From positions 1 through 45,360 of the IMG/VR virus record IMGVR_UViG_3300034418_006661: DNA of 45,360 nt, one strand, 5' to 3'. Origin of the DNA: a virus. Under the pieces are notes generated by a model. It was not told where the DNA came from and made no database searches. It saw only the letters and a program-made list of their open reading frames with translations. Shown here one piece after another: positions 1 to 45,360 of this stretch. Every line of letters starts with the position of its first letter. The first letter of the stretch is position 1. A program made the position numbers and the translations under genes.

Positions 1-1068
1 TCCATACACTGTGTTCAACAGCAACAAGTCAGTGGCACCTATAATGCCGTCTTTATTAAGATCGCACTGAGGACAACCGTCTTCAGCTGGTTCACCAAAT
101 TCAGCTAACAACATCAGCAGATCGTTCGTTCCAACAACAAGGTCTCCGTTAAAGTCACCCCAGCAGAATGGAATCTCATCGATCAGCGTTGGTCTCTCTA
201 CAACAACCCAGTTGTGCATGTACAGGAACTGACCATACGTGAAGGCTGTCCTGCATGAGTCGATGTAATAGTCCATGTGGTTGTTATGGACGTAGTCAGC
301 CCATGGTCTATCTGGATTATAAGTTGTTGGGCACCAAGGAGATACACAGCTGTAGTTTACTTTTGTTGGCGGTGTGTCACAGACGTTATCATGTATCTGT
401 GTACAGTCAGCATCAGCATCTTCTCCGCAGTTGTCTACGCCCTGAAAGACATGGTACAGCCCAAGGTAGTGGCCTACCTCATGAACGAGCGTCTTGTTCT
501 CAGCCCTGTTGTAGATCAGGTAGTCACCGTCAACACCAAAGACATTGGTCTGCACCCACACTCCATCCGCACCGTTAAAACTTATAGGTCTCCTCCAGGC
601 AAACCCAAGTATACCACCGCACATGTCAGGCAGAACGTGTACGTTCATGATCTCATCCCTGTTCCAAGATACCTCCTCACCAAGGTCAAGTGTTCTGTAA
701 CTGGCAGGAGCACAAGCCTCACCTGTAGCCAATGGAGCGCCAGCCTCACTCTCGTCAAGGTCATGGTACTCAACAGCAAGTAGGTCAAAGTCAAAGAGGT
801 ACTCAGCAAACTGTTCGTTTAGGTTCGCAATAGCGTTCTCCGCATGCTCCTGTGGTATCTGGCTGTAGCTGAAAGAATCCGTGTGGTGGATGTGTACGAC
901 TGTCTTTATCGTCTTCCAGAAAACATTCTCAGACTCTGTCATGTCCAAGAACTGACTGATGTAAACGCCATCCTCCTCTGGGGTCCAGCAGATGTTTGAG
1001 TCTATCTGGCCCCAAGAAGTAAGGCTGTAACCTGACAAAAATATTAAGATTAAACTAAGCTGTTTCAT
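1..1068 (-). CDS. Secreted M43 (pappalysin/cytophagalysin-like) metalloprotease with dockerin-like tail, 3' partial
   Basis: Reading the minus strand from the ATG at 1068 gives 356 codons with no stop before the window edge, so the C-terminus is missing. Residues 1-21 look like a Sec signal peptide (MKQ, then hydrophobic LSLILIFLSG, cleavage near SWG-Q). The zinc motif HEVGHYLGLYH is at residues 196-206 and fits HExxHxxGxxH. The Met-turn NHMDYYIDSC is at about 263-272, followed by FTYGQ, the classic M43B ending. Cysteines between them (CDTPP, CVSPWC) also fit the family. After the catalytic domain come two dockerin-like calcium loops, DFNGDLVVGTNDLL (about 305) and DLNKDGIIGATDLL (about 336). 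The start overlaps the stop of the upstream holin as ATGA, so the two are probably translated together. The expected activity is a zinc endopeptidase exported from the host; its substrate is unknown. The family call is strong, the role is inference. Confidence 0.88.
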   Translation of the reverse strand, partial: MKQLSLILIFLSGYSLTSWGQIDSNICWTPEEDGVYISQFLDMTESENVFWKTIKTVVHIHHTDSFSYSQIPQEHAENAIANLNEQFAEYLFDFDLLAVEYHDLDESEAGAPLATGEACAPASYRTLDLGEEVSWNRDEIMNVHVLPDMCGGILGFAWRRPISFNGADGVWVQTNVFGVDGDYLIYNRAENKTLVHEVGHYLGLYHVFQGVDNCGEDADADCTQIHDNVCDTPPTKVNYSCVSPWCPTTYNPDRPWADYVHNNHMDYYIDSCRTAFTYGQFLYMHNWVVVERPTLIDEIPFCWGDFNGDLVVGTNDLLMLLAEFGEPAEDGCPQCDLNKDGIIGATDLLLLNTVYG

Positions 1069-1514
1069 GCTTTTTTGTTCGTTGATGTCTTCTCTATCGT
1101 CCTTCCTGCGAAGTATGCGCCGAACACAGTAAGCATCAGGACCTGAAGCAAATCTATGAAGTTTTCACGCGGCAGAAATTCTTCTGACACTGCATCCCAG
1201 ATAGTTACAGCCATAAAAAACACAAGGAGAGCGATCATTATACTGGGTCTGATAAGCTTTGCAAGTTGCACATCACTAGACATATCCGCCTCCCACCTGC
1301 GGGTAACAGCCTCCTGTCTTGCGATCTCAACCTGCGATGCCAGCTTCTCAAACTCTAGCTTGTCCTGAGCTGATATGTCAGGGTCGCTGTCCACCAGACG
1401 CTTCACTATGCCAAGGACACCTTGGTCAGGAAGCACGTCACCAGCTATGTCAAGCACCTTGGGTGCCTTCTCCTTCAGCCAGCTCTTTAGTTTACTCTCC
1501 TCTGATTTGCTCAT
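1065..1514 (-). CDS. GTA-type 3TM holin-like protein
   Basis: This 149-residue protein has an amphipathic basic N-terminus (SWLKEKAPKVLDIAG), a charged helical middle and the signature RRWEADMSSD just before hydrophobic segments at about residues 87-108 (IRPSIMIALLVFFMAVTIW) and 118-138 (IDLLQVLMLTVFGAYFAG). A WEADM-type motif followed by an RP-containing membrane hairpin is typical of the 3TM holins described in gene-transfer agents and many phages. The likely role is to permeabilise the inner membrane at lysis. The start overlaps the end of the 2,888-residue protein by 23 nt, and the stop overlaps the metalloprotease start as ATGA. This places it in a lysis or late-exit position. No endolysin is visible nearby. 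Confidence 0.72.
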   Translation of the reverse strand: MSKSEESKLKSWLKEKAPKVLDIAGDVLPDQGVLGIVKRLVDSDPDISAQDKLEFEKLASQVEIARQEAVTRRWEADMSSDVQLAKLIRPSIMIALLVFFMAVTIWDAVSEEFLPRENFIDLLQVLMLTVFGAYFAGRTIEKTSTNKKA

Positions 1515-4500
1515 ATCTCTTGTTGAATGTCATCATTACCTTACGCTGTCTCTCCTCAATGTCATGGATGGTGTTCACCCTCTTCGTGTAGTTAGGTATC
1601 TCAGCTGCGTTCTTCCTAGCCTCTCTCAACACCTTCATCAGTTTCTCCGTCTCCTTGTACAGGTCTATGAGTGGACCAACACCTCTGTATCTCTCAAGCT
1701 TTGACATGTTCTTCTTCACCTCTGGGTCAAGAAGCTCGTTGTAAAGTTGCGCTGCCTCAGTAGCGTTCTTTCTGTACCTGTCGTAGTCGTAGTACCTAGA
1801 TGCGCTGCCGTAGATTTTATTCAGGAATATAATATCCGATGGCTCCACCTTAGCAAACTCCCCAGCCTGTACCATACCAGCGGCTGATGTTATCATGGTG
1901 CCAATCTGCGTGATGAACCTACCAGTACCACCCATGAAGTACTCAAAGATGTACCAGAACTTATCTGGGTTCTGATCGGTCACACCAGATGACGTGTACT
2001 TGGTGCCACCAAACACCTGATTGATCCACTTGAAGGTGTCCTGAACAGACTTAGGAGAGTAGAATCCCATCTCAGATTCTGACTTAGGTGTCATGAATGG
2101 GAGCTGTTCCCTTGCGATGCTGTTGCCGAAGTAACTCTCATTCAGTCCAGCCTCCAAGAATGGTTTGATTATGGTAGGAGCAACAGCCTTCAGACCGTAG
2201 TTGAACAGGGACTTAGACTGACCAAAGCTGATCGGAGAGAACGACCCCATGAAGCTGTTGAATAGGAACAAGCCTGCGTCATCTATGTCTCTGTGACCTG
2301 AGGACACAGTTGCTACTGCCTCTCCAAAGTTTGCGAAGATGTTGTAGCCGTAAGGCATCGGTATCTTCATATACTTCTCGCCATCGAGCATGATGACAAG
2401 GTTGCGTTCCTTGACGTAGTCTGGTATCTTGTTGTAGAACAACTCACCATCATCATCCTCATCACTCATAGCAAGGTTGATCATAGTAAGCATGGCGTTG
2501 GTAAGCACAAGACCCACAGCCGCACGTTGAGCATTGTTGGTTCTTTCGTAGAAGCTTCGCTCCTCACCGTTAGCCATCTTCTTTGGCTTGAGTCCAAGCA
2601 TGCTCTTACCAAACCTTGCTGTACCCTGTATACCAGCGTTGAAGAACAGGTACAGTGAACTCAATACACCGCTGTTCTCTCCGCTTCTGTTGAAGTTCAC
2701 GGTTATCTCCTTGGCAAGAGACGCAGCATCTTTTGCATCAAACCCTTTCTTCCTAGCCGCTATAAAGGTTGCGAGTCTCACGCTGTTCTCGAACGCATCG
2801 TTGATAGCCGTTACCTTGTCCTCAGCAAACCTCAACGGACCACCGAGCATCCTCACTAACTGCCTCATCTCACTGTCCTCATCAAGACCTTTCTTTAGCT
2901 TCTTGGCTACCGTCTCCAGTCTGTCTGCGTACGTCCATCCAGTCTTGCCGCCCTCAAGCTCAAACTCCTCTATGTACGAAGCCATATCAGCGTCTCCGAC
3001 CTTCCTGCCAAGGTTGTGCTTCATCAGTGCCCGAAGCGTACCGTTCCTTCCTAGTGAGTTCTTAGCTATGTATGTGGACAGATACTTACCATCCAGACCA
3101 GCGAGATCCTTCTCAGCAAGAGCATTGAAGGTTGCCGCCTGTATGTCCCTCAAGAAGTTTACGATAGTGAACGCAGGGTCAAGTGTGGTGAATGCCTTGC
3201 GGAGCCAGTTGGTCATTGGCGATATCTTAGACAGCAAGCCAAGGCTCTGAGTACCCATGTTCTTGAGTGTTTGAGCGTGTGACTTGTTGTCAAACCTGAT
3301 GTACAACTTCTGACCGTTGATCCTCACAGCTACCGTGTGATCACCATCAGCCTTGTCAGTCACAGTCCATACATCCTTGTTGGGGTTGCTCTTGACCATG
3401 TTGTACATCGCCTGCATAGCCTTGTTCTTCTCCCCAGCTACGATAACAGCCTGAGCTTGGTGGATGACAGTTGCCACAGCGTTAGCCGCACGTGTTTGTC
3501 TTCCCTTTGCTTTCTTGACTATCTCTCCTGGTACGTGAAGCCCAGTACCACCATTTGGTGCTGACCCCTGATCCTCAAGGTTGAGCGTGTTCATCTCATC
3601 GGCGGCTCTTCCGTGAAGCGGAACGTAGTTCTGGTACAACTGATTCCATGAATCTACCCTAGCCTGTGGTTCCAATCCATAAGACACAAGGTTCTCCTGC
3701 GTCTGCTTCTGTATGTCACGAATCATACCAACGATCTGATCAAGCTCTCTCCTCAACTCTGGATCTGAGTCTACGTCGGATAGTATTTCTCTGGCCTCTT
3801 TCGTTGTCATACCACTACCAGCTTCATTAGGCTCCTCAACACCAGCCTCTACCTGATCGAAGTATATCTTCTCGTTTCTTTCCTCAGCATGCAGAGCCGT
3901 AAGGTACTGGTTGATATCAACGGAGTCAATGCCAGTCTCCTTCATGAAGTCTGTTATCTTCTTTACCGCAGTCTCCAACCTGATGAGCCTCTCACCAGTA
4001 CGCCCGTGCATGAGTTTCTCTGCCAGCATAAAGTTCTCAGCCCTTGACACCCCTCTGCCAGCGAACGACTCTATGTCTTTCTGGAGCATAAAGACTCTCC
4101 AGTACTTGTCGTAGTACTTGACCTTTATACCATCCATGGTGTTCTGGAACCATGTTCTCTCTCTCCTGCCCCACACAGCGTTAGGGTCAGAGGCATGAGT
4201 CACGTTATGCGGCTCACTAATCATGACCATAGACTCGTATATACGTGTCACCTCAGGTGTTAAGTCTCGATCAAGTGGCGAGCCTACGATGCCGAAGTAT
4301 ATGTCAAGGAGCCACTCTCTGAACTTCTCAAACACACCATTGAGCTTGCTGCTCTCTGTTGGTCCTTGGAATAGGAACCTCTCAAATCCCTCAGCAAAAG
4401 CCTCAGATGCATCTCTGTTCCATTCGCTGGTGCCAGCCCAGTCCATGACTGTCTGCTTCTCCTCATCGGTTAGGTAGTGCTCAAAGACGTGAGCCATCTC

Positions 4501-7500
4501 ATGGAGAGGCGATGTAACGTCAGGGTTAGTGAGCGCGTAGATAACAGCCTTACCATCCTCCATCGTCATGGCAGCTCTAGCGTCTTGGAACAGGACCATC
4601 GGGTCAGTGATCGGCTCATCGCTGAGCTTCTCTATCACCACACCAGTAGCTCCGAAGCTGTTGTCTTTGGTTACCTTGACCTTGTCACCAAGCAGCTGCT
4701 GCACGTACTCGACCAGCTCGTCACCATCAAATCCTTTCTGGAACACCTCCACTTCTTGGCCGCCACTCTTTCTGGTGATTATCAGTGAGTTATGTTCATC
4801 TCCTGGTACGGAGTTCTTGGCGTTAGCAACGTCACCCTTAAACTTCCTTGCCGACACGTAAGCCTTGCCACCTTGGTTAAGCTTGTTGTAGATGTCCACA
4901 ACGATTCTGTCCCTGATCGCTTTCGGTACAACATTAAGTACATTGAGAGAGACGATACCGTCGTACGTCTTGTTGATGTCTGCCTGGCTACCAAAAGTAA
5001 CCTTCCTGCGCCCCTTCCATCTCTCTGGGTTAGGTTCGTATGAGTCAACATCGAAGCCAAACACACCGCTCATGGCATCGGTACCAAGGCCAAGGCCAGC
5101 ACCGTAGTCCAGAACAGACTGAGGTTGTGACCCCATAAGTTTCTTAGCTGCCTTCACGTAGCTTCCTTGTGTGGTAGCTACCTGTGTCGTACCGCTGTTG
5201 TCATTGTACTTGCCGTCCTGAAGCTTGGCCTTTGACTCAGGTTTCATTATGCTGAGTATCTTAGACACACCTGTTGACGGAGGGAACAGACTATCACTCT
5301 TCTTTCCTAGGGGGGATTGTCTTCCTGGTCTGTTTGCTATGGTCTCGTATGACTTTGCGTCCTTAAGCAGGTGGACCACTGGCTTGTCACCGTTGACTGT
5401 CTCGATAGCGAACGGATAAGACTCGTGGCTTCTTCTTCCCTCACCCTTCGTATCAACAGCCCTGAAGGTATCGCCATTAGGATTCGCATCAACCTCCACC
5501 ACAGCATAGGCTACACCAGCCTGAGCTCCATCCTCAAACAGCTGATTTACAAAACCTTCCTGCAATGACCTAGCTACAGCTGTCATGACCTTACCAGCCG
5601 TAAGCTTTGTCTTCTTCTTGACCGTTGGATGGAGAACACTCTCCATGTCTGAAAAGTCCGCGAAGAACTCGTTCAGGAACTTCTTTTGATTCTCTGTACT
5701 CTGTTCGTTTATGGAGGTTACCATGTTGGTTATCAACCTCTCTATAAACTGTCTGCGCTGGTCGAAGCTTGAGTTGTCAGGATCCATCTTGTCTTGGATA
5801 ACCTGAATCATATCGTCAAACTTCATGCTCTTCTTTATAGGAGCTTTAAATACAATAGCCTTCTTCTTGCCAGTTGTTTTGTCTATGGTAACCTTCTCTT
5901 CTATATTGGACTGAAAGATAGCTGCTGATAGCATCTTCTTAGTGATCGGGTTCTTACTCTGATTGGCCTTCTCTACAAAGAGTTGTACTATGCCTCTGGC
6001 CGCAGTGGTGTTGGAGAACACCTTGGTAAGTGACCCAGTGGTTAGGACAAGCCTTACCTTCCCGTCTGTACTCATCTTCGCGAGCTTGTTGAGCTCACTC
6101 ACCATGCCACTCGCAGCTGATCTAGTCGATGCCCAGAAGTAATTCTCGTCAGCAAACTCTAGCGGATAGAAGACGCCACCGTCACCCTTGATAAGTTCCC
6201 TGTCTCCTATGGATATAGACCCAGAGAACATACCATCAGGTGCGTGGAAGATGACTGGCCCTTCAAAGTCATGAACAGACTTCTCGTTAACAGTCACACG
6301 ACCAGCCTTCATAAACTCTTGGAACTCAGGGGTATCTATAAGCATCGTCCGACTCTTACCAGTAGCTAGGTTGGTCATAGTCTTCTGGTACATAGCTGAG
6401 GCATGATCGTTAGCCTTCGTTGGATCCTCAGTGCTGGTCCACTCGATGGTCTTGTATATCTCTGCCTTGGATTTACCGCTCCTCAAAGCCATAGCACCAA
6501 CCATCCTGTCCATGATGATGGCTGCGTACTTAGCCTCCTTGTCACCAAGACCAAACACCTCCTTACCGATCTTAATCAGGTCCTTGACACCAGTAGCTTT
6601 TACTCTGTCTTTTTTCTCCTCAGGCTTCTGCTGGGCAGTACCATCACCCTTGCCAGACTGCATCTTCACCTCTGGCCCCTGAGCTTTTTTAAGCTTACGG
6701 TTGACAGCAGCTAATTCTCTCTTGACCTCTTTAATGTCGTCCTTGTACGAATCGACCGTGTCATCATGGTCGTTCTTCAGATCAACAAGCTTACCCTCCT
6801 TCAGTTCGTCTATAGCCTCAGTCTTCTCCTCCTTGGACATGTTCTTGTCCTTCCTGATCTTAGCTATCTCTTCCTTGATCTTTGCGACCTCCTCCTTGTA
6901 GTTCCCCTTCTCTATCTCTATCTCTTCTTGTAACTCTTCTATTTTGTACTCGCCGTAATCCTTCTCAGCTTGAAGTTGAGCAAGCTCTTGATCACTGGCT
7001 TTCTTGGCTGGTGCCTTCTTTTTAGGTGCAGCCTTCTTGGCAGCTGGCTGTGCAGGAGCAGCTTCATCAAACATGCTATCACCAACATACTCACCAATTG
7101 TTTGATTGGCTTCTGTCTCTGATGGCCTGTATAAACCAGACTCATCAACGTATACATCGGTGCCATCTGGCACATACAAAGACACACCTTCTTGCGGAGA
7201 TCCAGCTACTCTTCTGTATTTCTTTCCAGTTTTCTTGTCCGTCACCAGAGGCATGTTCTCAGTGTCTACTTTCTTGTTCTTCGGTGCCTCCTGTGTTGGT
7301 TTCTCTTTCTTCTTCTGCTTGGGTGGCTCTGGTTGTTTTTCCTCCTTCTTCTGTTGAGCCTGTTGTCTTTGACGTTCCTTTACTCTTCTCTCATACTCCT
7401 CCATGCCAGCCTTGGTTACTGGCTGTTGGGGAGTGGCTTGTTCAGCTTGTTGAGTATCTGGAGTCGTTTCTTGAGCGGCAGTTTGTTCAGCAGCTCTAGC

Positions 7501-10158
7501 CTGCTCAAAGGCTTGTTTGGTGTCTGTGTCTTCATTCTCAAGTTGTTCAAGTTGTTGTTCGAGCTGTGCCTTATCCTCAAAGCTAGCGAGTGTTATCTCG
7601 TACGCCAAGGCATCAGCGTTGGTTCCTCTGAAGGTACGCATCCTGCCCTTCTCATCCTGTAGTCTTACGTTGACTATGTTGCCGTCCTTGTCTCTGGTAA
7701 TCGCCTGCTCAGGATTTTCGTTTGGATTGGTGTAGTTCTTGTTGTTAACGACAAAGCTGCCGTCATTGTTAGCGACTACGTTAGGTTGAGTTGGTTTGAG
7801 CCCAAGGCTCAGTGTAGAGTTGCCTGACAGCTCATCGTAATTACCAAGCTCGATCACCTGCTTCCCATCAAACGACTGAAGAGAAACTCTTCTTCCGTCA
7901 CCATCACCCTCAACGATAAGCTCCCCCTGAACAGTCTGTTTTTTGCCATCCCTGTCGGTGTAGCTCATCTCGTATGTCTGTCCTACGTTCTCGGAGACAG
8001 CGTTGGTGAGTGGCTTGGCACCCTCAGCTCTTGCTGGACCTCTCTCTGCCCTTGGCTTGACATCAAGGATAACACGCTCTTGAGGTTCCTCAATCTGTTC
8101 AGCCTCATCAACCTTACCCTCAGCCTCCAGCTCAGCCTTCCTCTGAGCTATCTCAGCAGCCCTTCTCTCATCTATCTCTCTCTGCCTCTCAACAGCCTGG
8201 ATAGCCTCATCAACCTGCTGCTCTGTAGGTTCTTGTTGTGTGTCAACATCTTGCTCAGTCTCCGTATACTTTGCAAGGATAGCGTCTATCTGAGACTCAA
8301 CCATCTTGAGTCTGTTCTCTGTTAACTCGTTGTGCTTGGGAGCGACAGTGACATCAAGGAGGTTAGCACTCATACGTGACTGCAACTCTGCTCTTTGCAT
8401 CTCAAGATCAACGAGTGCATCAGCGTCCTCCTTGGATATAGATGGGTCAAGCGTTGATCGTATCTCAGCGTCAGTGAACTTGTTGTTGACAAACCTCTCC
8501 ATGCTTGGGTCGTTGTCAACCTGTATGCGCATGTCCTTCAGCTCCTGTGGATCAGCGGCAGTTATGATGGTAATGAACTGCTCTGGAGTAACCTTCTGAC
8601 CGTTGATGGTGTACTCTGGCAGCTTGCCGTTAATCTCTATAAGACCTCTCCTAGCAAGCTCAGCACGTTCTTTGTACGCGTTGAAGACAGGTTTACCACC
8701 AGACACAGCAAAGCCGCCCACCTCACCAAAGAACTCAGCCGTCACCTCAGACGGAGTAATATCCTGACCAACCGCCAAACGCGCAGATACCTCACCAGCA
8801 GCACCAGCTGTCGCCTCCGTAAACACGCCAGCACCAGCAGCAGAGAGAGGCTTGTAGCCCTTACCCAACATCTTGGTAGCCAGTCTGCCTGATGCCTTAC
8901 CGCCTAGGAAGTCTATCATGGCGATCGTTCCGCCCCTTGTGGCTGATCTCTTCAGTATGTTTGCCCTTGACTCATCGCTGTTCAGTACCCTGAGGATGTT
9001 CTCTTCGTTGCGCTCCAAACCAAGTCTGTCAAGCTCCATGCCAACCATATCACTAAACGATAGACCCATCTCGCTGATGGAACTAGCGATAGAGAACGCT
9101 GGAAGAGCCGCTGATGCAGCACCTATCATGGCACCTGCACCCGCACCAGGCAGCGCCAGAACACCAGCAGTAGGCGTACCAAGCAGACCTGCACCACCCA
9201 AGGCACCAACACCCATACCAGTACCTATAGTAGCGGCAGCTGCGTTAAGAGACTTGATGTTAAGGAGAGAACCCATGGACCTAGCCGCCTGTTGCGACAT
9301 GACCGATGGGTTTAGGATGTATGCTATTATATTGTTGTAGAACGTGTCTCCGTTCTCAGCTATGTAGTTCTCGTACGCAATGGTCTCCTCACTCTTACCG
9401 TACATCTTCTCGTACTCAGAGTAGTACTGCTCAGCATCAGCAAGGGCACGGACATCATCCATGGTGAACTCCCTGTTCGTAAGGAGCTGCTGCATGTAGT
9501 CGATGTTTATCTCGATCGTCTTTGCGTCTGGAATCACACCAGCAAACAACTCACGAGCAACGTCATCCACAAAGTCCCCCAGTGGGAGGGAGGTCAAGAA
9601 CTTGAGTACACCAGTGTCAATACCAGTAGCGTTCTTTGTCAACTCAGCAAGGAAAGGAATCTCCTTCTCAGGTGCCTTGTTACCAAAGACATCCTTGTCT
9701 CTCCCGTTCTTAGCTATGTCAAGCTGTGCCTGCGCCCAGTCTTCTTTGCTGTACTGATTGAATGTGTCAAGGTCGCCAGCATTAAGCGACTGGAGAACCT
9801 GTTTGTCTCTGTAGGTAAGGGTGTCGTTAGTGCTTGGTAATGGTGAGGCCACACTTGAGCTCAATTGCTCTGCCTCTACCGTAGGCAACTCTGGTATGCC
9901 ATCCCCAAAACCGATCTCTTCCAAACGAGATTGATAGCCAGGTACCTCCTTTTTTTTTTCAGGCTCAGGGGCCTTGAAGTACTCATTGTAGAAGTCATTG
10001 ATGTTCAGATCAGTAAGCTGATTCTGAATCATAAACTCATACATATCAGCGTACTTGCTGTTGTCCTGTGAGTACGTGTCAAAGAACTGCTGCTGATCAA
10101 GATCGGTGAGGCTGTTTGTCTTGAAGAACTCGTAAAGCTTTATATACTTCTCGTTCAT
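1492..10158 (-). CDS. Giant polyvalent virion/ejection protein with methyltransferase and zincin signatures
   Basis: At 2,888 residues this is the largest gene here. Residues 1-62 hold two copies of a Y-E-F-(x)-LTDL-(x)-F-(x)-Y repeat. Residues 305-360 are a Gly/Ala-rich hydrophobic stretch (VGALGGAGLLG, GAGAGAMIGAASAALP) that could insert in membranes. Residues 860-1050 are Q/E/K-rich low complexity, and about 1070-1175 a coiled coil. A class I SAM-methyltransferase motif I, DYGAGLGLGTD, lies at about 1683 with YEPNP downstream. A zincin motif LHEMAH lies at about 1884 with a later SEAFAEGFERFL, as in minzincin-like domains. The C-terminal third (LDPAFTIVNFLRDIQ; YLFFNAGIQGTARF at about 2504) resembles large polyvalent-protein-associated domains. 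Such proteins are usually packaged in the capsid and ejected with DNA. Its position after two internal-protein genes fits. Its TAATG start overlaps the preceding stop. The enzyme activities are inferred from motifs. Confidence 0.8.
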   Translation of the reverse strand: MNEKYIKLYEFFKTNSLTDLDQQQFFDTYSQDNSKYADMYEFMIQNQLTDLNINDFYNEYFKAPEPEKKKEVPGYQSRLEEIGFGDGIPELPTVEAEQLSSSVASPLPSTNDTLTYRDKQVLQSLNAGDLDTFNQYSKEDWAQAQLDIAKNGRDKDVFGNKAPEKEIPFLAELTKNATGIDTGVLKFLTSLPLGDFVDDVARELFAGVIPDAKTIEINIDYMQQLLTNREFTMDDVRALADAEQYYSEYEKMYGKSEETIAYENYIAENGDTFYNNIIAYILNPSVMSQQAARSMGSLLNIKSLNAAAATIGTGMGVGALGGAGLLGTPTAGVLALPGAGAGAMIGAASAALPAFSIASSISEMGLSFSDMVGMELDRLGLERNEENILRVLNSDESRANILKRSATRGGTIAMIDFLGGKASGRLATKMLGKGYKPLSAAGAGVFTEATAGAAGEVSARLAVGQDITPSEVTAEFFGEVGGFAVSGGKPVFNAYKERAELARRGLIEINGKLPEYTINGQKVTPEQFITIITAADPQELKDMRIQVDNDPSMERFVNNKFTDAEIRSTLDPSISKEDADALVDLEMQRAELQSRMSANLLDVTVAPKHNELTENRLKMVESQIDAILAKYTETEQDVDTQQEPTEQQVDEAIQAVERQREIDERRAAEIAQRKAELEAEGKVDEAEQIEEPQERVILDVKPRAERGPARAEGAKPLTNAVSENVGQTYEMSYTDRDGKKQTVQGELIVEGDGDGRRVSLQSFDGKQVIELGNYDELSGNSTLSLGLKPTQPNVVANNDGSFVVNNKNYTNPNENPEQAITRDKDGNIVNVRLQDEKGRMRTFRGTNADALAYEITLASFEDKAQLEQQLEQLENEDTDTKQAFEQARAAEQTAAQETTPDTQQAEQATPQQPVTKAGMEEYERRVKERQRQQAQQKKEEKQPEPPKQKKKEKPTQEAPKNKKVDTENMPLVTDKKTGKKYRRVAGSPQEGVSLYVPDGTDVYVDESGLYRPSETEANQTIGEYVGDSMFDEAAPAQPAAKKAAPKKKAPAKKASDQELAQLQAEKDYGEYKIEELQEEIEIEKGNYKEEVAKIKEEIAKIRKDKNMSKEEKTEAIDELKEGKLVDLKNDHDDTVDSYKDDIKEVKRELAAVNRKLKKAQGPEVKMQSGKGDGTAQQKPEEKKDRVKATGVKDLIKIGKEVFGLGDKEAKYAAIIMDRMVGAMALRSGKSKAEIYKTIEWTSTEDPTKANDHASAMYQKTMTNLATGKSRTMLIDTPEFQEFMKAGRVTVNEKSVHDFEGPVIFHAPDGMFSGSISIGDRELIKGDGGVFYPLEFADENYFWASTRSAASGMVSELNKLAKMSTDGKVRLVLTTGSLTKVFSNTTAARGIVQLFVEKANQSKNPITKKMLSAAIFQSNIEEKVTIDKTTGKKKAIVFKAPIKKSMKFDDMIQVIQDKMDPDNSSFDQRRQFIERLITNMVTSINEQSTENQKKFLNEFFADFSDMESVLHPTVKKKTKLTAGKVMTAVARSLQEGFVNQLFEDGAQAGVAYAVVEVDANPNGDTFRAVDTKGEGRRSHESYPFAIETVNGDKPVVHLLKDAKSYETIANRPGRQSPLGKKSDSLFPPSTGVSKILSIMKPESKAKLQDGKYNDNSGTTQVATTQGSYVKAAKKLMGSQPQSVLDYGAGLGLGTDAMSGVFGFDVDSYEPNPERWKGRRKVTFGSQADINKTYDGIVSLNVLNVVPKAIRDRIVVDIYNKLNQGGKAYVSARKFKGDVANAKNSVPGDEHNSLIITRKSGGQEVEVFQKGFDGDELVEYVQQLLGDKVKVTKDNSFGATGVVIEKLSDEPITDPMVLFQDARAAMTMEDGKAVIYALTNPDVTSPLHEMAHVFEHYLTDEEKQTVMDWAGTSEWNRDASEAFAEGFERFLFQGPTESSKLNGVFEKFREWLLDIYFGIVGSPLDRDLTPEVTRIYESMVMISEPHNVTHASDPNAVWGRRERTWFQNTMDGIKVKYYDKYWRVFMLQKDIESFAGRGVSRAENFMLAEKLMHGRTGERLIRLETAVKKITDFMKETGIDSVDINQYLTALHAEERNEKIYFDQVEAGVEEPNEAGSGMTTKEAREILSDVDSDPELRRELDQIVGMIRDIQKQTQENLVSYGLEPQARVDSWNQLYQNYVPLHGRAADEMNTLNLEDQGSAPNGGTGLHVPGEIVKKAKGRQTRAANAVATVIHQAQAVIVAGEKNKAMQAMYNMVKSNPNKDVWTVTDKADGDHTVAVRINGQKLYIRFDNKSHAQTLKNMGTQSLGLLSKISPMTNWLRKAFTTLDPAFTIVNFLRDIQAATFNALAEKDLAGLDGKYLSTYIAKNSLGRNGTLRALMKHNLGRKVGDADMASYIEEFELEGGKTGWTYADRLETVAKKLKKGLDEDSEMRQLVRMLGGPLRFAEDKVTAINDAFENSVRLATFIAARKKGFDAKDAASLAKEITVNFNRSGENSGVLSSLYLFFNAGIQGTARFGKSMLGLKPKKMANGEERSFYERTNNAQRAAVGLVLTNAMLTMINLAMSDEDDDGELFYNKIPDYVKERNLVIMLDGEKYMKIPMPYGYNIFANFGEAVATVSSGHRDIDDAGLFLFNSFMGSFSPISFGQSKSLFNYGLKAVAPTIIKPFLEAGLNESYFGNSIAREQLPFMTPKSESEMGFYSPKSVQDTFKWINQVFGGTKYTSSGVTDQNPDKFWYIFEYFMGGTGRFITQIGTMITSAAGMVQAGEFAKVEPSDIIFLNKIYGSASRYYDYDRYRKNATEAAQLYNELLDPEVKKNMSKLERYRGVGPLIDLYKETEKLMKVLREARKNAAEIPNYTKRVNTIHDIEERQRKVMMTFNKRYEQIRGE

Positions 10159-11669
10159 TATCCGTTAAATTTTACTCCGCCAAAGGCTGCGTTATTACCC
10201 TGAGGAAAACCGTTCATAAGCTTGTCTAGTGTTATGCTTTTAGGCGCGATGCCGTAGTCCTGCTGAAGGGTATTCACGATCTTGTCAATCGTTGCGTAGT
10301 CCTCAGCAGGTATCATAATCTTGTCAGGCATCTTTGTGCTCTTGTCATTCTCGTTTGTGATACCACTAAGGATCACGTTACCCTTGCTGTCAAAAGAAAC
10401 AGAATCAAACTTGATGTTTATGCTTGGTTTGCCATCAGGCGTTACACCAGCTATAGCCATCACCTCCTCCATCTCTGGGTCTGACGTATCTGGGTAGAGC
10501 TGATCAGCGTAATCGTTCAGGTTAACATCAAGCTTAGAGTCAGTTGTCGTGTACGTCCTAAAGGTCACAAACTCCTTGTCCATCTTACCATCAACTCGCA
10601 GAGGATTTCCAGTCTTTTGGTAAAGATCAGCCATCTCTTTATCACTAAGGATTTGACTTCCAGTTGCTTGAGTCTCTGTCATACCTTGGATAAAGTTCGT
10701 ATACCTAAGGTTGTTTTTCTTGTCACCAGCGGTCATCGTGCTTGTGGTAGATGTCTTGGTGTCATCTCCAATAGAGATGTACTTCAGTGCTTCATCTATG
10801 TAGAACTCCTCTGGCGTGAGCTTAGTACCATCATTCTTGTACTTTGGCTTACCGTTGAACTCTTCGTTGTACATGCGCTCAGCCTCAATCCTCTCTCTCT
10901 TAGCAGCATCAGGCGATGAGAACTCATCAATCATGGCCTGTCTGACCAACTGTACTATCGTTGCGTCTGACAAGCCATCAGCTGAGTACCTGTCGATAAC
11001 AGCGTCGTATTCACGAGCGTACTCCTGTGGCGGTATACCACCCAATGGTCTCGTTGATGGGGCGAGTATAGATGGGTCAGACATGTGTGGGTGGGACAGC
11101 ACTGATCCGTAACCAACCTCCTGTATAGGTGTACCATCAAGGCCGATCATCGGTATGTTGATGTCCATGTTCTGGAGGTCTGCCTCCCACATATCAGTGC
11201 CAAGTGAGTCTGAGTACCTCTTCTTCTGTGCAAGAGTCTCCTGCGTGTCTATTACCGTAGACGTTTTGTCTGGGTACAACGCTGGGTTATCAACGTACTT
11301 GGATGTCTCAAGAAGCTGTGTTCTTGCTTCCGTGAAGTGATTGTTCAATGAGGTGTGAAGAGATCCAAGCTTAGAGATATCAGCCATGATGTCCTCTATG
11401 TTCTCGTACTCTGCCTCACGCATCTTTCTTCCAGCCTCCTGCTGTAGCTTCTTGAACGAGCCTATAGCCTGTGGAGACCAGCCCTGCATATTGAAGCCGT
11501 ATATCTGCTCAAGCTGCTTGTACTTAACGATGTTATTCGCGTCCCTGCGAGCTATCTGAGATGTGAGATTGGTTTGCTGTTGCTTGGCTATCTCAGCCAT
11601 CTGCTCCTTGAACATCTCAGAGTAGGACTTGCCTATCTGTACTGGCGCTACGTATCCTCCCTCTGCCAT
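10158..11669 (-). CDS. Putative internal virion protein, 503 aa
   Basis: I do not recognise a named family. The protein is hydrophilic, with a helical Q/K/E-rich N-terminal 130 residues (EQMAEIAKQQQTN, QQEAGRKMREAEYENIEDIM) and a more mixed C-terminal half, without signal peptide or membrane segment. It sits between the 349-residue tape-like protein and the giant polyvalent protein, the position where podovirus-type phages keep proteins ejected with the genome. The start is one base beyond the previous stop, and the stop shares a base with the next start (TAATG). This indicates strict co-expression with the 2,888-residue protein. A cargo or internal-core role is inference from position and composition. 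Confidence 0.6.
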   Translation of the reverse strand: MAEGGYVAPVQIGKSYSEMFKEQMAEIAKQQQTNLTSQIARRDANNIVKYKQLEQIYGFNMQGWSPQAIGSFKKLQQEAGRKMREAEYENIEDIMADISKLGSLHTSLNNHFTEARTQLLETSKYVDNPALYPDKTSTVIDTQETLAQKKRYSDSLGTDMWEADLQNMDINIPMIGLDGTPIQEVGYGSVLSHPHMSDPSILAPSTRPLGGIPPQEYAREYDAVIDRYSADGLSDATIVQLVRQAMIDEFSSPDAAKRERIEAERMYNEEFNGKPKYKNDGTKLTPEEFYIDEALKYISIGDDTKTSTTSTMTAGDKKNNLRYTNFIQGMTETQATGSQILSDKEMADLYQKTGNPLRVDGKMDKEFVTFRTYTTTDSKLDVNLNDYADQLYPDTSDPEMEEVMAIAGVTPDGKPSINIKFDSVSFDSKGNVILSGITNENDKSTKMPDKIMIPAEDYATIDKIVNTLQQDYGIAPKSITLDKLMNGFPQGNNAAFGGVKFNG

Positions 11670-11670
11670 A

Positions 11671-12720
11671 TTATGAGAATTGTGGTTGTGACAGCACCTT
11701 GTCCAGCGACTTGTACAGCTTCATAAAGTCTGAACTTGATGCCTTGTTACCCTTGTTCTTTACCTTGTCATACGCACCCTTGATGCTCTTAGCCTGTGTT
11801 GGGTTCAGGATGTACTCCCCACCAGTCATCTCACCAACCTTAGCACCATCCTTCATGATATCGATTGGGTTGCTCTTGTGCGAGAACTCACCAGGTGTCT
11901 TCTGCACCTGACCGCCATCCTTAAAACCAGAGAAGGCTCCGATGGCTGTGTTGATACCGCCGCCTATGATGTTGCCGACAGCCTGTTGTCTCGCCATGTT
12001 CAGTGCCTCTATGTTCTGCTTCGCCTGTGCCTCTGCATTATAGGCTCTGTTCAGTCCCATCAGTCCAAGCTCCCTATCCAACGATGTCTTCTGATCGAGT
12101 ACGTTCTGCTCAAGGTTAGCTAGGTTGCTCATAGCGCCAAGCTCACGCTGCATATCAGCCATCTTCTGACTCTGTTCCTGCTGAGCTTGGTTTCGCTGTA
12201 CCGTAGACATCATGCTGGCTGCAAGCCTAGGGTCAGACTGCATAGCCTGAAAAGCTGTCTGTGCTGCGCTCTTGATACCTGAGGTGTCTGTTGGTCTGAT
12301 GCCAGCCATAGCGAGATCGCGCTGGGCCTGTGCCACCTTGGGGTCGTACTTACCAGCTTTCTCTGCGGCAAAGAACTTGTTCTGATCTCTCTCTGCCTGC
12401 TTGAGGTATCCTCTTTGCTCTCCAGCTCTGTTTCCGTACTGGGTGAGGTCAAAGATGCCAGTAGCCATTTGACCAAGTCCAGAAATAACACCCCCTCCAG
12501 GCACCATACCAGGTACAGGGTTACCAAACATATCCTTGCCTCCAGCGTTTGGATCGATACCAGAGAACGCTTTCTTAAAGTCGTACTGGTTTGAAGGTGT
12601 TGGTGTTATGGTTGCCTCTGGTAATGTACCTCCAGAGTAAGTAGCTGTAGGTGTTGATCCAACTTGGCTGGGTTCGAATCCTGGATGAAATCCAAAGTAA
12701 TTTATATAACCTGTTGCCAT
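11671..12720 (-). CDS. Putative internal virion / tape-like protein with GGEYILNP motif
   Basis: This 349-residue protein has a Gly/Pro-rich N-terminus (PGMVPGGGVISGLGQMATGIF), a long Ala/Gln-rich helical middle (about residues 95-240) and a glycine-rich hydrophobic patch (VGNIIGGGINTAIGAFSG). It ends in a motif I associate with phage internal and tape-measure proteins: KDGGQV, then IMKDGAKVGEMTGGEYILNP and QAKSIKGAYDKVK. That C-terminal motif recurs in Bacteroidota phage proteins located between the tail genes and the giant ejected protein. No enzyme motif is visible. It is the first of three consecutive genes (349, 503 and 2,888 residues) that probably form an ejected core. The start follows a TTTACAAGCT leader with no Shine-Dalgarno. 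Confidence 0.6.
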   Translation of the reverse strand: MATGYINYFGFHPGFEPSQVGSTPTATYSGGTLPEATITPTPSNQYDFKKAFSGIDPNAGGKDMFGNPVPGMVPGGGVISGLGQMATGIFDLTQYGNRAGEQRGYLKQAERDQNKFFAAEKAGKYDPKVAQAQRDLAMAGIRPTDTSGIKSAAQTAFQAMQSDPRLAASMMSTVQRNQAQQEQSQKMADMQRELGAMSNLANLEQNVLDQKTSLDRELGLMGLNRAYNAEAQAKQNIEALNMARQQAVGNIIGGGINTAIGAFSGFKDGGQVQKTPGEFSHKSNPIDIMKDGAKVGEMTGGEYILNPTQAKSIKGAYDKVKNKGNKASSSDFMKLYKSLDKVLSQPQFS

Positions 12721-12731
12721 AGCTTGTAAAG

Positions 12732-13688
12732 TTAAGAGTTTTGACCAAGTCGTGAATCAAGGTTTGAGTGTGAGTACTCTACGTTGACAGCGTACAGCTC
12801 AAACGGTCTATCCCCCATACCTGGTTTCGTAGACAGTGACACAAGTAGATACTTACCTCTCATCGCATCGCCATGGATAGATGGGTCAAGAAGAGCCATG
12901 AGTCTGGTCTGATCTGGAACAACATAGTTCATTGCAAGTATACCAGCGCCATCTATGTCAATTATTGTCTGATTTTCATACAGCCCTGCCTCACCTATCG
13001 TAGAAGCTCCATCTGCTGCTACACTGTTTAAGAATCCAGGTATGCTTTCAATGACGCTTGTGTCTACACCAACCGAAGATCCGTTAGACAATGTTATGGT
13101 AGCTCTTAACGTAGTCACCCCATCAGGTGATGTGGTCACAAAGACTGGTATAGCTCCAGTTGGTACATTATTAACCTGACCGTAAATGGTTACGCTATTG
13201 GTTGTACGGGCTTTTACAAGCCCTATAGGTACAAGGTTTGTTGTTGAGTTGAATATGGATGGTTTTATGTCTGAGTACAAGTTCTCTTCCTTGGGTATAA
13301 AATCTCCTAGCAAAGATGACTGCTGACCTCTTGTTACTGAGAACCCTTGTAAGTCTACGTTAGTAAACACAAGACCAGTAAACACGTTCTGGTTTGACTC
13401 CAAAGAGACAGCCCTAAAAACCTTTTCTGCTGATGGATCTTGATTAGACGACAGAAGAATAAAACTACCGTTTTGATATCCGTAGAAGTTGTTTAATGGC
13501 ACATCACTTGAGTTTGAGTTATGCTTCCATATTGTCTCTTGAACCACAGCAACTTCTGTTGTCATTTCCTGCTCTTCGTTTTGAGTATAGCTTAACAGGG
13601 CATTATCTATGTGGGTGTAATGACTTGGCTCAAAACTGTACCGAGTCTTCCAGTAGTTTCCTGTGTGTGAGAATGAGAATGTAGCCAT
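12732..13688 (-). CDS. Muzzle C-terminal-like tail protein, apparently split from the preceding gene
   Basis: This 318-residue protein begins almost directly with FSFSHTGNYWKTRYSFEP, followed by IDNALLSY, IWKHNSN, NNFYGYQNGSFILLSSNQ and DPSAEKVFRAVSLESN. From memory, the large tail muzzle or stabilisation protein of crAss-like phages ends with the same succession: an FSE-type strand with W..F.SF.PE, then KHN, NNFYG, and NE.PS..K.F..L..EG. There it follows a YDP..NEYLLTI segment in one polypeptide. Here that segment ends the N-terminal domain of the 2,274-residue upstream gene, and this part is separate. It therefore probably completes the tail muzzle in trans. The gap to the upstream stop is 20 nt. 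It has no signal peptide and no membrane segment. The comparison needs an alignment to confirm. Confidence 0.6.
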   Translation of the reverse strand: MATFSFSHTGNYWKTRYSFEPSHYTHIDNALLSYTQNEEQEMTTEVAVVQETIWKHNSNSSDVPLNNFYGYQNGSFILLSSNQDPSAEKVFRAVSLESNQNVFTGLVFTNVDLQGFSVTRGQQSSLLGDFIPKEENLYSDIKPSIFNSTTNLVPIGLVKARTTNSVTIYGQVNNVPTGAIPVFVTTSPDGVTTLRATITLSNGSSVGVDTSVIESIPGFLNSVAADGASTIGEAGLYENQTIIDIDGAGILAMNYVVPDQTRLMALLDPSIHGDAMRGKYLLVSLSTKPGMGDRPFELYAVNVEYSHSNLDSRLGQNS

Positions 13689-13708
13689 GTTATATGTTAT
13701 CCGTTGCT

Positions 13709-16700
13709 CTAAACATCTATATCTGAAGCCGCAAGGTCAAAGCAGCTTGTCCCGTACTGTCCAATAAAACCTACATTACTTTCGTCCGCAGAATTACCAA
13801 ATTGATTCAAAAAGTTTGCAAGAACAGGTTGGCCGACGGTGATAAAAGTGTCAGATATTGGACCAGTTAGGTAAAAATTATCACTCATTATTAGACTAAA
13901 AATCAACGATTTTGCGCTCGCCCTTATAACAAACTTAACCACATCTTCGTGAGATACCTCAAGGTCTAGGATGTGCTGTACTATGTGTCTGGGTGGTCTC
14001 GGCAGGGTTTGAGCTGTATATATCAACTCATAAGCTTTTGTAAATGCCTCACTTCCTATATCATCTGGATCGCCTGGGTATACGCTTGAGTAGTATGACA
14101 GGATTCTTGACAAGAAGTATGATAGTTGGCCGTAAAATCTATTATTATAAACTAATTGTGGATCAGCATAAGGCAAGTTCTCAAAATCAGCATATATACC
14201 AGGAAGAGACCCATTAACCGACAGCCTTTGAAGCCTAGTAACTAGGCAACCAACGTTAACTTGAGGTAAAGGACAATCTTCTTGCGGAAAAAGAGGTTCT
14301 ACAATGTTTGACGTAAGCGTGTTATAAATTTCATCTGGGCTCAAGTCAAACGCAGTTTCTTGCCAAATACCTAAAAATGCAAGCAAATCAGGGTTTGCTA
14401 TTGTTCCGTCACTATCAAAGTCAAAATTACTCAAGTAACTTGAAAAAATTTCTGTCTCTGAATTTGTTTCAAAACTTCCGTACAAATAACCAATCACAGA
14501 AATGAGGTCGAATCCTGTTAATCCGTACCTCTGTACGTACTCTTGAATACTTTGTATCGGACCATCTGGACAGCAAGCAGGGTCAGGTCCAACATTACCA
14601 AGGTCTGTACACACCTCACAGTCTCCAGCAAAAATACAAGAACCATCGTCATCGGTAGCACCAGTGTCGTAGTTACAGGCGGCAGGGTCGGTACAACCAA
14701 ATATTTCTGCCTCATCACAGATCCCATCGCCATCCGAATCGTTCAAACAGTTCCCGTCACAGTCGTAGTAATCAAAACCGTAAAGGTCAACAGGGTACTC
14801 ACATTCAGACTGGAAACTAATGGTTGCTGTCTCGTCAAAATTGCAGGCTAATGGGTCCATGCAACCAGAGCACGAATTAAATTCACACGAACCATCATTC
14901 TCCGTCGCCTCTGGATCATAGTTGCAGGCGTTGCTGTTCGTACAGCCATATACTTCATTGTCGTTGCACACGCCGTCGCCATCGTCGTCGTATACAACCA
15001 CCCCTCCGTTGCCATCACACGCCTCACAGTTGCCATCAGCGAAGACACATCCAACATCTGTAACCTGGTACACAAACAAACCAGACTCTGGGTCAATAAA
15101 AGGCCCTTCGTAGTTACACGCACCAGGAGTGTTACAAGCTTGTATAGCTATGAAACAGCTTCCATTATCAACATTAGCACCTGGGTTGTAGTTGTCAGCA
15201 TTTTCGTATGTGCAGCCTTCAACTGTGAGTTCATCACAGATGCCATCTTCATTAGTATCATTGATGCATTTCCCATCACAGTCGTAATACAGATCAGGGT
15301 AAGTACATGACCCATCGTCATCGGTTGCGTCAGGGTTGTAGTTGCAGGCTGTTTCATCTGTACAGCCTGGCACCTCAAACTCATCGCAAACCCCATCACC
15401 ATCGGTATCGTTGAGGCAGTTGCCGTCGCAGTCATAGTACGTCTCAGCATACGTGCAGGATCCGTCATCGACATTGGCTTGCTCGTCATAGTTACAAGCT
15501 ATTGGGTCTGTGCAGCCATAGAATTGACAACTTCCGTTATCAATCGTAGCTTCTGGATCGTAGTTAAAAGCCGTTTCGTCTGTGCAGCCAGCGCAGGTCA
15601 GATACTCACAGCTGCCATCATTTTGATCAGCATCTGGATCAAAGTTGCATGCGCCTTCATTCGTACAACCACCATACAAACAAGTGCCGTCGTCGTCTGT
15701 GGCTTCTGGGTTGTAGTTGACGGCGTTTTGGTCTGTACAGCCTCCCAGTTCCAACTCATCACAAATGCCGTCGCCGTCTGTATCTGTGAGGCAATTGCCG
15801 TCGCAGTCGTAAAACATAGCAGCGTATGAACATGTACCGTCATCTACGTTTGCTTCATCATCAAAATTGCAAGCCTCAGGGTCCGTGCAACCTGGAAAGA
15901 AAACCACATCAGAGTCATCCTGCTCAATAAATATATTAGATGCAATGTTTGACGCAGGTCTTATTGTAAGGAGATACTCCTCGTTTAATGGATCGTATCC
16001 AGAGACAATTCTAAGCGAGTCTGTTCCTTCTGCCCTTCTAAGCTCCTCTCTAATACGAGAGAGCATACCGTAGTTTGTGACATCTGTGATGCCTGACTCG
16101 GTAAACCTCAGCACCCTGCCAGATGAAGCATGAACAAAGTAAATGGACTCCTCAGCCTGAACAACAGACTCTGGGTGACCATCGGTACCAACAGCTCCAG
16201 CGTAGAACCTTGCCTTACCGAGCACATCAGTAGCCGATACAGCAAGCGAAGCTCCGTCAGTTTGCTCTATGATGTTCCTGTTCATTGGCACAACAGAAAC
16301 CTTATCATCCTGAAAAACGACTATGCTGTCACCCCTGTTTAGTATGTAGTTTATGTACCCATACTTCTCAGGTAGGTCCTTGAAGTTCAGCGTAGAGCCA
16401 TTGAATGACCCGTAGTAGTTCCTCTTTGACAGCGGGTTCGTTGGGAGCGAGTACGTAATCGATGCCATCCTTCTGGACTCTGTGGCATCTTTGAATACCG
16501 TGTGAACCCTGCCCAGACCAACAGCGTCACCCCTAAGCATGTCCGTAGATGTCATAGACTCAAGGAGGTAGCTCTTAAAGTTTGACTTAGACAGGTTTAC
16601 ACCAGCGTCATCCTCAGTGTTCACAATGATATCTGTGAATGACCCATTGTCGATATCCCTGAAGTTAACAGCCACGGGCCTCCAGTACACATCTCCATCA

Positions 16701-19700
16701 TCTATTGTCTGAACGCCATTGTGCAGGAGAAGCGGGTTTGGATCACCTCCTTGTTCTGTTATAGCAAAAGCAGACAGAACGTCAAACGTACTTCCAATCT
16801 CGTAGTAAAATCTTTTTGACCCATCAGTATTTCTAGATGGCTTGTACAGCTCTACGATGCAGTTGTTCGCCCACAGGTGTCCTCCGTTTTTTACTGACAC
16901 GTAATCAAAACCTGAGTAGTTAAAGTTGTTCCTAAGAACAACAAAGTCACCCTTTAGCCATTGATCTGGATTTGAATCAGCCTCATAAAGAGGGTTCTGA
17001 TCATCACCAAGATTGACCATATCTATGACCTCAAAGTCATAGTTAAACGGATAGGTTAGTTCGCCGCTGCTATTCTGATACGACACTATCCTTAACCTGT
17101 CTCCCTTCTCGTACTTGTACATGTTGAGCCCGCCCTCTGGAGTTCTTGCCCCAAAAGAACTGACATACGACACGTTGCTACCCTGAAGGTAGTTTAATGA
17201 CACGTATATGTTTCTCTCGTTGTCCTCTTCAGCCTCACCAGCTTTTACGTAAGCCCCACCAGCTGAGTACTGAATAAAACGATCAACAGTAACCGACTTA
17301 CTGTGAACAACCTTCCAGTGAGTAGCCCAAGAAGGCGGCATGCTAGTCATGGTGATACGCATGCTAATCTTACCCTTACCTCCATCCTGTCTCTCTTGAT
17401 CAGAGTAACCTGGTGCGTACACAGACCCAATAGGGTTCACAAACCCATGCCTTCCATACCTGTCAAAGTACACAACCCCAAAGTCATGCTTAGATGAGGA
17501 CTTAAACGACTTGTATGACTCGCCATACAATGATGATATAAAACTTGACGTAAGGACTTCAATGTCTGGGTGTAACAGCCCTTGGTTGTAGTCGTTAACA
17601 CTATAGTAGACGAGTGAGTTATCGTTCGCTTGAGCAGCCGCTTGAGTAATAACCGATGGGCCTTTCATGGCTGGGGCAAAAGACAGTTGATTCTCAGGGC
17701 CTCCACCAGGCCCATCAATCAAAAGAAAGTGACTCTCAGCAATGTTGTAGCCAACCATAGACGGCTTGCCACTAAAGAAAGTACCTCCAATAAAATACTT
17801 GTATGTTGGATCTGTATTCCCAGCCGCTAAGTAATATGACGCGCTGTCGTTCTCCTCTACAAAACCTATGTACATAGGAACGGTCCCGCACTTGCTTATC
17901 TCCGCAACATTAAACTCGTCAGTGCCGTTGTACCCACCCGCACCAGCCTCACCGTCGTATATAAAAAACGAGTCAGAAGCTATCTCGGTTCCGCCCTGCT
18001 GAAGACCTATTTGCCCAAACTGATACTTGAAGTTTGTGTAGTAGTCACCAGCTGTTGGAAAGGCACCTTGAGCTGCGACTGTAGTGAGCTCATCCTCATC
18101 GAAAGTGTAATCTCCTATATCCCAAAAGTTCTCAGCCGACGAGTCAACGACAGAATTCGTTCTATAGGTTGTCCAATCGGCATTGTTATTCCCAGTCCAG
18201 AAGTTAGATGTAAGGACAACCCATGGAGCAAACATGCTTGGCCTCCTTATACATGTAGCGATGTCAAGGTCGTATAGCCTATCGAGCTTTAACTTTACTT
18301 CTTTGATAGGACTATTCGATGTCAATCCTCCTTCAACAAGGGTAAACTTAGCCTTAGCCTTGTTAAGGATGTAGTACCCTATGGGAGGAACACCCCATGA
18401 ACCACTTCCATCCGCTTGATCGTACGCATCTGGATGCCCTATAGAACTTATTAGAAACGTCCTGTAGTCTGGAGCTGGTGATTGAGCGTACACGGTAGAC
18501 CCCTCATCTTGACCAGCCTGTAACCCAATATTTGGATAGCCAGCCTGAAGAGTGTCAAAGTCATTTAGCCCAAGATCGTATGAGTGCGTGTAGGTGTTTG
18601 ATACCTGTATGTTCTCCGCAAATACATTACCTGGTATATTGTCAGCGGTCCATGTTCCAACAAGCAAATTTTTAACAATGTTAGCAAGGTATGTGCTAGC
18701 CCCTAGGTTGTATAGCGGACCACCAGTGTACTTAAACGACACAGAGAAAGACAGTATACCTCCCTTTATTATTATTGGGTTCAAGTAACCGCTTCCAATT
18801 TTTGGGTTTATAAACTGTTGCTGCTGACCTGCTTCATTATAAAATGCTGTATAGACTAGCTGCTCGTTGTTTAAGCCATAAACATTAGATGACCCCCATA
18901 TACTTGTGGCCTGTTTCCTGTTTGTGTCCCAGTTGTCTTCATCGTAGAAGGAGAAGTCTGTGTACGGATCTGAGTCATTGATGTAGTTATCAACAGTCAA
19001 GTTGTAATTTGTTGGCGCAACCCTACTCCATTTACCGACATGAAAATTTCTGTCTGGAGAAACAGACATATTAAACGTAACTGTCGAGTCATTATCTAAG
19101 AAGTCTATCTCTGAAAAGTCAAGTATAAAACCAGCGGACAACGGGCTTGGTGAACTAGAGCCATCGCCACCGTTATTTGGCGACATGTTTGAGACAACCT
19201 TAACCTGCTTTAGTATTGGCTGATTAACGTCATCTGTGATTGGGTCTATTTTTGCTGTCGCCTTTACATTGTCAAATCCCTCAACGTAGTTACCATATAT
19301 GAGTCTGTTTTCTTCAACGGTCTGTGCCTGTGCTTTCTTCGGGACAGCATCGTACGTCTTGTTAACCTCCTCTTTGCTGATACCAGTAAGTATCTTGTCG
19401 TTATAGAAGCTGTAAATCTTAGGTCCGTTCTGCCAGTTTATTGAGTCTTCGTTTCTTTTAACCTCATCAATCAGAAGGAACGACGAGTTTTCTCCCTCAC
19501 GAACAAGTATCTTAATGTACTCTACCTCCCTGTTTAGACCACCAGATGATGATGGTATCGTGATCTTACACACGTTGTTTTGTGTGTAGTCAACTATTGT
19601 GCTTGCGCCCTGACTAATTGTTACTGGTGGGACGAATATCTTTGAGTAAGGAGATATAGCGGACTCGTTTCCGTCCTTGTAAACAAACTGATAAGCAAAC

Positions 19701-20533
19701 TGAAGCCCAGCCGTGCTTTTGAAGTTACTTCCAGTGTAGTCTACGTCGTTCTCAAAAAACACAGTTTCTATTGGCTTCAAGGGAACCGTAGTACATGAAC
19801 TTATGAGTACCCTTCTCTCTGGATCAGAGTAGTTTAATATCTGATTATACAAGCCTTCATTAAAGTCAGAAGAAAACGTATTATTTTCTACTTCGTTATA
19901 AGCCAACACCGCCTGATTAGCTTCATTGTTGCCGAATGCTTGAAGTATAGACTGGTCATTCAACCATGTTCTATAGTTGTTTAGGAAGTTTCTATACGCG
20001 TTTATCTTCCTTGGCTCATTACTGTTATCCGTGAAGTAGATGATAGCATCAGTGCTAAACTCATCATTATCCTCAGCGTACTTGTCTAACGTAGGTCTGT
20101 TGATATGGACAACGTCAGCCTTCACAAAGTCATTCTGCCCAAACTTAAGGTTGTTACCCTTGTATATCAGCCTGATTGTATTTGGTTGTCCATGAGGAAG
20201 CTTTCCGTACAGGTCGTAGGCGTATACGCTGTGTTCTGCAATACAGCTAGACCAAAGAAAGAAGTACACAATCTTTGTCTTGTCATCAACGACACTGCCA
20301 ATAACCTTTGTGGTGCATTCTTTATTGATAGCATCCCATGGAAACCTGTAGTTAGCGCGTTGGTTGCCCTTGACGTTTCTTAGCACACCAGCATCACCAG
20401 ATGCGTCTCCGCCCTCACCAGTAAACTCACTCTCAGTGATCATCACATTGAGAGCATCGACCATTGAATTCTTCTTGGTCAGCTTGAGGTCAAGAGACGA
20501 GTCAAGCTTCTGTGGTGTAATCTTGTCGATCAT
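13709..20533 (-). CDS. Tail muzzle/stabilisation-like protein with C-terminal GCTD cysteine-repeat array, 2,274 aa
   Basis: The first ~1,530 residues look like a crAss-like tail muzzle or tail-tubular-B-type protein. They start DKITPQKLDSSLDLKLTKKN with MVDALNV, and end with a conserved block: VVFQDDKVSVVPMNRNII, FYAGAVGTDGHPESVV, SIYFVHASSGRVLRF and SGYDPLNEEYLLTI. Residues 1548-1968 then carry ten GC[TM]xxxACNY-DDGSC modules mixed with five thrombospondin-3-like DCDGNCLNDTDGDGICDE modules. These are rich in paired Cys and Asp, so probably calcium-bound and disulphide-stabilised outside a cell. A unique ~300-residue tail follows, with a dockerin-like FDFDSDGTIANPDLLAFLG. The array type is usual in secreted Flavobacteria proteins and unusual in a phage tail. 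The start overlaps the upstream stop as TAATG. The muzzle assignment is inferred; the repeats are directly seen. Confidence 0.75.
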   Translation of the reverse strand: MIDKITPQKLDSSLDLKLTKKNSMVDALNVMITESEFTGEGGDASGDAGVLRNVKGNQRANYRFPWDAINKECTTKVIGSVVDDKTKIVYFFLWSSCIAEHSVYAYDLYGKLPHGQPNTIRLIYKGNNLKFGQNDFVKADVVHINRPTLDKYAEDNDEFSTDAIIYFTDNSNEPRKINAYRNFLNNYRTWLNDQSILQAFGNNEANQAVLAYNEVENNTFSSDFNEGLYNQILNYSDPERRVLISSCTTVPLKPIETVFFENDVDYTGSNFKSTAGLQFAYQFVYKDGNESAISPYSKIFVPPVTISQGASTIVDYTQNNVCKITIPSSSGGLNREVEYIKILVREGENSSFLLIDEVKRNEDSINWQNGPKIYSFYNDKILTGISKEEVNKTYDAVPKKAQAQTVEENRLIYGNYVEGFDNVKATAKIDPITDDVNQPILKQVKVVSNMSPNNGGDGSSSPSPLSAGFILDFSEIDFLDNDSTVTFNMSVSPDRNFHVGKWSRVAPTNYNLTVDNYINDSDPYTDFSFYDEDNWDTNRKQATSIWGSSNVYGLNNEQLVYTAFYNEAGQQQQFINPKIGSGYLNPIIIKGGILSFSVSFKYTGGPLYNLGASTYLANIVKNLLVGTWTADNIPGNVFAENIQVSNTYTHSYDLGLNDFDTLQAGYPNIGLQAGQDEGSTVYAQSPAPDYRTFLISSIGHPDAYDQADGSGSWGVPPIGYYILNKAKAKFTLVEGGLTSNSPIKEVKLKLDRLYDLDIATCIRRPSMFAPWVVLTSNFWTGNNNADWTTYRTNSVVDSSAENFWDIGDYTFDEDELTTVAAQGAFPTAGDYYTNFKYQFGQIGLQQGGTEIASDSFFIYDGEAGAGGYNGTDEFNVAEISKCGTVPMYIGFVEENDSASYYLAAGNTDPTYKYFIGGTFFSGKPSMVGYNIAESHFLLIDGPGGGPENQLSFAPAMKGPSVITQAAAQANDNSLVYYSVNDYNQGLLHPDIEVLTSSFISSLYGESYKSFKSSSKHDFGVVYFDRYGRHGFVNPIGSVYAPGYSDQERQDGGKGKISMRITMTSMPPSWATHWKVVHSKSVTVDRFIQYSAGGAYVKAGEAEEDNERNIYVSLNYLQGSNVSYVSSFGARTPEGGLNMYKYEKGDRLRIVSYQNSSGELTYPFNYDFEVIDMVNLGDDQNPLYEADSNPDQWLKGDFVVLRNNFNYSGFDYVSVKNGGHLWANNCIVELYKPSRNTDGSKRFYYEIGSTFDVLSAFAITEQGGDPNPLLLHNGVQTIDDGDVYWRPVAVNFRDIDNGSFTDIIVNTEDDAGVNLSKSNFKSYLLESMTSTDMLRGDAVGLGRVHTVFKDATESRRMASITYSLPTNPLSKRNYYGSFNGSTLNFKDLPEKYGYINYILNRGDSIVVFQDDKVSVVPMNRNIIEQTDGASLAVSATDVLGKARFYAGAVGTDGHPESVVQAEESIYFVHASSGRVLRFTESGITDVTNYGMLSRIREELRRAEGTDSLRIVSGYDPLNEEYLLTIRPASNIASNIFIEQDDSDVVFFPGCTDPEACNFDDEANVDDGTCSYAAMFYDCDGNCLTDTDGDGICDELELGGCTDQNAVNYNPEATDDDGTCLYGGCTNEGACNFDPDADQNDGSCEYLTCAGCTDETAFNYDPEATIDNGSCQFYGCTDPIACNYDEQANVDDGSCTYAETYYDCDGNCLNDTDGDGVCDEFEVPGCTDETACNYNPDATDDDGSCTYPDLYYDCDGKCINDTNEDGICDELTVEGCTYENADNYNPGANVDNGSCFIAIQACNTPGACNYEGPFIDPESGLFVYQVTDVGCVFADGNCEACDGNGGVVVYDDDGDGVCNDNEVYGCTNSNACNYDPEATENDGSCEFNSCSGCMDPLACNFDETATISFQSECEYPVDLYGFDYYDCDGNCLNDSDGDGICDEAEIFGCTDPAACNYDTGATDDDGSCIFAGDCEVCTDLGNVGPDPACCPDGPIQSIQEYVQRYGLTGFDLISVIGYLYGSFETNSETEIFSSYLSNFDFDSDGTIANPDLLAFLGIWQETAFDLSPDEIYNTLTSNIVEPLFPQEDCPLPQVNVGCLVTRLQRLSVNGSLPGIYADFENLPYADPQLVYNNRFYGQLSYFLSRILSYYSSVYPGDPDDIGSEAFTKAYELIYTAQTLPRPPRHIVQHILDLEVSHEDVVKFVIRASAKSLIFSLIMSDNFYLTGPISDTFITVGQPVLANFLNQFGNSADESNVGFIGQYGTSCFDLAASDIDV
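14630..15892 (-). repeat. GCTD/TSP3-like cysteine-rich module array in tail gene
   Basis: Ten units start with GCT or GCM and read roughly GCTDxxACNYxxxATxDDGSC at 22-27 residues each. Five are followed by a ~20-residue YYDCDGNCxxDTDGDGxCDE spacer that resembles a thrombospondin type 3 calcium loop (one copy is degenerate, CDGNGGVVVYDDDGDGVC). One further degenerate unit reads ACNTPGACNYEG. The copies differ at many codons, so this is an old or diversified protein repeat, not a fresh DNA duplication. Confidence 0.9.
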
Positions 20534-21366
20534 TAGTACTTAGGTGCCAGCTTAAAGTTCTTTCTAATTGTCTTCAGAGCCTCATCCTTCGAGAACGTGC
20601 TCAACCTAGCGTTTGCCTTTCTTCTCTCGTTGTACCACTCAGAGCGGGCGCGTCCCTTCTCATTGGCTGGGACACTGGACTTACGCTCAACAAGCTTCCA
20701 GTAGATGTATGCCCTGAGAGCCTCCTCAGCGTAAACGTGTACGCTTGGGTCAGAAGACCTAGCCTCATCAGCTACGTACTCTAGTACAACTTCACTGGTG
20801 CTAGAACGAGTGGATATCTCTATCCTGTTCTGGTCCAGGTTTATTCTGTATTCTCCCCTGTTCCTTGCACCACCGAGACCGTAGATGCTACCTATGCCTC
20901 CGTTGTAGAGGTAGTTCTCAAACACAAAGTCGTAGTAGTCATCAGCATTAGACATGTCTGGGTCAGTGGGTGTCTTGCTATCCGTTCTGTCGTACACCTC
21001 ATTCTGCTCCTTGTACAGTACGTCTCCAGCCGTGTCGTTGATGGTCTTGTTGCCGCTACTATCCAGGCTGTACTCCTGAGACTGGTTGATGTTCTTGTTG
21101 TGGATGAAACCATACAGCAGTCCGTCAGAACCTACGACACCTATCTTGTTCAGGTCAACGAAGTCCTCAGGCAGGGTGACAGTGTTGTTGCTCTCGATAG
21201 GGAGCTTGATAGACCTGACCTTCTTGCCGATGTCAAACCCTATCTCTCTTATGCCCCTGAGCGCAAAGTTTCTCAGGGCAACATCAGACACGTTGGATAC
21301 GTAGTCGTCGCCATCAAGTGTTATCTTAAAGTCAGCTATAATCTGACTGAGTGGTACTGTATTCAT
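20533..21366 (-). CDS. Head-tail adaptor / tail-tubular-A-like protein, 277 aa
   Basis: The protein begins with a helical LSQIIADFKITLDGDDYV followed by ALRNFALRGIREIGFDIG, then a beta strand pair TVTLPEDFVDLNKIGVVGSDG. It ends in a helical EEALRAYIYWKLVERKSS with PANEKGRARSEWYNERRKA. A helical N-terminus with a LPxDFVxLxKI strand and an ALRAYIYWKL...R..WYNERR helix is what I expect from adaptor or ring proteins at the podovirus head-tail junction. Its neighbours fit: the upstream 244-residue protein (ATGA overlap) and the muzzle downstream (TAATG overlap). No catalytic motif is seen. An alternative is another ring or gatekeeper protein; the structural assignment is more certain than the exact position. 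Confidence 0.6.
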   Translation of the reverse strand: MNTVPLSQIIADFKITLDGDDYVSNVSDVALRNFALRGIREIGFDIGKKVRSIKLPIESNNTVTLPEDFVDLNKIGVVGSDGLLYGFIHNKNINQSQEYSLDSSGNKTINDTAGDVLYKEQNEVYDRTDSKTPTDPDMSNADDYYDFVFENYLYNGGIGSIYGLGGARNRGEYRINLDQNRIEISTRSSTSEVVLEYVADEARSSDPSVHVYAEEALRAYIYWKLVERKSSVPANEKGRARSEWYNERRKANARLSTFSKDEALKTIRKNFKLAPKY

Positions 21367-22097
21367 TGTTCAGCAGATTTTTGTTGTCCGAAGGACTGGA
21401 CATCTCTATCCCTAAGTCTCACGCCGATCATCTCGCATATCTCAGCGACCAGCTCTGGGGCGTACTGAGGAGGTAGCATGAAGTTTCTAATATTCCCATC
21501 ATCAGGAAGTTCTATCCCACCAGCGCTTGTCACAGCGTAGTACGGAGCAAGGTCTGAGTATGCCTCAGTCCCATCTTGCAAGACGCTGCCAGGTTTCCTG
21601 AAGTACTTGATGGTAATCTGATCATCAGTTACTGGGCGAATTTTGATGCTGTTTGAGTCTATGAATGCTACCTTGTAGTTCTCTGTCGGAGATGACAGGT
21701 TGCTCTTTATGATGTGAGAGAATAGCTCAGGGCTGTAGACTATCTCAATGTCATAATCAACCAAATCCTCCTCATCAATAGTGCTGTTACTGATTGATAT
21801 CAGCTTAACCATATTGACTGGCTTAGGGTACGTTCCGTCTGTGCCAGTAAAATTGATATCCTGTATAAAGTTGGAGAGATCCTCCTGCTTTCTCCTAACA
21901 TAGGAGTATGTGTTTACGTTATCCAGATTCTGCCTGGTCAGCTTCCTTCCCTCAATGAACTCATCCATCAACTCATTGAAGATCTTGATCTGAGCAATGT
22001 TGGCTAAGCTATTGAAAGCCACTGGTGTTATGAAACCCTTCTGCTCTTTATTTACTATGTCCTTGACAGAGTTGTATACCTGAGTAATGCTTACCAT
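21363..22097 (-). CDS. crAss-type tail ring / head-completion protein, 244 aa
   Basis: The N-terminus, MVSITQVYNSVKDIVNKEQK then GFITPVAFNSLANIAQI and KIFNELM, matches a pattern I know from many Bacteroidota phage tail operons (a helix, NKEQxGFITPxxFN, then LANxAQ and F). The rest is mixed alpha/beta with IKYFRKPGSVLQDG, and ends FMLPPQYAPELVAEICEMIGVRLRD. No enzyme motif, signal peptide or membrane segment is visible. It is probably a structural ring or connector component acting with the next gene, which it overlaps by ATGA. A terminator and a TATATTTG box lie just upstream of its start, so this gene probably opens the tail transcription unit. Confidence 0.58.
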   Translation of the reverse strand: MVSITQVYNSVKDIVNKEQKGFITPVAFNSLANIAQIKIFNELMDEFIEGRKLTRQNLDNVNTYSYVRRKQEDLSNFIQDINFTGTDGTYPKPVNMVKLISISNSTIDEEDLVDYDIEIVYSPELFSHIIKSNLSSPTENYKVAFIDSNSIKIRPVTDDQITIKYFRKPGSVLQDGTEAYSDLAPYYAVTSAGGIELPDDGNIRNFMLPPQYAPELVAEICEMIGVRLRDRDVQSFGQQKSAEQ

Positions 22098-22105
22098 CGT
22101 AACGA

Positions 22106-22113
22106 CAAATATA
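22106..22113 (-). promoter_or_regulatory. Candidate TATATTTG (-7-like) promoter box before tail operon
   Basis: On the minus strand TATATTTG follows directly on the U-tract of the terminator at 22111-22142 and ends 8 nt before the ATG at 22097. It matches the Bacteroidota -7 consensus TAnnTTTG. I see no TTTG or TTG at -33, and the implied leader is only a few bases. Confidence 0.42.
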
Positions 22114-22142
22114 AAAAAGAAAGAGCCGCTGGTGGGCGGCTC
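22111..22142 (-). terminator. Intrinsic terminator after the 280-residue region gene
   Basis: The minus-strand RNA forms a perfect 7-bp GAGCCGC/GCGGCTC stem (22136-22142 with 22123-22129) with a 6-nt loop, followed by UUUCUUUUUUAU. It lies 28 nt past the stop of the upstream gene, which is a good position for ending that transcript. Confidence 0.85.
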
Positions 22143-22169
22143 AGTCTCATGTACTATACTGATATTCAG

Positions 22170-22982
22170 TTACGAAAGTTGCCTCTCAATATCCTCCAAG
22201 ACAGAGGCTCCTTTATCAGTTAAACAAAACCTTGTAAGAACATCAAGAGGTGACTGACCAACAGGTACCGACACGATCATGGAGTTGCTGTCAAACCAGA
22301 AGCATCCAGAGTCTGTCATCTTAATAATGTTGTACTCCTGAGCCTTGGTGAGAAGCGCACGTGTCTGTACAGTGGGGTTGTCGAAGGACTCAATGAAGTC
22401 GTTAGGCTTAGACTTAGCGATCCTCAAGAGATCGAACTTGATATCACTGGCACTTCTGTCTGTGTTGATATGGAAGAACATAGCGACAGGCAGCAGCTCA
22501 TCGATAGTCTTGTTCTTTACAAGGTTAACAGCATCGATCACCAAGAACTCATTGTCAAGCTTCTCTTCAGTCTGCTTTCTCACATCCTCCCTTGAGAACA
22601 GATTGCCACCGTTAGCAATGTTATATGGATGTGCATCAAGGAATTTCTTGAGGTTTGGCTTATCCGAAGGAACAAACAACCGACCCTCATAGAACACGAT
22701 AGGCCCTCTCTTTGCGTACTGGCTCTGCTCGTCTACGTATATACTTTGCTCGTTGGGGCAGTAACGGATAGCCCTTACCTCATCCTTCTCTTTGTCATAA
22801 ACAGTAAGGTCCGTCTGAGCAAGCATGTACGCTATACCTCCGCCGCTACGTATAAGGTATGTTGCGGCTACTGGTCCTGTCGGCTCCTCATAGTTGTACT
22901 TAAGGGCTTTCTTGTCGGCTACTGCCTTGGTGGCTGCTGCTGATGCTGCCGTTCTGGTAGAAGTGGTTTTCTTCTGTTGCAT
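22170..22982 (-). CDS. Conserved crAss-type structural protein, 270 aa
   Basis: I choose the ATG at 22982 (MQQKKTTSTRTAASAAATK), 4 nt past the upstream stop. An in-frame ATG at 23012 would add ten residues (MNFIILIHNT) lying inside the neighbouring gene. After an Ala/Lys-rich N-terminus come AATYLIRSGGGIAYMLAQTD, EVRAIRYCPNEQSIYVDEQ, PIVFYEGRLFVPSDKPNLKK and FLDAHPYNIANGG, then helical segments. I recognise the VRAIRYCPNE..IYVDEQ and KPNL.KFLD.HP pattern as a conserved protein of crAss-like and related Bacteroidota phages, without a secure function. A virion role is inferred from its place between the capsid and tail genes. A strong terminator follows. Confidence 0.6.
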   Translation of the reverse strand: MQQKKTTSTRTAASAAATKAVADKKALKYNYEEPTGPVAATYLIRSGGGIAYMLAQTDLTVYDKEKDEVRAIRYCPNEQSIYVDEQSQYAKRGPIVFYEGRLFVPSDKPNLKKFLDAHPYNIANGGNLFSREDVRKQTEEKLDNEFLVIDAVNLVKNKTIDELLPVAMFFHINTDRSASDIKFDLLRIAKSKPNDFIESFDNPTVQTRALLTKAQEYNIIKMTDSGCFWFDSNSMIVSVPVGQSPLDVLTRFCLTDKGASVLEDIERQLS

Positions 22983-22986
22983 TGTG

Positions 22987-24285
22987 TTATGAATTAGGAT
23001 TATAAAGTTCAAATAGTGTGGTGGCTAAGTTAGCCGCTTCTGACGCACCTATGTCTTTCTTGATGACACCGAATCTTTTGATGGCACCATCAAAGAATTT
23101 TGGTACGACAGTCTGTATGTCTGGGCTAATGACAGAGCACAGTCCGTTGATGTACAAGTTTCCGCTCGTTGACTCATCAGCAAACTGAGATCCCAGACTA
23201 GTTGGTATGTACGCCACAACATCGCCAAGATGGTTATGCACAACAAGCTCATAGAACTCTGTTCTTCTGATCACAAACACATAGCATGTTTGCCTTGTCG
23301 ATGGGTCTCCGTTGTCTGGAAACGCATATGAGGATGTGCCATCATCCTCTACAGAGGACGCTGATGCTGGGTATCCGTACTTGTCTGCGTGTCTTATAAA
23401 AACCTTTGATGACTCAAATGGACTGAAAGGACCTATAGACTTTCTCTTGTTCTCATCGACAGTATCCTGGTTGTCACTTCCGTATATAGGTCTAAATAAA
23501 GGGAAGTCTTGAGTAGACGACACACCTAGGCACATGAATATAGTGTAATCCCCAGCGTGTTCGAAGTCTGTTGTGTTGAACTTGAAACCTTGACCTCCGC
23601 TCATCTTGATGTAGGTGTCACCAACACCTCCGCTCTCTCTTGATCCGTCGTTATAAAAGAACGGTGCAGAACCAACCATACCAGGAATAAATACATAATC
23701 AGATGCACCATCAGCCTGTGAGGCGTTAGCCCACTCATTAACAGTGCCAGTAGCGCCTGTTGCGCTGTTGGTTATGTAAGCTGTTGCTGCTACGAAGTCA
23801 AGGAACGGGTAGTTCTCCTCACCGTAGTTGATGCCCTCTATGACAAACGATGTGGGCCCAGTAGGAAGAGACTTGCCCGTCCTCTGTGGGGTGGATGATG
23901 GGCTATTAGGTATGACAGCACTGATGTCGTGCAGGTCTCCAATAACAGCATCCCTGAAGCTCACGTCCCCATCAACATCAAACCTCATCACCCTCTTCTC
24001 TGACTTGTCAGAAGTGATAAAGTCTACGATTGATGATACAAGCTTATCCTCATCGCCTAGTGTTGTGTTTACCTCAACGTAGGACTTTTGAAATACCTGA
24101 CCATCAGAAAGCTGTACGTCGTTGTACAGTCCTACGTCTGAGAAGTAGATAACTACCTTGGATGGTTTGGTTGATATGAACGACACCTTAGAGACAGGAA
24201 CAGCAAAGACACCGATTGTGTTACCGATGTCTGAGTTGGTTGACCCTGAGCTAGATCTCTTGAAGTAGAAGTACTTGTCGTTCAT
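22987..24285 (-). CDS. Virion surface protein with C-terminal LamG/ConA-like fold, 432 aa
   Basis: The N-terminal ~130 residues are a separate domain (KYFYFKRSSSGSTNSDIGN, KVVIYFSDVG, VSFRDAVIGDLHDISAV). A Pro/Ser linker (NSPSSTPQRTGKSLP) leads to a beta-rich part with YTIFMCLGVSSTQDFPLF and RTEFYELVVHNHLGDVVAYI. It ends FFDGAIKRFGVIKKDIGASE followed by ANLATTLFELYN. That last stretch (strand with DG.I..FGVI, then an acidic helix) is the usual end of concanavalin-like/LamG sandwiches. Its function is probably glycan or surface binding, or capsid decoration. It lies directly after the capsid gene but beyond a strong terminator hairpin, so it may be expressed at lower level. The exact family is uncertain. 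Confidence 0.5.
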   Translation of the reverse strand: MNDKYFYFKRSSSGSTNSDIGNTIGVFAVPVSKVSFISTKPSKVVIYFSDVGLYNDVQLSDGQVFQKSYVEVNTTLGDEDKLVSSIVDFITSDKSEKRVMRFDVDGDVSFRDAVIGDLHDISAVIPNSPSSTPQRTGKSLPTGPTSFVIEGINYGEENYPFLDFVAATAYITNSATGATGTVNEWANASQADGASDYVFIPGMVGSAPFFYNDGSRESGGVGDTYIKMSGGQGFKFNTTDFEHAGDYTIFMCLGVSSTQDFPLFRPIYGSDNQDTVDENKRKSIGPFSPFESSKVFIRHADKYGYPASASSVEDDGTSSYAFPDNGDPSTRQTCYVFVIRRTEFYELVVHNHLGDVVAYIPTSLGSQFADESTSGNLYINGLCSVISPDIQTVVPKFFDGAIKRFGVIKKDIGASEAANLATTLFELYNPNS

Positions 24286-24289
24286 TGAA

Positions 24290-24334
24290 TTTTAAGAAAG
24301 AGTATAAAGGAGGGGCCAATTCCCCTCCCTTATA
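24290..24334 (-). terminator. Hairpin terminator after the major capsid gene
   Basis: The minus-strand RNA forms a 13-bp stem with one mismatch (24322-24334 with 24303-24315, GGGAGGGG against CCCCTCC) and a 6-nt loop. A moderately U-rich CUCUUUCUU follows. It starts 15 nt past the capsid stop. The tract is weaker than at 22111, so partial read-through into the next gene is plausible. Confidence 0.75.
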
Positions 24335-24349
24335 CCTAGTTAAGTAATA

Positions 24350-25714
24350 TCACGAAGTGAAGATCACGTGCTGGTTAGCAGCGCGAGTAACCAAGTTGCA
24401 CTCAGAACGGTAGTGGAAGGTAGCAACGTCCTTACCCTCATCACCGTTGTTCGTGTAACCCAACACAGCACCACCAGTAACCCAGTGATTCAACTCTCTG
24501 TCGTATCCGTTGGTGGACTTGTAGTTCATCTCCAAAGCGTAAGACTTAGCGCCAGTTCTTGGATCAGCAACCTTAGTCATTGGAACCATAGCACCTGTGA
24601 ACTTAGAACCAGCCAACAAGGTTGGGTCGTTCAAGAGTTTCCAGTCATGCTTGTGGAACGTGTATCCACCTCTGGTGAATGACTTAAATCCGAGTTGTAC
24701 AGCCATGTCTGGAGAGTTGTTGAACGCACCGAACTGACCAGGCAAACCAGCAGTAACAGCGCTAGAAATTCCAGCGGCAAGCTTATCGTCAATCTGCAAG
24801 TCCAACTCTCTGTTCACGTACATAGCGTACTCAGCTGGAGCACCTTGCTTGTCAAGCTGAGCGATAATCTCATCGATATCAGAAGCAAAGCCTGTTGCGC
24901 CGAGACCGCCAGCCCATACGTTACCTCTTGACTCTACAGCCGTGAAGTAACCCTCAGAACCTGCGAGACCAGTTGACCCAGTACCAGCCAATCCATTAAC
25001 CTGACCAGCGAACAGCATCATCATCTCACGCTTGTCCAAGAAACGCTTACGAGCCTCCTGCTCACCGTACATGAACCATCTGTAGTCACCGTTGCCAGTG
25101 TTGATGTATCCGATGTTGGTTGCCTGAGAACCAGTAACCTGGAAGCGTTCCTTCACGATCATGAATGGATTCTGTCTCCGCTCAACACCAGGGTCTCTGA
25201 ACTTCGTTGGTTGATTGGCGCCCTGAGGATACATGTTACCAATCAAAGCTTGATCCGCATCTTTGGTAATTACACCAGAAGTGGTGTTCAGAGCATAAAG
25301 GGTAGCTGTGTTTCCAGAAGGAGACTTGACAAGGAATCTGTCGCCTGAGGTTACGTCAAGAATAACATCGTAATCCTGAAGCTGGCTAACTGCTGTAGAA
25401 CCCAACACCACAGCTTTACCTGTAGCTGGTATTGTTGATCCAGTAGCACCAGATGTAATTCTGGTGTGACGACGCTGCTCCTCAAAGTACTCAACTTGGT
25501 CAGCAGCACCAGCATTCTTAACAGCTCCAGTGAGCGTCAAGAAGCCAGTGATACCCTGATCACCGTAGGTCTTGATAAGAAGTTCACGAACGTCAGGTTT
25601 GTTGATAGCATCATTTGATGCCAACAAGAAGTCATCCAGAGCAGTGTAGTTGTCTGGAGTTGTTTTAATACTGGGTGAACTTCCTACCCCAGCCTCTTTT
25701 GTAAAATCTGCCAT
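24350..25714 (-). CDS. Major capsid protein (probable HK97 fold)
   Basis: This 454-residue protein begins ADFTKEAGVGSSPSIKTT and has LDDFLLASNDAINKPDVREL, EYFEEQRRHTRITSG, NPFMIVKERFQVTGSQATNI, and RWFMYGEQEARKRFLDKREM then MLFAGQVNG, before a long mixed beta/alpha C-terminal half. E..R.RFL..RE...FAG and the VKERFQVTGSQ segment are features I associate with crAss-like major capsid proteins. It follows a scaffold-like gene with a 20-nt gap that is almost all A on the coding strand (AACTAAAAAAAACTAAAAA), a plausible strong Bacteroidota initiation leader. A strong hairpin closes the gene. Length, place and neighbours all support the call. Mass spectrometry of particles would be decisive. Confidence 0.78.
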   Translation of the reverse strand: MADFTKEAGVGSSPSIKTTPDNYTALDDFLLASNDAINKPDVRELLIKTYGDQGITGFLTLTGAVKNAGAADQVEYFEEQRRHTRITSGATGSTIPATGKAVVLGSTAVSQLQDYDVILDVTSGDRFLVKSPSGNTATLYALNTTSGVITKDADQALIGNMYPQGANQPTKFRDPGVERRQNPFMIVKERFQVTGSQATNIGYINTGNGDYRWFMYGEQEARKRFLDKREMMMLFAGQVNGLAGTGSTGLAGSEGYFTAVESRGNVWAGGLGATGFASDIDEIIAQLDKQGAPAEYAMYVNRELDLQIDDKLAAGISSAVTAGLPGQFGAFNNSPDMAVQLGFKSFTRGGYTFHKHDWKLLNDPTLLAGSKFTGAMVPMTKVADPRTGAKSYALEMNYKSTNGYDRELNHWVTGGAVLGYTNNGDEGKDVATFHYRSECNLVTRAANQHVIFTS

Positions 25715-25734
25715 TTTTTAGTTTTTTTTAGTTG

Positions 25735-26853
25735 TTAGAAAGAAAGAAAAGACTGACTGTTATCACCGAACTTAGCCCTCTTGAGCTGTTCAATAACTGG
25801 GTCAGACTGTGTGTTCTGCGTCTGCTGAGGTGCCTCAGAAGATGCATTGGCGGTCTTTTGTACGATGCTCTTCTGTCCATCACCAAGACCTTTTTGATAA
25901 GCATTCTTCACGATGGAATCGATGTTATCAATAACTGTCTGGTGAGCTGAGATAGCTTCATAGTCCCAACTGCCATCGTCCATGACGTATCCGTCAAAGA
26001 ACTTGTCAAACTGCGTTGCCTTATTCATCAGTTGTCCTTTGTACTGATCGTTGAGTCCGAAGGTGAACGAATTTCCGTTACCAAGGTCAAACTCAAAACC
26101 ATCGATACTCTGAACCTCTGAAGCCATGTTACTGATCCAGTTCTGATCAACAAAGCTTGTAGGTTGACTTTGCTGACGCATTGGGGCAGAGTACTCTTGA
26201 CGGATAGTGTCAATCGTTTCTCTCGCCTTCTGTGCGTCAATCTTGAGTTGAAGCTGCGCAATGCGAGCATCATCCTCATCATACACGTCAGAGTCAAGCT
26301 TGTACTTGCTCTTGAGGAAGGTGTTAATCTCCTCCTGCGACAGGTTGGGGTACTCAGTGGTCATCTGAATCCTTACAGACGTTACGTCATCCATTTCAGA
26401 TGGGTTCAACGTCTGGTAGCGGAACCAGTCCTCTGGGTCTCTCCCTGTGTTCTGGACGAACTGAGCTATCTTCTCAATACGCTCGTCAAGCTGAGACTGT
26501 TGTGTAAATTTCTGGAGATCATCTAGCGAGTTTAGTTGCATGTTCAGCCTTTCGCTGAGGTACTGTGCAACCGCACTCTCTATATCATCCTGAGAATATT
26601 CTTGCGATGAGCCTCCAGTGTCTGGGTAGGCATCGAATGTCTGTTGTGGTTGTTCCTGAGAAACAGGCTCCTGCTCTGGAGTCTGGGTTGGTTCAGGGGT
26701 AAAATCTTGGCTGGTGTCAGGAACAGATTCTTGTACAGATTCCTGTACAGATTCCTGTACAGGTTCTTGTGTCAAGCTGTCCTGTAGTGCCTCAGCAGAG
26801 TCGAAGATCTGGAATGTAGACTCTGGAGCTGTTGAATTGTTATTGTCCTCCAT
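25735..26853 (-). CDS. Scaffold-like protein, 372 aa
   Basis: The N-terminal ~90 residues are acidic and Q/E/P/S-rich (QEPVQESVQESVQESVP, PEQEPVSQEQPQQTF) and probably disordered. The remainder is helical and charged (DDIESAVAQYLSERLNMQLN, DERIEKIAQFVQNTG, IAQLQLKIDAQKARETIDTI), ending VIEQLKRAKFGDNSQSFLSF. A basic, short C-terminal helix after long coiled coils is typical of capsid scaffolds. The gene lies immediately before the major capsid gene, the standard scaffold position. No protease motif is seen inside it. Its codons include a 12-bp tandem repeat. The leader is A/T-rich (TAAAAACAATTCAATACA). The function is inferred from position and composition, not from a recognised family. Confidence 0.66.
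   Translation of the reverse strand: MEDNNNSTAPESTFQIFDSAEALQDSLTQEPVQESVQESVQESVPDTSQDFTPEPTQTPEQEPVSQEQPQQTFDAYPDTGGSSQEYSQDDIESAVAQYLSERLNMQLNSLDDLQKFTQQSQLDERIEKIAQFVQNTGRDPEDWFRYQTLNPSEMDDVTSVRIQMTTEYPNLSQEEINTFLKSKYKLDSDVYDEDDARIAQLQLKIDAQKARETIDTIRQEYSAPMRQQSQPTSFVDQNWISNMASEVQSIDGFEFDLGNGNSFTFGLNDQYKGQLMNKATQFDKFFDGYVMDDGSWDYEAISAHQTVIDNIDSIVKNAYQKGLGDGQKSIVQKTANASSEAPQQTQNTQSDPVIEQLKRAKFGDNSQSFLSF
26726..26773 (-). repeat. Four 12-bp tandem repeats in the scaffold gene
   Basis: On the plus strand the units are gattcttgtaca, gattcctgtaca (twice) and a diverged ggttcttgtgtc. They encode the repeating peptide QESV in the disordered N-terminal part. Confidence 0.85.
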
Positions 26854-26868
26854 TGTATTGAATTGTTT

Positions 26869-27273
26869 TTACGATAGCATGATTGCAGGGTCGTCGACTC
26901 CAAAGACACCGTACTCAACTGTTTGATTTGTAACGGTGCCGTAAGCCTTGAGAGTCTGTCCTCTCTCCATGGGCATGAACGCAAACTCGTTGCCTCCAAG
27001 CTTCAGAACAGTAGAGTCATCATTCGCTGTGTCATTAAACACGTAGATGAACTGCTCACGCTCTTGGCTCATGTTCTTGATGTAGACATAAGCTGACTCC
27101 TGCTTGTCGTTCTCCTTGTATATCGTGAATGCCCCAGTAACACCAGTAGCCGCAATCTTTGCCCTGCTCATTTGACCAGAGTCGGCTGTGACATTAGCCG
27201 TTACCGACATCCTGATGTCAGATGTCAGAACATCTGTTGTTGCTAGAGTTAGTGTTGCGACAAGGTTTCCCAT
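26869..27273 (-). CDS. Small beta-rich virion protein, paralogue 2, 134 aa
   Basis: This protein is similar in layout to its upstream neighbour. Both have an N-terminal ATLxxxxxDxLT segment, then a central YVYIKNMS (here) or KVYVKNLS (neighbour), then a GG/GD..F.FMP or W.FLP turn, and NQTVEYGVF or DNMTVEYMLI near the end. It is Thr/Val/Ala-rich and probably all-beta. It has no signal peptide or membrane segment. It starts on the neighbour's stop (TAATG) and precedes the scaffold and capsid genes, so a capsid decoration or auxiliary role is plausible. I do not recognise a named family. Confidence 0.55.
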   Translation of the reverse strand: MGNLVATLTLATTDVLTSDIRMSVTANVTADSGQMSRAKIAATGVTGAFTIYKENDKQESAYVYIKNMSQEREQFIYVFNDTANDDSTVLKLGGNEFAFMPMERGQTLKAYGTVTNQTVEYGVFGVDDPAIMLS

Positions 27274-27674
27274 TACGATTGGTAGATAAGCATGTACTCA
27301 ACAGTCATGTTGTCCGCTGAGGTATCAACATCAATGTTGTTGGATCCTGTTGCTGACCAAGGCAAGAACGTCCAGTCACCAGCGTACAAACGACCAACCT
27401 CAGAGGTACCAACGTGAAGCGTCAGGTACTCAGTGGCTGTGGTGGAGAGGTTCTTGACGTAAACCTTGTGAGCTTTCTCGTCTGCGTAGCCAGTTGCGGC
27501 AAACAGCTCAACACCTGCGGTTGCAGTGCCAACGATCTTTCTTGACACGCCAGTCGTCTGGTCAAGACCAGTGACGGTGCCAGCCTTGTTGAGGTTAGTT
27601 GTCGTTGACAGCGCCAGTGTATCGCCAGTGAGGTCAGAGCTGCTTATGTTCAGTGTAGCTGTGGTTGTAGCCAT
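27273..27674 (-). CDS. Small beta-rich virion protein, paralogue 1, 133 aa
   Basis: The protein is Thr/Ser/Ala-rich and probably beta-structured: TATLNISSSDLTGDTLALST, GVSRKIVGTATAGVELFAAT, HKVYVKNLSTTATEYLTLHV, RLYAGDWTFLPWS and DNMTVEYMLIYQS. It aligns by eye with the next gene over its whole length, so the two form a tandem paralogous pair. The leader is GACAAA before ATG, with a TATATTTG box 20 nt upstream. That suggests this gene starts the transcript carrying the decoration candidates, scaffold and capsid. The function is inferred from this context; head decoration or head fibre base are the main options. Confidence 0.55.
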   Translation of the reverse strand: MATTTATLNISSSDLTGDTLALSTTTNLNKAGTVTGLDQTTGVSRKIVGTATAGVELFAATGYADEKAHKVYVKNLSTTATEYLTLHVGTSEVGRLYAGDWTFLPWSATGSNNIDVDTSADNMTVEYMLIYQS

Positions 27675-27693
27675 TTTGTCTTATGTGTTTTTG

Positions 27694-27701
27694 CAAATAT
27701 A
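27694..27701 (-). promoter_or_regulatory. Candidate TATATTTG promoter box before the capsid block
   Basis: The minus strand reads TATATTTG, then CAAAAACACATAAGACAAA and the ATG at 27674. It matches TAnnTTTG and leaves room for a leader of about 13 nt. A TTG lies 15 nt further upstream, a little short for a standard -33 spacing. The box lies in the only gap between 27724 and the scaffold. Confidence 0.5.
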
Positions 27702-27723
27702 AATGATGCTGATATGCAAGAAT

Positions 27724-27972
27724 TTAGTCCAAGTTTTTACGAGCCAACAGTAGCTTTATCTCATGGATATCCTCAACAAGTTGTTCTAGAGTTTTTTTTA
27801 TTTCGCTCGACTGTGCCTCATTATTAGCTACCCTTGTTGATATAAGTTCAACCTTCGCCCTGACAGCATTAACCTCATTGTTCATCTTCAGATAAACACC
27901 TACGAGACCAACGACAAGCATCACAATCTGGTATAGCGATATATCTGTTGACATGTTCACAAAACTAATCAT
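27724..27972 (-). CDS. Small membrane protein with coiled coil (holin/spanin-like candidate), 82 aa
   Basis: Residues 11-29 (ISLYQIVMLVVGLVGVYLK) form one membrane helix preceded by a short N-terminus. The rest is a charged heptad-like helix (NEVNAVRAKVELISTRVANN, SSEIKKTLEQLVEDIHEIK) ending LLLARKNLD. One membrane segment plus a cytoplasmic or periplasmic coiled coil resembles XhlA-type lysis accessory proteins or small phage membrane anchors. An in-frame ATG at residue 7 (27954) is an alternative start. It lies between a small Cys protein and the capsid block, away from the holin at 1065-1514. I cannot separate a lysis role from a head-assembly membrane role. Confidence 0.5.
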   Translation of the reverse strand: MISFVNMSTDISLYQIVMLVVGLVGVYLKMNNEVNAVRAKVELISTRVANNEAQSSEIKKTLEQLVEDIHEIKLLLARKNLD

Positions 27973-27984
27973 TTGACAAAGGTG

Positions 27985-28284
27985 TTATTTCCAGTTAGAA
28001 CATGATCCACAGTTCCATTTTCTGAGCGACCTGTTGATACGTGACTTTGGATTGCTAGCTGTGCTTGAGCCTGTTCTCTTGGCCTTCATGCCGCACATCC
28101 TGTTGCAGAAGGAGTTTCTTCTACTTCCTCCCTGTGGTTGTGGCGCTTGCAAGTTGGAACCTGGGTTCTCCCTCTCGTAAGATCGCCTGCCAGACTCATT
28201 GAGACCGCCAGACTCACTCTTACCCTCCTTTCTCTGCCATGCGGGAGACTTTCCGCCAGCCCCATATTTCTTGATGCACTTCAC
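27985..28284 (-). CDS. Small basic Cys protein of a conserved Bacteroidota-phage family (DUF6321-like)
   Basis: I choose a GTG start at 28284 (MKCIKKYGAGGKSPAWQRKE). A longer reading from a TTG would run through the preceding terminator. The protein has KSPAWQRKEGKSESGGLNES, RRSYERENPGSNLQAPQP, RRNSFCNRMCGMKAKRTGSS and SRINRSLRKWNCGSC. The KSPAWQRKEGK..GGLN..GR.SY and FC.RMCGMK..LT..SRIN.SLRKW.C pattern is one I recall from crAss-like and related phages; the DUF number is from memory. Four C-terminal Cys (CNRMC, CGSC) could bind zinc. A TACTTTTG box ends four bases before the GTG, so the transcript may be nearly leaderless. The function is unknown. Confidence 0.6.
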   Translation of the reverse strand: MKCIKKYGAGGKSPAWQRKEGKSESGGLNESGRRSYERENPGSNLQAPQPQGGSRRNSFCNRMCGMKAKRTGSSTASNPKSRINRSLRKWNCGSCSNWK

Positions 28285-28288
28285 AACA

Positions 28289-28296
28289 CAAAAGTA
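28289..28296 (-). promoter_or_regulatory. Candidate TACTTTTG promoter box
   Basis: The minus strand reads TACTTTTG, matching TAnnTTTG, directly downstream of the terminator U-tract at 28302-28308. A TTG 18 nt upstream, inside the terminator hairpin, could serve as -33. The predicted start site would fall at the GTG start codon. Confidence 0.35.
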
Positions 28297-28300
28297 TAAA

Positions 28301-28329
28301 CAAAAAAAGGGCCCCAATTTGGAGCCCTT
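28301..28329 (-). terminator. Intrinsic terminator after the 83-residue gene
   Basis: The minus-strand RNA forms a 9-bp AAGGGCUCC/GGGGCCCUU stem with one G-U pair and an AAAUU loop, followed by seven U. It sits 22 nt past the stop at 28351, ending transcription from the fibre side. Confidence 0.85.
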
Positions 28330-28350
28330 CTCTTAGAAGTCTGTTACAGA

Positions 28351-28602
28351 TCACACGTCAAACGTATCCTTCATAACAGACTCGATCAGCTTGTTCAGGT
28401 CAGAGCTTGTCGGCTCCTCAACCTGCATATTGAAGCTGTGCTTGAACACACCCCCATTCTCAGTAGCATTGAACTTAATGAACACCGATCCGTCTTTAAC
28501 GACAACGTGCTCAATGGAAATCTCAGGGTTCAACAACGTCCCGTTGTTAACCTGTTGCTCGCCCTTGAGGGGCCAAGTCTTTGAAAAGAATTTAAATGCC
28601 AT
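28351..28602 (-). CDS. Small hypothetical protein, 83 aa
   Basis: No family is recognised. The sequence (FKFFSKTWPLKGEQQVNNGT, ISIEHVVVKDGSVFIKFNAT, FKHSFNMQVEEPTSSDLNKL) suggests a small beta protein with a C-terminal helix (LIESVMKDTFDV). It has no signal peptide, membrane segment or Cys. It is isolated: a 109-nt gap with a TAAATTTG box precedes it and a strong terminator follows, so it may be a single-gene transcript. The codons resemble those of the main late genes and differ from those of the 79-residue gene just upstream. Confidence 0.55.
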   Translation of the reverse strand: MAFKFFSKTWPLKGEQQVNNGTLLNPEISIEHVVVKDGSVFIKFNATENGGVFKHSFNMQVEEPTSSDLNKLIESVMKDTFDV

Positions 28603-28711
28603 GGTGCAAATTTAGTTATTTTTATGGCTCTGGAGCCGACCATTTAAGACTATTTATTATAAGTGTCTTGTAATTCATGGCTGCAATTTACGGACGTCTA
28701 AATTTCCGATT
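28603..28711 (-). other. 109-nt gap between the LamG island and the late-gene block
   Basis: Apart from the TAAATTTG box it holds a short GGCTC-TG-GAGCC inverted repeat at 28626-28637 without a following U-tract. I see no gene in it. Confidence 0.6.
28607..28614 (-). promoter_or_regulatory. Candidate TAAATTTG promoter box
   Basis: The minus strand reads TAAATTTG and ends 4 nt before the ATG at 28602. It matches TAnnTTTG, but no -33 TTTG is visible upstream. If used, the message would be almost leaderless, so it may instead be part of the initiation region. Confidence 0.33.
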
Positions 28712-28951
28712 TCACCTCAAAAAATCTTCATTCGGATCATACCAATCAGCCGTTTGCATCAATGCCAACGCCTCATCGTAGGTGTAAAATGAACCACCAC
28801 GAACAGCCAACGCACCTTTGTACTCGACAATGCACAATGCTCTGTCAATCGAGTGGCGAACGGTTTCGTAACTCTGTTCTTCCAATGCTCCGTAGTCCAA
28901 TTGTTTCGCCATATCTGACGGCAGGACATAATACAATTTATTGTTTCTCAT
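28712..28951 (-). CDS. Small hypothetical protein, 79 aa, with distinct codon use
   Basis: No family is recognised. The protein (NNKLYYVLPSDMAKQLDYGA, ETVRHSIDRALCIVEYKGAL, SFYTYDEALALMQTADWYDP) looks like a compact alpha/beta cytoplasmic protein. Eight of its nine leucines are encoded by TTG, with GCG alanines and CGT/CGC arginines. The flanking late genes favour CTT, CTC and CTG for Leu and AGA/AGG for Arg. It starts on the stop of the LamG gene (TGATG), shares that codon style and so probably moved with it. It could be a chaperone or accessory factor for the LamG fibre, as small ORFs after fibre genes often are; this is inference only. Confidence 0.52.
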   Translation of the reverse strand: MRNNKLYYVLPSDMAKQLDYGALEEQSYETVRHSIDRALCIVEYKGALAVRGGSFYTYDEALALMQTADWYDPNEDFLR

Positions 28952-29733
28952 CAGTACCCAAATGCTGTTTTTTCAAAGTTCCAATTCGTCGCCACTTCTG
29001 TGGCGTCCAATGCCTTATTGTAAATGCGCACCTTTGCAATGTCGCCATTGAAGTAGTCACGCGACCCGCTAATCTGACGTTCACCGATGCCGAACAAATT
29101 GCACGTTCCTAATGTGCCAGACAATGTCAACGAATATTCCAACGTGCCGTTCAAATACAATTTGCCTGCACTTCCGTCAATTGTTCCCACCATATGATAC
29201 CATGTCGAATTGCTCAAATTCGTTGTGGTCAACAATGTGCCCATTCCTCCACCTGCCGTGCTGAAAAATATCAACCTACCCTTTCCAATGTTCTGTTCGC
29301 AATTCATAATCATCCTACGATTGCTTAGGGTGTTTTCCAATGATGCGCAAATACTCTGCCTATAATTCCCGCTCCCGTCCTTTCGAAACCACGCTTCAAC
29401 TGTCATTGCTGAACCACTTAAGGCGTAATTGCTTGCGCCTCTCGCGTAGTCATTCACCCCATCGAAATCAAAATGGGCTGGCGAACTGCTCACATATGCA
29501 ACACCGTTGTATAGTGTGACGTTGTAGTTGCCCTGCAAATCGGTCCATGTAGTTCCGCTGCCTGGATAGCTTGACGCGTTGGACACATCATAAAATTGGT
29601 ACAAACCACTGGTGATGATTCCCGCTCCCGCAGGCGCGTCGATGCCCGTAACGTTCGCAATGTCCCCAGCCGATATGCCGTCCACCTTTGCAATGTCGGC
29701 CCAATCTATTCCATTTATCTTGTTAATTTCCAT
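28951..29733 (-). CDS. LamG/ConA-like domain tail-fibre protein, 260 aa
   Basis: Residues 1-35 hold a repeating N-terminal motif (KINGIDWADIAKVDGISAGD, then IANVTGIDAP), as in phage adhesins that start with INGxxWxxIAKVNGV. Residues 42-255 are a complete laminin-G/concanavalin sandwich: YQFYDVSNASSYPGSGTTWT, FDFDGVNDYA, MTVEAWFRKDGSG, WYHMVGTIDGSAGKLYLNGT, FGIGERQISG and FNGDIAKVRIYNKALDATE. The likely role is binding a surface glycan during adsorption. It follows the 910-residue fibre by 1 nt. Codon use (GCG, AAT, ATT, TTG) differs from the neighbouring fibre genes, which suggests a recently exchanged receptor-binding module. Confidence 0.75.
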   Translation of the reverse strand: MEINKINGIDWADIAKVDGISAGDIANVTGIDAPAGAGIITSGLYQFYDVSNASSYPGSGTTWTDLQGNYNVTLYNGVAYVSSSPAHFDFDGVNDYARGASNYALSGSAMTVEAWFRKDGSGNYRQSICASLENTLSNRRMIMNCEQNIGKGRLIFFSTAGGGMGTLLTTTNLSNSTWYHMVGTIDGSAGKLYLNGTLEYSLTLSGTLGTCNLFGIGERQISGSRDYFNGDIAKVRIYNKALDATEVATNWNFEKTAFGY

Positions 29734-29734
29734 A

Positions 29735-32467
29735 TCAATTTATTTCAAGATAATCACTAGATGGGTCAAACATAAACGCACTGTTTGTTGCATCAACAAC
29801 ATAACCAACTGTCCTTACCACCGCCCCACTTGTTGATGGGGCTGTCGCTGTAACAGCTCCAGATGTCTCGGATACAAATAGAAGCTGTCCTGAAGTCAAA
29901 GATGTCAACGACGTGCTTGACCTAACTACTCCTCTACTAACCATATCTGTTCCATCTGTCGTGTTTGAGCAAACAGCAAGAAGGGTTGAAGACGTACCAG
30001 TTGCGCTTGCATCAGCAAGGCTCCATGAAGAACCAGTCCAATAATACAAGGCTCCAGCAGTTAAACTTAATCCGCTTGCCCATGAGTCATAGGTCTGTGT
30101 TCCAGTAGAGTATTGACCAGCGCCAGCTGATGTTGTTTTGCTTATACTAGATGGACCTGTCGCACCCGTCGCCCCAGTAGCGCCTGTGGCCCCATTAACT
30201 CCGTCGGTGCCATCAGTACCTGGATCGCCAGTGGCACCCGTTGCACCAGTCGCTCCCGTTGCACCAGTAGCCCCAGTGGCACCGTCAACCCCATCAGTAC
30301 CATTTGTTCCAGGGTCACCTGTCGCTCCCGTAGCACCCGTAGCTCCTGTCGCACCAGTTGCACCCGTAGCTCCAGTTGATCCATCTACACCGTCTACTCC
30401 GTCAGCACCAGGGTCTCCAGTCGCTCCCGTAGCCCCTGTCGCCCCAGTCGCTCCCGTAGCCCCTGTTGCCCCATCGACCCCATCTGTACCGTCAGCACCA
30501 GGATCCCCTGTGGCACCAGTAGCACCAGTAGCCCCTGTGGCACCAGTAGCCCCTGTAGGACCTGTCGCTCCATCTACGCCATCTGTACCAGGATCCCCTG
30601 TAGCACCTGTAGCCCCAGTTGAACCAGTAGCACCTGTAGGTCCTGTTGCACCGTCTATACCGTCAATCCCATCAGTACCTGGATCTCCAGTTGCTCCAGT
30701 AGCGCCTGTTGAACCTGTGGCCCCTGTAGCACCCGTAGCCCCTGTCGCGCCAGTAGGGCCTACAGCACCATACTTAATGGTTGGTCGAACAAATATTGTT
30801 CCTTGATTTTGGTGAGAGTTGGTGACAGCGGCCAACAGTATATTGGGAGTTGCAGGCTCAGTTGTTGTAAACTCACCTGCTGTTGTACCTGACAGATACA
30901 GCAGGTCACCAACATTGTAGTCCTCTGTATCTAACCCTCTTACCTTACCAAAGCTAGTGACATAGCCAAAGTCATTTGTGTTAAAGCTCTGCGTAGCAAC
31001 ACCAATAACCCACTCAGGGATAAACCCTGTTGCGCCTGTATCCGCCTTAGCAATAAGAAGATGATCGCCCTCAGCACCCGCAAACATCACAACATTACCA
31101 TCAGTAATATTCTCCGTAGCCTTAGCATAGAAATGCTGTTCTTGCCCTACCTGAAGAGAAACACCATTGCCGTAGTCAAGGTCTAGTGTTCCATCAATGT
31201 CATTCTTTCTAAACGTGTACCAATCATTTGATCCTGTTGCGCCTACTTGAAGGTCACCATTTATCCTCACATACCTGTTTTCATAGTCATCGTACTGACC
31301 AGAAATAAGGTGGTCGTATTCATTAAATAACGGAGATCCGTTTGCTGGAACAGATGAGTTAGCAATTCGTATCAGTCCAGACGTAGGTCCACTATATGTT
31401 ATTGGCGGTATTCCAGAATAAGCTCCCAGAAATATACTATTGTTCGTTGCGAAAAGGCTGTTTCCAGCCTGACCGCCAACCATAACATTATTATCTCCAT
31501 CCATGGCCGCATAACCTGCTCTGCGACCAAGCAATACATTATTTTCTCCTGTAACTGACGAAGGAAGCCAAAGAGCCCCTGCGTCTGAACCAACAACAAG
31601 ATTTGTATCATCAAACCCAGAAGGTATAGAAACAGATTGTTTTGGACCGCCAGATGCAATTATACGAAGTGCGTATTGACCAGTTACCCCAGAAGAGTTA
31701 TAAAAGGCTAATGCCGTACCTACTGGAATATCAACAGATCTTGTGGCGTTAAGAGTTAAGTTAGCATTAGCTATGTTGGTGTCTGACGCAACATCAGGCT
31801 CAAGCCACTCAGTGTCATAGTCGGTATTTGATGCTTTTGCAAGTACATACCCAGCCGTCCCTCCAGTGGGAACCCCTTGACCAGGGTCTCCTGTAGCCCC
31901 TGTAGCTCCAGTAGCACCTGTAGGACCAGGTACTGTTGAGTCTGCTCCAGGGTCGCCTGTGGCTCCTGTGGCCCCTGTAGGACCAGTTGCCCCTGTTGGA
32001 CCTGTAGCACCGTCTACGCCATCAGTACCTGGATCTCCAGTAGCCCCAGTGGATCCAGTAGCCCCTGTAGGGCCAGTGGCTCCCGTAGCGCCATCTTGAC
32101 CGTCTACTCCATCTATACCATCAGAACCTGGATCTCCCGTAGCGCCTGTGGCACCTGTTGCTCCCGTCGCACCAGTCGTTCCATCCTGACCGTCTACGCC
32201 ATCTGTACCATCATTACCTGTAGCACCTGTAGCACCCGTTGGGCCTGTCGCTCCTGTGGCACCATCCGCACCAGTAGGTCCAGTGGGTCCAGTGGGTCCT
32301 GTCGCGCCATCACCACCAGTCCCACTAGTCAAACCAAGAGGCAATGGAGACAAAGACTTATCTGACACACTCACGGTGACGGACGGTGGGTTTACAACAG
32401 TAACCGTTATAGGTGATGGGACGGTTATGTTTACCTGGTTAGAGTCTCTATCAAAGTTTACAGCCAT
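29735..32467 (-). CDS. Collagen-like tail fibre with YadA-like middle, 910 aa
   Basis: After a ~45-residue beta N-terminus ([20 protein letters not shown]) come Gly-X-Y repeats at about residues 46-200 and again at about 567-772, mostly [10 protein letters not shown] with GDPG and GTDGVDG variants and one [11 protein letters not shown]. The middle contains [30 protein letters not shown] and SIFLGAYSG, a left-handed roll pattern as in YadA-type heads and phage fibres. It is followed by a beta domain with [20 protein letters not shown]. The C-terminal ~130 residues are beta-rich ([29 protein letters not shown]). Such proteins form trimeric rods. It ends 4 nt from the start of the next gene upstream and is presumably assembled with it at the tail or capsid surface. 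Confidence 0.8.
30150..30770 (-). repeat. Second collagen-like Gly-X-Y tract of the 910-aa fibre
   Basis: About 200 residues of near-perfect G-X-Y, mainly GAT, GPT, GDP and GVD triplets. At DNA level this gives a 9-bp periodicity of variants of gcyacnggn, a likely site for length changes by recombination. Confidence 0.9.
31866..32330 (-). repeat. First collagen-like Gly-X-Y tract of the 910-aa fibre
   Basis: About 150 residues of G-X-Y, with two breaks of the GADSTVPGP or GDPGQGVP type near its end. Codon and triplet choice are almost the same as in the tract at 30150-30770, so the two may recombine. Confidence 0.88.
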
Positions 32468-32471
32468 GTTG

Positions 32472-35400
32472 TTATGGTAGTGCGGTTACAGTTAGTGTTA
32501 TAGGTGGGTACGTGCCACCGTACTTAACGAGTAATGAGTCAGATGTTCCACTTAAAAGAACTATACCAAAATACAGTGTTTCAGTTCCTCCAGTTGTTGA
32601 GAAGGATCCTATGCTGTTGACCGTGATATACTTGCCATCAACATAGTTCTCGCTCCCTTTTTTGTAACATATGTTCTGTCTCCTGCCATCCCCATTGTCA
32701 TCCCAAGCGCCACCAACAAGAAAGGTGGTTCCAAACTCATCTATAGCAAACGCTACTTCACTTGTCAATATGTCACTAGCATCATTCTCTATGTACGCTG
32801 ATGCTTGAACAAGAACCTTTCCGCTGCTTGGCACTGTAAATGTTACAGACAAACCAGTATCAAATACGATTCCATCCCCACCAACCTCATTATTCAAGAT
32901 CCACTCTGTGTCAGATGCAGCTGACAGGTAGTCATAAGCAAGGATAGAACTTCCGCCTCCACCTCCAGCAGAGGGTGTCTGCCATGACACGTTACCAGAT
33001 CCATCGGTTGTCATCACCTGACCTGTAGCTCCATCAGAAGAAGGAAGAGTAAATGGATTAGCCCCATCATCTACTGTAATCTGACCAGTAACTGTAAGAT
33101 GATCAGACACGGTTGTTACACCTTCTCCGCTTCCATTTATTTCAACCGTGAATTTTTCTACGTTAGATGAATTTTCGCAAACAATATTTTTCTGGTTGTT
33201 AGACGCTTTAATTCCAAGTTTTTCTAATGTTGTTGTATTATGACCACCAAGAGATAACGGCTGTAGCACATCAACTCTATTTGAGGAACCTTGCAACCTT
33301 AATACATCTCCAGTAATGTCTGAATGAAAATCAATTCCAGTAGAATTGACTTGAATCTTCATGTTGCCCAAATTGTCTGACAAAACAATTTCCCCAGCAG
33401 AAAGAACTATATCACCAGTGCCATCTGGCTCAATAACAATATCACCGTTAGATGAACTAACAATATTACTGACAATGAGATTTCCATTTGCTATCTTCAG
33501 GTCTCCGTTAGAGAACTCTGAGTCAATAGCGATATCTGCCGCTGTTATCTCTTGTACCTTAAGTTGAGACAGTCTCCAACCGTCCTCTATCTCATCTCCA
33601 GTATATCCGTACTGAAGTTTACCTAAACCAAACCCAAACTTGTGATTTGTTTTCCAATCCCACTTGGTATACAGCGATGGATGCCCGTTTCGTAGTATAG
33701 CCAGGTAGTCACCAACTTTTCGAATCTTTATCTCATGGTCCACAGTGTTTGCGGGCCATATGAAATTTCTATAATTATAACGTCCATTTCGAATAGGTGC
33801 ATATGCATACCCTTCTGGGTGAGTGTATTCAAAATGTGGTTCAAAATTTATATTTGATATAACACCCGCCTCTATTCTAGCAACATAGGTGTCACCGTAA
33901 TCTCTGGATAATCTTATTACGTCAAAGTTAGAACTGTCAACGTAGTTAAATATGATTTGGAACGTAGAGCTATCCGCTGTAACATCTGCTAGAACAGAGC
34001 TTGACAAATCATAAACTATCTCATAGTCCCCAGACAGTTCTGTGTTTACAATGACAGTCTCCCCATCGTTGTCATCTCTTGCCCCATATTCATTTCTTGC
34101 CCACCCGTTAGAGCCAGACACAATGATATTCGCGTTTGCACTTCCAGAGTTGTAAAATACACTGTACCCATTACCAACATCGGGCGTGTGAGATTCTATG
34201 TCTGTATCTGTGGCCTCTGTAAACGTATCGTTGTGGTATATTGTTCCTGTGGGGGTGATATCTTCTTTTGCAAGTTTCTGTCCAGAAACAACCATGTTGC
34301 TGGATACCTCAACATTACCCTTTACGTTTAATAAACCTCTAGCTATTATTTCGCTATCAGCGTTTGAGCCAATACTTACCCTAGAAAAATGGTCTCCAAA
34401 TCCGTTATCTGCGATTCTCACCCAATCGTAAGCTGGAATTGAGGAAGTACCTAAATTAGCATTGTCTTTTTCGTAGTAACATATGTTGCTTGTAGCGTAA
34501 CCAACTGCCCTGCCTGAGCTAAGACTACCACAGCTTACTGACCCAGTAGTGTTAAGTCCTGTTGTTGATATTGAAAGGATGTCAGAAGCGCTTCTTACAT
34601 CAAGCACACCATTAACAACCATACCATTAAACTCGCCCTTCTCCCCAAAAACTTTACCATCAGTAGAGAGTGTTTGAACATTTACCCCTGGGGATGTATC
34701 AAACTCATGAACAGAGTCAGAGCTATCATCAACAACAAACAGTTTTCGCTGTTCCTCAGCGAAGTACATCTGCGCTGGAGTAAATATGTCATTGCCTCTG
34801 AATACACTGCTATAACGAACAAAAGAAAGTGTGCTTATGTCCCATGGTGTGGTAAGCTCCCATTGTACAACAACATCTGCCTGATAGTCTGATGTGTAAA
34901 CATCTACACCATCATCTGCAATCCACATCCCAAAGTAATTACTTGGGTAAGCATTACTAACATATGGTAGCCCTGGGTAATCTGTTACGCTAGACATGTT
35001 CAGCGTTGAGCTTACATAGCTAGCTGTGCTTGGGTCCCATGGCGTAGACAGAGAGAACTGGTATATCTTTTCTGTGGTAAAGTCACCAGTGTACATGACT
35101 GTACCATCAGGCTTAAAGAACAGACTACACGGGTTAACTGATTCAGAAACAAGGGACGTTATGCTCACACTCATAGAATCTGTAGAAAACGCTGTGCTTA
35201 AGTCCCATGCTGTACTCATTGTCCAAACCTGAACCCTATCCTCATCATCATCAGCAGCGTACAGGTATGTCCCTGTTGGGTCTATGAATATGCTGTATAC
35301 TGTATTAGCGCTTGGTGGGGTTTGGGCTGCATCAAGCCTGTAGGACTGGACAGCCGTCTCTACGTCCCAAGCGGTTGATAGATCGTATTCAAAAATATCA

Positions 35401-36080
35401 TCAGTTGCCCAATCAGAGATGTACATCTTTGTTCCATCAGGCTTGAACCAAAGACCTCTGGGGCCATTAAGAAGTAAAATAGGGTTAAACGTAGAATTGT
35501 CTACAGTCCTTTTCCCTGTGCGTATCCAGTTCCTTACATCGTACCTGTTTGTTGGGGTTAGGTTGTCGGAGTTTACTGTACCCTCAAGTTTCATGTCCCC
35601 AACGACATGCAATGGTTCTGATGGGGCTGTCGTGCCTATCCCTACGTTGCCATCGATGTAATAGATATCATCTCCATCTGACACCCAGTTATCGGCTGGG
35701 CCTGTAGCGCCCGTAGCACCTGTGGCACCCGTAGCGCCCGTAGCACCTGTGGGTCCTACAGGGCCCTGATCGCCAGTATCACCCTTATCACCCTTATCAC
35801 CCTGAGGACCTGTTTCACCTTGGATCCCCTGTTCACCTTGGACCCCTTGGATCCCCTGTATACCTTGTATACCTTGTTCCCCTTGAGGGCCTGTCTCCCC
35901 TTGAGGGCCAGGCACTGTTGAGTCAGCGCCTGTGGGGCCTGTAGGACCTGTATTGCCTTGCGGTCCAGTATTCCCCTGAGGACCAGGTACCGTTGAGTCA
36001 GCCCCAGTAGGACCTATGGGACCTGTGGGGCCCGTTTCTCCCTTGGCACCACTGTTAAGAGTTACTGTTACCCTGCTCAT
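32472..36080 (-). CDS. Collagen-like, beta-propeller, C1q-ended tail fibre, 1,202 aa
   Basis: The order of domains is: Gly-X-Y rod at about 9-127 with two [11 protein letters not shown] breaks; a fibre neck [20 protein letters not shown]; five beta-propeller-like blades at about 200-467 ([18 protein letters not shown] then [16 protein letters not shown], each blade with DGTxMY and STxWDxSTA); a neck/beta section; a ConA-like sandwich at about 613-847 ending [18 protein letters not shown]; then repeated beta segments ([15 protein letters not shown]). It ends in a C1q/TNF-like trimer-head candidate at about 1040-1202 ([20 protein letters not shown]). It is probably a trimeric adhesive fibre. 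The TGATG overlap with the BppU-like adaptor upstream suggests that protein attaches it. The propeller is unusual for a fibre shaft. Confidence 0.78.
35690..36050 (-). repeat. Collagen-like tract of the 1,202-aa fibre
   Basis: About 120 residues of Gly-X-Y, with GPQG, GIQGIQG, GDKGDKG and GATGATG blocks interrupted twice by [11 protein letters not shown]. The GADSTVPGP break is shared with the 910-aa fibre. Confidence 0.88.
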
Positions 36081-36547
36081 CAGACAGATGTTGTTATATC
36101 CTCCTTGACAATGAATGACCCTCTAAGAAGAGTCGTCACAGTATTGAAACCATTGTTTACGTACTTGTACTGTATGTCGTACACGTAAGATCCCACAGGA
36201 AGCTTAGCCGTGTCCTCAGCCTCTGCCCTCAGCTTCACGTTGCCATCATCATCCCTGTCCACAAACGAGAATATTGGGCTAGCTGCTTTTCTTGTTGGTG
36301 AGTTCGTCACTGTAGTCTCATCTAATGATGAACCAGCTATGACAGTCTTCCTTGGGGCTGATGTTTGCAACGCAGAGGACGGCGATGTGACAGACTTAAC
36401 CTGTATAAAGAAATTGTAATCGTTGCTTAACAACGCTATGTTATTACCCTCATTGTCCTTGATATTAAGGCTCAGCTCAAAAGAGTCTCCTCTCCTGATC
36501 GTAATATCAAGTTTATCTGATACATCAAGGTTTGCCTTCTTAGCCAT
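36080..36547 (-). CDS. BppU-N-like fibre adaptor protein, 155 aa
   Basis: The protein starts [20 protein letters not shown] followed by [16 protein letters not shown] and FFIQVKSV, and ends [20 protein letters not shown] followed by [17 protein letters not shown] recognise this as the immunoglobulin-like domain of baseplate upper protein N-termini (strand with RGD.F.L.L...D..G, then G.Y.YDIQ......VTTLL.G.F.V..DIT). Its role is probably to anchor the long fibre encoded next, which it overlaps by TGATG. It overlaps the end of the portal gene by 8 nt. It has no signal peptide or membrane segment. The fold assignment is good; the partner is inferred from adjacency. Confidence 0.65.
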
Positions 36548-38933
36548 TTTTCTGTTGTCTCAAGTTGATTAGTCTCTCCTGTTCCTTAGCTTGTTTTGTC
36601 ACACGTTCATCCTTCCTCTGCTCCTTGAATACCTCAAGCTTCTCAGCAAACTCCTTGTCGTCTGTCTTCAGACCCAAGAGCGACTGAGCTTTGATGTACT
36701 CTATCTCCTTCTTGAACTCGTGCTTCAGTGCCTCCATCTGAGCATCAAGCTGGGCCTTCATTTGCATCGTCTGGGCCTCTAGCTGAGCCTGCATCTGCAT
36801 CTCCTGCATCTTGGCCTGAGAGGCGGCCTCAGCAGACTGCTGTTGTATCTGAGCCTGCATCTGTGAGTTCTGCATAGCCTGCTCCTGAAGCCGCTTCATA
36901 CGCTTAGCCCTCCTCACAACCAACAGCCTCTCAGCCTGGTTGATGTCCTTCATGTTCCTGATGGCTATAGCATCCTCTATGTCAAGCTCCTTCTGCTGGA
37001 TAGACATCTGTATGTTCTGCTCAAGGTACGCCTTGTCTTTGTCCTCCATCTCCTTCACCACCACAACACCAAAGTTGTACATGGGGAGATCCTCAAAGGA
37101 ATTCAGAACCTGCATGTTCGTCTCCCCTATAGCGTTCTCGTACATCTTATACACAACAGAGTCTCTCGGCAGGACCTGAAGCGACTTGACTATGTCCTCA
37201 ACAACCTTCTTGTACAGCACCATAGCTGAGTTGGTGATGTCGTAGATAGCGTTATTCGCAGCGGCAATGGCCTGCTCTCTAACACCCACAAGAGCCTCAC
37301 CCTTAGGTGTGCTGGAATCAACAACCTCATTGATACCCGTCACGTCCCTGATCATACGCAGGTAGTGGTTGTACAGACCGATGAGCTCGTTGATGTTCCT
37401 GATCGTGTTGCCTATCTCTCGGATCGGTGGGTTCTGGAATCCTCCCTCAGCGTTCTTACTCCTGTAGTAGAAGACACCTGTCTGTTCGTAGATGTCATGG
37501 AGGTCGAGTGGTTGCAGCTCTCCTGCTTTTCCAAGCTGAACATTCTCCAAGCCCTCAATATCAATGATGAGACCATCTGGCTTTGATTTGGCTATGGCTT
37601 GCTGTATCTTGAGGTGTGTGAGCTGAAGCATATCAGCAAAGCCGATGCAACTATCCACCATGCTCTTAGGAATCATCCTCCGCATGTTGGTAGCCACAGC
37701 ACTGTAAGACATCCGTGTTCTGGATATGTCATACATGTTCCTTGGCATGTTAGTCGCCTTACCGTATCCAAACAGATAGTCCTTGCACCCAAGGACGTAG
37801 CTCCCCTTGTACACAACCTCTATATCCAGTGAGTGTGGCTTCCTCTCAAACACGCTGCCAGCCCGCTCCTTGTACTCGTATCCCTTATAAAAAAAGTTGG
37901 TGTTTCCGTACCTATTATCCTTCTCCTCAAAGAACATACGCTCTGTAGTCTTGTACTCAAAGTGAAGAACGTCAACCATATACTCGTCGTAGCCGTACAC
38001 ACTTCTGTTGGATGTGTCGTCATACCTGTACTTGTCAAGCGCGTACGGATCGTTGTTGTTCCTGTTCTTTACCGTCGTAGCTATCTTCTTGTACTGCTCC
38101 TCAGTGAACTCATCACCAGCGAGCCTCTTCAACTCATGGAGTGGCATACGCTTGATGTGACCAGCGTACACTATATCTCCGAAGTTAGGATCATCGGTGA
38201 AGCTGTGTACGAAAGAAGGTGGGTCAACATACTCAGTTTTAAGGCCGTATACTGGGTCGTTTATTCTTCTATTAACAGCCATTCCAAGAACAGCCAGATC
38301 ATTAACAGACCTCCGATAAACGCTTTCATTGTAGTCGCTCCAAGTGAGCGTAAGGTTAGTAGCGATCTGCGCAGATATCTCAGCATCGGTTTTGATGTTT
38401 GTTCCCATAAAGATCTCAGCCTCCTCCAACGTCTCAGGCATCTCATCTGGGTCCATGTCCAGAACCATGCCAGTCTGTTCTTTCAACTGCTTGAGAGCCT
38501 CACGCGCCTGAACCTGCATCTCCACACGCTTCTTGTTCTTGTTCTTCTCTGAAGAGGATAGCGGATCGATAGCCTCAAGGTTTGGGTACGGATCTCTAGA
38601 CAGTATCTTGTTCACCACCACCTTGACAAACTTTGGTAGTATTGGAACTGGAGTGTAATCCAGGTTCAACAGACTACCGTCGTTGTTGTTAGGGTCAAGT
38701 GAATGCAGTAGCTGCTTGTATATAGACGTATCTTGCGTACCGTTAGCGTAGTCCCTACTCTTAGAAAAGGTTGCGTTTCGCTTGCTGATCGTAGAGTTGT
38801 TGTCGTCTATTGTACCCCACTGTGATTCAATAGCCTTGGCGTACTTAAGACCATACTCCCTAGATGCCTTTTCTTCTGGACTAGCGAGTGGATCTGGGAA
38901 GCCTTTTGTCTTGTTGTACTCTTTGTCGTACAT
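36540..38933 (-). CDS. Portal protein, 797 aa
   Basis: The size, the place after the terminase and the sequence (VPILPKFVKVVVNKILSRDP, NDLAVLGMAVNRRINDPVYG, YVDPPSFVHSFTDDPNFGD, IQQAIAKSKPDGLIIDIEGL, RDVTGINEVVDSSTPKGEAL) fit crAss-like portals, which form the dodecameric DNA channel at one vertex. The C-terminal ~110 residues (about 678-790) are a strong coiled coil rich in Gln, Met and Ala (MQAQIQQQSAEAASQAK) with a basic end (KDERVTKQAKEQERLINLRQ). That part is longer and more Met/Gln-rich than I expect and may reach into the capsid as a barrel. The leader holds a TATATTTG box 30 nt upstream of the ATG. Confidence 0.82.
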   Translation of the reverse strand: MYDKEYNKTKGFPDPLASPEEKASREYGLKYAKAIESQWGTIDDNNSTISKRNATFSKSRDYANGTQDTSIYKQLLHSLDPNNNDGSLLNLDYTPVPILPKFVKVVVNKILSRDPYPNLEAIDPLSSSEKNKNKKRVEMQVQAREALKQLKEQTGMVLDMDPDEMPETLEEAEIFMGTNIKTDAEISAQIATNLTLTWSDYNESVYRRSVNDLAVLGMAVNRRINDPVYGLKTEYVDPPSFVHSFTDDPNFGDIVYAGHIKRMPLHELKRLAGDEFTEEQYKKIATTVKNRNNNDPYALDKYRYDDTSNRSVYGYDEYMVDVLHFEYKTTERMFFEEKDNRYGNTNFFYKGYEYKERAGSVFERKPHSLDIEVVYKGSYVLGCKDYLFGYGKATNMPRNMYDISRTRMSYSAVATNMRRMIPKSMVDSCIGFADMLQLTHLKIQQAIAKSKPDGLIIDIEGLENVQLGKAGELQPLDLHDIYEQTGVFYYRSKNAEGGFQNPPIREIGNTIRNINELIGLYNHYLRMIRDVTGINEVVDSSTPKGEALVGVREQAIAAANNAIYDITNSAMVLYKKVVEDIVKSLQVLPRDSVVYKMYENAIGETNMQVLNSFEDLPMYNFGVVVVKEMEDKDKAYLEQNIQMSIQQKELDIEDAIAIRNMKDINQAERLLVVRRAKRMKRLQEQAMQNSQMQAQIQQQSAEAASQAKMQEMQMQAQLEAQTMQMKAQLDAQMEALKHEFKKEIEYIKAQSLLGLKTDDKEFAEKLEVFKEQRKDERVTKQAKEQERLINLRQQKNG

Positions 38934-38962
38934 AGTTTATTACGAAACTTTTACCTGTTTCG

Positions 38963-38970
38963 CAAATATA
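38963..38970 (-). promoter_or_regulatory. Candidate TATATTTG promoter box before the portal gene
   Basis: The minus strand reads TATATTTG in the 42-nt gap between terminase and portal, 29 nt before the portal ATG, allowing a leader of about 22 nt. It is identical to the boxes at 22106 and 27694. No TTTG is visible at -33. Confidence 0.48.
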
Positions 38971-38975
38971 TGACA

Positions 38976-41081
38976 CTAGCCGATCGCCCTATACCGACGG
39001 AAAAACTTCTTGTCATCAAACTTAGCTGCCTCTTTCTTCTTCGGTGTCTGAGCAGCAAGCAGCGCCAAACCTGAGCTTATCGTAAGGTCATACTTGGTCC
39101 GCTTATCTATACGGAACCCTATCCAGTCCTCAAGCGTCTTGTCGAAGTACATGTTCCCATACTCGCCTGTTTCGTAGTTAATGCCAACATGGTTGTGTAT
39201 GTACTGCTCAATAGCTTGCGCGTGTGCGTGTATCACATCCTGAGAGTTTGATGGTATACCCTTGGTCTTTGACATCTGACCAGAACCAGACATCAAGTGC
39301 TTCGGTCTCTCAAGAAGATAACCATCGTAACCCCTTGATTCAAAGTACCTTGCAATTCCGTACTTGTTGTTCTCAATCAGCAGTGGGTAGCCGTAGAACA
39401 CAGCGCACATCAGAACATCCTCATAGAAGATCTTCGCCATGTCTGGTCGAGAGGCGTACTCTACAACGAACATATTAGACGGCCTGTTCATGGAGAACTT
39501 GTTGTACATGTGCAGCGCACCCTTAGATCCCCTGCCATCTACTGTCGCATCAATATCATAGGAGTCGACACCACCTACACCATAGTGAGGGAACGGAGGC
39601 ATGCGTTTTCCCCTATCCTCATAGATGACACTCCTCTCATCCTCACCAGGCATCCATGACACCCTAAACCTACCGTGTCTGTCTGGTGTGAAGACAACCT
39701 TCTTGTCCTGCTCCTCCCAGATGAAGTTGCCACTCACAACAGGGTTAGGGAACAGATCCTGGTTGTAATCTATCTGCTCGTATATCTTACCTATGTTGAA
39801 CAGACTGCCGTCGATGCTGTCTCTGAACGCTTCGTCCTCAGTGAACGGGAACTGACGTACCACCTCATTGAGTTCAGAGGAATCAAACTTAAGCGACTCA
39901 CGTTCGTTCTTCAGGTACTCCTTGGCACCGATCAGTATAGGCGCACCATCAAGCCCATCAACAGGCTCCTCAGGTGTCTCAACGATAGGGTTGCCGTACA
40001 CATCAAAGAAACCCTCAAGGGCCTCATAAGCTGGTATGAATATCCTGTACAGCCCAGAGGTAGTCCTGCCGTTCTGGTTTCGCTTCGTTGGGTCGCTGTC
40101 CTCCCATAGCTTCTTGTACTCCTCACCTCCCTTGCTCATTGGGTTCACCGTGCTACCCACCATAGCCTTCCCAACAACTCTCCTACCAACAATAAGACAG
40201 GTTCTTTGGATACGCCATGCTTCTCTTATGTCAGCAGGGTCCTCCCACTTACCAGCCTCATCGAGATAGAGCATGTGAAGTTTCAATCCGTCATAGGCGT
40301 TGTTGGTCGTGTTCTTCCAGTTGATGATGGTGTCAAGTGCCTCACCCTGAATAGCAGTCTTGTTCTTCTTGGTGATACGCTTTGATGGCTCACGAAAAGC
40401 AAGTTCCATCCTTGGGTTGGTGGTACCATCCTGGATAGGTTTGAAGAAGAACGGATAACCCCTGAACATGTTCACGACCTTGTTCATGAAGATGTTCTCC
40501 TGAGCGTCCTTACCAGTCTTGGATTGTATGCCCAGAACCTTATTCTTTACCTGAGTCGCCTCATCAGTAACGACCGCTGAGCACATGTTAGTGTATCCAG
40601 AACGGCGACACTTAGTATAAAGCTGGCCCAAGCAGCGAGGATCAACTTCACAAGCAGCCATATGTAAAAAGATCTCGCGCTGGAACGCAAGATAGCTAGG
40701 GTATCCGACATCGATCTTTGTCCATTGCAGCATCATGTAATGCCTGCCCGTAATATACGTTGGTGTCCCGTTGTTCATGAACCACACACCCTCTCTACGT
40801 CTACGAAACTCCTGCTCTATATAACCCTCATACATATCCCTGAAACCCTTTGGCTTCTCTAACCACTCATCCATGGATTTGACTTTGTCCATGTCCTGCG
40901 GAACAGGCACACGCATCCATTTCTGCTCCTTCTTTGGTTTATCAGAGAACAGTATGTCTTTTTTTGGTGGTTGCTTGGGCAGCACAACAAGAAGCCCATG
41001 GAGCTCAATAGCCTCACCATGGGTTTCATTAGGGTCAATAACTATACCCTCTGTGCTGTATCCATCAACCTTTATTAGCAT
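38976..41081 (-). CDS. terL: Terminase large subunit, 701 aa
   Basis: The N-terminal ATPase has a deviant Walker A, KCRRSGYTNM (residues 157-166), which parallels lambda gpA KSARVGYSKM with Lys at the first position. A Walker B, LHMLYLDEA, lies at about 268-276. The nuclease half begins near VGGVDSYDIDA (about 502) and continues LLIENNKYGIARYFESRG, as in RNase H-like TerL nucleases. NNGTPTYITGRHYMMLQWTK near residue 103 is a pattern I know from crAss-like terminases. The enzyme packages DNA through the portal, whose gene is next. The start overlaps the UDP-galactopyranose mutase gene by 17 nt. No small terminase subunit is obvious next to it. The AAG codon at 40611-40613 encodes the Walker A lysine. 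Confidence 0.88.
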   Translation of the reverse strand: MLIKVDGYSTEGIVIDPNETHGEAIELHGLLVVLPKQPPKKDILFSDKPKKEQKWMRVPVPQDMDKVKSMDEWLEKPKGFRDMYEGYIEQEFRRRREGVWFMNNGTPTYITGRHYMMLQWTKIDVGYPSYLAFQREIFLHMAACEVDPRCLGQLYTKCRRSGYTNMCSAVVTDEATQVKNKVLGIQSKTGKDAQENIFMNKVVNMFRGYPFFFKPIQDGTTNPRMELAFREPSKRITKKNKTAIQGEALDTIINWKNTTNNAYDGLKLHMLYLDEAGKWEDPADIREAWRIQRTCLIVGRRVVGKAMVGSTVNPMSKGGEEYKKLWEDSDPTKRNQNGRTTSGLYRIFIPAYEALEGFFDVYGNPIVETPEEPVDGLDGAPILIGAKEYLKNERESLKFDSSELNEVVRQFPFTEDEAFRDSIDGSLFNIGKIYEQIDYNQDLFPNPVVSGNFIWEEQDKKVVFTPDRHGRFRVSWMPGEDERSVIYEDRGKRMPPFPHYGVGGVDSYDIDATVDGRGSKGALHMYNKFSMNRPSNMFVVEYASRPDMAKIFYEDVLMCAVFYGYPLLIENNKYGIARYFESRGYDGYLLERPKHLMSGSGQMSKTKGIPSNSQDVIHAHAQAIEQYIHNHVGINYETGEYGNMYFDKTLEDWIGFRIDKRTKYDLTISSGLALLAAQTPKKKEAAKFDDKKFFRRYRAIG

Positions 41082-42189
41082 CCGACAAAAACTTTTTTGA
41101 CTTGTTTAATGCAGACGCTATTACCTGATGCATATCGTAATACTTGTACTCAGCAAGCCTACCTCCGAATATTACGTTTTTCTCTTTTGATGCCATCTCC
41201 TTGTACTTGCTATACCTGACCTTACTCTCTTCGTCATAACATGGGTAGTAAGCCTCTTTACCTCTATAGTATTCATCTGGGTACTCCACACTGACAACGG
41301 TAGATTTTGTTTTTGGCCTATTGGCTTTTAGAAAAAGTTTGTGTTCTATAACCCTTGTGTACGGCGTGTCTTCGTCTGTGTAGTTCATTACAGCACAACC
41401 TTGAAACACATCTTGAGCATACTGACCGTGTTCCCAACGAAGTGACCTGTAATTTAAATCTCCCTCTGAGTAGTTAAAATAAGCATCAATTGGTCCAGTA
41501 TAAACTACAGTATCAGCGTACTTGTCTAAGTAGTCTTTATTCTTTAAATAGCATGTGTTTAGCTGAACCTTGATGTTTTCATGATCAAGTATATTCTCAA
41601 TCATACTTGTGTATCCATTAATTGGAATGCCCTCATACTTATCGTCAAAGTACCTTGAATCCCATTCAAACCTCAACGGAAGCCTTTTAATTATACTTGC
41701 TGGAAGCTCAGACGGATCAACACCCCATTGTTTCTTGGTGTAGCCTTTTATTAACTTGTTGTATATCGTTTTACCAACAGACGAGATAGCGTGATCCTTG
41801 AGGCTATTCTTGGGAGCAAGTGTGTACGACTGTGACTTTATCTTTTCTTTTGCTTCGTGAGCAGTACTAACACCCCAGAGTTGATTAAACGTCCACATAT
41901 TAAAAGGAAGCGAGTACACCTTTCCGTTGTTGTTTGCAACAGGAGAGAAAGCTGTATGCTCGAACTCAGCAAATTTATTTACCCAATCCCATATAAACTT
42001 GTCGTTCGTATGAAAGATGTGAGGTCCATACATATGAACATCAATACCAGTGGCTGATTTCTTTGTGTAGCAATTTCCGCCTATGTGATCTCTTTTGTCA
42101 ATAACAAGGCACTCATGACCATCTTCAGCACACTGTCTTGCAAAGACACTACCAAAAAGACCAGACCCAACGATTAATACTTTACTCAT
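41065..42189 (-). CDS. glf: UDP-galactopyranose mutase
   Basis: I choose the ATG at 42189 (MSKVLIVGSGLFGSVFARQC). A TTG five codons earlier would run further into the neighbouring gene. The GxGxxG FAD loop, VIDKRDHIGGNCYT, HMYGPHIFHTND, YSLPFNMWTFNQLWG, GYTKKQWGVDPSELPASIIK and VSVEYPDEYYRGKEAYYP all match UDP-galactopyranose mutase (~370 residues, usual length). The enzyme isomerises UDP-galactopyranose to UDP-galactofuranose, a donor for bacterial surface glycans, in the cytoplasm. It follows three glycan-related genes with overlaps of 8-23 nt or 10-nt gaps, so galactofuranose transfer by a neighbouring glycosyltransferase is likely. The family call is strong; the substrate of the transferase is unknown. 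Confidence 0.93.
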   Translation of the reverse strand: MSKVLIVGSGLFGSVFARQCAEDGHECLVIDKRDHIGGNCYTKKSATGIDVHMYGPHIFHTNDKFIWDWVNKFAEFEHTAFSPVANNNGKVYSLPFNMWTFNQLWGVSTAHEAKEKIKSQSYTLAPKNSLKDHAISSVGKTIYNKLIKGYTKKQWGVDPSELPASIIKRLPLRFEWDSRYFDDKYEGIPINGYTSMIENILDHENIKVQLNTCYLKNKDYLDKYADTVVYTGPIDAYFNYSEGDLNYRSLRWEHGQYAQDVFQGCAVMNYTDEDTPYTRVIEHKLFLKANRPKTKSTVVSVEYPDEYYRGKEAYYPCYDEESKVRYSKYKEMASKEKNVIFGGRLAEYKYYDMHQVIASALNKSKKFLSDANKG

Positions 42190-42733
42190 TACAGTTGCTT
42201 TCAAACATTTTTATCCACAGCCTTTCAAAAACCCATGGAGCTCTATCTGTTGAATCATGTACGCTTTTAACATTTTTCCACCATTCCAGTGGCTTATTTG
42301 TTATCATGCTTGATGGTACTATGTACTGAGCCCCAACACAAAAGTCATAACTATCAGAACTAGGAATGCCTATTCTGTCAGATGTGCCTGATACGTCAAT
42401 ACCTGAGTCATGAGGTCTACCATTCCCATCACAGGAAAAAACATCACCTAACGGAAAAAATCCACTTGTGTGTGACTTAATCATTGTTGATAAATCACAA
42501 TGGTCAAAAGGATTTCCTTGACAAAAAACTATATAATCCGTTAACTGATCATAGTTATTTATTATGTGGTGCAAGAATGTATCTGACTCCCTATTTATAT
42601 TTTCTAAGGAGACACACTCCCTATCTAAATGATCGCCCTTATTGTATACATACAGGTCAAAATCAATAAACTGATCAACCCAGCTAACATCTTCGTTGTA
42701 CCTTGCAACAACAAGCGACTTTTGATCACTCAT
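42182..42733 (-). CDS. DUF3431-like protein of the glycan cassette, 183 aa
   Basis: VVARYNEDVSWV, LYVYNKG, ENINRESDTFLHHIINNYDQ, DYIVFCQGNPFDH, DFCVGAQYIVPSSMI, PLEWWKNV and APWVFERLWIKMF reproduce the motif order of DUF3431, a family seen in fungi, algae, giant viruses and some phages and generally suspected of glycosyltransferase activity. ARYNED and the HH/GNPF motifs could hold a metal and sugar site. Its end overlaps the mutase start by 8 nt, and it lies between a glycosyltransferase and the mutase, so it probably acts on the same glycan. No membrane segment or signal peptide is present. The family call is by memory; the reaction is not established. Confidence 0.72.
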   Translation of the reverse strand: MSDQKSLVVARYNEDVSWVDQFIDFDLYVYNKGDHLDRECVSLENINRESDTFLHHIINNYDQLTDYIVFCQGNPFDHCDLSTMIKSHTSGFFPLGDVFSCDGNGRPHDSGIDVSGTSDRIGIPSSDSYDFCVGAQYIVPSSMITNKPLEWWKNVKSVHDSTDRAPWVFERLWIKMFESNCNE

Positions 42734-42743
42734 AATAGAACTG

Positions 42744-43400
42744 TTACGTTGTTTGTATGCCAGGCCACTTAGCCTCTAACTTTTCCCTGTACTCCCAGTA
42801 CCTTCCCCATGCTGGTCCTCTCTTATTCAGTGTGACAGAATGATGATTGAGGTATGAATCATTGTTTTCTAATCGAACCTGTGGTGGGGCTTCTTGTGAA
42901 TTAACCAGCATAGTATATACCTTATGACCAGTGACAGATTTTGCCTGAGCGCAATAATCCTCAACATACAGATGATAGTCATCAAATGTCTCCTCATCAA
43001 ACATTATCCCATGAGTCTTATTAACAACGAGAAAACAACAATCTGCTGTACAAAGCTCGTGAACGCGAGATTCTGTTGACCAATGATAATTCCTGTTATC
43101 ATCAACACCAACCATACCAAGCGCAGCAAAATCACCAACCTCTGATATAGTGTTGTCTATCCTTTCTACAAGATCACTAGAGAATGATACGTCTTGGTGA
43201 GTTAGTATGACTATGTCGTTTGAACTTTTTGACAGTATCTCGTTATAGTTTTTTGCTGGCTTGTTCTTGTCGCTCTGAGCTATAACTTCAATACTTGTGT
43301 AAAGGTTACCTATGCTATGACCAAGGAAATTCTTGTGTACATCATAATCATGAGCGATGTAACCAATAGTCACTGAATCAAAATTTTTTGTTTTCTGCAT
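42744..43400 (-). CDS. Glycosyltransferase-like protein, 218 aa
   Basis: The sequence has NYNEILSKSSNDIVILTHQDV, LGMVGVDDN, ADCCFLVVNKTHGIMFDEE, FDDYHLYVEDYCAQAKS and a C-terminal LNHHSVTLNKRGPAWGRYWE then EKLEAKWPG. The HQDV motif, the F.DCC.LVVNK..G..FDE and F..YH.Y.ED.C motifs are those of PF13712-type GT-A glycosyltransferases (remembered from the family). It should transfer a sugar from a nucleotide donor in the cytoplasm. The start lies 23 nt inside the preceding GT gene. A DxD metal motif is not certain; HQDV and ED are the candidates. Confidence 0.7.
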   Translation of the reverse strand: MQKTKNFDSVTIGYIAHDYDVHKNFLGHSIGNLYTSIEVIAQSDKNKPAKNYNEILSKSSNDIVILTHQDVSFSSDLVERIDNTISEVGDFAALGMVGVDDNRNYHWSTESRVHELCTADCCFLVVNKTHGIMFDEETFDDYHLYVEDYCAQAKSVTGHKVYTMLVNSQEAPPQVRLENNDSYLNHHSVTLNKRGPAWGRYWEYREKLEAKWPGIQTT

Positions 43401-43995
43401 TTTTCATATCATCGTTAACAACAGATAGAAATTCAGATGCTGATGAAGTTGTTTGCAACTCCCCCTGAACAGCCTTCAACAGGCTGAAAGCATTCTTGGA
43501 GTTGTTCACTATCCAGTTGTCTCCGTACCAAACCTTAAGATTATCTGGTATTGGAACCCAATCATCCTTTCTCATGAAGATACAGCAGCCCCAGCCAGCA
43601 CCTATGTAGTGACCTGGCATGACACCAATGGTAGTATCATTTGGGTCCATCTTGTAGGACCCTGGGTGAAGACCTATCACGTTGCCTCTGTCATTCAAGA
43701 ACTCCTCAACAAGGCATATACCGTAGTCGAAGTCAATGTTTAAGTCGTCATTAATGATGCAAAGCAACAGGTTATTGGCCTTTTTAACACCCAAATTCCA
43801 AGCAGGGTTGACATATATGTTCTCCTTCTGCTCGTGTAAACACACCTTGCTATCTATATCAAACTTTGGCCTTGCTGAAGGATCGTTGTCTATGATGATA
43901 ATTTCATCAATGTTATCACTTGCGCACAGAGTATTAATAAGCCTTACCGTCCTATGTGATCGCCACATAGTCGGCATGATTACACTAAATTTCAT
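43378..43995 (-). CDS. GT2-like (GT-A) glycosyltransferase, 205 aa
   Basis: The N-terminus FSVIMPTMWRSHRTVRLINT, then IDEIIIIDNDPSARP, is the usual GT-A nucleotide-binding start. NPAWNLGVKKANNLLLCIIN and DDLNIDFDYG give the acidic metal motif, and GHYIGAGWGCCIFMRKDDWV the acceptor-side WG..IF motif. At 205 residues it lacks a membrane segment or extra C-terminal domain and is short compared with typical GT2 proteins. Its start overlaps the stop of the MazG-like gene (ATGA). It is the first of four glycan genes, probably translated from one message. Donor and acceptor are unknown, with UDP-galactofuranose made by the mutase of this cassette a natural candidate. Confidence 0.75.
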   Translation of the reverse strand: MKFSVIMPTMWRSHRTVRLINTLCASDNIDEIIIIDNDPSARPKFDIDSKVCLHEQKENIYVNPAWNLGVKKANNLLLCIINDDLNIDFDYGICLVEEFLNDRGNVIGLHPGSYKMDPNDTTIGVMPGHYIGAGWGCCIFMRKDDWVPIPDNLKVWYGDNWIVNNSKNAFSLLKAVQGELQTTSSASEFLSVVNDDMKNAENKKF

Positions 43996-44501
43996 TGCTT
44001 CAAAAATACGCCGTTAACGGTCTCACCCTTTCGTTCAGCTATCTCGTCGTAAGCGTGTCGAAGGCACTCAGCAGGATCGAGACCAAGCTGAGCTGACAGG
44101 ATGATGAGCGTTACAAGGCTGTCTCCTATCGCGTCGATCGTGTCCTCACGTTTGTTCTTGGCGAGAGAGCCAGCAAGCTCGCCAATCTCTTCTGTTACTT
44201 TGAGCATCTGCCGTGTGGCGTTTCGCTCTTGAATCAATCCTCGTTGATTCCCCCACTCAATGGTGGCTTGAATTAGTTCTGTAAAGTTCATTGAATCGTA
44301 TCTTTTTATGTCATCGAAGTCTATCACCTTATGCGTCATAAGGATGGATTGCACATGGCCTGCAACGCGCTTGATTGCTTTAATCTGAGGGCCACTGTAC
44401 CTGTGTGAGTAGTAGTTCAGTATATCGCTGAAGTTGTTCTCTATGTGCTCGATAGCTTTTTTGTATTTAGCAACCTCGCAGTTTTCGCATTGGTCTTTCA
44501 T
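43992..44501 (-). CDS. MazG-like nucleotide pyrophosphohydrolase, 169 aa
   Basis: The all-alpha NTP-PPase signature is visible at about residues 104-128: EEIGELAGSLAKNKREDTID followed by AIGDSLVTLIILSAQLGLDP, with EExxE and DxxxD metal ligands, then HAYDEIAERKGETVNGVFLK. The first ~75 residues are an extra helical domain (CENCEVAKYKKAIEHIENN, with a CxxC). Such proteins hydrolyse dNTP or (p)ppGpp-like substrates, and phages may use them to adjust host nucleotide pools. The stop overlaps the first glycosyltransferase (ATGA), and the start overlaps the previous stop by a few bases. It is therefore tied to the accessory block and not to packaging. The substrate is not deducible. Confidence 0.78.
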   Translation of the reverse strand: MKDQCENCEVAKYKKAIEHIENNFSDILNYYSHRYSGPQIKAIKRVAGHVQSILMTHKVIDFDDIKRYDSMNFTELIQATIEWGNQRGLIQERNATRQMLKVTEEIGELAGSLAKNKREDTIDAIGDSLVTLIILSAQLGLDPAECLRHAYDEIAERKGETVNGVFLKQ

Positions 44502-44725
44502 TCGTGTAATCTTAAGTTTTCTTGTTCTAAATACTGAAGCAGCATACTTCTGATCTGTCTCACTGTAAGCAGCTGCGAATCATCTAAGTTCTCTGTGTTC
44601 CATTTAAGTATTTCTCTCATGTACTCGTCTATTTCTCTGACGACATACTTCCACTTTGCTCCATTCATGAGATTGTCAAATCTCTCTTGCTGGTCAGGGA
44701 GATTGAATTCAAGTGTTACTTTCAT
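44498..44725 (-). CDS. Small conserved phage protein, 75 aa
   Basis: MKVTLEFNLPDQQERFDNLM with NGAKWKYVVREIDEYMREIL matches a small protein I have seen in many Bacteroidota phages (MKVTLEFNLPED..E...A..G...K..L...D..LR). It is helical in its second half, with no membrane segment or Cys. It is translated from the ATGA overlap with the 71-residue gene and overlaps the MazG-like gene by 4 nt. Its function is unknown. Confidence 0.6.
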   Translation of the reverse strand: MKVTLEFNLPDQQERFDNLMNGAKWKYVVREIDEYMREILKWNTENLDDSQLLTVRQIRSMLLQYLEQENLRLHE

Positions 44726-44937
44726 TCGTCTTCGTATCCAAAGGTTTCGTAGTAATATCGTTCTGCTCTCTTAGGGTCAAATCTATAGTCGATTTGATCC
44801 AAGCCTAGGTCGAAAGCATCCACAATTTGCTCCTTCTCCATCGCCTTAGCTTCTTCGAGCTTAGCTTTGTAGTACGGGTCAGACCAGTCAATCGTTGGGA
44901 GTTGGCTGATTAACCAATCGAGTGCTGTTTGGCTCAT
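44722..44937 (-). CDS. Small conserved phage protein, 71 aa
   Basis: The sequence ALDWLISQLPTIDWSDPYYK, then AKAMEKEQIVDAFDLGL and AERYYYETFGYEDE, matches a small helical protein common in Bacteroidota phages (..WL..QL......I..AK.MEK.QI...Y..G.....  ..YY.ETF). It is acidic, with no membrane segment and no known activity. It starts the run of ATGA-linked genes from 44937 down to 43378. A 152-nt leader region precedes it. Confidence 0.6.
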   Translation of the reverse strand: MSQTALDWLISQLPTIDWSDPYYKAKLEEAKAMEKEQIVDAFDLGLDQIDYRFDPKRAERYYYETFGYEDE

Positions 44938-45089
44938 TTGTCTGTGGTGTTAAAGGTTTCGTCAAGTATCTTGCGCAGAATACATGACATGAATCAATAT
45001 TTTACTTGTAAGTTCTTGACATCACAAACTGTGACCTCAAGTATACCCAATGGGGTTGATTTTGGATGGTTTCACCCAAACTATACCCG
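44938..45089 (-). other. 152-nt intergenic region before the 71-residue gene
   Basis: This is the longest gap in the window and I see no gene in it. On the minus strand it starts with a GTAACGG hairpin over the preceding stop codon (45086-45098), has a TATACTTG (7/8 match to TAnnTTTG) near 45050, and a sigma70-like pair further down. It could act as a leader or regulatory region. Confidence 0.55.
44999..45027 (-). promoter_or_regulatory. Weak sigma70-like promoter candidate
   Basis: The minus strand has TTGTGA (45022-45027), 17 nt, then TAAAAT (44999-45004): four and five of six matches to the -35 and -10 consensus. Bacteroidota promoters are normally of another type, so this may be chance. 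The expected leader is about 55 nt. Confidence 0.25.
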
Positions 45090-45335
45090 TTACGGGTTAT
45101 CCGTTACGGAATATTCGTAATCAATTTTTACAACCTCCATACTTTCGATTAGCATCTCAAGGTAGTGCTTGGCTTTGAGGAGATCGTCAAGACCTCCCTT
45201 GTCCTTGTACCTGCACACATACTTGATGATGTTGCCCTCAACGAACGGAATGTTGTTAACCATGCAGAACTCGTAGACCTCTACATTCATCTTCTTGTAG
45301 TGGTTGCCACCCACCTGTTTGTCTTTTACACTCAT
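45090..45335 (-). CDS. DUF3310-family protein, 81 aa
   Basis: VKDKQVGGNHYKKMNVEVYE, FCMVNNIPFVEGNIIKYVCR and YKDKGGLDDLLKAKHYLEML have the exact motif order of DUF3310 (VGG.HY..M...P.E......F..GN.IKY..RYK.KGG..DL.KA..YL). The family is widespread in phages, often near nucleotide metabolism genes, with no established activity. The remaining C-terminal residues (VVKIDYEYSVTDNP) are specific to this protein. The start overlaps a TGA of an upstream frame as ATGA, suggesting an upstream gene cut by the window edge. Confidence 0.78.
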   Translation of the reverse strand: MSVKDKQVGGNHYKKMNVEVYEFCMVNNIPFVEGNIIKYVCRYKDKGGLDDLLKAKHYLEMLIESMEVVKIDYEYSVTDNP

Positions 45336-45360
45336 GTGAACTGAATTTGTACTCCCGCCA
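45332..45360 (-). CDS. Possible 3' end of an upstream gene (partial)
   Basis: In one minus-strand frame the last 29 bases read ...AGVQIQFT and stop at a TGA that overlaps the DUF3310 ATG (ATGA), as at many junctions in this window. Only eight codons are visible, so no family can be named. Confidence 0.3.

Follow-up and report, generated by a model that had tools for sequence, protein, structure and literature searches.

What does a metalloprotease with a predicted signal peptide do for a phage when its gene directly follows a holin gene at the very end of the contig, and does the gene belong to the phage at all? The window, meaning the whole stretch of DNA analysed, is an entire virus record of 45,360 bases. 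The protease open reading frame (1-1068, minus strand) spans 356 codons and stays open up to the contig end, with no stop codon. Because the contig end cuts the frame, the protein lacks its C-terminal tail, which is about 40 amino acids long in the nearest relatives. The features of the locus are as follows.

1..1068, minus strand: gene for an M43B (lower pappalysin) metalloprotease, truncated 3' by the contig end
1..165, minus strand: dockerin-like pair of calcium loops, truncated (residues 302-356)
208..672, minus strand: M43 catalytic domain, Pfam match (residues 133-287)
268..276, minus strand: Met-turn MDY with tyrosine-switch Tyr267 (residues 265-267)
451..483, minus strand: zinc motif HEVGHYLGLYH (residues 196-206)
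988..990, minus strand: Cys27, candidate cysteine switch, aligned with promirolysin residue 23
1009..1068, minus strand: predicted signal peptide (residues 1-20, by eye), hydrophobic start kept in relatives
1065..1514, minus strand: holin, overlapping the protease start by ATGA
27724..27972, minus strand: 82-aa TM/coiled-coil protein, weak Rz-like spanin match

The protease is a firm member of the M43B pappalysins. Pfam Peptidase_M43 matches it with an E-value of 5e-14 and 52.9 bits (cut-off 23), and among proteins of solved structure ulilysin (E 1e-10) and mirolysin (E 2e-10) come nearest in sequence. The structure predicted for it (pLDDT 83.4, pTM 0.77) is most similar to promirolysin (Z 23.5) and to proulilysin (Z 23.3), followed by human pappalysins (Z about 19-21) and other metzincins (about 14). 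A preliminary description had proposed an M43 pappalysin with a signal peptide, HEVGHYLGLYH at residues 196-206, an MDY turn and two DxNxDG loops. All of these are read in the 1-1068 frame, and the family assignment is borne out by the Pfam and structural matches. The signal peptide, identified by eye, is a hydrophobic stretch from residue 1 to about 20 (...SLTSWGQ). The two loops, which are of the calcium type, lie at residues 305-316 and 336-347, and Pfam Dockerin_1 gives a borderline match barely above its cut-off (E 9e-5).

Scans of viral contigs with the window protein and with its alignment yielded 40 loci. His196, Glu197, His200 and His206 of the HExxHxxGxxH motif are invariant in 42 viral rows, as are Met265 of the Met-turn and Tyr267; a tyrosine two residues after the Met-turn methionine is part of the M43B definition (PMC11674741). 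The catalytic-domain cysteines 222, 241, 246 and 272, candidates for the two disulfides conserved in M43B enzymes, are kept in 40-42 of the 42 rows and align roughly with those of ulilysin. Loss of the zinc site in close relatives, a check proposed in the preliminary description, is rejected: the site is retained in all non-truncated relatives except L152, a broken-up gene. Across 17 close pairs of M43 genes dN/dS is 0.05-0.14, so the genes are under purifying selection and function is maintained. Cys27 is also invariant in the 42 rows. It is the first residue aligned with promirolysin, at position 23, and promirolysin Cys23 was shown by experiment to be a cysteine switch (PMC8259862). The window protease is a candidate zymogen with Cys27 as its putative switch, a reading kept conditional because the model has low confidence in that stretch (pLDDT under 50).

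Mirolysin of Tannerella forsythia and ulilysin of Methanosarcina acetivorans share the predicted fold, zinc motif, Met-turn, tyrosine switch and, by rough alignment, the conserved cysteines of the phage protein, and its N-terminal cysteine appears to sit at the place of promirolysin Cys23. Unlike them, the window protease is phage-encoded, is located in a lysis cassette and has a dockerin-like tail. The giant viruses Tupanvirus and Yasminevirus likewise carry an M43-type fold, in ulilysin-like proteins, but infect eukaryotes and have no lysis cassette of this kind.

The holin of the window matches PHROG 3427 'holin' (E 2e-17), with Pfam GTA_holin_3TM under its cut-off. Direct coupling of the protease to the holin, also part of the preliminary description, is well supported: 21 holin-M43 pairs have a 4-base overlap of holin stop and M43 start, seen in the window as ATGA. 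Among 24 dereplicated loci found via M43 alone, a lysis gene (holin or endolysin-type) lies no more than 1.5 kb away in 17, against 6.0 expected, and none of 10,000 random placements reached 17. The lysis link of M43 is well supported by gene order. Exceptions are the viral M43s of L023, L024 and L031, which lie away from known lysis genes. A pair of M43-type genes occurs in each of the viral contigs L023 (9863-12391), L024 (9980-11383 and 19391-20512) and L041 (9359-13524), one of which is 152 kb long; these genes lie away from known lysis genes.

Profiles built from the loci show cassettes of varying composition, with a holin, a TM/coiled-coil gene, a secreted protein of predicted thioredoxin fold, M43 and an endolysin-type gene. 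In some relatives, L018 among them, a homolog of the window's 82-aa TM/coiled-coil protein separates the holin from M43. The secreted protein is about 106-111 aa long and has one invariant cysteine; it occurs in several M43 lysis cassettes (L011 5375-5698; L016 418-738; L007 4085-4420). The endolysin-type genes are of three kinds: amidase_2, M15 or DUF5675. DUF5675, which receives passing mentions and no stated function in the literature searched, may be an endolysin, judging by gene place and an HxGN...SxGC motif resembling the one in L,D-transpeptidase folds. The M43 protein itself is rejected as the endolysin. M43 phages carry separate M15, amidase_2 or DUF5675 genes, the M15 endolysin is elsewhere in the genome in 9 of 12 podovirus-type records, and the protease keeps its place beside the holin even when the M15 endolysin is distant. 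None of the three families was found in the window contig, itself incomplete.

The holin-M43 linkage recurs in phages with very different terminases, of 19-20% identity; that of L004, for example, is only 19% identical to the window's. The M43 proteins of L004 and L005 (large-ORF podovirus type) are 91% identical, whereas their holins are 66% identical. This points to transfer of the protease gene between phage lineages, in both of which it sits behind the holin.

Where the enzyme acts depends on its export. Three cellular relatives tested carry the T9SS sorting domain TIGR04183 (E 1e-8 to 1e-14). In the window's branch, the complete tails of L002 and L018 have no match to it; the window's own tail is missing. 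Mirolysin has a T9SS tail, unlike this branch, and its export runs in two steps (PMC8259862). With a Sec signal only and the T9SS tail absent, the enzyme should therefore stop in the periplasm. The window-branch protease is predicted to be periplasmic, and it is less likely to cross the outer membrane ahead of lysis. In the outer viral branches, the only T9SS match is a weak one in L031 (E 0.14). The M43 proteins of L031, L034, L040, L184 and L023 end in a GIY...K tail resembling a degenerate T9SS sorting tail.

The most likely explanation is a predicted mechanism in which the protease cuts the envelope or acts at the outer membrane. We think it slightly more probable than not that the protein is a lysis-cassette protease, exported by Sec as a zymogen and attacking envelope proteins at lysis. 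The protease would be made late, its translation coupled to the holin through the ATGA overlap. The host Sec system would carry it into the periplasm as an inactive zymogen held by Cys27, and it would be activated around lysis. The active enzyme would then cut envelope proteins, likeliest those of the periplasm or outer membrane that keep the envelope intact, and this cleavage would permit a full burst and free the progeny. It would act beside a separate peptidoglycan-degrading endolysin and may serve at the outer membrane as spanins do in other Gram-negative phages. Periplasmic export, latency, timing, substrate and outer-membrane role are all predicted parts of this scheme. Among the roles listed in the preliminary description (lysis, spread, host modification, fitness), the genomic evidence favors the lysis-linked one, and the others are less favored.

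Spanins (Rz/Rz1 and unimolecular) and mycobacteriophage LysB are also lysis-cassette proteins acting on the outer envelope layer (PMC6139136, PMC5707550). Spanins are non-enzymes and LysB is an esterase, whereas the phage M43 protein is a protease with a putative action on that layer. In a simple, crude lipobox scan limited to the neighborhood of the cassette, 73 of 75 M43 loci have no lipoprotein-type spanin. M43-less loci also have no o-spanin visible to a simple lipobox scan, leaving M43 as a plain o-spanin substitute unsupported. M43 as a spanin is rejected: a simple pattern scan found no lipobox in the M43 proteins of this clade, and the predicted fold is that of an enzyme. Bacteroidetes phages are reported to use only unimolecular spanins (PMC12596118), and a unimolecular spanin in the M43 phages could escape the crude lipobox scan. 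A further reading, to which we give somewhat less than even chances, is that Bacteroidota phages lacking classical spanins rupture the outer membrane with an exported pappalysin zymogen, which would cleave proteins of the envelope at the time of lysis.

The protease is an accessory, because M43 is missing from about half of the phages that carry this holin: the 53 holin clusters comprise 25 with the gene and 28 without. It is not required for lysis in sister phages. In the M43-less L138 (5429-6166) and L141 (5282-6751), the slot after the holin is filled by another, larger protein that begins with a hydrophobic stretch and, in L138, matches no Pfam family.

The alternative that survives best, although we regard it as unlikely, is a protease freed at the burst that digests extracellular matrix, biofilm or debris. 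An equally unlikely purpose is that the digestion lets progeny spread or liberates trapped virions. Cellular M43 relatives are secreted enzymes (PMC8259862, PMC11674741), lysis-cassette timing is compatible with release at the burst, and the dockerin-like tail could have an external binding target. The nearest precedent in a phage is the zinc metallopeptidase of the Maribacter phages Molly and Colly, likewise phages of Flavobacteriia, which has an export signal and is annotated to the matrixin family; the Molly enzyme is proposed to digest extracellular matrix (PMC8776804). This metallopeptidase differs in being 199 aa long with a lipoprotein domain, and it is a poor structural match to the window protease model. 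The Colly gene is about 34 kb from the amidase gene, outside any lysis cassette. Holin-coupled translation and constant adjacency instead suggest action within the lysing cell. The absent T9SS tail and the gene's place in the lysis cassette are the grounds for preferring a role in lysis to an extracellular one.

Envelope remodelling during infection is improbable. Here, surface or periplasmic proteins such as receptors would be trimmed before lysis; the equally improbable purpose would be to block superinfection or keep progeny from sticking to debris. Predicted export, close selection on the active site and the weak T9SS-like tails of some outer members (L031, E 0.14) agree with such a function, but lysis-gene linkage implies late expression and the window's branch has no T9SS tail. 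Still less probable is a fitness cargo, a host-derived protease that ends the late operon and supplies peptides or amino acids with no part in lysis. Its patchy presence, in about half of the phages that carry this holin, and its movement between phage lineages are in keeping with cargo, but adjacency to holin and endolysin-type genes far exceeds random placement. The weakest alternative, a host gene at a prophage edge or an assembly chimera, is prompted by the position at the contig end and can be dismissed as extremely improbable, given the identical arrangement in many independent viral contigs, with phage genes after it, and a phage-only clade.

Gene order in relatives shows what lies beyond the break. 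In L002 and others, the genes after M43 lie on the opposite strand and encode a phage ribonucleotide reductase and a primase-helicase; L004, L027 and others have an endolysin-type gene there and then the terminase. The preliminary description had raised the prospect of host gene order past position 1; phage genes are found there in relatives, and a host boundary or chimera is rejected on this synteny.

When 58 viral and 58 cellular M43 domains are placed in one tree, a single clade contains 54 of the 58 viral sequences, the window's included (UFBoot 96, SH-aLRT 86). The clade stands apart from the sampled cellular M43s, which were drawn from the best 80 matches; the top relatives among these are Bacteroidota and Planctomycetota M43s of about 30-38% identity, and a closer cellular relative may exist beyond them. 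The M43B branch of phages is real, conserved, phage-specific and linked with the lysis cassette. A search of 50,697 annotated phage records gave no match for the window protein and, for the other clade members, a single weak one, MT837139, a 7.6-kb faecal fragment. No description of a phage pappalysin was found in the open-access papers searched.

The phages with this protease are an uncultured group related to phages of Flavobacteria. The window's terminase, portal and capsid proteins match phage families, and its terminase shares 47% identity with its counterpart in podovirus MW202828 and 41% with those of the Flavobacterium elemo phages. In both of these, the late operon ends with a very large late protein, beyond which neither a holin nor a protease is annotated; the window, by comparison, has two genes added after this protein, the holin and the M43 protease. 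The large late protein of the window (1492-10158, 2888 aa) has an LPD38 polyvalent domain and a methyltransferase match under the cut-off. Two long proteins rich in collagen-like G-x-x repeats are encoded downstream of the portal gene (29735-36080). A UDP-galactopyranose-mutase-like gene, recognized by eye, and glycosyltransferase-like genes adjoin the large terminase (41065-43995) and perhaps serve surface-sugar or virion glycosylation.

These results bring to light a branch of pappalysins whose evolution within phages has lasted long enough for identity to fall to about 30-35%. How spanin-less phages, including those of Bacteroides and Croceibacter, carry out the outer-membrane step is a recognized open question (PMC6139136), and M43 offers a concrete candidate that can be tested, present repeatedly in uncultured phages related to cultured ones that infect Flavobacteria. 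If the proposed role is true, the protease would constitute a new class of lysis-cassette effector alongside holin, endolysin and spanin, and the family provides new proteases that may act on Bacteroidota envelopes.
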